Assembly: GCF_026151205.1 (NCBI RefSeq)
Contig: NC_087078.1
Coordinates: forward strand, 8,262,675 to 8,326,674
Source of the DNA: Bolinopsis microptera
Lineage: Eukaryota > Ctenophora > Tentaculata > Lobata > Bolinopsidae
Reading direction: 5' to 3'
DNA length: 64,000 bases
This document shows positions 1 to 64,000 of this stretch, piece after piece. A program made the position numbers and the translations under genes. Position 1 is the stretch's first letter, and every line of letters starts with the position of its first letter. Under the pieces are notes generated by a model. It worked only from the letters and a program-made list of their open reading frames with translations, was not told the origin of the DNA and did no database searches.

Positions 1-2298
1 AATCACAAATCTCCAGTACTTATTAAAAATAAACTTTTTGGTATGAGGATGTAATAAGATTAAACTTAAAGATATGATGCCTATTTTAATCGAATCGTTG
101 AGCTGCATTGTCTCACGTTGCTGCACTGTTGTTGCTGCATTGTCTCACGCTGTATTGTCTCAGATCACGTTATACACCGTCAAAATTTGTAGAGTAGATG
201 GACATATTAATATTTGTTTACTGATGATCGTGACAATTATACAAACATCGTAAAAGTTAAAACCAACAATTTCAAATGCACGAATTGTAGATATAAGATA
301 TTGCAGCTTTGATTTAAAAATCCTTTAGTAATTTAATTTAAGCTGCAGGTCTTCATAACTTAAAGTTCATTAATTTAATGAAAAACGACTCGTACTCTTT
401 ATTACAAACAAGATCAAATGTTTACCAATTAACTATAATTATATAACTGTATAAAAACCTGCAATGCAATATGAATGAAACGTTATATTAGCGTAAAGGC
501 TAAATTAAATCATATATTAATACGGTAATCTCATAATCTGGCACGTTTAACAAAATTGGTCGTTTTGCACATGCTCTACCAGAGAGCCACCATTAAATTG
601 CAGCTGTTGTGAATTCGTATAATTTGCCAATTTCGTGCATCTTCAGAAATTTGTTCAATAAAATTCCTGCAACCAAATTCTTGTAATAAATGGTGCTTCT
701 CTCATGTTGAAAGCTTTCATATGCTTGATCGGCTTTTTTACCGACACCACAAAATAAAACAAAGATAACGCGATGCTATAATACTGCTACAATTACAAAG
801 ACTCGTACACCATATAGGTCTTTGTGTTTTCTTGATGACTGGCATTATTTGAGTATATTAATGGTACATACATTGTATTGTATTAAATCTTCATAGTTTG
901 TGATACTGATAGACACTAAAGAGCTAAGCTAGGCCACACAAAAGATGGTGTTCTGCCGAAAAATTCATGAAAATACACTGCAACATTTCGTAATTGAATA
1001 CTTTAATACCGTATTATTTGAGTACTAGTGTAACCCGTGCCTACGGCCGGGACTTCACTATCGCAGTTGAAGTGCAAAAATATAAACCCGCCTATTATAT
1101 TCGAACGAAATGATAAAGCACAAATTAAATAAAAGTAGAACTTGACTGTCAGCTGAACAATATAGAAACAGTCTCCTTCCTATTACTACGTTGTGTGATC
1201 ATGCAATAACCCCTAATTCTCTAATTGCTAATAGTATCAGTTAGGGCAATATGGATAATATTTTCTGAGAACTAATTTGCCACAAGCATTTCTGTGCCGA
1301 AATATGTTGTCCATAGTCCCAGGAACCACTCCAAAGAGTTTTAAAAGTAGATCCGATTGGAACAACTACTCAACTAGCCAGAGCATATTTTCTCCTAAGA
1401 ATAAACTTCAAACATTTGTTTCTGCCATAAGGAAAGCTTTCAGGAGAAAATGGCAGCGTGACTTCGCATTACAATCTATTTTAGCAGCTCTGCAAAAGAA
1501 ACATAAAAGCATGGTCAGTAAAGCCGGATGATGTAGTCGTTGTTGCGAATCCTTCATTTGAGAATCGCAGTTTTTGTCGCCACTGGCTATCATTATTTTT
1601 TGACACTATGGTCGATTTAGTATAAGCTTTAGTATCCCAACAGGCTATATTGAAAAGAAATATTAAAACTTTAACTAAAACAAGAACAACTTCTTTTTTA
1701 AAGCAATATAGAAAGCAGACGCTCGGTATTACTGCTAGTGCTACAAATCTGCAATGTACGAATCTGAGATAACACACAGATGGCCAGAAAACACACAGCT
1801 GCAGCTAGATACATCACCATTGCACATCTTTTCATATATTGTACATGATACCCAGTAGCCATATCATGTAATATAATGCACAATCTGTACATGTAAACTG
1901 TAAAGATCAACTGATAACAAGGTATTCGCAACTCTAACAAGAAGGCAGCTGCACGAGAACCACTACTGACTACATGCAAATGATCTGAACGTAACCAATG
2001 ACTCCTGTTGTACATGTGGAACCTTGACTTTAACCTTGTTAAACTAATATATAAGTATTGGTCAGCTTATTTCTGGGCGGATCAAGCTGAGGGCGGTATG
2101 AATTATGGTCGGGCCTAATTATAAGCAGATGTAAATTTCTTCAATATAATATGTCACACACGAGTTTTATTTTTGCAACCTTCAAAGAATTTCGACTCTT
2201 CGGATATAACTTTTGGTCGTCAATAAATTCCATGATTGTTGGTTTCATTTGAGCTAAATCAAACAGTAAGTATTAAACGAACTACAAACTAATGTAAA
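1..2298. other. Non-coding flank without a supportable gene
   Basis: AT-rich sequence with only short, uninformative open frames on both strands (longest about 105 codons) and no recognisable domain or exon chain. The one landmark is a 48-bp sequence at 1024-1071 that recurs inverted near the other end of the window. I see no RNA gene here. Confidence 0.6.
1024..1071 (+). repeat. 48-bp dispersed repeat, copy 1 (inverted mate at 63232-63279)
   Basis: Begins ACTAGTGTAACCCGTGCCTA and continues through a GGGACTTCACTATCGCAG core. The reverse complement of 63232-63279 matches at 46 of 48 positions by eye. This looks like the end of a dispersed MITE-type repeat rather than the two ends of one 62-kb element, because several intact genes lie between the copies. 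Confidence 0.6.
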
Positions 2299-2306
2299 GA
2301 ATAACC

Positions 2307-5300
2307 GGCAAGTTTCCATAAACGATATTTTATGATCGGCGCCGATAATCGCTTATTGAGCGCTTTCTCGGCGCTTTTTTTTTTAAAAACCGTTTATAAT
2401 CGATTTTTTTACGATTATAAACGGTTCAAAAAAAAATCGCTTATAATCGACTATAATTGATGTCATAATTCAAAAAAGCGCTTTTTTGAATTTAAAAGCG
2501 CTTATAAGCGCTTTTAAGCGCTTACTAGCGTCGCTGAGCGATTTGAAAGCGGTTTTCCAGTAGGATTGGCGCCAAAAACGGGTGGATAAGCGGTTGGCCG
2601 GATAAGCGATTCGTAGGCGCTTTTTTGAACCATTTATAAGCGATTATAAGCGCTTATAAGTGGGGTACAATTTAGCTGTTTGTAAAGCGCAAATAAAGCG
2701 CTTATAAGCGCTTTTAAAATTGAGTCAGGAAAACGCTATATTACATCTTATAACCGCTTATAATCGATTATAATCGCTTTTTTAGAAATCGCTTATAACG
2801 GCTAATTCATCGCTATTTTACCGCTTTTACCACTTTTCCTATCATCCATGGCCAGGTGAGCAGGAATTAAAAAGCGCTTATAAGCGCTTTTTCGATGCTG
2901 CCCCTAACCTGGTCGGAACGGGGTAGTGCCCGGAATTTAAAAGCGCTTATAAGCGCTTTTTCAATGCTGCCCCTTACCTGGTCGGAACGGGGGAGTGCCC
3001 GGAATTAAAAAGCGCTTATAAGCGATTTCTCAATACCCCTTTACCTGGTCGGAACTGGAAATCAGAGTGCCCGCTTATAAGTGCTTTTCTGTGCAACCTG
3101 GGTCTGGGGTGCACCGGCAGAGTCAGGATTTAAAAGCGCTTATAGGCACTTATGATCGCTTTTCTACCGCTTTTCCTATCACCCATGGCCTGGTTGACAG
3201 GAATTAGAAAGCGCTTATAAGCACTTTTTCAATGCTGCACCTAACCCGGTCGGAACGGGGGAGTGCCCGGAATTAAAAAGCGCTTATAAGCGATTTCTCA
3301 ATTACCCTTAACCTGGTCGGAACTGGAAATCAGAGTGCCCGCTTATAAGTGCTTTTCTGTGCAACCTGGGGTGCACCGGCAGAGTCAGGATTTAAAAGCG
3401 CTTATGATCGCTTTTCTACCGCTTTTCCTATCACCCATGGCCTGGTTGGCAAGAATTAGAAAGCGCTTATAAGCGCTTTTTCAATGCTGCCCCTAACCTG
3501 GTCGGAACGGGGGAGTGCCCGGAATTAAAAAGCGCTTATAAGCGATTTCTCAATTACCCTTAACCTGGTCGGAACTGGAAATCAGAGTGCCCGCTTATAA
3601 GTGCTTTTCTGTGCAATCTGGGGTGCACCGGCAGAGTCAGGATTTAAAAGCGCTTATGATCGCTTTTCTACCGCTTTTCCTATCACCCATGGCCTGGTTG
3701 GCAAGAATTAGAAAGCGCTTATAAGCGCTTTTTCAATGCTGCCCCTAACCTGGTCGGAACGGGGGAGTGCCCGGAATTAAAAAGCGCTTATAAGCGATTT
3801 CTCAATTACCCTTAACCTGGTCGGAACTGGAAATCAGAGTGCCCGCTTATTGCTTATAATTGCTGTTCTGTGCAACCTGGGGTCACCGGCAGAGTCAGGA
3901 TTTAAAAGCGCTTATAGGCGCTTATGATCGCTTATCTACCGCTTTTCCTATCGCCCATGGCCTGGTTGGCAGGAATTAGAAAGCGCTTATAAGCACTTTT
4001 TCAATGCTGCCCCTAGGCCCTAGCCTGGTCGGAACGGGGGAGTGCCCGGAATTAAAGAGCGCTTATAAGCGCTTTCTCAATGCCCCTTAACCTGGTTAAA
4101 GTCGCGTAATTTGACCAAATTCGTTGATTTTTGTCGTATTATTTCGGACACTTTCCTTGTAAGTCTATGAGTAAGCTCACCAATTTGTGTTGCAATCGGA
4201 GGTCGGGAAGGATACTCAATATCTATTTGTTTGAAGAAAATTGTGCTGGCCGAAATTAGCGCTAAAAAACCATACTACTATACAGTCGGCACGCGCGGCT
4301 TTCACCTAACCATGTGCTTTCGCGCCACTGCGGGCGCGCTTGTTTCACAAGTCAAGTTTTTACCGCCGTGAGGCGGGCGCGCGCTACTGCAAGCGCAAGG
4401 GCTCTGGATAGAGCAACGCGCGGCTCACTGTCGAAGTGTCGATGGCGCACTACATATCTGGATAAAGCAACGGCAGCACGAAGGCACATGGTTAGGTGCA
4501 AAATAATCGAACATGCAGAAACTGTTAGGTTTATTGCATTGTATATCATGTGTACGCTTATTTTTATATAAAAACCGGCTCTTGCTAATTCGCTCGCCCA
4601 AAAATTTCACGTGACCTTGGTTTTTATGGTTTTGCAGCCGTACAAAACAGTTTTACATAAACCCTAATCCCAACCCTAACCCTAACCATAACCATAACCC
4701 CGAAGCTATCCATAACCCGCGTACCACAACCCTAACCCTAACATGAGCCCTAAACAATCGAAATCATGTTTTACTACTGTACTAGCCTGTTACGTGACTA
4801 AAACGGTTTTTGCCTATGTAACTCTCCAGGGAAGTATTTTTACCCTACTTCATGGCGGGTGATATTTTACCCTACAATACACCGATTCAGATCAATATCA
4901 TACCCAAAGGCCTTTTCACAAGAATTTTCTTAAAATTTGGGCGAGCGATTTCAAGCGCTTTACAATTTCTGACAATTATTGTTGGAGAACTTTGCCGCGC
5001 CGTGCACTTAGCCTTCTTGCTTGGCTTCTAGATCGCCAGTCAAACAACTATGTTTAAATCCATGTTGATAAATGATAGATAAAGCGGTTAAAACCAGTAA
5101 TAAAAAGTGATTGTAATCGCTTAACCGCTTTTCAAATCCTGACTCCCGCCTGTGCATGACAGGTTTAGGGGCATCGAGAAAAGCGCTTATAAGCGCATTT
5201 AAATTTCGTGCACTCCAGGTGAACGGATGTTCAGATTTGTGCTTATAATTGTAAGTTTATAACTTACCAGGACGCACGCCGAGTTGGACTCAACGTAATA

Positions 5301-6817
5301 TTTGAAACAAATATTTTACGAGTATCGCCTGTTAAGCTTATAAGCGCTTTCTAATTCCTGGCACTCTCCCTTATAAGCGCTTTCTAATTTCGGGTACTCC
5401 CCCGTTCCGACCAGGTTAGGGGCAGCATTGAATAAGCGCTCGCGCTTATAAGCGCTTTCTAATTCCTGCCAACCAGCCCATGGGTGATGGGAAAAGCGGT
5501 AGATAAGCGATCATAAGCGCCTATAAGCGCTTTTAAATCCTGACTCTGCCGGTGCACCCCAGGTTGCTCAGAAAAGCACATACGAATGGGCACTCTCCAG
5601 TTCCGACGTACCAGGTTGAGGGGAATTGAGAAATCGCTTATAAGCGCTTTTTAATTCCGGGCACTCCCCCGTTCCGACCAGGTTAGGGGCAGCATTGAAA
5701 AAGTGCTTATAAGCGCTTTTTAATTCCGGGCACTACCCCGTTCCGACCAGGTTAGTGGCAGCATTGAAAAAGCGCTTATAAGCGCTTTCTAATTCCTGCC
5801 AACCAGGCCATGGGCGATAGGAAAGCGGTAGAAAAGCAATCATAAGCGCCTATAAGCGCTTTTAAATCCTGACTCTGCCGGTGCACCCCAGCTTGCATTG
5901 AAAAGCACTTATAAGCGGGCACCCTGATTTCCAGTTCTGACCAGGTTAAGGGGAATTGAGAAATTGCTTATAAGCGCTTATTAATTCCAGGCACTCTCCA
6001 GTTCCGACCAGGTTAAGGGGAATTGAGAAATCGCTTATAAGCGCTTTTTAATTCCGGGCACTCCCCCGTTCCGACCAGGTTAGGGGCAGCATTGAAAAAG
6101 CGCTTATAAGGGTTTTTAAATTCCGGGCCCTCCCCCGTTCCGACCAGGTTAGGGGCAGCATTGAAAAAGCGATTATAAGCGCTTTTAAATTCCGGGCACT
6201 ACCCCGTTCCGACCAGGTTAGGGGCAGCATCGAAAAAGCGCTTATAAGCGCTTTTTAATTCCTGCTCACCTGGCCATGGATGATAGGAAAAGTGGTAAAA
6301 GCGGTAAAATAGCGATGAATTAGCCGTTATAAGCGATTTCTAAAAAAGCGATTATAATCGATTATAAGCGGTTATAAGATGTAATATAGCGTTTTCCTGA
6401 CTCAATTTTAAAAGCGCTTATAAGCGCTTTATTTGCGCTTTACAAACAGCTAAATTGTACCCCACTTATAAGCGCTTATAATCGCTTATAAATGGTTCAA
6501 AAAAGCGCCTACGAATCGCTTATCCGGCCAACCGCTTATCCACCCGTTTTTGGCGCCAATCTTACTGGAAAACCGCTTTCAAATCGCTCAGCGACGCTAG
6601 TAAGCGCTTAAAAGCGCTTATAAGCGCTTTTAAATTTAAAAAAGCGCTTTTTTGAATTATGACATCAATTATAGTCGATTATAAGCGATTTTTTTTGAAC
6701 CGTTTATAATCGTAAAAAAATCGATTATAAACGGTTTTTTAAAAAAAAAGCGCCGAGAAAGCGCTCAATAAGCGATTATCGGCGCCGATCATAAAATATC
6801 GTTTATGGAAACTTGCC
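2307..6817. mobile_element. 4.5-kb foldback DNA transposon, non-autonomous, with 8-bp TSD
   Basis: The left end GGCAAGTTTCCATAAACGAT is the inverse of the right end ATCGTTTATGGAAACTTGCC, and the direct repeat GAATAACC flanks both (2299-2306 and 6818-6825). Long arms (about 2307-4105 and about 5130-6817) are inverted copies of each other. They are built from the self-palindromic 20-mer AAAGCGCTTATAAGCGCTTT and a higher-order unit of about 252 bp (a shared landmark recurs at 3181, 3433 and 3685). The central loop (about 4105-5130) has no transposase frame, so the element must be mobilised in trans. The superfamily is unclear: an 8-bp duplication is known for hAT, P, Merlin and some others, but the terminus is not a hAT-type CAGGG. 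Confidence 0.85.
4660..4755. repeat. Degenerate interstitial telomere-like (CCCTAA)n
   Basis: Several CCCTAA/CCCTAAC hexamers interspersed with CCATAA variants lie in the loop of the foldback element. They match the TTAGGG animal telomere repeat read on the other strand. The tract is short and degenerate, so it is not a chromosome end. Confidence 0.7.
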
Positions 6818-6825
6818 GAATAACC

Positions 6826-7578
6826 AACACAAGTATCCAGACCCTAACGACAAGTTTATTTCAACAAGTCGAGAATGTTTGAAATCTGATAAGAACCATG
6901 TACTTAATTTATATTCATATTTATATTTATATGTGTATAATACCCTATAATAATATTTTCATAATACCCGTATAATACGAGCAAATCAGTGTGGGCGGCA
7001 AAAATTACGAGCGACCCAAATAATCAGCAGTAAAGAGGGGGCATGTTACTCAAATGAGGACCGTTCGTAAAAATGCCGATAAGACACGGATAAATTTGTA
7101 TGGATAAATTGGGATGCCATTAGAAAGCCTCCAAATGTCAAGAAACACTACTTATTTTATCCTTAACTCTTGTTTAAACGGCCTCGGGTCATTAGCGTAA
7201 TAAATGATTTCATTACCATTGTTATTTGTATACTGCTGAGTGACTTTATATTGGTATAATTGTCGTAGTTGGTGCTTTTGAAGCAACCAATTCCTTGATG
7301 ATGACTGAAGCTATTCATATCAAAGCCAATCAAGCCCTTGCCGCTATACCTAAGTGACAATGCCACCCATGTTGAATAATCAATTGATCAATTGATCAAT
7401 TGATAACACCAATGAGGAAGGCGCTGATACGCAATGAAGAACATTGGCGCCTACGAGAAAAAGCTGAATTAGTCATTAAACCTTTGCTTATTTGATGGTT
7501 ATTATAATCCATATCATTCATTCTTATTATAATTATACAGTAAATGAATGTATTATACAGTAAATGAATGTATTAAGT
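6826..7578. other. Non-coding spacer
   Basis: No supportable gene. It contains three tandem TCAATTGATC-type units near 7378-7402 and a short duplicated TGTATTATACAGTAAATGAA segment near 7540-7570, just before the paired palindromes. Confidence 0.5.
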
Positions 7579-7639
7579 TAGTTATACATCAATCACAATT
7601 GTGATTGATGTATAACTAGTCGCGAAATTTCGCGACTAG
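7579..7639. repeat. Two overlapping perfect palindromes
   Basis: Positions 7579-7618 form a 40-bp perfect palindrome centred on CACAATTGTG. Positions 7616-7639 form a second, 24-bp one (CTAGTCGCGAAA / TTTCGCGACTAG). They share the three bases CTA. Both could extrude as cruciforms. No transposon ends or gene were recognised around them. Confidence 0.85.
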
Positions 7640-8847
7640 AGTCTTAAAAGAAAGTAGTCAAATATTTTGATATTTTGGGCGATTATTTGCCTAATGATTT
7701 TCGGATAACTGACATGTCAAATTATGCACGCATGTCAGCTGTCACCATGGCAACGTATGTCATTCTCGTCACTGCCGAGAAATTTCATATGTTCGTAATC
7801 ACATGCGCGGTAATGTTCCAAACATTTGCAGTGAGCATTAATTTGTTGCAAACTTGGTCAATTGGTTTCCAGTGAAGGTAAATGTTAATGTTGTAAATAA
7901 CTCACCGACAAAATTTGAACCAACACAAATAGAGGAATCACACTTGTCAGACGTTGCTCGGCCTTCTGCAGATCTCTTTGTAAAACTAAATCTAACAGCT
8001 GAATTTCTACGTCATTCACAATCTGCAGAAATAATCTATTCGAAGACGCGCTTGATTTATTGGATTTAAGTAATGTATATGGAAAGTGAGAGACACAATC
8101 AGATGAATTAATTTTTGCTAGTACGTAATGCAAAGATTTTCAACAAGACTAATCTCCGATTAGTCTTGTTGAAAATAATCATTTATATTATTTGCTGTGC
8201 GATTACTAATAGTCAGTTAAAGATATTTTATCTACCTTCGATCCCACCTAAAAGATTCACCGGTTACAAAAGATAGTTTGATCTTGGTCGGGTCAAAGAT
8301 ATCGGCAACATTTGCTTTTAATTTTTAAAGGTTTTAGTCACGTGACAAAAAGAATGGAATTGATTGGATGTTTCTCAAACCTGGTTTGAAATTTTATCTT
8401 TAGCAGATAAAACCAATCGATAATCACAAATCACAAAATTGTGTAACTTTAATTCCGTTCATATTGCTACGTTAACAGTTTCAGATTTGCAATGCAGGTA
8501 AACGTTTTAGTAATTTTATATGTACGTTAGCGTCCTCGGAAGATTGTCCTCAGAAGATTGTTGTTAGATTGTACCGCACACGGAAATGGCAAACTTGGCA
8601 GAGTGAACTACAAACTAAAGCCTAACTTTCCTTTGTTCAACACAATCAAGTCTGATTTAAAAGTTAGAGGTTTAGATTATTTAGAGGATCTGTTAATAAG
8701 CACAGAGATAAATGGATATTATTACTTAACGGACTAGATTGTTTGTTCTCTACAGACTAGAGTCTGAATAGGGAGTTTGTGTTGCGTTTAACTTTTGTAT
8801 CATATCAATCAAAGACGAGCCTAGTTATAATATCCTTTTGTAGGTTT
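7640..8847. other. Non-coding spacer with a hairpin at 8136-8176
   Basis: No exon chain recognised. Positions 8136-8153 and 8159-8176 are perfect 18-bp inverted arms around a 5-base loop. Short open frames around 7675-8133 overlap on both strands and carry no recognisable motif. Confidence 0.5.
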
Positions 8848-9006
8848 GGTCGTACTTTTAGTCATACTTTTAGACGTGCTTTTAGACGTGCTTTTAGTCG
8901 TGCTTTTAGTCGTGCTTTTAGACGTGCTTTTAGTCGTGGTTTTAGTCGTACTTTTAGTCGTACTTTTAGTCGTACTTTTAGTCGTACTTTTGGTCGTATG
9001 TTTTAG
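8848..9006 (+). repeat. 12-bp minisatellite, about 13 copies
   Basis: Tandem units of the form GTCGTACTTTTA with variants (GTCGTGCTTTTA, GACGTGCTTTTA). Because the period is divisible by 3, one frame stays open as a repetitive RTFS/RAFR string; I regard this as a by-product of the repeat, not a gene. Confidence 0.85.
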
Positions 9007-10622
9007 TCGTATTTAAATAATTTTTGGATTGCATCAATTTGGCAATCAGTTTTCCGATCAGGTATAATTCCCGAATCACAAGCTAGAAGATGTTTTGTGA
9101 CCGACAATAGTGTGACTCAGTACACGATGTATGATCACAACTACTTATAGTGATGTGACATGATCTTAAGTTGGTATGGATTTAACAAGCCCATGGTTTT
9201 ATAAATTAACAACTTACACCGTTATATATAATATTGACACCGTGAGCCCGGCATCTGTTACTTACCTTGTCCACACATGGTTGTCAGTTTAGCTTTAGTT
9301 CCCTGTTAACCAAGTATAAGCTAGCAGCTGGATGCAGTGATCACGATGCTGTGGAGGAGTTTAACTTTAGTATTTCCGTTGAACTATCGCAGAAAAATGA
9401 TATTTTGACAGTTCGTAAACGTCTTGTGAGCTGCACACTTAAATACTACGTAATGTTTACTCTTGTAGTTCTCCAGAAGATATTTTGTATCTGCAATTTT
9501 CGTGCCGCTAAGATTCTACATCGCTTCATGATCAAATCTGCAAAATATCAACATCGAGTAACACTTATGAACTGTGAAGTAGGTACCGTAAACAGTAAAC
9601 ACCATTTCAAGATTACATAACATTAAAAAAGTAGGTACTTTCAGCATCGTATCAATACACGTGACGATAGAAAAGTAGGTACCTTCAGCATCGTATCTAC
9701 ACACATATAACACTGGTAAAGTTGACACATTGGCACCAGTCCAGATGAAACAAATTTACACCGCCTGCCTGCTTTTAATACATAGCTAGATATAGCGCGG
9801 CTGTATTTCACTATTTTTTGAGTTGACATAGTCTGTTGTGAAAATAATTCGACATTTCCCACTTTTATTCGGCTTCATCCCTGGTGTTGCCGCCGATAAA
9901 CATGTTTTGTCGTTGTAGATATTATCGGTGTCCACATTTCTACATTTTGAAGTAGACAGCTTGTCATATTTTTACCATCCTTTACTAATAAGGCGGTCAC
10001 GTATTCTCTGATAAAGTATACAACCGTACAACAATTAAAAATACCAGGTAAGTTATTCCGTTATCGAATAAATGAAACCTACGTGTTATCTGTTGGCACG
10101 ATCGTCTGGCTTTTAATTGAATCATTCGTGCTGTTAGGATGTTTTCATTAAGCCTTTATGCGTTAATACCTCTCGCATACAAAATATGCTATTTTGAACA
10201 GTTCCTGTTTCGCAATTGTTCGATAAAGTCAGTTTGATTTTGCAAATTATTACAAATCTTGTTTCTTCTATAATCGGTTGTGGTTCTACCAGCAAGAATT
10301 TACATTTTGTAGAGCTATAACTAGGTGAATTACATTTTAGGATAGATTGATGTCGAGATTTTGGTTTTGAGTCAATACAATCAATCATTATTTTTGTTCT
10401 CTTAGCTTTTGCTTAAGTATGGCAATTTTTGAAACATCTTTTCTTGAAATTTTAACATGTCATCCTCAAAGATCAGATTGTGTTTGGGCGAAGTGAGAAG
10501 TATAGAAAAGAGTGTGAAAAAAGTGAAAAGTGAAGGGTGAAAAGTGGGAGATTGAAGATTGGAGAGTGACGAGTGAAAATTGAAGATTGAAGAGTGACAT
10601 CTGCAACTTTAGAAATCTCACA
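9007..10622. other. Non-coding region upstream of the EFHD gene
   Basis: No supportable coding exon. A roughly 44-bp direct duplication carrying GTAGGTACYTTCAGCATCGT occurs at about 9626 and 9670. The last 150 bases before the start codon at 10623 are purine-rich with repeated GAAGATTGAAGAGTGA-type words, possibly the 5' leader of the downstream gene. Confidence 0.45.
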
Positions 10623-13600
10623 ATGCCGCTATTTTCAAGAAAAAATAAAATGCTGGGTGGACAGAAGATAGTGCCGATGCCTCGACAGAGAAGCAATAGT
10701 CTGTTCCAGAAACTTCAGAGGAGACAGAAGATCGTGGAACAAAGGGAGGGAGCCGAAATAGAGCCCATTATGGAGGTAAGATTATTGAAATTATTATTAT
10801 TATGTGGTGTTGTCGACATTGTGTTTTTAATCATAACATCGATTAACAATTTTCAAAAATTGTGAACATTTTTCATTTCATTATTATGATTTAAACTACG
10901 GTTCAAGAGTTTACTCTTCAGAGTTTGATACATCAAGAAAGAATGTACTCCATTATGGAAAACAAAACTGAGAGGGGATGAAAACAGATAAGGCAAAAAT
11001 AACCTAACCGATCCGTTTAGCAGATAATTTATAATTACATTATGGCATTGGCATAATTATTGGAATTACTCCAGTTATGAACAGTATCAAGGATGCCAAT
11101 AAACCTGTGTTTGGGCCACAGGTTATTAAAATTAATAAGACCAGAGCCACACTGGCCGCACTGGCCGACATTTTATTAAGTAGTGAATAGTACAGACAGT
11201 GAGCCCTTGTATGCAGGCTCTCCATTAACTAGACACCGTTAGGTTTGCTACTCGAGTACTTGCCGACTAGGTTCTTTACACTTTACCACCTTGAGCTGTT
11301 CACACTAGATCATTTTTCAACGCGAATCAGAAATTGTCCAGTGTCCGACGAAGGGTCATCATCACCAGGGTCTGATTACAGATTCAGAGAAGATATCTGG
11401 ATCAGCCTTTATTTGTACCATGTGTTATTTGAAGTTTGTTGTTACCAATGTAATTGTATTCATGTTCGATTTGACCAGATATACTTTGTGAACTATATTC
11501 GTAATTGCTCAACTACAAATAAAATGTGCGGTTACAGCAACCTAACAAGCTATTTACACCTGCGACTGAGCTGTGGCCGGTTTCTTTTAATCTTCTTGGC
11601 ACTTATTAAGCCACGTCAAAGATGGCCAACAATAAACATGTTACATTGGATACATAATGTTGGATGCTGGTTTGACGGTTTTTTCTCTAGGTTACTCGGC
11701 TCGTTACTATGACGGGTTTTATTTATTTATTTATAAAGATAAATTATTTTGTCATAATTTTGTCTGATATTTTATCTTTTTACCAGCTTGTTGCTTTATA
11801 AGTGATTTTTGTTTAGAGGCGACTCAGCAGAGAGATAATCAGGACAATTACCAAGACACTCTTCCGTTTTGTAAATATATTCAGCACTGTGCAGTTGTAG
11901 CACTTTCACTTTTCACATTCACAAAGAGAGCGGGATTAAGTCTTAACTCTAAAATAGAGCTATAAAATTTAATCGATAAATGCTACGTTGACGGGTTGAC
12001 TATCACCCTGGCATTGTTACCAAGTTTGGTTCATTTCCACAGTAAAGGATTTTTCTGTTTTTCAAAAAGTGGAAGTAGCTCGAAAGTGCAAACTGCACAA
12101 TGGTATCATTGTAATTAATTGCATCATTCAACATTTAACACTATGCTAAAAGTAACATAGTGTATGCCACAATTAATTAACTGGCAGTGTAAGCATGAAG
12201 TTTCACAGCTGTATGTCACATACACATATAATTACCGTCAATAAAGCTGTAATTACAAGGACAACATTTTGTTTGTTAGCCACTTAATTGTTTGAAGTTA
12301 ACTTGAGGTTGTGGAGTTTCTGTTTTTTGCTGTAATTTTGTGTCCCCGCGTTTCTTTTGCGAAAGAGATAATTTGTACGCAAATTCCACAATGTACCATA
12401 CTGTTTTCGCATGTGCATTTTATTGTGTTCGCTTGAATTTCACTTTTCCATTTATACTTATAGTCGAGTTATAAGACACCGTTAAGCAACGTTAACATTT
12501 CCAAAGTTAACCAAAGACAGTTTTTGTTTTGAAAGCCGGATTGCTTGAGCAGCTTTGATTTAAAGTATTTCGTTTCAATAAAACCATAACAAATTCTTCA
12601 GCCTTTGCTCGAGGAGGAGGAATTAGAGTTGAATGGTTCCGATCTACAACTCAGCAAATCAGACAGTGAAATAGATTCTGCCAACGAAAATCAATCCCCA
12701 AATATCGAAAGATTGTCCCCTAGAGAAACTGATCTCACACATTTCTCCAATTAATTCAGACTCAGAAATATTCAACCAGAAAGGTGTGCATCAAACCATG
12801 ATGGAATTGGAACAAGATAACAGCAATTATTCACACGAAACAGCTGATAACCCAGATGATCATTACCTGATAGCGGTGGCAGGGTCAAGAGAGGGGCGAT
12901 CATCACGTGCTACAGATGCTGACGACTCTTCTCTTGGTGACATTGGGGAGGACCAGGAGGAGGAGGAGGAGGAGAGTGACGGGGACTATATCGAACTACC
13001 TGCTCTGACGAAACCCTCACCTCAAACTTTCGATCATCCGATAAGTAAGTATGATGGTCTAGCAGTAGCGAAAGACATGGCAAAGAACGACGTCATTCGT
13101 AAATCAGAGGAGAAGAATAAAGTTAGGGGCAGGTCAAACAGCTTGTTTAAGATTCTGGGCAGGAGACAAAAGTTAGTTGAGGAAGCAGAGCAGAAGAGAG
13201 ACCAAGAAAAACTTGAAGAGGGTTCCCAGGTATGGATTGTTGTATTCTGTGGAACTCGACATATTTAAACTAAAAGAAATTTTAGATGTTAGAACTAAAA
13301 TGGAAATATCTTGGATAAAGTATTATATCTTATGGAAATGATAGCATGGCATGATGATGAACAATATGATTTATTGTATTCTAACCATAAGCCTATTTGA
13401 GAGCATCAAGCATGACAGTTGAACTGATCAGGCATACCGTCCCTAGGAAGAGCCTCTCTCTCCGATCCCGAAAAAGGCTAAAAGCAATAAAAAGTCACTA
13501 CAAAACGAGAAACAAGCTAACAGACCTCGTAGAAATAGTTTATTTCAAAAGCTTGGGATCCGCAGAAAGCTCGAGGAGGATTTCACAGCAATGGAACAAT

Positions 13601-16416
13601 TAGATGAGGTGAAATCTTGCGAGAGAGTATTTTCTGATGGAGCTGGTGTGTGTGTCCATGTAGCACTGCACGAATATGCACGAATGTGTGCACGAATATG
13701 CTCGATAAATCCACGAACCATTGGTCCTTATATGAAGAGCGAGAAGCATCCTAGAACAACAAATTGTACATTCAGCACAAGTGCATTTTTATTCAGTTAA
13801 TTATCACCTTTAATTAGTTAATAAGCACTTCTCAAGACTATCAACAGACAAAAAATGGAGCACCATAAAACAGCAGATTATGTTCCCTTGAAGCCAGCTC
13901 ACAGCAAGAAACCCTCCATCTATAACCTGATCCTCTCATCAAGGATAAAACTCCAGTAGATGAACTGACTGATGAATGTCCGGTCCTCCCATCATGCTCC
14001 ATGAAGAGCAAAGAGATTTGATCAAGCCTAAAGGGTTCGCTGGATTCGGACGGCGGAACAGTCTGTTTAAGAAGCTGGAGAAACGACAGAAGAAAATGGA
14101 TAATCCGGATGATGTCTTGAATAAGAATACTATGATGGTTCGTTTTTACTTTCTCAATGATTGTTAGAGATAGTGTTCAACAAGAAGGTAGTGATTTTAT
14201 GGTTGTTCTCAAATTTTGGTAAAATTTGATATTTCTGCAGTGTGCATCACCTTATAAATACAATTTTGAGAGGCGTATGAATTCATTACCTGGGGACCCC
14301 AGGCTATCATGTTCACAAACATGAATAGAGATTCGGCGGAATGACAGGCTGAGCTCGTCAGTCGCAAACAGATGGTCACATGGCCAATGGTTCGGAATTA
14401 GAGGGCGTCAATAAATTAATTGAATCGATTCAATGGCGAAGATCACTGGACCAGTATGTCTTATCATATCTTAACTTTGTTAACAATTAATTTGTTCTTT
14501 AACACCACTTATCACTTCCAGGTATTCAACCCATTGATAGAGTTCAAGGAAATGGCAAAAGCAGATATCGTAAAATACGAGGAGACTTTTCACGTGTAAG
14601 AAATTGTTAATTTACATTTGTTTCTATTCAAGAAAGCATTGAATGAGCACTTATAAAAATATAATTGCATAGCACTTACCATTTCAATTATTTCGAATTC
14701 TCAATTCCTTAACCTGCTAAATTATACTCATCAGGTTTGATGCTGACGATGACGGTCTCTTAACTCTCGAGGAGATCAAGGGTGCGATGAGGACGTTAGG
14801 GACTGTTATGACTCACATGGAATTTAAAAACATTATAAAGGAGCTGGATACTGATGGTGATAAGATGCTTGATTTAAGAGAGGTATTTATTGAAGCATCC
14901 ACTTATAAACTGTGAAATATTTTGGAATCTTTTTATTTTGATTTAACTTCTAGCAACTATCTTTTCTTGACCATACATGATAGAGATTGCGGTGCGTCAA
15001 CGACATTTGATAAGTAAGTTTTAGTCGGCTGCTAATATGGTAGCCGGCTTAAAGCTGGTTTTAAACCGGATAGGTTGTCTTAACAATTGTATTTCTTCAG
15101 TTCATCTGCATATATCAGAAGATAAGGTCAGGGGACGGATCAGACAGCCTCAAAAAGTTGGTGGACGAGATTGAAGTAGCCACTGTTGGAGTTGGTGGTG
15201 CGAAGAACTTTTTCGAAGATAAGGCTGCTCGAACCAAGTAAGCATTGTTTTCCTTTCAGTCTCTTTAATGATAAGGCTGCTCGAACCAAATAAGCATTGT
15301 TTTCCTTTCAGTCTCTCTAAAGATTCATTTTGTAAATGGCACGCTTCCTTACATATTTTAATTTCTATGTGAAATTATTTTTATCAAAAATATTTCAACG
15401 TTTCCCTCATTTGATCCTTTATCTCTTTATGTTTTATAAAAAATTCAGTCAAAACAGTGAAATTTGGGTCACGGAAAGCTGAAATTCAAATATTATGTCC
15501 TACCGGTAGGACATATTCAACATTTTCATTACATCAAAGTTTTCTCCGGATATACTGCTTCTTGTAGGTTTACAACCTACCAGGACGCGCGCCGAGTTGG
15601 ACTCGTCGACGGTCCTGGTAGGAACGACGGTCCTGGTATGGAACAGATATTTTACGAGTATCACCCGTTAAACTGCTTCCAGAACCTTGATGGCGACTTG
15701 TGTCACTCTGACCGACCTCACTGATTGGTCACTGGTCAAAATTTCAGTCGAAATCGCGAAATTTCGGTCAAGGGGATGGCAGAAAAGGTCTTCTTCAAAA
15801 ATCTTCCAAAATCTCTTTTTATATTCTGATGATTTTCCGTTTGTCAAAGCATTCTTTGGGAATAGAACTTTGAGTACCCCAATCGTGTCTTGTGCCATCC
15901 TCCGTGACCTTGTAAGATGGTCATTCAAGAAAAATTCATTCAAAAAAGTGAAATTTGGGTCGCGGAAAGCTGAAATTCGAATATGTCCTACCGGTAGGAC
16001 ATATTCAAAACTTTCATTGCATCAAAGTTTTATCCGGATATACTGCTTCCAATACCTTGGTTTGTCTTAATTTAAACTAACTTAAGTTTTCCAGGGAAAC
16101 TTCTTATGAAACTGAGTTACGAATAGAAAGAGAAGAAGCAGTGAAGCAGAAAGAAGCGGAGGAAGAAAAAAGGAAGAAAATGGCGTCAAAAGCGTCAGTA
16201 TTTGGAGACGTGAAAATGGGAAAGAAGCCCACCCTCACCGAGAAAAGGCCATCTAAGTTGAAGATAAAGAAAATAAAATCAAAGAGAGACGTTCTAAAAA
16301 GCGATGATAATGGAAGTATGGAAAGACAATCATCCACAGTATCAGTATCGAGCAGCTCGAGCGCCGGAGGAATTGAAAGACAGATTTCAAACATCAGTAT
16401 TTCGAGCAAGTCTTGA
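10623..16416 (+). CDS. EFHD: EFHD/swiprosin-family EF-hand protein with repeated NSLF motifs
   Basis: Exons: 10623-10775, 12602-13229, 13447-13608, 13944-14137, 14522-14595, 14735-14882, 15101-15237, 16095-16416 (stop). The C-terminal half follows the EFHD1/EFHD2 (swiprosin) plan: a VFNPLIEFKEM lead-in, EF-hand loops DADDDGLLTLEE and DTDGDKMLDLRE, the THMEFKNIIKELD linker, GVGGAKNFFEDKA, then a charged coiled-coil helix and a Ser-rich tail. Family members are Ca2+-binding, actin-associated adaptors. The first four exons each carry one RxNSLFxKLxxRxK motif joined by acidic disordered sequence, which is far longer than the vertebrate N-terminus. Exons 2 (628 nt) and 4 (194 nt) do not keep frame: each needs one base changed, between about 12710-12745 and about 13980-13995. 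These may be assembly errors or real lesions. Family assignment is firm; the N-terminal model is not. Confidence 0.82.
12602..13229 (+). CDS. EFHD: EFHD exon 2: acidic disordered region plus NSLF motif, with an apparent +1 frame break
   Basis: The exon opens in phase 0 with an acidic PLLEEEELELNGSD stretch but meets a stop codon near 12752. From about 12723 another frame stays open through HISPINSDSEIFNQ, an EEEEEESDGDY acidic run and the motif RGRSNSLFKILGRRQK to a CAG|gtatgg donor. A one-base change near the CCCC run at 12717-12720 would unite them. The NSLF serine sits in an R-x-x-S basophilic-kinase-like context, which is an inference only. Confidence 0.6.
15218..15321 (+). repeat. Tandem duplication spanning an exon end and splice donor
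   Basis: The segment GATAAGGCTGCTCGAACCAA plus about 25 following bases occurs at 15218 and again 52 bp downstream at 15270. The first copy carries the functional donor (AA|gtaagc). In the second copy the donor GT has become AT (accaaataagc), so only the first can be used. The EFHD frame confirms the first copy as the exon end. Confidence 0.8.
15440..16070. repeat. Degenerate repeat insertion in the last EFHD intron
   Basis: Two related segments (about 15449-15560 and about 15940-16052) share GTGAAATTTGGGTC, CGGAAAGCTGAAATTC, a palindromic TCCTACCGGTAGGA core and CATCAAAGTTTTMTCCGGAT. The second core is a perfect 28-bp palindrome at 15979-16006. Between them, about 15561-15670 resembles 5250-5336 in the loop of the foldback element. 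This looks like a mobile or satellite-derived insertion; no element ends were found. Confidence 0.65.
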
Positions 16417-17268
16417 ACCCTTACTGAAACTTGAACCTAGGTATAAGATTTCCCAAAGTTTATAAAACTGAATGCGATTGTACTTCTTTTAAACTTGCAA
16501 CGGACTGGCCGTTTTGGAAGTGCCAATTAGGCGTATTCTAATGTGAAATCATATCAGTCGATAACTGTTGTCGAACTCTTAACCTTTCTGATGATCATTT
16601 ATCAATACTTCAAGAGACAGGTCGCTTTGATTTCTGCTTTTGCGAGACCTTGTCTTGTTTATATTCAATTGCTTGTTGAATTCTGTAGCGCCAATTGAAT
16701 TATTATGTGTTATGGCTTGTTTTTCAATTTCATGAAGTAGAAAGTTTTCAACTTGGGATATCGTCTTGAATAGTGATTGTTGTACTTTGATAAGTTGTAT
16801 TTTAGATTCAAGACGGATAGTGAACATTATAGATTAATATCGAATTGATGAGTAAAAAGTCTGGATTATCAAAGTAGAATATTGAAAATGAGACAGTAGT
16901 GCACAATCAAGGAATTAATTTTTGTGATAATTTCCTCGTGTTTTCGATATTGAAATTGCAATCTAAAAATACTGATTTAAAATAAATTGTTTGTGAATTG
17001 CTTTATCAACCACATCCGGTTCCTGAAACACTTTTTAAAGTTTTGTATTTGGCAAAAAATGTGTTTCAGTGACAGAGTCCGTTTGTTAAAACTCTAAGCT
17101 TACTGATAAGCACTGTTCAATTGGTTATAACTGTGATAAGAACCCCCTGGTTAAATTCATTAAACCTCTTTTTTTGCCACCTTTGGAAGTGTGATCTCAC
17201 AGATCGAGCTAAGAGTGAACGGTTGGAAGTTTTCTATCTTTCAGAATCCAGACTTCAGACTTAGAGGC
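16417..17268. other. Convergent intergenic region between the EFHD and TPR genes
   Basis: The two stop codons (16416 on +, 17269 on -) face each other across about 850 bp. It presumably contains both 3' untranslated regions; an AATAAA on the + strand lies near 16981. No further coding exon is seen. Confidence 0.5.
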
Positions 17269-20200
17269 TTACTTTCCTCGCTGCCGGGAACTTTTAGGGC
17301 CGTTTCGTGTTGGTGGATCCTCTGCCAGGGTTGGGTTGATCTGTAACAGCTGGTCCATCCAGAACTTCTCCCGTGTTGCATTCTGAGTGGAGGAAAATTA
17401 TTAGTTTTAATTTTGATACTACGAATTCAGAATGCATATGGAATTTTGTGGAGGAATGTTGTTATCAAGAACTCTAAAAGTAAGCTAATATATAAGTTGA
17501 CATACATCACTCTTAAAGTGCTCGGCGAGGATAGTGACGGTTTCTTCTAGTTGTTTTAGAGCAACCTCGTCGTGGTTTGCGTGGGATCTCAGTTTAATTG
17601 CCTCTTCAATCATCTCATCACCCTTGGAATCGTATTTTTTAGTTGTCAAATCTTAAATTGTTTATCCGAAAAAATTGAACCACTAATAAATTCAAGTGAG
17701 GAAGACGGTATTATGACAATGAGGTTATGAGGTATCATTCTAAAATCTAAGCTGGCTCACCCGAGGAAAGTTTCCAATCTTGATAAGGAACCTCCCAAAC
17801 TTCCTGTAAGCTAGCTCTCTGTCCACTGGATTACTCGACTCCAGAATATTGTTAAACATGGACTCCGCCTCACTCTTTCGATTCAACGAGCAGTATATCT
17901 CAGCAAGGTCCAGTGAGATCTGTGTAGATCCAACCGGGGAAAGTTTCAGTGCATGTTTCAGCAGTTTTGCTACCTGAGATCGTGCGTTTAGTGTTTTAAC
18001 GTTCGCACAATTTGTTAATAAACAACATCATGGTCGTCATAATTAAATGTTTTTCAGAGGAAAAAATAACTGGACTTAAGTTCTGACCCTTATGAAGCCC
18101 TGTTGAAGTTCGTTGTCTCCTTCAAAGACAAACGGCTTTGGTTTGTCACTTTTAGAGGAATGATGCTTTATACTCTTTTTACGTTGCTCCTGCTAGATAC
18201 AATGCATTTTTAAAAGGTGCATTCATCATTTCTACGGAAAAGAGTGCGTTAGAAATAGTAAAAGATGGGAAGTCCGGATGAGATAGAGATACGAATGAAT
18301 TCAACCGGATAATAGACAAATTTAAATGTCACATGTTAATCTCATGCAAACTATCATAACAAGGTCAACACAGGTCTTTTTAATATTCAATATTTACCAT
18401 GCTTGTACAGGTGGGTTTCGGACGACTTATTTTTCTATTAATAAGTTGGTACAAACATTGAGATGCACAAAAATCCGGCGATGTTAGCTAGCTGCGGTCA
18501 TTACATTAATTTCATGGCGATTCACCGAGTTTACGATTTAAATATTCATTGTCATGGAGTATTAACTTGGTAAACTAAAGTTGCAACTTTAAACTTGCCA
18601 TCGTAGACTTGTGAGAATCCGTGCTACTATTGTTAGTGAACAATATCACAGTGAGAGGCATGCAAAAATGAATGTAAAGCAATATCTTTAGATAGTTTAA
18701 TATTGGTCCATTTGAAGTTTGACCCATCTGTTGCTAATTTGTAATTTAAATCACATCATTCTTTGGTTATCATTCCAGCATTCCGTTACTCATTGATCAT
18801 TCACAAATAACATTTCGGTTCAGCAAATTACATGCACAAGCATCACCCGTGGGTTTCCGAATGCACGGCCCCGGGTTGTTCTAGATCATGCACCTTCGCA
18901 ATATTATTCCTTTGTGACCAGGACTCGACCGGAATTCTGGACCAAGCCCCGGTTACTGCCGGGATTGGCCAATTTCTCCCGGTCCGGCCCAACAAATGCT
19001 TGAAAAAATCCCGGTCCCGACAAGTCGGCACTAATCCCGGCCCCGGTACAATTTTAAGATTTTGCCGGGATATCAGCCAGGAGTTTCCCCGTAATTTAAA
19101 GATTCTGCTGCACAAATGCAGAAAAAATGCAGAAAGAACTGAAATAAGAACAAATTTCGACCGATTCTGGGTAACAAAAAAATTAACAAAAACCCCTATC
19201 CGGCAGAGTGACAAACTCCGATCTATCATAGGTTTAACCCGGCCCCGGAAATTCATTCTCATTCTTCTCCCCACAATCCCGGTCGACCCCTGCTCACGTC
19301 ACATCAGGACTGATACGGACCACATCTTACCAGTGCATTTGCGCTACTCAGCATTAAACTACCCAGTGTCCTCTTTATAGGAAACAGTTTGCTAATTGTG
19401 CCCCCAAAAGAAGCCGTGGCTGGTGGTGCAAGAGGAGTCGCTGGTGCTTTATCCACTCCTATTTTAACCTGGTCCAGCTGGTGGTCCTGCTGTAACTTGC
19501 ATGATGGGCTAAAAGCTGGCATAAAAGAGATCCCAATGATGTCATTGGTGCAATCGAAACCTATAGCTAATGGCGATGACTGCGATGATCTCTTTTGATA
19601 TTTGTATATAAAATAACATGATATGATGCTTTGAATAAGAAATCAGAAATCAGAGGTTGCTTGTAGAGGAATCGTGTGATAAATGACAAGAATCAAAGTG
19701 AATCCCAGAGTGATTTTGATATTTTTTTAATATATGATAAAAAAGACACATCAGAATCAGATATTATTGCAAGAACATCTATAGTTCATACAATGAAACA
19801 TGCAAATCGTGCATTTGGGATCATTGGATAAAATTCGTTGTTAGATATGGTCATAAATTATCATTATTTCATAGTATTTGCAAATAGATCAATGAAACTT
19901 ACACATTTAGTTCGTTTATATGTGCATTTTGCGTGTGGAAACTGGGAAATCAATCTCAAACACCAATTAATTATGAATTAAAACATTAAAGTTTCAAGAA
20001 AATGTTAATGATGGTATAATAAGAGAACTAGCAGTAGCACATTAGAGACGAGAAGTAATAATTGAATATCGAGGGTAGATATCTCAAAACAATTCCTGTA
20101 GATCTCAAACCTGCTCGAGAGCGTTATCCATAGCAGAGTCGTGTTCAGCTGCTCCGTTGTGGGAGGTAGCTGTGGTCATGTTGGAGACAGCTCTGAACCG

Positions 20201-23200
20201 CTCTTCGTACTTCAACCTTTCCCATCTGGAATTTTCGAAATGGTCAGAAATCTATGTGTGGAATGGAATATTTCCTGAATACCGCTTTGCTGCACTTATC
20301 GAAAATTCAATGGCTTCAACTGTAACTACGCTGGAGTAACAGTTTCATTTCTGTAATGGTGAATTCATCAGAATTGAGATAAAAATGAAAAAATTTATAT
20401 TATGAAGATTAGATAATAGATAATCAACTAAAATTAAATCTAACTTGAGAATAGCAAGGGCGTAGGAATGATATAACAGGGAGCTTTCTCTGATCTCAAT
20501 AGCTTTTTTCAATAAGTTTAGTGCACTTTCCTCTCCATCGAAGTAGTTCATCAGTCTCTTCTCGTCCCCAATTTGGTACAACGTGTACACTGAACCTTCT
20601 GAGGAGAATGTGAAATCAAATATTGCTGTTTATTTTAAGCTTTTACGCTTCAGCTGCCAACAAGCTGCTCTTCAAAATATTTCGTCTCCAAAATCAAATA
20701 TAAATTAAAGATATAATCGAAGGTGACTGGTGACATGTGCAAAATGATTAATTTTATGGTTTTATCGGAACTCGTGTAGCTATGAACTATACCGCAGTGT
20801 CCTAAAGCAAGATCCAAGTAATCTAGAGCTTCTTGAGTGTATTCTTTTTCCAGTCTTCTAGATCTTTCGTTGAGTGCCCTCGCCAGAAGGATTACCGCAT
20901 AAACGTTATTCACCGCTGAATTAAAGGGGTCATTTGATTTGACCAAACTAATGCCTTTCATTGCTTTATAATCTCAATCTCAATTAGTCGACAATTAGTC
21001 GTGTTAGCTGATTAACCGTGCTATTACCCTAGAAACTGCATTAGGTTTGAGGCTTTAAGATCAAATCAGACTACTACTTAGAACCGACCTTTGTTATCTC
21101 GAGGGAGCGGCGACTCTCGTGGGTCCTTTTCTTTAGCGAGATTCAATACGTTGTACTCAGCAATATACTTTCTCAGACATTTAACTCCCTCGTTGAGCGT
21201 CTTCAAGGCGTTAGCTCGACCTTGATGTTTACTGAGCCTCACCAGTACTTCCCCTGTTAATAGAGGATTCGTCAACTTAATATCAAAATATTGTCGACAA
21301 TAGTCATCATCCTTATCATGTTATTATTTTTCCTTATCAATATCATGGTTCAATATAGATTGAACAACTTTATTAGATCCAATAGCTATTGGGATGGATT
21401 ATGAAATTGTGCTGTTTTTCTTATCAACGAAAAATTCCATCCCTCTCTGATAACATGCTATCAGAACTAATCACCTTTTCCCAGATAACAGTCGAAGTTA
21501 AGAGGATCAGCCTTAAGAGCAGCATCATAGTGTTTCAGAGCAGCACAGCTGAGTCCCAGTTTGTTGTAGGACAGTGCTATCGTGTTGTTTGCTGCTGATA
21601 GTGGGGAGAGACCGGGTACGTGAGAGGATCGGGCTTCGATCTGAGGATGGATTTTGTTAAGAACAGCACCAGGGGGTATCCGGTATGGTGAGATTTCTTT
21701 ATCTCATTTTAATAATCCCTTTCAGTTGCATGTCAATCATATTAATTAATGCTTTTCATACAAAGTTACAACAAAGTCTTCATGTTATGTATCCTGGGTT
21801 TGGACAGGATATTTCCACAGAAAGTATGTACACAATATTAATTTAGCCTTTACGTGATGATATAATTTATTTTATCATCGAAACATGAGTGTTATGAGTG
21901 TAATCCCCAGTCCTGCTCGAAGAACATTCGACGCGCTCAGTCACGTGCAACGATCACGTGCCCTTGCGTCACGCATTTTTCAGCCAATGGACCTGAAGAG
22001 AAGGTGCCGCGCCATATCACCTATTTGAAAGCTTCGACAAACGAGTGTCACACTAATAAGTTGTTGTAACTTTGGAGTCCTAATTCCTGTTTCCGGAATA
22101 TTGCCGCCCTTTTCGTTAACCACGTCTTACCTTAGTTCCACATCGATATTGTTTCACTTATATTAAAGATTTTGTTCTATTACCTAAAACTAAAAGAGCA
22201 AGTGATACAGAAACCACGAGGCTTTTCTGCTTTTATCGATTCTTAGGTCGCTGTTTTACAACTTAACCTCCCGAATTTGTATTAAATATTGATTCATTAA
22301 ACTCGTAATCATCGTCTGAACTCTGGAACTATCTGCTGGTTTTAAATCACTACCATAGTTCGTTTGTTACCTAATAATTAATTCCATGAAGTGTGTTACC
22401 ATAAATTCTACTTTCACTTCCATCACCTTAACCTGTATCAACTGACTTTCTCATTCTGTCTACAAGATTTTAATTTACCCCTGATACAGCTTAGCTCTAA
22501 GAATTTCGCAATTTTAATAACTAAACTTTGGACGGGCCAGACTTCAATTTTATTTCGACTTATTCCAGCTTGATTGGTAGCAGATTTAATCTGAGTAGCT
22601 ATCCTAAGGTGATCCACTCCATATTTTCCTACTTCTAAACACCAATGTGACTGGTTGTAATCCACTGTCTTATTGAACTTTACTCAGTACAATGTGATGT
22701 GTAATCCACTGTCTTATTGAACTTTACTCAGTACAATGTGATGTGTAGATCCTTCAATAACGAAGGATCTTACTTCTCAATCGTCCTAAAACAATTGGCA
22801 TCATACTCACTCTATCCTTTTCTTCTTAAATAGGCATTTGCATCCTTCAACATAGCATACGGAATTACCATCGAATTTGAACAGACCACTGTAAAACAGA
22901 GACAACATCCCCCCCACACCCCCCCCGGCCCCCCCCCAGCCCCCCCCCCCCCTCACATTATACATCTGGTATAAGGTAAGCAGTAATCAGATTCAGAGGA
23001 TCCTACTCAGCAATGGATTTTATTTGCTAGTAATGACAACTGATTATAATTTAAAATAAATATCATAAAACTTAGAGCTGATTGACCTTCCGGAAGAAGC
23101 AATCAACCTGATAGTGATATGATACACTTTTATCACTGTATTTGTAATAACATAAACCCGCCACGCAAAGGGTTTATATAACAGATCATCCCGCGCTAGC

Positions 23201-26200
23201 GGGATGATCTGATAAACGCATACGAGTGCGCGCAGCGCACGAGTTTTGTGTTAATATGTAATCCCGAAGCGCCAGCTGAGGGATTACATTTATTTAGCCC
23301 TGAGCGTGAAGTGTTTATGGATTATAATTATCTCCGGCGATTTCGACAAGGGATTTATACTTTAGAAGACTAACTGTACTGTATGTCCGGAACACGATTG
23401 GAAAGCAGTTCATCAATCTGAATGTCAAACCGATCTGTCATAGTGGAGCAATAGCTTGAACGTTAACAGGAACAAGAGCTGGAAGGAGAGCAAGCAAAAC
23501 AATACTATTTTTAGGGCACGGACAAGGGTAGCTGGCTAGTCGCCAAATTCTCACGCCACGCGTTGGAGAAATTCCAAGAATTAGCTGCTTTGGCAACGTT
23601 CCCAGGAATTTGCGTGTAAAAGAAGTGGACGGTTACGATGTTTCATATCACGTGGTGCGCTTTCGTGTCACGTGGTATAGACTCGGCGTATGCTATTGGT
23701 GGCACGTGGTACGCACGTGACGCGCCCACGTGATCGCGCGTCTAACTGTTCTACTATTATCGAGTTCTAATCAGCAGTATCATTGATTATTGTAAGTCGG
23801 AGAATTGAATGATAAACATCAGTTACGACTAAAAAGCGGGCCGGGTTTATACAAATTTCCGGGGCGGGATGATATCACCTTGAGATGTTTATCTAACAGC
23901 AGGCCTGGCTGAGTGATAATATGATCCCGCGTCGAAATCCCGGAGATATTTATAATACTTAGTAAGCCATGAAGTAGGTACAGGGCTCTTTCGGGCGAAG
24001 AATTCTGCAACTTACGACAAATTTCAGATATTAATTTGCTAAACGTGAATGTCTCTGGAAATTTGAAAACATAATCATTCGCAGGGTCATCCCGTACATG
24101 GGGTACGAGATGGAGGCAAAATTACGTAGTAATTAATCCCACTGCTGGCTTATCTTCCAAGATTGCTTATCTGCGTTGAGCATCTATGCTAGATCAAAAT
24201 GAACCATTTTAAGAGTTTTACGGATTTATTTTATTTTATCAACAATATTTTGCTTCTTTATCAACAATACTATTTTAATTGATATCTCACGTCTTTGAGT
24301 CTTCTTATAACAGGATGAATCTTCATGATCTCGTTGTTTTTGAGGTAATTTCTTGCTTTGTTCACACAGGCGACGGTGTCGTCCGCGTTTATCTTCAGAG
24401 CCATCTCGAAATACTTTTCCGCTTTTTCAAACTTGTCAAGCATCGAGTAGAAGTAACCTGAGATTAAATACATTGTCAAGAACTTTACAGATTCAGCATC
24501 TTACAAACTAGAAGGCACCAGCTTGAGCTACAAAGCCTGAAGTCCTCAGGTAAGATCTTCATAATTTTTATGAAATATCTGATACGTATCAAGATTTCTC
24601 CCACTGATAGTATTAATAATAATTCAACTTGCTTGATGAATACAACTAGTCGAAATGTTAACAATCATAAAGCTGGTTGAAAAGATGTTAAATCTTACAA
24701 GATTTACAAATATAAAACTTACCTATAAGGTTGTAGTAGGGACCCCTGCAGCGTAGCGGGATAACTGAACATTCCATAGATAACACGTCAAGATAACCCT
24801 GGGGATTATGAGTAACTGGCCCCTGGGATAATGAGGGATGGATCAGAACTACAGGACACTATTTATGAAACACCCTGTATATAATACATATTAATACAGG
24901 GAGATCTCGAGAGATTTCAGGAGTCCACTTCAACTGAGAATACTGTAGCTTGTCTCCTGTTATCTTGTAGACCGTTAAACCCAATTCTATCAAAGTATGC
25001 ATCTTTTAGTAGTTATCTCTAAAGCATGTTTTGAAGGTTGTCTGAAGATGTTCCAGTTTTCAGCCATTGCTTGAGTAGGATGTCAGACAGAGGCTAGCAC
25101 GAGAGGTTTGTCAGCAGACACTACATATGCACTTTCTTAGTATGTACTTTCCTAGTAATGAATTCAACCCGGCACGAGCCTTTAGGAGACTGACCATGGT
25201 CTCCAGTGACGTTTGTAATGATACCATTATTCTCAACCTCTGCTTTTAAGAATAAATCTGCAGCAGTTATATGGGCATTGCAGCAGTTAATGTGCAACCG
25301 TAAACGGCTCAGGGTATTTATATGCATTATTGGATTGATAAAGCTGCCGGACCATATCGATGTTATTTCAGGGTTGATACCCACTGCGTAGTGTTACAAA
25401 CCGGTAGTAAATCATTTATTTTTCTTCGCTGCTTACCGTCAGCCGTTTCCGAGCATTGTGCAGGTTCAATATCTAAACTCTTAAATAAAATATAACCCCC
25501 AAGGAGTATGATCTCCTGGATTTGGATAGTTTGATCATGCCATAAATTTAAAATTATTGAAGCGATACGACCACCAGATCGTGTCAATGTTATTTCAGGG
25601 TTGAGAACACTGCAATGTGGACAATTTATCAGTTATTTTTGGTCTTGAATTTTCAAGATTATAATAAATGTAATATCTTATATCACACACAGATCGCGTC
25701 GTACGAAAACATAAATTTGAAAGGTTCTCTTGTTAATTTTATAACCAGGTTACAAATTATTATCAATATTTCTATATTTCTGGAAATCCACGAACAAGAG
25801 CCGTCTAATTAACCATGTAATTAACATTAAGAGCCATGTAATTAACATTAAGAGCCATGTAATTAACACGGATCCGATCACCGACAGACTATTCTATTTA
25901 AATTTCGCGCTTTTAGTCACCTTTTTGACTGATACATAGTGAAATTTGAATTTCAGATATCTGTTTTGTATCATTTTATGTTTTTATATCGTTATGGATT
26001 AGTCATATCGGGAAAACAACATCAAACATATCATAAATATTGAATATAAGTCACATAACGCACTCTCTGACTGCTGCAGTCATCGTGAATCAATGATTGT
26101 GATTTAAAACTAGCTAATCTAGATAAACAACTAACCTTGATGTTTTTGTTTTTGTAAGTAAGCCCCTGGGTAAAGAGGCAAAGATGTTTGTTGAGAAAAG

Positions 26201-26852
26201 TGTTTATTTTGAAAGCAGCATCCACCATATCCACGGTTGGGGTGGCTTCTTCGCGACTTGCTACTTTTAAATTACCTGAGTGGGTCGACATCATCAATAA
26301 CAGTCGATCGTTTAAGTTGCATGCATATTGTATATTTGATTAAAACATTAAATAAATATCTGTAATGTAAAGGGGGGCATAAAAAGCAGCGAGGGATGTC
26401 ATTAAGTTCAACCGGTCGACGCATATTGGATAATGATACTGTTCATTTATTTTAGATTAATGAATAGTATCATTATCAAATATCCGATCTTTCTATAATA
26501 AATATTTCGTCATTAAAACCCTTGATGAATATGTAGTTAATAATAAATTAAGTAAAGAATACCATTAAATATGACTCAGACTACTTGCTACAATTTATTT
26601 CTCAATCATGATATCGCGCTACTTATACTGACGTACTAAGATATCGTGATTCAGAATTAAATTATCATTAAACGAATACGTACGTTTGCCGCCAAACTCG
26701 ATGTTTATTTTCGATATCTGTCTCTGATCCCGAGAGGGACTGAGCTCAATGCTCGACAAGGACCTCTGGTCTATACCAAAGTTGGTGATGGACCGATTCA
26801 CTTGTGATCCATTGAACATTGTGTTCTGTCGACTGTGAATTGTTTCTGCCAT
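17269..26852 (-). CDS. IFIT-like tetratricopeptide-repeat protein, 623 codons, 13 exons
   Basis: Exons in coding order (minus strand): 26852-26684, 26275-26136, 24798-24723, 24457-24291, 21640-21475, 21253-21089, 20963-20793, 20598-20445, 20225-20111, 18192-18088, 17973-17761, 17622-17506, 17382-17269. Every junction is GT-AG and phase-matched. The N-terminus (about 60 residues) is disordered. TPR helices follow, for example YSMLDKFEKAEKYFEMALKI (residues 132-151), with further units through residue 580 and a basic tail ending RQRGK. The block around residues 375-415 and the run with RELAYRKFGRFL near 530 follow the order seen in vertebrate IFIT proteins, helical TPR proteins of interferon responses that bind RNA or partner proteins. 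I base this on remembered family layout, so the orthology is tentative; TTC22-type proteins are an alternative. A protein-binding scaffold role is inferred. Confidence 0.8.
18830..19380. repeat. CCGG-rich island in a TPR-gene intron
   Basis: Unlike its AT-rich surroundings, this stretch is dense in CCCGG/CCGGG words (for example CCCCGGTTACTGCCGGGATT and AATCCCGGCCCCGG). Both strands stay open over about 140-180 codons, but neither translation shows a known motif, and the flanking exons splice across it in phase. It may be a decayed mobile element or satellite fragment; no terminal repeats were identified. Confidence 0.5.
21942..21960. promoter_or_regulatory. Pair of CACGTG E-boxes
   Basis: CACGTG occurs at 21942-21947 and 21955-21960, 13 bp apart, in the intron between TPR-gene exons 4 and 5. 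They are upstream in the transcribed sense of exon 5. This is the consensus site for bHLH-zip factors of the MYC/USF/TFE type; activity is inferred only. Confidence 0.4.
22656..22770. repeat. 44-bp tandem duplication followed by a small hairpin
   Basis: A segment starting TGTAATCCACTGTCTTATTG occurs at 22656 and again at 22700. It is followed directly by AGATCCTTC / GAAGGATCT inverted arms around a short loop. Confidence 0.8.
22909..22952. repeat. Interrupted poly-C tract (poly-G on the TPR-gene sense strand)
   Basis: Four long C runs are separated by ACA, GG and AG. On the minus strand, the sense strand of the surrounding intron, this reads as four long G runs, the classical G-quadruplex arrangement. 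Exact run lengths in such tracts are prone to sequencing error. Confidence 0.8.
23154..23288. repeat. Row of consecutive short hairpins
   Basis: Inverted arms follow one another: AAACCC/GGGTTT (23154-23175), CAGATCATCCCGC/GCGGGATGATCTG (about 23182-23211), a GTGCGC/GCGCAC stem near 23226-23240, and TGTAATCCC/GGGATTACA (23257-23288). The regular succession suggests a structured mobile-element fragment. No known RNA family was recognised. Confidence 0.6.
23649..23732. promoter_or_regulatory. Cluster of five CACGTG E-boxes
   Basis: CACGTG occurs at 23649, 23669, 23703, 23714 and 23727, all within 84 bp of CpG-rich sequence. The fourth sits in CGCACGTGACGCG, close to the extended GTCACGTGAC form. 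Such a density is not expected by chance in AT-rich DNA. The cluster lies in the large intron upstream of TPR-gene exon 5 and could be an enhancer or internal promoter; this is inferred. Confidence 0.5.
25813..25870. repeat. 21-bp tandem repeat, nearly 3 copies
   Basis: Units of CCATGTAATTAACATTAAGA begin at 25813, 25834 and 25855, the last one truncated. Intronic within the TPR gene. Confidence 0.85.
26428..26486. repeat. Imperfect hairpin
   Basis: GGATAATGATACTGTTCATT on the left pairs with an AATGAATAGTATCATTAT segment on the right across a short AT loop. It lies in the first coding intron of the TPR gene. Confidence 0.6.
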
Positions 26853-29800
26853 CTTCTTGTTTTTATACCACTACTGGAAGTTACAATTTCGTTACTTGTT
26901 GGGGAGAGGGGATGGGGTGGGGTGTTACAGAATGGTACTATATTAAAATCACAATTGTGACAAGCCCTAGAGCTATTTTTGTATCACATGGTTGTATTAG
27001 CAGTATTGAAGCTAAAAGAATCTCTTAAAAGACTACTGCCAACCTATTTACTATCAGGAAACCAAGATTCTAAAAAACGAACAACCGGAAATAAAAATAT
27101 AGCTGTAGTGCATCAGCAACCCTAGCTATAGAGCATGTCCACAGGGCTCACATTACAATGGCACACAGTTTGTACCAAACATCATTAAAAGCTTTTTGGT
27201 TGCCTTGGAAACAATTTCCAGGTTTGAGTAATATAATCATAATATATTACGAGCCTTGACATATCTCTGTATAACTAACAAGACAAAGTGGTACACATGG
27301 AATCAAAGCAAATTAGAGTGAACTCCACCGATCATTATGTTCGAAATTGCCGTAACAAGCAGTGTGAATGAAAGCAATTGTGATTTTAGAATCCAAGCTG
27401 TATTCATCGCAATAGCATAGAGTTTGGATTGCGTGAATGTGGCAAGCAGAGCGATCTCTTGAGAAACAGAGCTGTGAGATATCCAGTAACCCGGAACTCA
27501 GCTTTACTGTTTTAGTGCCATTTAGTGCCAGTGTGACAAACAAGTCCGCGTGATCAAGCGTGACAAAATACAAATAATTAGAAATTTTCAGTGATTGTTT
27601 AAGTGCCGCGTCACACGGTGCGAGAGAAGCTTACAGACTTTCAACTCTTGAACGTGGTAATGCGTTTAGTGGCGTGTTTAAATCACTTTTTAATTAATCC
27701 ACCGCTGATCTATACAGAACAATGCAGTAAACAGTTTAAAGTTAGAACAGAAAGATAGCCGTTTGCGTATTTTTCTTCTATCTAAAACCCGCTGAAAGAT
27801 ATTAAACTGTCAGTAATGGAGTGTAAGTGTATCTTACATGTAATCTATATTTCAGTCAGTCGGCTCCTTAGATGATTGAAATTTACACTTTCACTGAAAT
27901 TGATACTCTCGTCACGTTTTAATGCGTATTTTAAGTATTAATCTGATTCTCTCTTTCATCTCAGAGGTAACTCAAAATGACAGCACAATTAGTTAAAACG
28001 CCCAGAAAACGATGACATGCACATAAAGCTATTATAACTTCCTGCGGTAAAAGTAACCACTTGTTATCAAACTTGAATATAGTTAAATCTTTAAATAAAA
28101 AATATGACAAAAAATATAAAAACCTTCGGCATAATGCATGTTAACAACGAAAAAAGTTGAATATTTATTAAAGCCTAGCATTATTTGTACAAGGAACTAA
28201 CCATTTGATCAAGCAAACTGATTCGACAGGAAAATTATATTATACCGCACTGGTATATTTTTACCGCACTGGTATATTTTTACCGCACAGGAACCGTCAC
28301 ACTATCAGTTATTCAAGTACGACGGTGAGTTTTGATGGTAAGCCTGGTTTATATTGGCACAAAGAAAGATACCGCATAAGTCAACTGTTCAATTTAATTT
28401 AAGATGGGTTTTGCTATAAAATACATCGAACTAAGCCGTTTACAAAATGTTTCACAATTCAGAGTAGGACTAAACACATCTCATCCAGCTCACAAGAAAA
28501 ACTTACGCACAGCTTTAGTCCTACTAGTACTCGTCATCAAGAAAACAATGCGGCATGACCAAATGCACGGATATATCTCAATCTAGACACATAGCACCTA
28601 CTTAACATACTCATTCATTGATGCACAAGGTGTTCGTTTTACAGTTTATACACTCCTAATGCAGGGAGTAGTGATTATTGCAGCTCGTGTACTGCTGAAA
28701 TGAACCTTGAACTGTTGAGATGTGCATGACAAGTTTAGGGAGCCGCACTATGGTCATTTTATATCGTCATTATATCGTCACTGTAACATTTGTTGGGAAA
28801 ACACGTGCAATGACGACCTTCTATTAACGGTTGTTATGGTAATAGCCCTCTAACAGCCCTCTAAAAACAAATACCTGGATAATAGAGGGCTGTTACCATA
28901 ACAACCGAAATATAGCCGATCGCCACTGTACCTATTTGCAGATTTGTGGTTACTATATGGTCACTTTTGATGGTCAACACATGGTCACTAAAAAGTGAAA
29001 AGTCCAACTGAAAAAATGTAGGTTTAGAAGTAGATCAATATTCAGCGCATTCTACCGAATCTAAACGTACCAGAACCACCAGTTCCATTCATCAGACATT
29101 TAAACACAAGCTTCCTGAATATTACGTACTTGATAACAAAATGTTAAAACAAGCATCACGTGATGCGGTCAACTAGAAACATGGGTAACTCCTGCATTGT
29201 TAGTCATCAACCATTCAAATAATTGAGTTAGATACAGTAATATCATTGTGGATTTCATTGGCATCGTAAATAAAACGACAATACATTACATATTACACAT
29301 ACATTACATATTATATAATATTGATAAAGGGTTCAACTTTCATAGCCTGTTTAAAAATTCAGAAATACTATCCAGACGGTTCCAAAAGACGAAAACAACT
29401 GGTGTCGGTCGATAGACTAAAAGATAATTGATCGTACTTACTGCTATACTAACTACTTAACTTATAATGCTTTTGGACACGAAGGGAAACACACAACGTT
29501 AGGCTTTAAATCTTCGTAAAACTACATCATTAGAGCCTCAAATTATTTGTTATATATTAGTGTTGAAAGTACTTAACTTACTTATCTGATCTATGAATAG
29601 AACATCTCACAAAAAGCAAGGAATAAAACAGTATTATAATAATCATTCGAGCAATAAAATTCATAACTTTGACTTTAAATTCTGTTAGCTTTATCTAACA
29701 TGCATCCAACAATGAATATTTTTTACAACAATGAATATTGTTACATGATTGAGTTGGCATAGGTAGTATATCCATTTGCTTCATGATTTTTACAAAAAAG

Positions 29801-30587
29801 GATTCAACTTTACTCGAAGTTATTATCCTTTCACGTGAAAATATTAACTTCGATTAATTATAAAACAAAAGCTTTTAAATGAACTTGAATTTTAAATAAA
29901 TACTGAGAATTGAGGAACGATTGATGCCATTTCTACCGATGGACGGTGATACGGGATTAGCAAATAAACGAAATTTGATCTTATGAGATGTTCATGCCCT
30001 TCCGAATTGTCGTCCTGACAACGGTTTAAGGCTAATTTTATCGTACAATGTAATGCATACGTCATGCATCGGAAAGTACCACAATAATATTTTCGGTGTC
30101 GTATAGCGCTACAGATTCTTTGAATAACATTATCAGCATATTTCAGTAGAATTTCAGGTAAGCTTAAAATAGTTGTTTAAATGTGATGGCTAGAGATAGT
30201 ATTCAGTAGCAGAATTCAATGATGCCAATAATACGTTGGTACTGCAGATAAAACGGTTAGATAGCGTAATTGGTGTAGATTGAACCCATTTACAGTGTAA
30301 TCAGCCTGAGCCATGGGAATATTGACATTGGTTGATCCGGTTATAAACTGGTACAAACGTGGTCCGAGATTTGAAGTTCCGTTGTACTTTGTATTAAATT
30401 TATTTGTTTCCACTGATTGGCGCAGATTGGCCACGAAGATTCAATGACAAATGTACGAACAGCAAAATCAACACGTATAATCAACAAGTATAAAAACCAA
30501 TAATGCTCGCTTGAATTATTCAAGGCTATTAGATTCACTTCATGTCTTCATTGAATTGCGAATGCAAGTTAGAAGTTCTAAACTATA
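26853..30587. other. Gene-poor region between the TPR gene start and a MITE
   Basis: No exon chain was recognised on either strand. The first few hundred bases should hold the promoter and 5' leader of the minus-strand TPR gene. Contents seen: a 19-bp tandem repeat TACCGCACTGGTATATTTT (28243-28290), 12-bp inverted arms AGTAGGACTAAA/TTTAGTCCTACT near 28462-28526, and a 25-bp-arm hairpin at 28828-28907. Confidence 0.5.
28828..28907. repeat. Hairpin with 25-bp arms
   Basis: Left arm 28828-28852 and right arm 28883-28907 are inverted copies with one mismatch, starting CGGTTGTTATGGTAA. The loop is about 30 bases. Possibly a small MITE; no target duplication was found. Confidence 0.7.
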
Positions 30588-30589
30588 TA

Positions 30590-31387
30590 CCTTACTCGGG
30601 ATTATTACGACGGGTTTATTAACGACCGGTTAAAATATGGTTCGGGAAAAATATGGCGAAATTGCTCAAAACCCACCACATTTTCCCGGTCGCCATTTTA
30701 CCGGTGTCCAACCTTTCAATTTTAGATTCAAAAATTTTGTCTCAGATGTAAATTTCCTTATTAGAGATAAGCAGGTTCAGAAATTTTCGCATTGCTAAAA
30801 CTTGTGAAACAAGTCGAATTATCAATAATTGTTGAAAGTAGACTCTAGCAAATTCGTTGTTTTGAATTACCATTACATGTTTACGTGTATCAAATAACCA
30901 TTATGACTCAATTTGTAGAAAATCTTCGAAAGAATGCATCGTTCACATTGTTTAGAATTATGAATAAATGACTGATGAAACTGATTCATGTTATTGACCG
31001 TTTTAATTAATTCGAGTTTTAATTTAACTGTTACTTTTACTTTGAGTCCTATTTCATTATGTAGAGATAGTCAATACCTAAGAAATTAAAAATTGGCCTA
31101 TTTAAATCAACTTTGACAATAAGGATATATGACAAGAATTGGGCAAAAAGGTGAATTTTTTGCAATTTTAGCCAAATGAAGTCGAAAAACCTACAACAAG
31201 TGTCCCAATAGTCTTCTTTAGTGAATATAAGACAACCATTAAAATATGAGCACCCATACCCCTTGGGAACCCTAAAAGCTGAGTCGGCGGGTTTATTAAC
31301 GACCGGTGAAAATGTGGTTCGGGAAAAATATGGCGAAATTACCCTAAACCCGCCACTTTATCCCGGTCATAATAATCCCGAGTAAGG
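30590..31387. mobile_element. 798-bp MITE with TA target duplication
   Basis: The left end CCTTACTCGGGATTATTA is exactly inverted at the right end TAATAATCCCGAGTAAGG. TA dinucleotides flank both ends (30588-30589, 31388-31389), as for Tc1/mariner-type insertion. Inside, a segment carrying GGGTTTATTAACGACCGG and GGTTCGGGAAAAATATGG occurs twice in direct orientation (about 30614 and 31289), just inside each end. No transposase frame is present. Confidence 0.85.
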
Positions 31388-31389
31388 TA

Positions 31390-32374
31390 TTCACGTTTGA
31401 GGACCCAGGTAAAATCATTAAATTATTTTTTTAAATGTCGTATTAATACTAAAATGCAGATCGTTCGATAATTACTGTTAAAGTTTTAATTATTATATTA
31501 TTTACTATGAGTATGAGTAAGAATTCACTACTTAACTCGAATAATCTACAAAGTTCAAGAATTGGATGAATATTTCCATGTTTTTCATATGCAATAACTT
31601 AACGTTTCGTCATATTAATTATTATGTTGGTGATTAATTATATTATTAGCAAAGGCATATTGAGAATTTCACTAGGTCGCACAGACAAACAATATTATGG
31701 CCGAAATAGAGTTTTACATCAATAATCATGACCAGTATTTCGGGCCAATCTCATCAAACCCGCACAACTGATATGACATATTGGTTGCCTGGGATTGGCT
31801 CTTACTAGGCCATCATGGGGAAATGTTATCATGTAATCTGAATGCTCCTCTAACTTTACCCCTACAGGTATCTGATATTAAAATGTCTGGGAGTCCAGGC
31901 AATTGTATTAGTTTTTGGTAGAAGATTACTTATAAACCTATGTGGTTTCATATCGGCACCGGTCCCTCCCTAGTGGTTTCCACCGAATAGTACTGATGTC
32001 TGATAGTGATATGATTCCTTTAGTTGTCCAGACTTATAGATTGTGGGTTGAATGAGGGATAGGAATAGTTGCTGGTAAGCTAGAATTGAGATATTCAATC
32101 GGCAGCACGTGCCTTTATGTTGCTATGACAATTGAGTACGTACCAAAGCAGGAAACTCCTCAACAATGCTCCCATTCAGCATTTGTTCCTTGGTTTCCTT
32201 TATTTCGGATAGTGTGATCTTCTCTGTCAAGTTTGTTGTCAGATGACTGCCTGAAGTCGTGTATTATTATTGTATAGAATTTGATAAGTGATAAATAAAT
32301 TAAGAGCAGAAGTTATTCAATCGGATTTTTTGCAAGTCAAGTTTTTAAAACTCTGTATTGAAGGTACTTTTAGA
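31390..32374. other. Spacer upstream of the Kv channel gene
   Basis: AT-rich sequence without a recognisable exon. It probably contains the promoter and 5' leader of the downstream channel gene, but I cannot point to a core-promoter element. Confidence 0.45.
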
Positions 32375-35341
32375 ATGAACGAATGGAAGTTAATACTGAT
32401 GATAGCGGATTCGCTGCTGGCTCGACTTTGTATCACCGGGGGTAAGTATTTAATTCATTAAATTGGGTATTTAGTGTGGATATGAAAGAGATATTTATTT
32501 TATTATATCATGTATCTTAATTATGTGTCAGTATTATTATTTTGCCTACAGATCATATTATTTCAGTTAGTATCGACATGAATGTTTCGATCGCAGTTTA
32601 TTTTTTATATTATATTGTATTTAATAAACCGGTTTCAAAGCCCTTGATTATGGGTGGCCCTCGGGTCTTTAAAACAAAACGGGTACATTTTACGATTTGG
32701 ATTATAAACTTTTATTATTCCAGAGTCTTACATACATTTTGTTACTTAATAAATGATCTAATGTTTTCCCTATTACAAGTTCAAGAGACGGCGAATACCT
32801 GCTTATGAACAACTTACCCACAAACCATGACGAAATTAACGGAGATAATAACAATCATGTTGATGATTCCTGCACGATAGCTCTGCGTGAGGCTGAGCCT
32901 AAGGATACCACTGCTTCGCCCAAAAAAGTACGCTAAGTTTTTCATTATAAGATAAGTTCCAACGCTGATATTCAAATATAAAACTTGTTGTTATAAATTT
33001 TAATGAAGATCGAATGAAGATACTGTAAGGTTGGTTTGCTAAATGAGCACCTCCAATATTTTGATCATGTCTGACGGATATAACAGATCAGGAGGAAGGA
33101 CAAACTACTCCACATCAATGTTTGTGGCTCGGTTTACATCACTCGAGAATCAACTCTGGCCTACTTCCCTGAAACTCTCCTCGGCTCCTCGGAGAGAGAA
33201 GACTTTTTTCATCCTGAAATAGGAATGTACTATTTCAACAGGTACGCTTCTTGTGAATATTTTCACGGTCATTGGACTCTAATGAAGATCAAACGGGAAT
33301 ATAGCTGCCTAGTAAACAATATTTCTTTGACAATTCATTAATTTATCCACTTATTTACAGGTATTGACATACCATTGCCGACTTGTTTTGACGGATAATA
33401 TTCCGCAGGAATAGGTCAATGTTTGACGCCATATTGTATTTTTACCAATCTAAAGGAGTTTTTAAGCCTCCGACGAATATTGATGAGGATATTGTCAATA
33501 CTGAGTTGGAGTTCTACAAGATTTCTTTAGATGATATTTTTGGGGCCGTTGAGGAGGCCATCAAGAAGAAATACGTTCCGACCACCTTAAAGCAAAAGGT
33601 AAGTGGTTTCAATTAGGCTCTATAATTGGTTTATAATTGGTTTATAATTGGTTTATAATTGGTATACAATTAAAGACATCAGTTTAATTGAAATAGTTTT
33701 TAGTCTATAATCCTTTTTATTTGGAATATTCTTTTGAGAATGGTCACAGATTTAATACCCGTTTCACACTTGAACCACATTATAAATTACTACTTATAAA
33801 GTACTACTTATTTAGATCCGAGAGTTCATGAACAACCCACACTACTCAAAAGGAGCATGTGTTTGGGCGGTGGTGGATATCATTTTCATCTGTATCTCCC
33901 TGACTCTCCTGGTGATGGAAACTATCCCTGAAATTGTGATCTACTTTACTGATAACAAGGAGCCTCTTTACATGTTCTTCCTTGTTCTAGATACTCTTGT
34001 CATTGCCTTTTTCAGGTTTGCTCTTTTGGTGGTTTTAAAATTTATTGTTTTTAATGACATTTATTTCCCGCAATGATTAAAAAAATTGAATACTGAAATT
34101 TGTATAATCCCTTCTTATCATTGCCAGGTAGTTTCCCTGTAACCATTCATTCCAGTGTTGATTTGTTTATACGTCTCATAACCTGGAAGAACATGATCAA
34201 ATTTCTCACCGTTCCGATGCACATCATGGACATACTATCCATTCTACCATTCTACATCGGTCTTATCGCCGACATGATGTCTCAAACAACAGATTCTACC
34301 AAACAACACGGCTATGTGGCTCTAAGAGTCTGTAGGACGTTTAGAATTGTGAGGATATTCAAATTTGTGCGGCACTCCAAGGAGCTCATTGTGGTGATGA
34401 AGGTTAGATTTGTGGAACTGAATCTAAGAATTAGCTGAGAGATTGATCTACACGATTGTATTGAAGTTAAAACTGCCAGTTACAAATGAAAAACGTAATA
34501 CCTCTTGATTCTCTTGTTCAATCCAGGTTATATCGGGAGCAGCAAAAGAGTTCCTAGTGCTCTTATTACTAATCCTAATCTTCGTGCTCACATGTGGAAC
34601 TATTATGTATTACATCGAGTGTACAGACGGAGATTCGGACAATCATGATTTCAAATCTATTCTTGAGGTGAGTGCTCCACTGTAATAATTTGTATATCCT
34701 TCAAGTATGGATATTTGTTCCGAGGTTCATAATCAGATTGTGTTGATTGGAGTTTTGAAAACGTAATGGTCAGTTGTCTGTTCTTTTACCTTTCTGGTGC
34801 TTTTCTCCACCATCATCCTCAGTAACACTCTTCTTTTAGTTCTATATTAATATCATATTTTGTTGAGCAAGTGGTCAACGTGCAGAATAATATGTTGAAG
34901 TGGTAACACTCGATGACCACAGGGTTGCTGGTGGGCAGTGGTCACCATAACAACAGTTGGCTACGGAGATGTCGCACCTAGGACCCACCTTGGTCGGATA
35001 TTTGGCAGTCTGGTTGTTGTCATGGGGATTGTTATCCTTGCCCTTCCCATGACTATCATTGTCAGCAAGTTTTCTAGCTCGTAAGTTTAAAAAGTTAAGA
35101 GTTTTAAGGGAAAAGCGTTATATCGTATTATCATAATAGCATAAAATTAAAATCAAGGCTCTCCAGGAATACTCATTTATCTCAAAAGATTTGGAAAATT
35201 ACTACAGTGTTGTCTATTTTCAGATATGATGAAGAGAAGCGGTTCATGGAACAAAAGATGATAGCGCGGTTAAGGCAGGACCGTGAGACTCAAAATATGT
35301 TTATTTGGGAGGACGAAAGTTTAAAAACAGTTTCTGCTTGA
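32375..35341 (+). CDS. Voltage-gated K+ channel alpha subunit, Shaker (Kv1)-like
   Basis: Exons: 32805-32927, 33087-33241, 33409-33598, 33816-34015, 34156-34402, 34527-34667, 34923-35080, 35224-35341; all phases match, giving 443 codons from the ATG at 32805. A further 5' exon (32375-32441) may join through an AG at 32786-32787, so the start is uncertain. The T1 tetramerisation domain (about residues 47-145) has the FPETLLG and FDAILYFYQS signatures and lacks the HxxxxxC...CC zinc site of Kv2-4. Six membrane segments follow. S4 carries R280, R283, R286, R289, K292, R295 and K298. The pore has TTVGYGD (362-368). The S6 hinge is PMT (394-396) rather than the usual PVP. The product should form tetrameric, depolarisation-gated K+ channels in the plasma membrane. 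Confidence 0.93.
33618..33665 (+). repeat. 11-12 bp intronic tandem repeat
   Basis: Four units of TTTATAATTGG in the Kv intron between the two T1-encoding exons and the S1 exon. Confidence 0.85.
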
Positions 35342-35837
35342 TTGGCATATTTTAAACTGGTTTTATTATGTCGATTGTGACAGGTTTTAACAAGTTTAGT
35401 TATTTTGTGCTTGTATGTGAGACTGCGACTAATCTGCTATGGTGGTCATGGTAATTTAAACTTGGAATGGTTTGAATTCTAATGATGGGCAGGGATGTCA
35501 GCATAACTCATTGACAAAAGGAACAATTTCAGAGATTGCATTTGAGATTCACCAATTGCATTTGCATTCATTCAGTGTTAAATTTGCTGTTTCACATTTT
35601 TATTCTGACGTAAAAGTGATTTACCCAAGAAATGTTCAATTTATTCAACAATCCTATTCATCTAAAGACACTGTAAGCTAACGATAAGATGATGATTACT
35701 CAAACCAAAGGTATAACTTAAAGTTAACTAGCTCCCGGCTCCTTGATGATGACCTGTATCTCTAGCTCTGCTCTCCCTTCCTTTGGGTTACTTCTCACAC
35801 TTTTACACACTTTTACCAACAATTATACAATATTACA
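35342..35837. other. Region downstream of the Kv stop codon
   Basis: Likely includes the Kv 3' untranslated region. I see no second gene and no clear polyadenylation signal before the GA tract. Confidence 0.4.
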
Positions 35838-38628
<2,791 letters not shown>

Positions 38629-38636
38629 TATAAATA
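38629..38636 (+). promoter_or_regulatory. Candidate TATA box of the tyrosinase gene
   Basis: TATAAATA lies about 120 bp upstream of a strong splice donor (AAAAG|gtaagt at 38751/38752) that would end a 5' untranslated exon. The spacing is plausible for a start site near 38660. Confidence 0.35.
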
Positions 38637-38751
38637 TAATACCCACCCAATAAATATCATTGACATTTTTACTAACATTCTTTGTAGTATTTGCCTGATA
38701 AATGTCACAATAGTGTACCTCGTGTTGAGTGATAAACAACTGTTACAAAAG

Positions 38752-38870
38752 GTAAGTTTAAAGTTACGGATTGGTTTGGTTGGATATGTTTAACTCTTTG
38801 TTTAGACTATGAATCGAAATATGAACCCAATTTACCGCTGTGTTGCTTTTCCTCTTTTTCATGATGCCAG
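38752..38870 (+). other. Candidate 5'-UTR intron of the tyrosinase gene
   Basis: A strong donor GTAAGT at 38752 and a pyrimidine-rich acceptor ending ATGATGCCAG at 38870 bracket 119 bases. The acceptor falls exactly one base before the ATG, so the whole coding sequence sits in the second exon. Confidence 0.6.
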
Positions 38871-40145
38871 ATGCACCACTGCATCATGGTTTGTCTTCTC
38901 ATTTTAGGTTTATCCGTGGGTTTAGTAATCTCCCAAATTACACCTGAGTCTTGGATTGACTCGGATAGCACACCATCGAGCATTTCTCTAGACAGTGAAA
39001 AGGTTAAGGCTTTCGGCCTTCGCCCCTCGAACAACTTCAGATGTAAAAGAAACACTATAACACGGAAATGTAGATTAAAATGCACATGTATAAAAGGAAG
39101 AAGATATTGCTGCAGACAGAGAAAAGATTGGGATGCCCTGACTCATGATGAAAAGACAAGATTTCTCAATGCTGTGTACAATATTGGAACGGGAAGAGCT
39201 GGCTGGCGGCTGAGAAATAACTGGGTGAGACTGCTTTACATCCACGAACTGTACTGGGTGGAAGGAATCCATGACAGAGTACAGTTTTACCCTTGGCACA
39301 GGATATACTTGCTGAAGATTGAGAACCTCCTCAGGCAAGTAGATTGCCGACTGACTGTGCCGTATTGGGACTGGACCAAGAACGTTGCCCGGTGGTGGGA
39401 AAGCTCCATTTTCAACTGGAGATACTTTGGTTCCAATTTGAATTACAATGCCAGAACTGGTGAACAACAACTAACAACTGAAGATCAATGTCCAAGCAAT
39501 GGTTACTTTTCGCCACAATATGGCTATCAAGATCTGGAAGGTCAGTGCTTGGTAAGACAATTCACTTACAACGTTTTTCCTGCCAGTTATAAGAGAATTC
39601 AGAATATTCTGAGCTGGAAAAATGCCCTGCGATCTGAAGCCGACTTGAGGCATGAACATGGAATTCCTCATTACATAGTCGGTGGAGAAAAAACAGGCCT
39701 CTTCTTTACCGAAAGAGCCGCAGAAGATCCCTTATTCTGGATTCATCATTCTAACGTTGACTACCAATGGTATCAACGACAGACCAGATATTTGGAGACA
39801 ATATTCGAACCTTGGAAGGAAAGAGGGAACATTGGTCAATCACTGACAGCCTTCCCAGAAACCGTGGGACAAGCCTTGAACCCTTTTAAGCTTGGAAGAC
39901 TCAAAACATGTGTGGAGTATGTTGAATACGATGATAGATATGAAGACTGGTTGAGAGATAAAAGGACGCGAGCGAACAAGGTAGGGAGTTTGAGTTCTGG
40001 GACGCACGGGTACTCTACTGCTTCTAAAATGGAATGTATGAAAAGCCAACATAGTTTTCCAGCTCTGATTTTCACACTATTCAAGACATCACCCGCTGAA
40101 AAGAAAAATTTCTTGAGGAATAGAAACCAAGATGGAGATTGTTGA
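38871..40145 (+). CDS. Secreted tyrosinase (type-3 copper oxidase), single coding exon
   Basis: 424 codons. A signal peptide (residues 1-22, hydrophobic core MVCLLILGLSVGLVIS) is followed by a short linker and a Cys-rich segment (CRLKCTC...YCC, 67-81). CuA ligands are H125, H134 and H143 in IHELYW...FYPWHR. CuB ligands are H263 and H267 in HGIPHYIVGG plus the HH pair at 292-293 in DPLFWIHHSNVD. All six copper positions appear intact, so o-diphenol/monophenol oxidation in the extracellular space or a secretory granule is expected; such enzymes serve pigmentation, cuticle or adhesive cross-linking. No C-terminal membrane anchor is visible. The start is set by the signal peptide and the splice acceptor directly before it. 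Lack of introns in the coding part contrasts with the neighbouring genes and could reflect retroposition. Confidence 0.94.
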   Translation: MHHCIMVCLLILGLSVGLVISQITPESWIDSDSTPSSISLDSEKVKAFGLRPSNNFRCKRNTITRKCRLKCTCIKGRRYCCRQRKDWDALTHDEKTRFLNAVYNIGTGRAGWRLRNNWVRLLYIHELYWVEGIHDRVQFYPWHRIYLLKIENLLRQVDCRLTVPYWDWTKNVARWWESSIFNWRYFGSNLNYNARTGEQQLTTEDQCPSNGYFSPQYGYQDLEGQCLVRQFTYNVFPASYKRIQNILSWKNALRSEADLRHEHGIPHYIVGGEKTGLFFTERAAEDPLFWIHHSNVDYQWYQRQTRYLETIFEPWKERGNIGQSLTAFPETVGQALNPFKLGRLKTCVEYVEYDDRYEDWLRDKRTRANKVGSLSSGTHGYSTASKMECMKSQHSFPALIFTLFKTSPAEKKNFLRNRNQDGDC

Positions 40146-40430
40146 ACGTGAAGGAGACATTTGATATTGATTTAAAGACTGAAAGACTCTAAAAATTTTG
40201 TTGCTTATTTCAATTTTTATCAATTTTTAAGAAGCATATTAAATATTATTGCCTTTAAAATGCAAATTGTAAGGCTGAACTCGGGAAGAAAATAATTTTA
40301 AAAGTGGCATCAAATCATGAACATGATTATGATTTTATGTTAGAGCTGATTTACCCGATCATCATTAAAGATACCGTGCATTATTATCTTTAAATGAATA
40401 CACAAAATTTCAGGCAAAGTCAACTACAGA

Positions 40431-41515
40431 ATGTCAGCTTCAGAACCGCTGATTACAGACCCTAAAGTACCAGGAGATGAAAGGAAAATCTTCCTTAAAG
40501 AAGTGTGTCGAGATTGGAAGTTTCATAGGGATGACGTCTTGAAGGAGGTCTTCGAGATGGTCGACAAGGATGGAGACGAAAAACTAACTGGTAGGCTTAA
40601 CAGATAAAACGTTTAGGAGTCGGTTATTTTACTTAATTTAAAGAGTTGGCCATCTTGCTTAATAAAAGTTTGTTAAATTAGTTGTCTCACAGAATTTTAA
40701 ATTTCTGTACATGAAATTGCACACTGACACAGTAAAACTGATTAATACCGTGGCGTAATTTTTCAGAAAAAGAGATGGGACAGGCTCTAAGGTTTTTGGG
40801 TTTGAATCCAACAGAACCTCAAATCCGGGAGATGATTATTGAACAGAATACGCCGAAAGGAAAGCTCACATACAAACAGTTCGTTGATTCCCTCGAAACG
40901 GTAAAATTAAAAAATGATTTAATGCTATCTCTACCACACAATATGTATTTTCCGTGTTATATAAATCATAATATTTATACAAAATTCACGGTTTAATTGA
41001 CAGCCAGTATGAATATCCTATCAAAAGTCAGAAGTTTTGATATTTGATTGTATAATTTCAGGCAATTGGCTCCTGGAGCGTTTATGAAGACCTGATGTTT
41101 GCGTTTAGCGTGTTTGATCCCACTGAGACAGGCTACGCAAATAGAACCGTGCTGAAAGATCACCTGACCATGATAGGGGATCCACTAGACGAGGACGAGG
41201 CAGAGGAATGGCTCTCCCTTGTTCAGGTGAACGAAAAAAAGCTCCTATTAGAAACACTGTTTGATCTTTGTACAGATACTTGTAAAACGTTTTGGTGCAG
41301 TCTCGCCACAAAGATTGAATTTATCCATCTGCGCTGGCACCCATTAAATCAGTGTCTCAACTCTTATAATGCCATGCTGTTGCTAACGATCTTATATGTT
41401 GATATAGCAAACTTCCCAGTCGAACAGCAAAGGCGACATCAACTACCAGAGTCTGATAAAGCGAGTGCTGCACGATGAAGGCTGGCTGGAGGACCAGACT
41501 AAGACTGACAAGTGA
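40431..41515 (+). CDS. Calmodulin/myosin-light-chain-type EF-hand protein, 184 aa
   Basis: Exons 40431-40590, 40767-40900, 41062-41226, 41420-41515; all junctions are GT-AG and phase-matched. The layout is four EF-hands in two lobes. Only the first loop is canonical (DKDGDEKLTEKE). The second (NTPKGKLTYKQF), third (DPTETGYANRTV) and fourth (SNSKGDINYQSL) lack key acidic ligands, as is common in myosin essential light chains and other non-switching relatives. The phrase ALRFLGLNPTEPQIREM resembles the equivalent helix of essential light chains. It could be a light chain of an unconventional myosin or a calmodulin-like adaptor. An acceptor at 40412-40413 shortly before the ATG implies a 5'-UTR exon upstream, in the 270-bp gap after the tyrosinase stop or further up. 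Confidence 0.9.
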
Positions 41516-41590
41516 CAGTACCTGCAGATCCTCAAACGAGCAAATATACAGACGTATCCTCAGCTCAAATCAGAGCTGTACCTTATTGAC

Positions 41591-41596
41591 AATAAA
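41591..41596 (+). terminator. AATAAA polyadenylation signal of the EF-hand gene
   Basis: AATAAA lies 76 bases after the stop codon, followed by CTTGCCGTGAGGCAACG, which can form a small stem. Position and motif are right for cleavage/polyadenylation; no transcript evidence is available here. Confidence 0.45.
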
Positions 41597-42414
41597 CTTG
41601 CCGTGAGGCAACGCTCTGCCAGAACATCATGTGTTCACTGAACACTGTTCAGCCAGATCCCGCTGATAGTAGAATATGTTGTAGTGAGGTTAAATACCTT
41701 TCAGCTGGTCTAGAGAACGGATGACGCTCCTTTAAAGATCTTCTACGTCTTACCTAACCAAATTGTAAATAGTGTCAAATAATTCTCTGTGGTTGATGAA
41801 ATTATTTTTGGACGATCGTTTTCACCGCAGCAAACACTTTTTATCAACGGATACGGAAAGACGGTCAGTATTATTATATGTACAAAGCTTGTACCTTACA
41901 TTCATTCGTTTAACAACAATTATTATTACCACTTTGTCACACAAATACTGAATATCAGACCATAAGTATTCAATGTACTAATTTGTTGAAATAAGAACAC
42001 TTGAAATTTGCTGAATCGCTGGACTCTTGCCGATGCAAATGACTGTCGTTAATATTTTGTTCTTCATATTATTTGAATAGTACGTCATGTACAGTGCAAT
42101 TCGACTATTCAAAACAAATTAGTATTAATTTTACCTTCGATAAGATTCAAATTTTCGGTCATGAAGAAATACTTGTGGTAGGAATCATCTAAATTAAATA
42201 TAACCCTACATAAAAACGTTAAATATAATAAGCATGTGAAAATAAAAACGTTAAAATACCGACGATAAAATACAAGTCGAATATTGTTAAATCGTTATAT
42301 TTTTGAAGTTATTACCTTTCTGACTGTGAATCAAACTAATACTAATAGTTAAGATTAAACTTGAATCGACGATTCAAGTGAAGCGTACTGGCTTTTATAT
42401 TAAATCATCTAAGA
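41597..42414. other. Convergent spacer between the EF-hand and GH31-like genes
   Basis: No coding exon seen. It lies between the + strand stop at 41515 and the - strand stop at 42415, so it should hold both 3' ends. Confidence 0.5.
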
Positions 42415-45400
42415 TTAATTTGTTTTATAGTATATCATGATATCATAAGTCTTATGCAAGGAAGGGGTGGTGTTCATATCACTGTCCTCAAGAATGCTCA
42501 GAGAAGATTCCCTCCAGTTTTCAGCATCGTAGCTGTAGCTTATACCAGATAACCTGTTCCCGTTAATTGTGATGTGGGACACTTTTCCGCGGAGTCCTCC
42601 GGCTGCTATCATGATTTGGTTCCAAGTCCTAGAAAGTGATACAGCTTCAAAACAATATATTGTGACCTTTATAATGCTTGAGTTTATTACCCTTAGTGAG
42701 GGTGCTCTTTACTTGGTTTTGTTCGCAATTGTTGTACAACTACAATGTTGCTATGGGTGCAGACTGCAGAGGCTAATTCTTTTGTTTTGATTATTCATGG
42801 GGAAATTTGGGAATTTTGAGTTCGACGCCCCTAACCTTCTAATGTCAACATGTCTTAGTAGGATCACGGTATGTTCAGTAATATAATTTACTAACCGTTC
42901 ATCTGATGAACTTTTTGCTAGAGCATCCCCAGTAGGTTGAATGGTGATTCTGACTCCTTCAGAAATGCTGTCCACACTTACAGCCACTTGAAGGAGCAAA
43001 TCATCTTGTTCTCTCAGATAGTATGTCTCGTAAATTGTTTCGGATGTTTCCGTCCCGCTTAGAAATATCGTTATTTCAACGTATTCTAGCCTGCAAAAAT
43101 TTTTTATTGCTTTTGATATCCTTTTTTTGATTTATTCTGTGCTACTACTCTGATTTACAAAGAATCACAGATAAGACTCGGGCATTAAGTTTTGGACTAT
43201 ATACTTATATACAGTTCACAAATTTTCCCCCTCGGGGTCATAATTTAACATACATAAATTACCACAAATTGCCACATATTTTGCATGGGCTGATTGCACT
43301 GCCATCCAATTACAGCGTCATATTATTCAAAATTGCGAAACACTAATTAGCCACCACCCTTTGGCCTTTTGAACTTGAGATTGCGCAAAATCATAATAGT
43401 TATTTCAAAATTAAGTGACAAAAAGGATCTCTCGTTGATGTTTGAGGTTCCACCCGAAATTTCATCGTAATACGTTTAATTTTGTTGAAACTGTTACTAA
43501 TACTTGAAAGTTGCATAAAATAACCATTTACTGTCAATGGCTTCTTGCAAAACGAGACAATTTGCTTTTGAATTTAATATTCTTTGACTGCTTAACCATG
43601 CTTTTAAATACCTCATCATATCATCGTAATTTTGAGTTCGACTTCGACGACCCTTAACCTTCTAATGTCATAACCATGTAGCACAGCATTATTGATCATA
43701 ATCAATTATAAATGTATATTCATTTTCTTACTTCACAGTCTCGATTGGGTTGCCACTCATCTTGTCAATATCAGAGAGTCTGCTTGTCATGAGGACACTC
43801 CCTCCTTTTATAAAATAGAGTTGTGAGGGGTCCTCGTTCGAGTCTATCGTTACTTTACCTGATGAAACAGGAGTATCGTTATATTTGAATTTAAGGTAGG
43901 TACAACTACAATATATTAGCTGCTTTTATGGGTGGAATGAGTACATGCGAGACCTGAACTGATGAACAGTCGTCATTTCTTGAAATATTTCTTGGTATTT
44001 ATTATATCTGACATGAATTTGAGTGGGTATATTCGACTGCGGATAGCGTTCATGCAGTTAAAAGTTTCGCCCAACGTAGCTTTGGCGCTTCACAAATTCC
44101 TCATAGCATAATCATGGCTGGCAACTTGCTTTAAACTGGCTTCAGGATCATGACTACGTAGCTATATAATACTCTTTATAATGAGACGGCACGTCACAAG
44201 CTAGTTAGCCAATATTCAATAATATTAAAATGTCAAATTTAATTGGGTTACTCAATGTTTAACTTTAAGACGTTAATTTATGTTCAATTTTTGATTTGAT
44301 TAAAGTTATATAATATTAATATTAACTTTATCTCATATTGCTTGTTAGAAAGGTGAGGCGAGGGAGGCATGCACCTCAATTCTAAATACTAGAGTTTTTG
44401 TGTGATTGATTCTGTGACGCTTGTCTTTAAGAGATCTTCGTAATAATCATTTAAATCCTGAGATCAGTTTTTAACTGAAATGAGACAGCTATAACGATTC
44501 AGCTGTTTACAGCGTTTTGTCACATCAGTTTAACCGTTCATAACATCGCTGATTAAAGGTTGTCGCACCTTTGAAAAGCAGAAATTAAAGATGAACGAAA
44601 GCAACCGATTACCTTTTTGTGGAACAACTCTCTGGTAACTGTTTTGGTTTCGTCTGTACCAGGTGTCATTCTGAGATGTCGGTAAATAAACGCTCGTCTC
44701 ACTCCCCAACAAGGCTCCCGCAGCCACGACAATTTTATCGCCCACCATGAACTGTAGTCCGTGATCTGATCCAGCTAATAGAACATCGCCAGGGAAGTTG
44801 AAGGACATCTCTCGGATCACGGGGAGTCCGTTGGTGAGACTGGATTTGTGGAGAGCAGTTAGCCATTCCGGGTAGAGATGGTATTTTGTCTTGATAAACT
44901 CCTTTATCTCCGCGAGTGCAGCGCTGTTCAGTTTTGACAGTGCAGATTCGTCGCCTGTGCGATAAGGGTTCATTTTGGGGATAAGAAAGCAAAAATGTAT
45001 ATTTCTTATCAAAGGTTGATCATTAATCATAGATTTTTATAAGTTAATATTGAATAAAGGTTTGGACAAAAGATATCATTTTCATTTTATTCATTCACCA
45101 AGCCCGATCTTTCATTATACTTGAATCTACTTAATTGTTTATGGTGTCGTCTGCACTCATTTTAATAACGTACGATTAGAAACCTTAATACAATTCCCAA
45201 GAAACCTTAAAATTCTTGAGTACCTGAGGTCAACAATAGGAATCCATTAAGCTTGTGGTAATTTAATATCATTTCATTGTCAGTCACACCAGGGGCTAGT
45301 CTTGTAGTCGCCAGTAGTCCTACATTTCCATACCAAATAATCATCGGTATCAACTGCCAGGGAAAGTGTAAACTTTTATAAAATTACAAGACTAATTTAA

Positions 45401-48400
45401 CGATTTAGTTTTGAAATGCTGTTAATTTAGTTGGTGTGTTGGCACCAGGTGGTACTGGTACATCACAAACAAGACAAATGATGTGGGGCAATGTGGGGTG
45501 CCTCCCTTACCTGGAGAAGGTCCTCTCTTGTGGCAATCTCGATATACTTTGCAGTATACTGTCCTGCTCCCAAGCTGACACTATCGCTGATCTGAATAAA
45601 ACTATCCCTATCCATCGACCGATATTGGTGCAAAATCTTAGCCTGCCTGCGATATTAAATACTTTTTACGTCCTCATTTTTTATAATGTGAGTATTTCAA
45701 ATGGAAATTTCTTGTGTACCATTAGAGTTCATAGAATAAACTTACAAGGTACCGTGTCGGTTGTGAATCCGTCTATGTACCGCATTCAGACCTTCGAGAT
45801 CTTTTCCGGTGTGACCTTTGCCGGTGTGGATGTAATCTAGGCAAATTGTACCTGGAACAAAATGAAATAAATCTAATATATTATTATGATCCACACATTA
45901 TTGTAGATCTAAACTTGCGTTACTACGCGAAATTTGTGCTAACAATTGCGGTAGGCCTTCTGAATACTAACATCGTAATCTTAATATTAATAATATTGTG
46001 TTAAGTTTGATGAATCTGGGAAAAAACAACTGTGTTAAATTTCACACTATACCAATTAAATGTAGTTGGATTAGGTATAGAGCTCTTTGATTAAATAAGC
46101 CAAAGAGTTCAATAACTCACGCTAATGATACCACAGAATATATTTAATTCATAAAATATCGCGCATCATCTTAGTTAACTTAACCGTTTTCGTTTTGTAT
46201 CATTAATTTATCTAAGCGGTATTGTTTTCTTTGAATATATTTGTTACACTTACAGAGCTGTGCATAGATATTCAAGGAGTATTTATGATTAAAAAAAGCG
46301 TTTGATCATATTGCATCGGAAGCTGTAAAATAAAAGTTCACCGGTAAGCCCGATAAAGACGTGATGTTTACAAAATAATTACTTGTGTTTAACTTACGAA
46401 CCATTGAAAAGAGGTTTATCTGAGAGGCTGAGAAAGGGTGAATTGTTGATAACGTTATCTGTGCAATTGAGATCCGCAAAGTTCAGAGGATAGTTGTGTC
46501 GTAAGTTGTGTCCTGCTCGGTTCGCAAGATACATACTGTCATTTCTGGAAAACATATTTTTTAGATTTTCTCGGGAGGTTGCTTATTGTTAACGCCACTC
46601 CTGAATCACATAATAAATTTGTCCAAAAACTAATTTAAAGCAAGCAAACTTAATGACATGTTTTAATATTTCATTGTTTATCTTGTATGATAATCCCTCT
46701 GAAAGTACTCACTGGTTATCATAATCTGTCATTGGGTGGGTGTAGTCGACGTAAGCACGAAAAGAACCAGGCATCTCCGAGTGGGATAAGGTCCCCATAA
46801 AGTAATCTCCCTCTGCTGTCCGGATCGGAGGGTCATTAGAATTTAATCCCAGCTGCACGAGCGGATCAACGTATCTGTAAATTGGTGCAAATTAGCACTT
46901 CATCAGTTAGCACTTCATCATGTGAAATACAAGTCGTCAGATATCGTTTAGATAGTAAGTAAACATGCGCGAACAATCGTGAATAGTTCAAGTTGACGTA
47001 CGTTATTACGGATTTAATTTGCTGCGAATCGTCGGGAACATCGATGAAATTATCGAGGACGAGCACATCAATTTTGAATTGGGTACTGTTTATGGCTTCG
47101 TTAGGATCGTGGTGAACTAGGGTGCCTAGACTCCACCAAGGGGTTCTGTTCGGAAGGCCTGCGGGTTAATTGGGTTGTTTGTTTGTTGGATAGCTGCTGA
47201 TTTAGAGTAAATAGAGTATAGGAATCATATCCACTTCTTCGAGTTAACGAATTAGTTCAGTAGATCTCGTTACCTCTACCTAAGCCCTTATTTCCTGATA
47301 AAATATAAGTCAGCGGAGCAAGTTTACCGAAAGTCTGAACGAACTGTGTTGCCACATCCTTCCTTGATGGTCCCACGAAAATTAACATTTCGAAATCCCC
47401 TCCCAACTGAGTGATATCAACAACTGTAGCACTGCCTTTTCTCGCACCGAAACTTATTTTCATCGGTGCAGGACTGCCCATAGCTACTCCGAACACTTGA
47501 GGGTTTGCTTTTCCGACTATTCCATAGAAGTACGGTAAGTTTGAGTTGTCTTCGCTATTCCATATCTGAATTAGGTTATTTTTAGATTTTGATATTGTTT
47601 GCTACAGGCAAAAGTTGAATAGTTGATGGGCTCGACATGTTTTATCAAATACAAAATTAATAAATTTATTCGTGATCACAGTTCTAGCAAGGACAATATA
47701 TTTCGTCAGATTCTTTAATTTGATAGCATCTCAATTCTAATCCGAAGTTCAACTGAAATGAAAAAGCATCATGCTCCTTTCAATCAACAAGAAATAGAGG
47801 ATTCTGGTTGTCTGAAATTTAGTATAATACCATTAAATTGTCGCCAGACGCCATCTTATTCCCGTTGGAAAAGATCTCAGCCGCTCCGAAGACGCCAGTG
47901 AATTGGACAAGGTTATCACTGACAATCAAAGGATGCTCTCGGGTATCCAGGATAACGTTGTCTTTTCCGTCTGAAAAGTGTTAATTTTGAAAAAAATTGT
48001 TACACAGAAAGTCGCTGAAAAGGTTGAATTGAGTCAAATTGTTTAGTTGAAATTGTTGCAGCTCTTTTCAGTGGGTTACGACAACTGTAATTAGATATCT
48101 GCCAAATGTAACTTTTCATCATTTTTCTAATAGTTTAGAATTGATTACAGTTATAATAGATATTATCGATCATTTATGTTTCGTTATTGTTCTAAGTGCA
48201 CGTTCCTTGTTGTTGGACGTTGGTAGATAAGGATCGAATGTAAGATATGAACAATATTAGAACACAGTCGCCATTAGAACTAATGGTGAAGTTTATTGTT
48301 ACACCCCCCCCCCCCCACCTCGCTCCTTCACTCTATCTATAAAGATGATAATGCTTGGGGTTGTAATCGATACCAGCTGTTCTAGTGCATACATAATATA

Positions 48401-51400
48401 AAGAGCCATGGGGTTAAGCGCCGTTATGTTTAGTAAGTTTGCACATGGTACCAACCTAACTTATATCACCGGGGCCTGGTGTGCTCTCCACCGATTATAT
48501 AGCGATTAAATAAGTAGTAGATGAAATGGAACATCCACCATGGTCCCTAAATACCAAAAGTCCTGCTTCAGTTACATCATTCCGTTCTGGGGTGTTACCG
48601 CAAGTGTTCTGGCACTTTCAATTACGGACGGTAATTCTAGATCAGCTCTCCTGGTGTGAGGCTCAATTTCAGAGAGTTGCTTCATCATAGTGGGATCACA
48701 TCTAAATTGTTACGAGCTGTTCCGCGGATATTTCATTAATCCAGGATTTGTTTATTGTTATTACTGTTGATTGTCTCAGTTACGATGATGGCGCAAGTAA
48801 TGAAACATCATCGTCATATCAAGCAAACTGCAGCAGTGGTGAGGATATGTGCATTGTGCCGCCCCATTTTAATCTCGATGGCACATATTCACAAAGTAAT
48901 TGCCTTGTTCGGTACAATTTAATATCGTCTGGACTGATGGTGCCTGACCAGTACCAGGTGGTTCTCCTCTCTCTCTCACCCTCTCATTGTAGTTACACAA
49001 CAAGCTCCTCTCTCACCCTCTCATTGTAGTTACACAACAAGCTCACACAGCCTCATATCATGGTGCTAAACGTGATCAACTTGTTAATCTCCCAACTAGA
49101 TCAACGTGCTCATCACCCAACTAGATCAACTTGTTAATCTCCAGAACAGTCTTTCACTTTTCAGTTTTCAGTGTTTAAATTAGCAGATGCCTGCGTAAGT
49201 AATGGCATGCTTTATTACTCGGACACAAGACCATTTCTTTGCCACGTGCCAGTGATTAACCAATCAGCTACAGCGATCAGTAATCATACCTGGCTAATTT
49301 AAAGTAGCTGTCACGTTCTGACACGAAATTGCCCAGGAATTAATTCCGTGTCAAAACAAAGTGGCTTCGCCTTGAAAACTGCAGTTTATCCAGGGATCTC
49401 ACGCTTTCTGGGTATTTTTGGGTATTTCCGACAGTCGACTTCTTTTAAGAATGTTATTAAGTATTGAACCATTTTCTCGTCATGGAACCATTATCTGGCA
49501 TCGTCCATAATTTATATTATTCATAATTCATATTATTATGCAGTATTTATCATGGGTTTTCATCAGCTTATATTTTGCAATACCTAATCGCAATAATACA
49601 CAATGATGTTGTAAGTTACCCACGTAGACTTAGATTCGTGTTGTGCTACTCAGCGGAAGATTTTGCTGACCGCACAATATTCTCATCGGCTCATATATCA
49701 TAGGCTACTCGGATTGGATAATATGATGGATGCTATGACGAATTTCTGAAGAGTAACATTCTCAACTGCAAAGTTTCCACCCAGTGGTCTTATCTCTGTG
49801 GGGTGTTGGCAGTGATCCAATTTCTCAGTCACTCCCGTGCTTAGAGCGGATCCCAGGTCACTGATCAGGTCGCATTTATATTGTTAGCTCACTCTTCTCA
49901 ATATAGTTCGTAACATATACATATTATTTTTCATTGTACATCTAAGCATAATGTAGTAAATTTAAAGCGTACCCCTAAGAGCCAGTTGTTTTACAATTTT
50001 GTTCGTCTAATTAAATTTTTTTAAAAGTTAGTTCGTGTATATTTATCTATATAAATATTAGATAGCGAAATTTGGGTCAGATCAAAGGACAAATTGGCAA
50101 GGCACGGATTACCTGAGGACCTCATGCTCCGTTTTACACACTGTTCCGCAAGATTAGGCAAATAGATAGGCTGGCAAGGAACAGAGATCATTTTTAATCG
50201 AAGACGCTTTGTTATCATTTTGTTTGTTATGTTGATTTATTTACAGGGTGTTCACGAAACATTGGTACGGTTTTAAACTTGTGTAAATTAGTTTATGAAA
50301 GAGCAACCAGCTATATTTAGCTATTATTTTCGTTGTAAATCGGTAACAATTTTGTTACAGCAGTCCAGATATCGAATATTTAACATAGCTCTCGAAATTT
50401 CGTATTCATTTAGCTGCAAGGCTCTTTAAATATGCTATTGCCAAAGCCTACTTTGAGAATGATCTCAGCTCATTTCCCACCAAAAGGTACCTTGTTTACG
50501 AGTTGTTGTTTGTTGTTTTTGTTGTTGTTCTACTTGTAAATTCGTGTCTTTCTTTTTGGAACATTTCATCTATGCTGACACAAATGCACATGGTCTGTGA
50601 AGGCCCGTGGCTGCTCGAACGGTTTATCAGCTGGAACTTGTTATTCACATTTATAATTCAAAAACAATTTAGCTTTGTCAACACCATCTTAAAACCTTGG
50701 GAAATGTTTCAATGTCAATTGTAACTATTTCCTGACGCGGTAATATTCCCAATAATCACTCAGCTCGACAGTCTTTACCTGCTAATGCTATGAGTATTAC
50801 ATTCTCGCTAGGCAGTATTTATCTTTTAATGTTCAAATCCAAAGTTCTGTATAGTCTGTTACTTGACAGTTGAAACTCTTTGTAGTGGAAATGGGGAGAG
50901 TGGTTTCGAAATGCTTTTAAATCCAATTTCTAGAATTTTGCCATGTAATGTGTTTGAGCGCCAGTTTTACAAGAGTGGTTTTAAATGGCAAAGGGACCCT
51001 AATTATCAGCTTATTGTTTAACTGCTTCACTATTTGCACACTTCACACTCTATTATACATCCTGCCTTCTATTGTTTATCTACTTGAGGTATCATTGTTC
51101 GGGGCTGAGTTTATCACCCAACCAGTTAGTTGTTTAGTAGTTTAGTTGCCAGTTTGGTTGTCGTATGTACTCGTACTTATACTAGAGGTTCGATTCTAAG
51201 TCGGTTACTGGTTCAGAATTTAATAGAAACATTTACAGTAGTATTGATTTTAATTATTCGGAAAACTTTTATTCATAATCGAATTAATCCACATTCAACA
51301 TTAATTCAAGCAAATGCTAGTTTAGGTATTTGTTTTCATATCACTAACTTTTTTTATCTAAACGTATTTTTAAGTATGCCAATTCAGTATTTTCACTGAT

Positions 51401-54400
51401 TTTTCATTCGGACGCTGAAGCCGCTTTAAGTCAGTAAATGGAATCTGCAGTATTATAAACATTTAAGAGCTCTCTCACCATTACTAATCCTACTGACGAT
51501 GATGTAGAAGGGGTCTCCCTGTCCCGCTGTAGTTAGCTTAAAATTACTATTCGTCAGATCCCTCTTGCTGGGTGGTCCAGTCTCTTCGTCCGAGTCGTCC
51601 GAGTGGCTTGTTGATACCTGAGATAGTGTGATAGCTTCCATTTATAGGCATATGTAGTTTTCGATTAAGAGTTGCGTTTGATATTTTAAACAACCAATCG
51701 AATTTAAAAATGGATGTTATGGTAAAAACAGTTGCCTCAGCCGGCCTAATCAGAAACCCATGTCTGACCCGGTTATACTTACGAGCGTATTACAAGACAT
51801 TTAACTATACCATACAACCGCAAATGACTTGCAACTCTGTGCGGGAGGCCCCCCAGAATCATGATAATCAGATCCAACTTTGAGGAATATCATATCCGAT
51901 AGTAATGCCACCTTGAGGAGGCCTTTGTACTATATTAATCGGACTCTTAGGTTAAGATAGCTTATCTCTCCAATAACATGGTTGTTTACAGAGATATGTT
52001 GTTGAGATATCTAGTTTTAATCAGAGTATTACTAGTTCTCAGCCTCTCCTAAACCCTCACTCTCCTAAACTCATCCCTCTCAATCTAATCATTTGCAAAC
52101 TCATTCATTGCACGCACAGTTATCAGGCAGTTATCGTTTACTTTCTTTGTAAGGTATATAACACTGTCTTTCTTGCTGTCTTAATTTCTTGTGAATTTCT
52201 GGTATTTATGTTGCTTTGTTAGCCGTACCAATTATTGATAGACACGACACTAGTTGGCCTGATTGGGAAGACATGCTTGTGTGCACGCTATCGGGTAGTA
52301 TTTTGCTCTCATGCTAGCTGTGAGACAGCTATAAAGTTTTCCGGAAATTATCATAAATATTTATGGGAAAGCTGCGCGCTCTATAACCAATCTCCAAATT
52401 GTCAAATCTCAAACTGGGCCCGCTTACTTTAATTTGCTTCCAAGTAATGCCGTTTTTATAGTGCTTATATACGACGGATTGTATCCCTTTTCCAGGATTA
52501 TTTATCCAGGTCTAATTAATGTGGGAGAGGAGACAGGAGCTACAAAAGAGCAGACAAGCACCAGCATAATAAGTAATCATCTAAAAAGGTAGTTCCCAGA
52601 ATCTCAACATTTACAGATTACTGACCTTTATTCGTAAAGTGCTCCCGCCTTCGTTGGTTATCAGCACGTAAAGAGTCTCCGGAAGAATTGCTAAGGGGTT
52701 ACTCTTCACTTCTTCCTCGTCTCCACTTGTCTCCTCGTCTCCACCTGTCTCTTCGTCTCCACTTGTTGTATCAAGAGTAGAGTTCAAATAGTCTGCTTCA
52801 CTGATGGGGATTCAGAATTCTAGTAATCATGAATTTTGGGACGAATAATTACAGTTATTCAGTGACGGTTTAGTCATCATTTATAATCTTTAGATACAGA
52901 ATCAAAGATAAGCTTGACAGTAGCAAACACTGTGAGAGAATGGCCACGTTGTCAGTTAATCATTTTGTGAGCAGTCGACTCTGGCCAGATGAATCAAACC
53001 GAACTCAATAATCATGATAATGACCGGAATCTCACTTTGAAATTGGCACAGTTCATTGTTTCCAGAGTTTATTAATATTACAGTTCTGCTATCCACCCTA
53101 GCCTCTCTCTGATCTTCGGAAACAAGCGATGCTTGTTTGGCCGAAGTATTAGTAAGGCTACTCCTTAATCTTATTCAATATTTTCAAAACTGTATGTTTT
53201 GGAAATATTTACGTTGGCCTTATTTACATTGGCCTTACGTGGAACCTCCGGTTACAAGTCTTTAAAACTTCAATCATAGTGTTAGCAATTTTAATTTTCT
53301 GTAGTTTCAAATAATCTGTCCTTTGGCAGTATAAAACTACCCATAAATTTATAGTGGTCTATAAACAGTTGTTATGAACAATGTTGACCGCCAGGCTTCT
53401 CGGATGCAACTTAAATAAATTACCAATTATTTTAACCAACTTACGAAGAAACAGCATCTCTTTTATGCAGCGATGATTTATCAGCCAGTTTAAGAGTTAT
53501 CCGCACTGTTGTGCTCGTCGTGTTCTTGCTCTCTACCGAGTACGAACTCTTCTTAGGATAGACGCACCTGAAACCGTGGTTCTATCAAGGAAATTTGGAA
53601 CAACCACGTACAATCCCCGAACAACCCCGGACCCATCAGTTATTGATATTGCATAGGTTTCAACATAGCAAGGGTGTTGCTATTGAGGTTTAATAAAAGT
53701 ATGAAGCAGCAGGGACAAAAGGAAATCGCGGCATGTACGGAATCGCGATTTTTCCCATTATTTGCGAAAAATTGTATGTATAGTTTAATATACCGCGAAA
53801 TGTAATTCGCGGTATCGCGATTTTTGGCCAAAATAACCGCGAAATCCTTTTGTCCCTGTGAAGCAGGGTGTGTGGTTATTGGCTAAGATGGCAAGTACGT
53901 ACGGTACGTACCTTTAACTTAGCTGTACGGTACGTACTTAATAAAGTAGGCTGAAAGGTACAAATCCAGTGGATAGCAATGGACAAGCGTAGATTAAGGT
54001 TGCGACTTGAGCTAGCTGAAAAGCTGGTGTTCGTATACTGCAACAAAAGGATGAAGCTTTGAGTTTAACGATAATTACAAGTAGTAGTAGTGTAGTACCG
54101 GTTAATTTGTGTGTTTATTTTCGACTTCTATAGTTCTGTCTCAAAAATTATGATGATAATACTAATCAAAAATTGCAAGTAATTCACTGAAGTTGATTCT
54201 AAAAATTTGAAAAAAAAATTGTACCTTACATTGCCTGTACCGTACGTACCTTTAAAAGTAGCTGTACCGTACGTACTTAAAGCCCTGTACCGTACGTACT
54301 TTCCATCTAAGGTTATTGGTTGAATAAAAAAGAACATAAAAGGTCCTGTCCCTCAATATTACCCGCATATGATGTCAGAAGTAAAAGGAGCATGTAACTA

Positions 54401-57400
54401 AAACTACAGTCCTCAGTAGTTTGTTCTCTAAATTACTGCCGCCTATTAATGTTTGAGACCTGTCTCTTTTGTCCCAGCTGACATGGGAACCTTTGTTCAG
54501 GATAGTAAGTTTACAGTATAAATATTAACTCAGTATAGACATTTTCAGTGTCAGAGTCGTGGTCGTTAGTACATTAAATATTTCATATTTGACGTATATA
54601 AGCGCCCGAGCATTTAGCGGTTTAGTACTTTATAGTAAGTGTTGGAATCGAATATTGATCAGCGCAGAATGATCAGCATGTAATGAATATGATTGATGAC
54701 TTGCATCACATTTTATGTGTCCTGAGCACTTGTCATTAGCACTTTTCATAAGTTCTTGTTGCAATATGAAGGTGAGTACCTACAAAATAATAAATAAAAG
54801 AGATTATAAATCTCCCCTTTGTTTCCCAAATAACAACTAAATTGAAAATAGAGGATATTCCTTTTTCAAATTATTAAGTTAAGGTTGCATTGATTGTAGG
54901 AGTTATAAGTAGAAATAATACCTTTTAGAAGTGGAGCCATCAGAATTTTCCGTACTCCTAAACTCGCATCCTGACACTTCACACATTCCCTGGGTAAGTA
55001 CTTAGTACTAAGCTGATGCTTGTAAAAATAAGGAGACAGTAAACTCTAATTTACAAAATTTCTTTTGATTTGAGCATCCATGACCAATATTTGAAAGGTT
55101 ATTTAAATTTACGACCGTTAGTATTGATGGTGTTGATACCTTGGACGGGTTCAGTCCTGCCAAAGTGCAGGTTATCATGTCAGCTGTATCAGGGAGTGGT
55201 TCTGACTCTGTTGGGTCCTCGTCATTTACCTGTTAAGTTTTGATTTTTAAGAGTATGTCCATTATACCCCAGTTTAATTCAAAGTTCAGATTTTGGGTTG
55301 GGATCAGGTCAGTTTTAAAACTTTAAATTAGTGATTGGAAAGAGTAAGAATAATGTTCGGACATTTTTGAGTTTGGTTGGGGATCAAACGTCATGAGATC
55401 TTAAACAGAGTATTCTAGGTTGGAATTAATTTTCGCCGTCTTCATCATTGTATAATAGGGTCGCGTGTATTGATTAACACTTAACCTTATGTACCGTAGA
55501 ATGGGGGAACTTCGCCATGTTTTACAGTTATTTCATGTTATTTAGAAAATACGACAGGAGTACTTGAAAAAGTTTATAGCTCATATGAACAGGATTGGTA
55601 AAGCAAATGTTTTCGTATGAACCACATCAGCCAGGCATAAATAGTCAGCTAGATTGGTGCCACTGAAATCAGGGCGAAGTTACCCTGCAATATGGGGTAA
55701 CTTCGCCATTCTGAAACTATACCATATTCGGTGCTAAGCACCATACCACTCGAAACTCAATTATATTTCCTTGATATACCTGCCAATTTTACTTATCTAG
55801 CTCTAGCCTGCGTGTTACAATGGGCAATTTGGTCGCCGGGGTAACATCGCCATGCTGCGGGTAACATCGCCGGGATGAAGTAGAAATGTAGTCGAACTTC
55901 GCCAATACACGTGCGTGACTTTGCCAGCCGCGCGCGAATTTCGCGCCAAACTTCGCCGAACAGATGGGATCAGAAGAGGGTAACTTCGCCACACACAAAT
56001 TTGAAAACTTTATAATATCAGTTGTGTGCATCATGGCTAACTAAATTTGCCCTTAAATGAACAGGACATATGCTAATGATGTCACACAGAATTAATTAAG
56101 GATATAATTGTAAAATATGGGAAATATGCAAGCAGGAAATTTTAACCACTTTATAGCAATATTTCATGTTGCCTGAGTTTAATTGACATAGTAAACGTTT
56201 ATTTTTGAATAGGAATACCTTCATAACCATTTGTTCAACACAATACTATACAAAAACTCGATCTCCTAACAATTCAAAACAGTAAAATGATTATTTGAAA
56301 AATAGTGGCGAAGTTCCCCGACACGGCGATTTTACCCCAATCTACGGTATGTTGTTGATGAGGTAGACTCAGCATAAAAGATAAACCGTTCATGAACAGA
56401 ACAGTTAATTATATTAATTTATTCAGTTCATGAACGGTTTATCTTTTATACTGAGTCTACCTCATCAAGCTCAACAATCTACATAAGTTGCACACTCTCA
56501 CTTCCTTAGATTACGACTATTCCATGTTGTGCATTATTTACTATGTATTTATAAAATGTGTATAATAGCCACTCTAAAGCACAGACGTATATAGCTTTTT
56601 TATTGTTTGTACCACTCCAATTTGACACACACCGTCTCAGATTATAAGTTCACAACCTACTCTAGTCGCTCAAGGTTGCAAATATCAGACTGTCGATATC
56701 CGAGACTAATGCGAGTCGATCATTCGCTGAGTTTTGTCGCGACCACATCGTTTAACTCTTTAACCCCATGCATCATGACCAACGCTTTTTAAATTATAGT
56801 CATGCAGTCATAGAACTTTGAGAAGGGGGATGATTATATTGAGTTGATCTAATATCAAGTTTTCAGGAGTTGATGATGATTCTTATCGATTCGAAATATC
56901 TCATTTTCAATGACTGCCATAGTCAGTATTGATTGATTTTTGAACTATCCCACAAATAACTTTAGTAATATAACCGTAGTGTTTGCAAAGTAATAGCGAG
57001 TACATACTGTACCTTGAAATTGAAATTACTTTTCCGAAGTCGACTCACGTACATGATGATGACGTCATCACTTAGTCACGTGACCTGATGAGTAGGTCAC
57101 AAGATGATCACATGCCTCATCAGAGATACGAGGTACAGAAGGTAACACAACATTTCCCTTTCTTCAAATTTAACTACACCTATTTTCAACAGGGGTGTTG
57201 TTAAGTTTTGTTACATTTCATAAGTGATAAGTTCAGCCCGGTCCAGAGGGCGTGTTCGAAACTTATTTATTTTGTAAACTCTTTTCATTATACTTATTAA
57301 ACTTATTCTTAAACCTAAAGTTATTTTAACAAGCTCATAATTATCACCAAAAATTACACTTATTAATAGTTTAAAGTCTTTGATGACTTGCGATCACAAT

Positions 57401-60400
57401 GAACATAATATAAATTGTGCAATAGCCAATAATATCACATACTATTCGAACTGTCGTAGACTAATCCTTATACGATCTGAGCGATGTTTTTAATGCGGCA
57501 TCACACAGGAGAGGAAGAAGTCGATTAAAATCTTATAATAGTACATATTTTGTTTGGGCGTTCTTTTTACTAATATTAGTCTTATATAATTCAAGAAATC
57601 GATCTACGAACTTTAGCATTTAATTTTATTATAACTTTGAGCTTTAATTAGGCCGGCTCTAATCCATAAAAACTTCCATAAAAACAAAGATTGTAGCCCA
57701 ATTTTGTCAGCTACTCGATTCTCAACATGCTGTTAGCATGACAAAGCTAGGTAAAATGAGCCAACCATTTTCTTACAGTTACGTTGGCTCATGACAGATT
57801 TGTCATTTGATTATTTTAAGAAGCTTTTCTTTCATCATTGACCAAGTAAAAGCAGTGATTACAAGAATTTATTGCAAATCGGCCCATGATCTCTCGTAAG
57901 ATTAGCCTTAAAATATGTTAGCTTTAAATATTACGAGCCGGTAGAGGAATGGCGCAGCAGCTGCAGTAATCTACCAGGCCCCGGTCGGCGAGTGAAATTT
58001 ATCAAAAGAAGAAGTTCACAGCTCACTACGCATGATGAGCACATTGCCACGAGGCCGTTTATCTTGCCAACTTCCAGCAAAACGGTTGTGATTATGGAGA
58101 TAATATCCACTACTGAACGCTGGTTCAGGCCATCAAGTCTCAACTTTAACTATGATTAATTTTACCTTGCAGTTATAGAGGTATTAGACTAATAATGGTG
58201 ATAAATCTCAGGGGTGATAAATCTCAGGGGCAAAGAAATAAATTATCCTAATGATGTGCACAGTTTATATAAAGTTAAATATAATATATTTAATATAATA
58301 TATTTAATATAATATATTTATATAATATATATATATGGTTACATTACTTTACTTAAATATAAAGTTTAATGACTCTTATCGTTTTATAAATTCCGCGCAC
58401 GCGGCATGAGTCCTAATTCTATAATAGTCAAGGGATCAATGGTTTGGAATACTGATTGTTAGAATATTCCGTTATCACAGATTGTACTTTGCGAAACAAA
58501 ATCTTTACCGAACCAACTCTATAATTCCCTATGGAAAACGTTTCGAAAAGTTTCTTTTCGTCATCATAGAATCAGAACTAAGGTAATGAAATTGCCAAAA
58601 CTTCTACTCGCTCAATATTATTTACTAAATAATAAATATATATTATACAATAACCATAGTGAAGATAGCTTACTAAGCACCATTTTCTTTACTTAACAAA
58701 CTAAGCACCATTTTCTTTCCTTAACACAACCATTTCTGAATCCTCAAAATTCCTTTGAGCTGCTAAGATAATTTCTATTATGTGTGTCAACGTCATATTT
58801 AATTACAATTATTTGAGGACTGAAACGGTAATTTACTACGGACAATACAATATGTCCTCTGTCAATAATCAACAGTCACTGATAATTTGTTGTAGCTGAA
58901 CAATTTAAGCAATTACCATCAGTTACAAATTCGTTTCTCCCTTGTTTTGTCAACATTGTTGTCTAGTAGGGCACCGTTTAAACTTTAAAACAACATTATT
59001 CAACCTCGTCATCTATCTATTTAACAGAACCCCTCGATTCTCACCAGGGTGGTGATTATCAGGGTTGTGAAAATAGGGATCATACTTATGTGATCTAGCT
59101 AGCTTTGTAGTCACACTGTAGTGCCAGTAATTAAAGGCCGCAAAGTAGAAACGGGACCTAAATGAGTGAATAATGATATATCGTTTAAACATTCAATATT
59201 TTCAGTTCATTGCATTTCATTACAATATTTATATATTTTTGTTGCAACATATGCCAGCATCCACAGGGGGCTTTCATGGAAACATTATCAATCACAAAGT
59301 TACGATGCGATTTTGCAATTACGATTTTGCTACACGAGCCTTGAAAATCCTTTTTGCGTTTAATTACTTAGGGCAGAAATTTTATTATATCGACTTATGA
59401 TCTGGTGACTTTTCTAGAGACCATACCTTACGAGACATATTTAAAAGGTACGAAATGCGGTGGCTTTCGGAAAAAAATCCCATATTTACGTTCCCAAATC
59501 ATTTAGTTCACCGGAATTATGTCGAATAGTATGGCTTTGATTGAATTCTCTGCCTCACCAGAGCACTTAAAAGCAATTTAATTTTAAAGGATTTCTTCGA
59601 TCAAATTAATCAAACAGGCAACGCATGTCTATGTACTAAGTGCACGTGTACAGACCTTTAATGTGCGTTGTCTTCATTTGTCACGGAGTTTTCGAGTCCT
59701 AATTACTCACATTGATGCCGGGTTTCTTGACCACTAGCAGCACCACACACAGTACTATTACAAGTAGGATCACCACTGCTGAGATTGCTCCTCCTATTAT
59801 GAAAACTCTTCGTCTTCTCTGTCGTTGTATTTCCGCCGCGTCTTGTGGCTGAAGAGTAGATTTTTTAATTTGGGTAAATGCATCTTCGTTTTTAATGATA
59901 CTGTTATGTCAATGATGATTATTAACATTTTATTCACTAGTCTAGGTTACCATCCATGTTTTTTCGCTATTTTTGGCATCGAAGATCCTAATTTCTCGCA
60001 TACTCATAGATGGCGAGAACGGCAATGACCGCCACTACGATTATATTTATATAATCGTTTATTTATATAATCGTATGTTTATATAATCGTATATTTATAT
60101 AATCGTAAAAAAGTAGCTCCTTCTAACTGGTAAAGTGTTTCGCAACAAGATCCCCTCAACTAACCGACCTACTTACGCACAATATAATCGTCCGACCACT
60201 CTAAAATATAAACACCTGTACACACGCGAGAGCGGCCTGTTTAATGGACTGCTCAGCTGCACTAAGCCGGTTATCTCCTCAACCACTTTGACAATAACTT
60301 TAAGGCTGATGTTGCATGCGGTCGATACGACTATTGTTGATGGTCCATGCGTGTCGGGGATGTTGTGCAGGAGTGTGATATTAAAGATTTAAAGCTGTTA

Positions 60401-61112
60401 AATGGTCATTTGCTAAAGTGACAAGTTGTGTCCCTAGTCTGGGTAGCCTAGCAGTTTAGATAGCTTTTTATTGGCATCACTGATGTTATGTGTGTAAATC
60501 ATTTATTGCATTTAAATGGCATTTTATCTGCGCTTTATGCTCGTCTGGGTTAATAACAGATTATAGACTTATTTCTGCACTGCAATGATTAAAGGCCACC
60601 TATGATCTATAAATTACACTAAATTACAGTATCATACAGTGATGCTGCATCACTGATGCAATATTTAAACGTCTGATCTTTAGCTGCTAATCCTTTGTCA
60701 GTGATAAATAAACTTTCTGCGCTGCCCAATATGTGGCATTATTATTACTGTTATTTTTATGGAGCAAACTTGCCACCTAGGTCAAGGATCATTATATGTA
60801 TACTACTGGATGTTTAGGCAATGTGCTAGGATATGGGACATACCCAACCACTCCCTCTATCCTGATTCCTGAAGTGGTGTTAACTAATTAACTGGCATAC
60901 TCTTCTTCATTAATTGGCGTTATGCTATTTTTGGTATTTCCTAGTTTCCACGGGGCCTTATCTTTTATCCTCTCAGTGTTATTACATATGTGTACCTGAT
61001 CAGAGGTGGGTAGAACAACGTAATCCTTCCCTTTGTTTGGGAACCTGACTCTATCAGACAGTTTATCTTCTCCTGTCTCCTCCTCCTGCTCCTCTTCTTT
61101 TAGACGTTCCAT
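42415..61112 (-). CDS. Type II membrane GH31-family protein, predicted pseudoenzyme, 997 aa, 19 exons
   Basis: Exons in coding order (minus strand): 61112-60996, 59848-59711, 55229-55140, 54989-54922, 53567-53445, 52800-52626, 51617-51479, 47970-47831, 47565-47274, 47158-47002, 46874-46713, 46544-46402, 45851-45746, 45646-45511, 45353-45224, 44954-44613, 43858-43732, 43090-42896, 42628-42415. All 18 junctions are GT-AG and keep frame. Order: acidic cytoplasmic tail, RQRRRR, one membrane helix (54-79), trefoil-like Cys segment (106-142), then a GH31 body with landmarks QGDPFYIIVSRISN, GPSRKDVATQF, TICLDYI, LTNGLPVIREMSFNFPGD and YFIKGGSVLM. In active GH31 enzymes the nucleophile lies in DGLWIDMNE; here the segment is DSMYLANRA with Ala541. 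The acid/base segment HWLGDN reads KYIEIA. A non-catalytic surface role, for example receptor or chaperone-like, is inferred. Confidence 0.9.
45511..46544 (-). CDS. Exons 12-14: degenerated GH31 active-site region
   Basis: Exon 12 (46544-46402) encodes DSMYLANRAGHN where active relatives have DGLWIDMNEPSN: the nucleophile Asp is Ala541 and the following MNE is NRA. Exon 13 (45851-45746) encodes the well-kept TICLDYIHTG and DLEGLNAVHRRI. Exon 14 (45646-45511) has DSFIQISDSVSLGAGQYTAKYIEIATRED where relatives read [24 protein letters not shown]; the acid/base Asp aligns with Ile654. Around the active site the family fold is still traceable while catalytic residues are gone, which argues for loss of catalysis rather than random decay. 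Confidence 0.82.
48300..48318. repeat. Poly-C tract in a GH31-gene intron
   Basis: An uninterrupted C run of about 14 bases on +, that is a G run on the sense strand of the surrounding minus-strand gene. Confidence 0.8.
48969..49043. repeat. 37-bp tandem duplication
   Basis: Two direct copies of a unit containing CTCTCTCACCCTCTCATTGT followed by AGTTACACAACAAGCTC, in the 3.5-kb intron between exons 7 and 8 of the GH31-like gene. The rest of that intron (47971-51478) shows no other feature I can support. Confidence 0.85.
52626..52800 (-). CDS. GH31-like exon 6 with in-frame 18-bp acidic repeat
   Basis: Three tandem units encode (GDEETS/G)n between residues about 190 and 210, inside the N-terminal beta-sandwich. 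The following exon adds a second acidic stretch (HSDDSDEETGPP). The underlying DNA repeat (CTCGTCTCCACTTGTCTC-type on the + strand, about 52724-52768) keeps frame because its period is divisible by 3. Such an acidic surface loop is not a standard feature of GH31 enzymes. Confidence 0.8.
53445..55229 (-). CDS. Trefoil-like module exons (3-5) of the GH31-like gene
   Basis: Exons 55229-55140, 54989-54922 and 53567-53445 encode MITCTLAGLNPSK, GMCEVSGCEFRSTEN and CVYPKKSSYSV. This is the P-type trefoil layout that precedes the N-terminal beta-sandwich of membrane GH31 enzymes, but with GCEF in place of the usual GCCW and only four cysteines instead of six, so at most two of the three disulfides can form. 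Two transposons sit in the intron between exons 4 and 5. Confidence 0.75.
53710..53858. mobile_element. 149-bp hAT-type MITE with perfect 8-bp TSD
   Basis: The left end CAGGGACAAAAGGAAATCGC and the inverted right end GCGAAATCCTTTTGTCCCTG match apart from a small slip. TGAAGCAG is duplicated exactly on both sides (53702-53709 and 53859-53866). An 8-bp duplication and CAGGG-type termini are the hAT signature. The interior is made of GCGATTTTT / CGCGGTATCGCG words and encodes nothing. Confidence 0.92.
53883..54310. mobile_element. 428-bp MITE with GTACGTACGGTAC ends and 9-bp TSD
   Basis: GGTTATTGG flanks both ends directly (53874-53882 and 54311-54319). Termini CTAAGATGGCAAGTACGTAC and the right-end inverse (GTACGTACTTTCCATCTAA) are imperfect inverted repeats. 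Just inside, the word GTACGTACGGTAC or its inverse occurs twice on the left and three times on the right. No coding frame. The element lies 16 bp from the hAT MITE, in the same intron of the GH31-like gene. Confidence 0.85.
55494..56347. mobile_element. 854-bp MITE with TA target duplication and internal GGTAACTTCGCC words
   Basis: Left end CCGTAGAATGGGGGAACTTC and right end CCCCAATCTACGG are inverted, flanked by TA (55492-55493, 56348-56349). The motif GGGTAACTTCGCCA or close variants (GTAACATCGCC, CGAACTTCGCC) is repeated many times inside in both orientations. No transposase frame is seen, so Tc1/mariner-type mobilisation in trans is inferred. Confidence 0.82.
56357..56466. repeat. Hairpin with 41-bp arms
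   Basis: Arms 56357-56397 and 56426-56466 are inverted copies with one mismatch, starting GATGAGGTAGACTCAGCATA. It begins about 8 bp after the TA-flanked MITE. It could be an independent mini-foldback element or a fragment of one into which the MITE inserted. Confidence 0.85.
56467..59710. other. Remainder of GH31-like intron 2
   Basis: No exon or gene supported. It contains a duplicated GGTGATAAATCTCAGGGG near 58197-58232 and an AATATAATATATTT tandem at about 58280-58335. A 70-codon minus frame at 57931-58143 does not fit the gene's phases and has no motif. Confidence 0.5.
59711..59848 (-). CDS. Membrane-anchor exon of the GH31-like gene
   Basis: Encodes residues 40-85: PQDAAEIQRQRRRR, then a 26-residue hydrophobic helix starting VFIIGGAISAVV, then KKPGIN. 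Basic residues before the helix and the absence of an N-terminal signal peptide predict type II topology (C-terminal bulk outside or luminal), the arrangement of sucrase-isomaltase and maltase-glucoamylase. Confidence 0.88.
60035..60110. repeat. AT-rich tandem repeat, about 4 copies of 17-19 bp
   Basis: Units of TTTATATAATCGTATAT type in the first intron of the GH31-like gene. Confidence 0.75.
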
Positions 61113-61255
61113 TGCTCTGAGTGGACGGTTAATACTTAATAAGTTAAATCAGGTGGTATGATGACATTTAAGACTTAAAATGCTGCGAAACATAGCGAAT
61201 ACTATTTTAAAGTTCACGACATCAAAGAAGGTCACGCAAAACAAACTAAAGAGAG

Positions 61256-62996
61256 TCCAGGGGTGTAGGAAGCGGGGGGGCAGGGGGGGCCATCGCCCCC
61301 CCATGAAATCTGGGCAAGTGGCCAAAAAGGGCCAACTTTTTAATTTAGGTTTCTAAACATTTTTGGAAAAACAATTTTCCCGAAAATTTTCCAAGTCAAA
61401 AAATGTTTAACTCAAAAATTTTCTAAGTCAAAAATTTTCTAAGTTTTCTTGGAAACTACTTTTGTTCATGTTTCATGCTACCCTGATCATTATGAGTCAA
61501 ACATATTTTTTTCGGTTTTCGAAGTTCGATATACGAATTTGGACTCGATGGTTCCCCTTTGTAATGCGATCTCGGAAGGCAGGCCTCCCCTTCGCAATAC
61601 GAGCTCATAAGCGGGAGCTCTGCTTTCAGAGGTACGTATCGAGAATGACTCGGACCGAAAATTTTCTAAGTCAAAAATTTTTAAAGTTTTCTTGGAAACT
61701 ACTTTTGTTCATGTTTCATGCTACCCTGATCATTATGAGCCAACAATATTTTTTTCGGTTTTCGAGGTTCGATATACGAATTTGGACTCGAGGGTTCCCC
61801 TTTGTAATGGGATCTCGGAAGGCTGGCCTCCCCTTCGCAATACGAGATCGGAAGCGGGAGCTCTGCTTTCAGAGGTACGTATCGAGAATGACTCGGACCG
61901 AAAATTTTCTAAGTCAAAAATTTTTAAAGTTTTCTTGGAAACTACTTTTGTTCATGTTTCATGCTACCCTGATCATTATGAGCCAACAATATTTTTTTCG
62001 GTTTTCGAGGTTCGATATACGAATTTGGACTCGAGGGTTCCCCTTTGTAATGGGATCTCGGAAGGCTGGCCTCCCCTTCGCAATACGAGATCGGAAGCGG
62101 GAGCTCTGCTTTCAGAGGTACGTATCGAGAATGACTCGGACCGAAAATTTTCTAAGTCAAAAATTTTTAAAGTTTTCTTGGAAACTACTTTTGTTCATGT
62201 TTCATGCTACCCTGATCATTATGAGCCAACAATATTTTTTTCGGTTTTCGAGGTTCGATATACGAATTTGGACTCGAGGGTTCCCCTTTGTAATGGGATC
62301 TCGGAAGGCTGGCCTCCCCTTCGCAATACGAGATCGGAAGCGGGAGCTCTGCTTTCAGAGGTACGTATCGAGAATGACTCGGACCGAAAATTTTCTAAGT
62401 CAAAAATTTTTAAAGTTTTCTTGGAAACTACTTTTGTTCATGTTTCATGCTACCCTGATCATTATGAGCCAACAATATTTTTTTCGGTTTTCGAGGTTCG
62501 ATATACGAATTTGGACTCGAGGGTTCCCCTTTGTAATGGGATCTCGGAAGGCTGGCCTCCCCTTCGCAATACGATATCGGAAGCGGGAGCTAAGCTTTCA
62601 GAGGTACGTTTCGAGAATGACTTGGACCGAAAATTTTCGAAGTCAAAAATTTTCAAAGTTTTCTTGGAAACTACTTTTGTTGCTATACTACCCTGATCAT
62701 TCTGAGCCGAAAATATTTTTTTCGGTTTTTTTGAAGTACCTACATTTGGAAGGTTGTGGAAGTGACACTGATTGGTTTCATATACTAATTATAGAAAACG
62801 TGATATTTGGTCCTCAGATTTAAAGGAAAATGCGCAATATGACGTGGAGAACTGAAAAAAATCGCGATTTGTCGTGAGGCCCCCGAAATTAAGGCTTTGG
62901 TGCGAAGCGCCAAAAAATTTATGCTGTGGCGCGAAGCGCCAAAAAATATTTAGAATTTGGCCCCCTCATGAAGAAAATCATTCCTACACCCCTGGA
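61256..62996. mobile_element. hAT-like non-autonomous element carrying a 243-bp tandem array
   Basis: The left end TCCAGGGGTGTAGGAA is exactly inverted at the right end TTCCTACACCCCTGGA. Flanking octamers are AAAGAGAG and AGAGAGAG, a 7/8 match expected of an aged target duplication. CAGGGGTG termini are hAT-like. Nearly all of the interior is a tandem array (see 61444-62690). Short GGTGCGAAGCGCC and GGCGCGAAGCGCC hairpins lie near the right end. No transposase is encoded. Confidence 0.75.
61444..62690 (+). repeat. 243-bp satellite-like tandem array, about 5 copies
   Basis: A GTTTTCTTGGAAACTACTTT landmark recurs at about 61441, 61684, 61927, 62170, 62413 and 62656, an exact 243-bp period. The middle units are virtually identical; the first and last diverge. 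Because 243 is 81 codons, two + strand frames stay open (61462-62823 and 61692-62696) and give repetitive translations with no known domain. I treat these as by-products of the repeat. Confidence 0.93.
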
Positions 62997-64000
62997 AGAG
63001 AGAGAAACGGAGATTTAACATTAAATGGCATGTTTGGAAATAAAAGGGGTTTTGGAAATATTATACGGCGTATTGATGTTACAGAAACTGTAAAATAACA
63101 TGTGTTAAAGGTTTTCAGTTGATTAAATTCTATCACATTCATTCTTTGACATATTGTCGAAAACAGCGGCAAAATTGCGTACCTCCTGGTCTTAACAAGT
63201 ACAAGAGTACCTAGTGGCTTAATTGATGCAATTCAACTGCGATAGTGAAGTCCCGACCGTAGGCACGGGTTCCACTAGTCCAGTATAATTACACTGCTGG
63301 TTACAATACAATTAAATAATTAATGTGAAAGATCTTTTTTGATTTAGAAAACTTGTGGTGCAGAAAGGAAGGCATTTGCTTTGGACCGTTCCTATTGCGT
63401 TACATTTGTATGCATGTATTCAAGGCACTGTCTTCAGATTGCTAATTTAATACTTTTTCAAAGTCCACGATATCAAAGGAAGTCATAAAAAAATCGCAAA
63501 GAGAAAACTGGGCGCTGTTCTACTAAAATTGATATTTTTCAACTCTGCTGTGAAAATTGAAAAATAATAACCGTAAACTTGAAAAGACTACACTTCTACC
63601 ACACTCTCAATGAGTCACAGCTTGAGACAGCTTCTTTCAAATTCATAGAAAGCCTTGAAACTATTTTGCATTGTAAAACAAATAAGTAAGTTAAACTCAA
63701 CTTATACGATCGATTGAAAGCTGGACGGTGCAGGCGGTTCTAATGACCAATTAAAACATATAAAATAATAGTGAATAAATAATCCCTCTGTTCACCAGTT
63801 CACTGTTCAGGGCACTGCACACTACATGGTTCATGTTTAGTATGAACTCACCCCAATACAACACTTTAATAGCCTAAAATGAAATCAAACCAAAATATTG
63901 CGAAAACTATGAAGTTTTGTGAGCTCATATGGAGCGAAAACAAGAAAAGCTAGTGCAAGGTGGTATGCATAAACATTCACCATCTTTAAAAACCGCACAC
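62997..64000. other. Right flank without a supportable gene
   Basis: Contains the inverted mate of the 48-bp repeat (63232-63279). A segment near 63455-63505 resembles the left flank of the hAT-like element at about 61208-61255 (shared words ATCAAAG and AAAGAGA). No exon recognised. Confidence 0.5.
63232..63279 (-). repeat. 48-bp dispersed repeat, copy 2
   Basis: Reverse complement of 1024-1071 with two mismatches by eye. On this strand it ends CACGGGTTCCACTAGT. Confidence 0.6.

Follow-up and report, generated by a model that had tools for sequence, protein, structure and literature searches.

The 64-kb window analysed here (the whole stretch of DNA, 64,000 nucleotides) holds a gene with the domains of a GH31 alpha-glucosidase and an active-site region that no longer reads like one, which raises the question of whether this locus encodes a protein retained for something other than glycoside hydrolysis. 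Our reading, a probable one, is that the product crosses the membrane once in type II orientation and that its sucrase-isomaltase-type GH31 ectodomain has kept its fold and is unable to hydrolyse glycosides. We set this reading against three others: a recently silenced paralogue, an enzyme with an altered mechanism or register and a misassembled gene model.

Gene model and protein layout

The spliced open reading frame comprises 19 exons on the minus strand, running from 61112 to 42415 (2988 nt; 995 amino acids plus stop), with an ATG start and a stop codon at its ends. The initial annotation had described 19 exons joined in frame and 997 residues; its exons, start and stop stand, and the length is corrected to 995. 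From the N-terminus, an acidic tail leads into a single transmembrane segment, after which come a trefoil-like stretch and a GH31 part that has diverged strongly. Exon 1 (60996..61112) supplies the ATG and the acidic cytoplasmic tail (residues 1–39), which includes a YxxPhi motif (YVVL, Tyr31) of a kind that arises in 19% of shuffled tails. Exon 2 (59711..59848) encodes RQRRRR followed by the sole strong hydrophobic segment, at about residues 54–79 (mean hydropathy 3.4 over 21 residues); no 21-residue segment starting after residue 90 exceeds 1.6. The charge distribution points to an N-terminal signal anchor and a type II topology. Exon 3 (55140..55229) encodes a stalk with the first extracellular cysteine, Cys106, roughly 26 residues beyond the membrane segment, and exons 4 (54922..54989; Cys118 and Cys123) and 5 (53445..53567; Cys139) carry a segment that we take to resemble a P-type trefoil. 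The four cysteines could fit two of the three disulphides of the trefoil pattern as we know it, and the Pfam search gave no trefoil match for this stretch.

By inspection, exons 6 (52626..52800, with an acidic GDEET-rich insertion) and 7 (51479..51617, with a second acidic stretch) presumably belong to the N-terminal domain, and exon 8 (47831..47970) to the N-terminal GH31 sandwich (VILDTREHPLIVSDNLVQF), which ends in exon 9 (47280..47565), where a home-made GH31 profile matches residues 339–412. A candidate exon at 49740-49860 was discarded, exons 7 and 8 being already in phase. The barrel begins in exon 10 (47002..47158) and continues through exon 11 (46713..46874), in which VDP is retained and WPG has become MPG, exon 12 (46402..46544), which bears the nucleophile segment, exon 13 (45746..45851), which retains the structural motifs TICLDY and HNRHG, exon 14 (45511..45646), which bears the acid/base segment QYTAKYI--EIATREDL, and exon 15 (45224..45353), which bears the counterpart of GADICGF. 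Exon 16 (44613..44954) encodes the final barrel helices and the bulk of a match to PF21365, the C-terminal GH31 domain; the match ends in exon 17 (43732..43858). Exons 18 (42896..43090) and 19 (42415..42628, with the stop) presumably form the distal C-terminal domain, again by inspection. This arrangement, from the anchor through the trefoil-like stretch and the sandwich to the barrel and the C-terminal domain, is that of sucrase-isomaltase, maltase-glucoamylase and lysosomal alpha-glucosidase, in part as generally known of these enzymes; unlike them, the protein here has no nucleophile, acid/base or GADICGF motif, and has an acidic tail and insertions. Of the sucrase-isomaltase-type architecture originally proposed, the anchor and the GH31 domains are borne out, and the trefoil is the part that Pfam does not match.

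GH31 homology and the altered active site

In the whole protein, PF21365 scores 33.9 bits against a Pfam cut-off of 24.4. For PF01055, the full 995-residue protein gives no hit at E values up to 1, and a 469-residue piece (residues 281–749) matches at E = 0.00037 with 20.4 bits, under the cut-off of 23.5; the PF01055 check suggested by the initial annotation therefore gives a sub-threshold match in that piece and none in the whole, and GH31 membership holds through PF21365. The sole match in a PDB search at E values up to 0.001 is the GH31 alpha-glucosidase 3w37 (E = 2e-7), hhalign to GH31 gives 99.5%, and the home-made profile scores 54.3 bits, with 500 shuffles reaching no more than 2.3. No GH13 family is among those reported at E values up to 1 in the whole-protein Pfam search. 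When five GH31 domains (C2, MGAM N, MGAM C, GAA and C7b, both MGAM domains belonging to one human protein) are compared, 27 of their 83 invariant columns are retained here, including Cys559 and Cys583. Over residues 427–700, identity to other GH31 domains is 20–27%, against 44–52% in four pairs among those domains. These comparisons argue for a real GH31 relationship by descent, with homology spanning the end of the N-terminal sandwich, the barrel and the C-terminal domain.

In the best-spaced register, YDGIWIDMNEPASF is aligned to RAGHNLRHNYPLNF, placing Arg547 at the position of the nucleophile aspartate. In the reference domains, the nucleophile lies 14 residues from the next cysteine in C2, MGAM N and GAA, 15 in MGAM C and 18 in C7b, and FPDF precedes it by 27 residues in four of the five (34 in MGAM C). 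The corresponding distances for Arg547 are 11 and 24; this register deviates least overall, and a Gly, an Asn, a Pro and a Phe are common to the segment and the motif. The alanine that had been named as the replacement (541 in the earlier numbering, Ala539 here) yields spacings of 19 and 16, a poorer fit than that of Arg547, and that assignment is superseded. A third register, from the MAFFT alignment A2, puts Asn566 at the nucleophile position. Aspartate is absent from this position in all three registers.

The acid/base pair GD falls into a two-residue gap in both the hhalign and the home-made profile alignments; the PDB-match alignment instead pairs the acid/base Asp with Glu651. The replacement of HWLGDN by KYIEIA and of GADICGF by ATTRLAPGV reads as initially claimed, and the loss of both catalytic aspartates is supported: the nucleophile is Arg547, Ala539 or Asn566 by register, and the acid/base residue is deleted or is Glu651. 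The pocket Trp, Arg, His and GADICGF residues are altered as well, and nearly all of the placeable pocket residues beyond the two catalytic positions are lost. The DID segment keeps one aspartate (Asp443), a possible substrate contact.

Open frame, splice donors and alternative readings

The reading frame is intact over its full length, as the initial annotation had it: frame 0 is free of internal stops across 995 codons, and frames +1 and +2 contain 72 and 71. Codon preference did not separate the frame from introns. Simulating neutral decay 1000 times gave a first stop at a median of 16 substitutions and, in 95% of runs, within 70, and the branch leading to the protein in a 16-row tree measures 6.1 changes per column, in a placement that is flagged as unsure and from which kinship is not read. 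Since the frame is open despite very large divergence from the enzymes, most of that divergence cannot be neutral, and old pseudogene decay is unlikely. With the active site lost while the frame stayed open, the protein therefore probably has a non-enzymatic job.

Recent decay is a different matter, because two splice donors are atypical. A GH31 paralogue silenced lately, in which two donors are damaged and a stop codon is still to come, is an unlikely explanation that draws on three observations. The donors of 2 of the 18 introns require T at +3, those of exon 12 (ATG|gttcgt) and exon 18 (ACG|gttagt), with a gtaa site 4 nt downstream of each; the branch is very long; and C7:760k, the closest paralogue detected, is spread over two overlapping frames. 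Against it stand the 995 open codons, given a divergence too large to be mostly neutral, and a neighbouring ion-channel gene that also fits a T+3 donor, its two exons when joined raising PF00520 from 45 to 67.9 bits. The earlier claim that this is not simple pseudogene decay accordingly holds for old decay by the stop simulation and does not extend to recent decay. At exon 12 the downstream site is a consensus gtaagt whose use would cause a frameshift; an exon 13 starting at 45772 would permit it and was rejected by inspection, as it loses TICLDY, a motif similar to that of the enzymes. An alternative exon 18/19 junction (42892 with 42666) has a consensus donor and is likewise in frame. The exon 6 donor, gtcagt, has C at +3.

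That the protein is still an active enzyme, with Asp556 (FADLN) or Glu651 (KYIEIA) catalytic through an altered mechanism or register, seems highly improbable. FADLN resembles WIDMN, its Asp and Asn being identical, Glu651 is set against the acid/base Asp in the PDB-match alignment, and a paralogue on C6 also has Glu there (HFIKEN). However, Asp556 (in FADLNC), which gives a fourth register and the one among the four with an aspartate, lies only 2 residues from Cys559, where the five reference domains have 14–18, and 33 after YVDY, against 27 in four of the five and 34 in one; other pocket residues are altered; and a motif scan detected none of the strand-4, acid/base and GADICGF motifs in the protein. 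The same scan recovers the active sites of all four other GH31 loci in the genome, two of which (C2 and C7:760k) were in its training set and two (C12 and C6) outside it. It also bears on the gene model, the exons of which were assembled by hand from genomic sequence: on the third alternative, the model is wrong and another exon set restores an ordinary GH31 enzyme. The chance of this is very slight, as the six frames of the 64-kb window contain none of these motifs, including any other exon carrying WIDMNE, and the exons flanking the active-site region are homologous and in phase.

In the reading that we favour, of an anchored protein with an inactive ectodomain, the GH31 fold would no longer hydrolyse glycosides and may have been retained as a surface for ligand binding or scaffolding. 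It would most likely act at the cell surface or in the secretory pathway, as a receptor, a chaperone or a partner subunit, and the acidic tail with its possible YVVL signal would perhaps set trafficking.

Relation to known systems

SLC3A2 (4F2hc) and SLC3A1 (rBAT) are type II single-pass proteins with an inactive GH13 glycosidase-like ectodomain, and SLC3 proteins have a disulphide cysteine close to the membrane segment. The parallel to SLC3A2 drawn by the initial annotation carries over in topology only, as a single-pass type II protein with an inactive glycosidase-like ectodomain; the models matched here are those of GH31 instead of GH13, and the membrane-proximal cysteine is absent, Cys106 being the first. 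An SLC3A2-like role for a GH31 protein is speculative by this analogy. A scenario in which an ancient GH31 lineage of animals came to serve at the cell surface as a heavy chain or receptor without catalysis, a counterpart of SLC3A2 conserved across ctenophores, is very unlikely.

The initial annotation had also regarded a dead single-pass GH31 protein as new. In a study of Diptera, however, predicted-inactive NET37 proteins are already described: NET37 (MYORG-like) is predicted to cross the membrane once, near its N-terminus, with the GH31 domain facing outward, clade IV is without catalytic residues, and Lutzomyia NET37 1 and 2 seem to be without hydrolytic activity (PMC8063059). MYORG itself was not returned by our PDB search at E values up to 0.001. 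The gene here is alike to dipteran NET37 clade IV and lysosomal alpha-glucosidases as a GH31 protein predicted to be without catalytic residues, and is a fresh variant of a kind already known. The dipteran changes given there are substitutions: Pro takes the place of the proton donor, and in a lysosomal alpha-glucosidase both Asp are Gln (PMC8063059). In the present gene, most of the pocket has changed. Near-complete loss of the pocket in an open frame makes it a clear case for asking what role a glycosidase fold may have after catalysis, in a lineage far from the published dipteran cases. Were the gene conserved in other ctenophores, an early non-enzymatic use of the GH31 fold would be indicated.

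Six-frame searches of the genome with PF01055 and PF21365 did not report the gene itself, and a copy as diverged could therefore be missed; no second close copy was detected among the 17 candidates scored, a set from which genes this diverged may escape. A contig search with one paralogue as query returned no relatives, and with an alignment as query it returned at least 326, the best 80 of which were kept. When two receptor ORFs were run against the PDB, one gave Mnemiopsis ML032222a as its best match, and the other ranked that entry below kainate receptor GRIK2 entries. The genome is probably that of a ctenophore, with Mnemiopsis itself unlikely, as the ligand-binding pieces from Mnemiopsis match it at 72–75% at best. 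In the same genome, the GH31 gene at C6:2.443 Mb is similar in that its acid/base motif is also altered, together with GANICGY in the GADICGF segment; it differs in keeping the nucleophile Asp (FIDENEP) and in being recognized by PF01055.

Gene model and GH31 membership

Rebuilt from splice sites and phase, the gene lies on the minus strand (61112 to 42415) and comprises 19 exons, whose 2988 nt encode 995 residues and a stop. These coordinates match those of the initial annotation, although its length of 997 residues does not. All 18 acceptors are AG, and donor position +3 is A, G or C in 16 of the 18 introns and T after exons 12 (gttcgt) and 18 (gttagt); coding GC is 0.454 versus 0.355 in introns. 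A 243-bp tandem repeat (5.4 copies, 97% matches) lies just upstream of the gene at 61415–62729.

The protein matches Pfam PF21365 at residues 746–840 (33.9 bits, above the cut-off). The barrel model PF01055 did not appear among the Pfam matches when the full-length protein was searched at E values up to 1; the isolated piece comprising residues 281–749 matches it with E 0.00037 and 20.4 bits, below the 23.5 cut-off. With phmmer, the single PDB match at E up to 0.001 was GH31 3w37. A GH31 profile built from 80 prokaryotic proteins (the best 80 of at least 326 relatives) and five other GH31 pieces (C2 and C7:760k from this genome, MGAM N, MGAM C and GAA) scored 54.3 bits, versus at most 2.3 for 500 shuffles, and hhalign aligned the protein with the five pieces at 99.5% probability.

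The window spans C7:8262675–8326674 of the genome (264.65 Mb, 232 contigs). Searching this genome with the protein returned 20 rows, namely the 19 exons of the gene itself and the C7:760k GH31 gene (37% over residues 713–843). Six-frame searches with PF01055 and PF21365 missed the window gene and found four other GH31 loci: C2, C7:760k, C12, which resembles ER glucosidase II, and C6. Over residues 427–700 the window protein is 20–27% identical to the four GH31 domains compared, versus 44–52% for the other pairs; over residues 766–845 it is 38% identical to C7:760k. C2 and C7:760k carry catalytic motifs that read as intact. At C7:760 kb (positions 2995–5669 of the extracted stretch), the barrel and C-terminal part are split over two overlapping frames in an otherwise intact-looking gene, reflecting an assembly error, a small intron or damage. 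At C6:2.44 Mb (about 3000–8700 of its stretch) lies a second, partly degenerate GH31 gene, which retains the nucleophile Asp (FIDENEP) and has HFIKEN at the acid/base motif, plus GANICGY.

Erosion of the active site

In the hhalign alignment, the nucleophile segment YDGIWIDMNEPASF is placed opposite RAGHNLRHNYPLNF, and the best-spaced register puts Arg547 at the nucleophile position. This register has Gly, Asn, Pro and Phe in common with the motif, and is three residues too short on each side relative to the commonest spacing. Loss of the catalytic Asp, proposed in the initial annotation, is upheld; its replacement by Ala (residue 539 here) is not, and because the registers differ we rate that observation as partly confirmed. 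The acid/base pair GD falls within a two-residue deletion in both the hhalign alignment and the match to the GH31 profile; an alternative alignment to 3w37 (phmmer) places Glu651 opposite the Asp.

The protein retains 27 of the 83 columns invariant among the five GH31 domains, including Cys559, Cys583, His609 and Gly613. Altered positions, which we take to be substrate contacts in maltase-glucoamylase, include W→M512, D→R547, M→H548, R→D636, W→Y649, a deleted D, F→V683 and H→D705. Asp443, one Asp of the DID segment and a possible substrate contact, is retained.

A position-specific scan of the protein did not find the strand-4, acid/base and GADICGF motifs (best scores negative; member minima 42.7, 51.7 and 44.7) and detected the structural HNxYG motif at residues 603–616 (19.1; member minimum 27.9). 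Extending the scan to all six translation frames of the window did not reveal the three catalytic motifs either, with top scores again negative. The same scan recovered all three in each of the four other GH31 loci; it was built partly from C2 and C7:760k, and the independent loci C12 and C6 scored 10.6 to 33.0. Their absence from the six window frames, in a scan that works on other loci, indicates that no hidden exon within the window restores the GH31 active site.

Maintenance of the reading frame

Frame 0 of the coding sequence has no internal stop, versus 72 and 71 in the other two frames. At the intron stop rate, 995 open codons would have a probability of about 10^-33, a figure that is overstated, as exons were picked for openness. 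In 1,000 simulations of neutral decay, the first stop arose at a median of 16 substitutions, 95% had stopped by 70 (0.023 per site) and the maximum was 149. The divergence of the protein from the enzymes far exceeds this range, which indicates that most of it accrued under a maintained reading frame. Recent decay is a different matter: the gene may have entered it, given the two atypical donors at exons 12 and 18. The neighbouring ion-channel gene (PF00520, 34097–34960, plus strand; presumably of the voltage-gated potassium type, from its motifs) also seems to use a T+3 donor, at its first exon end (34402): this exon by itself matches PF00520 with 45 bits, and splicing 34402 to 34527 gives a continuous match of 67.9 bits. 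Codon preference did not discriminate for the window gene.

A putative membrane-anchored pseudoenzyme

The likeliest reading is that the protein is a membrane-anchored GH31 pseudoenzyme, which would act in binding or as a partner. A tail of about 53 residues, acidic at its start, contains YVVL, a weak signal because such a motif arises in 19% of shuffled tails. RQRRRR then precedes one strong hydrophobic segment, followed by a trefoil-like segment with four cysteines, for which Pfam gives no match. Acidic insertions include residues 185–260, with 19 Asp or Glu, and all ten NxS/T sequons lie C-terminal to the helix.

The available text of PMC8063059 describes dipteran GH31 proteins that have a single membrane pass and are predicted to lack activity, so the kind is already known. 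Compared with the cases in that text, pocket erosion is further advanced in the window protein, which also differs in its sucrase-isomaltase-type layout and probable ctenophore origin. The suggested parallel with SLC3A2 holds for topology and no further.

Elsewhere in the window, a tyrosinase occupies a single open frame (38865–40145, plus strand; PF00264, E 3e-24), followed by a weak EF-hand match (40398–40607, plus strand; PF00036, 18.2 bits, cut-off 25.4). A very long GA repeat at 35813–36457 appears as RE-repeat and LS-repeat open frames. In the whole genome, ionotropic glutamate receptor genes, many with long open frames, cluster on C12, C3, C6 and C8. These open frames, together with Mnemiopsis glutamate-receptor ligand-binding pieces that matched the genome at 72–75% best identity, suggest a ctenophore source. 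Mnemiopsis was the top PDB match for one of two glutamate receptor open frames searched, and not for the other.
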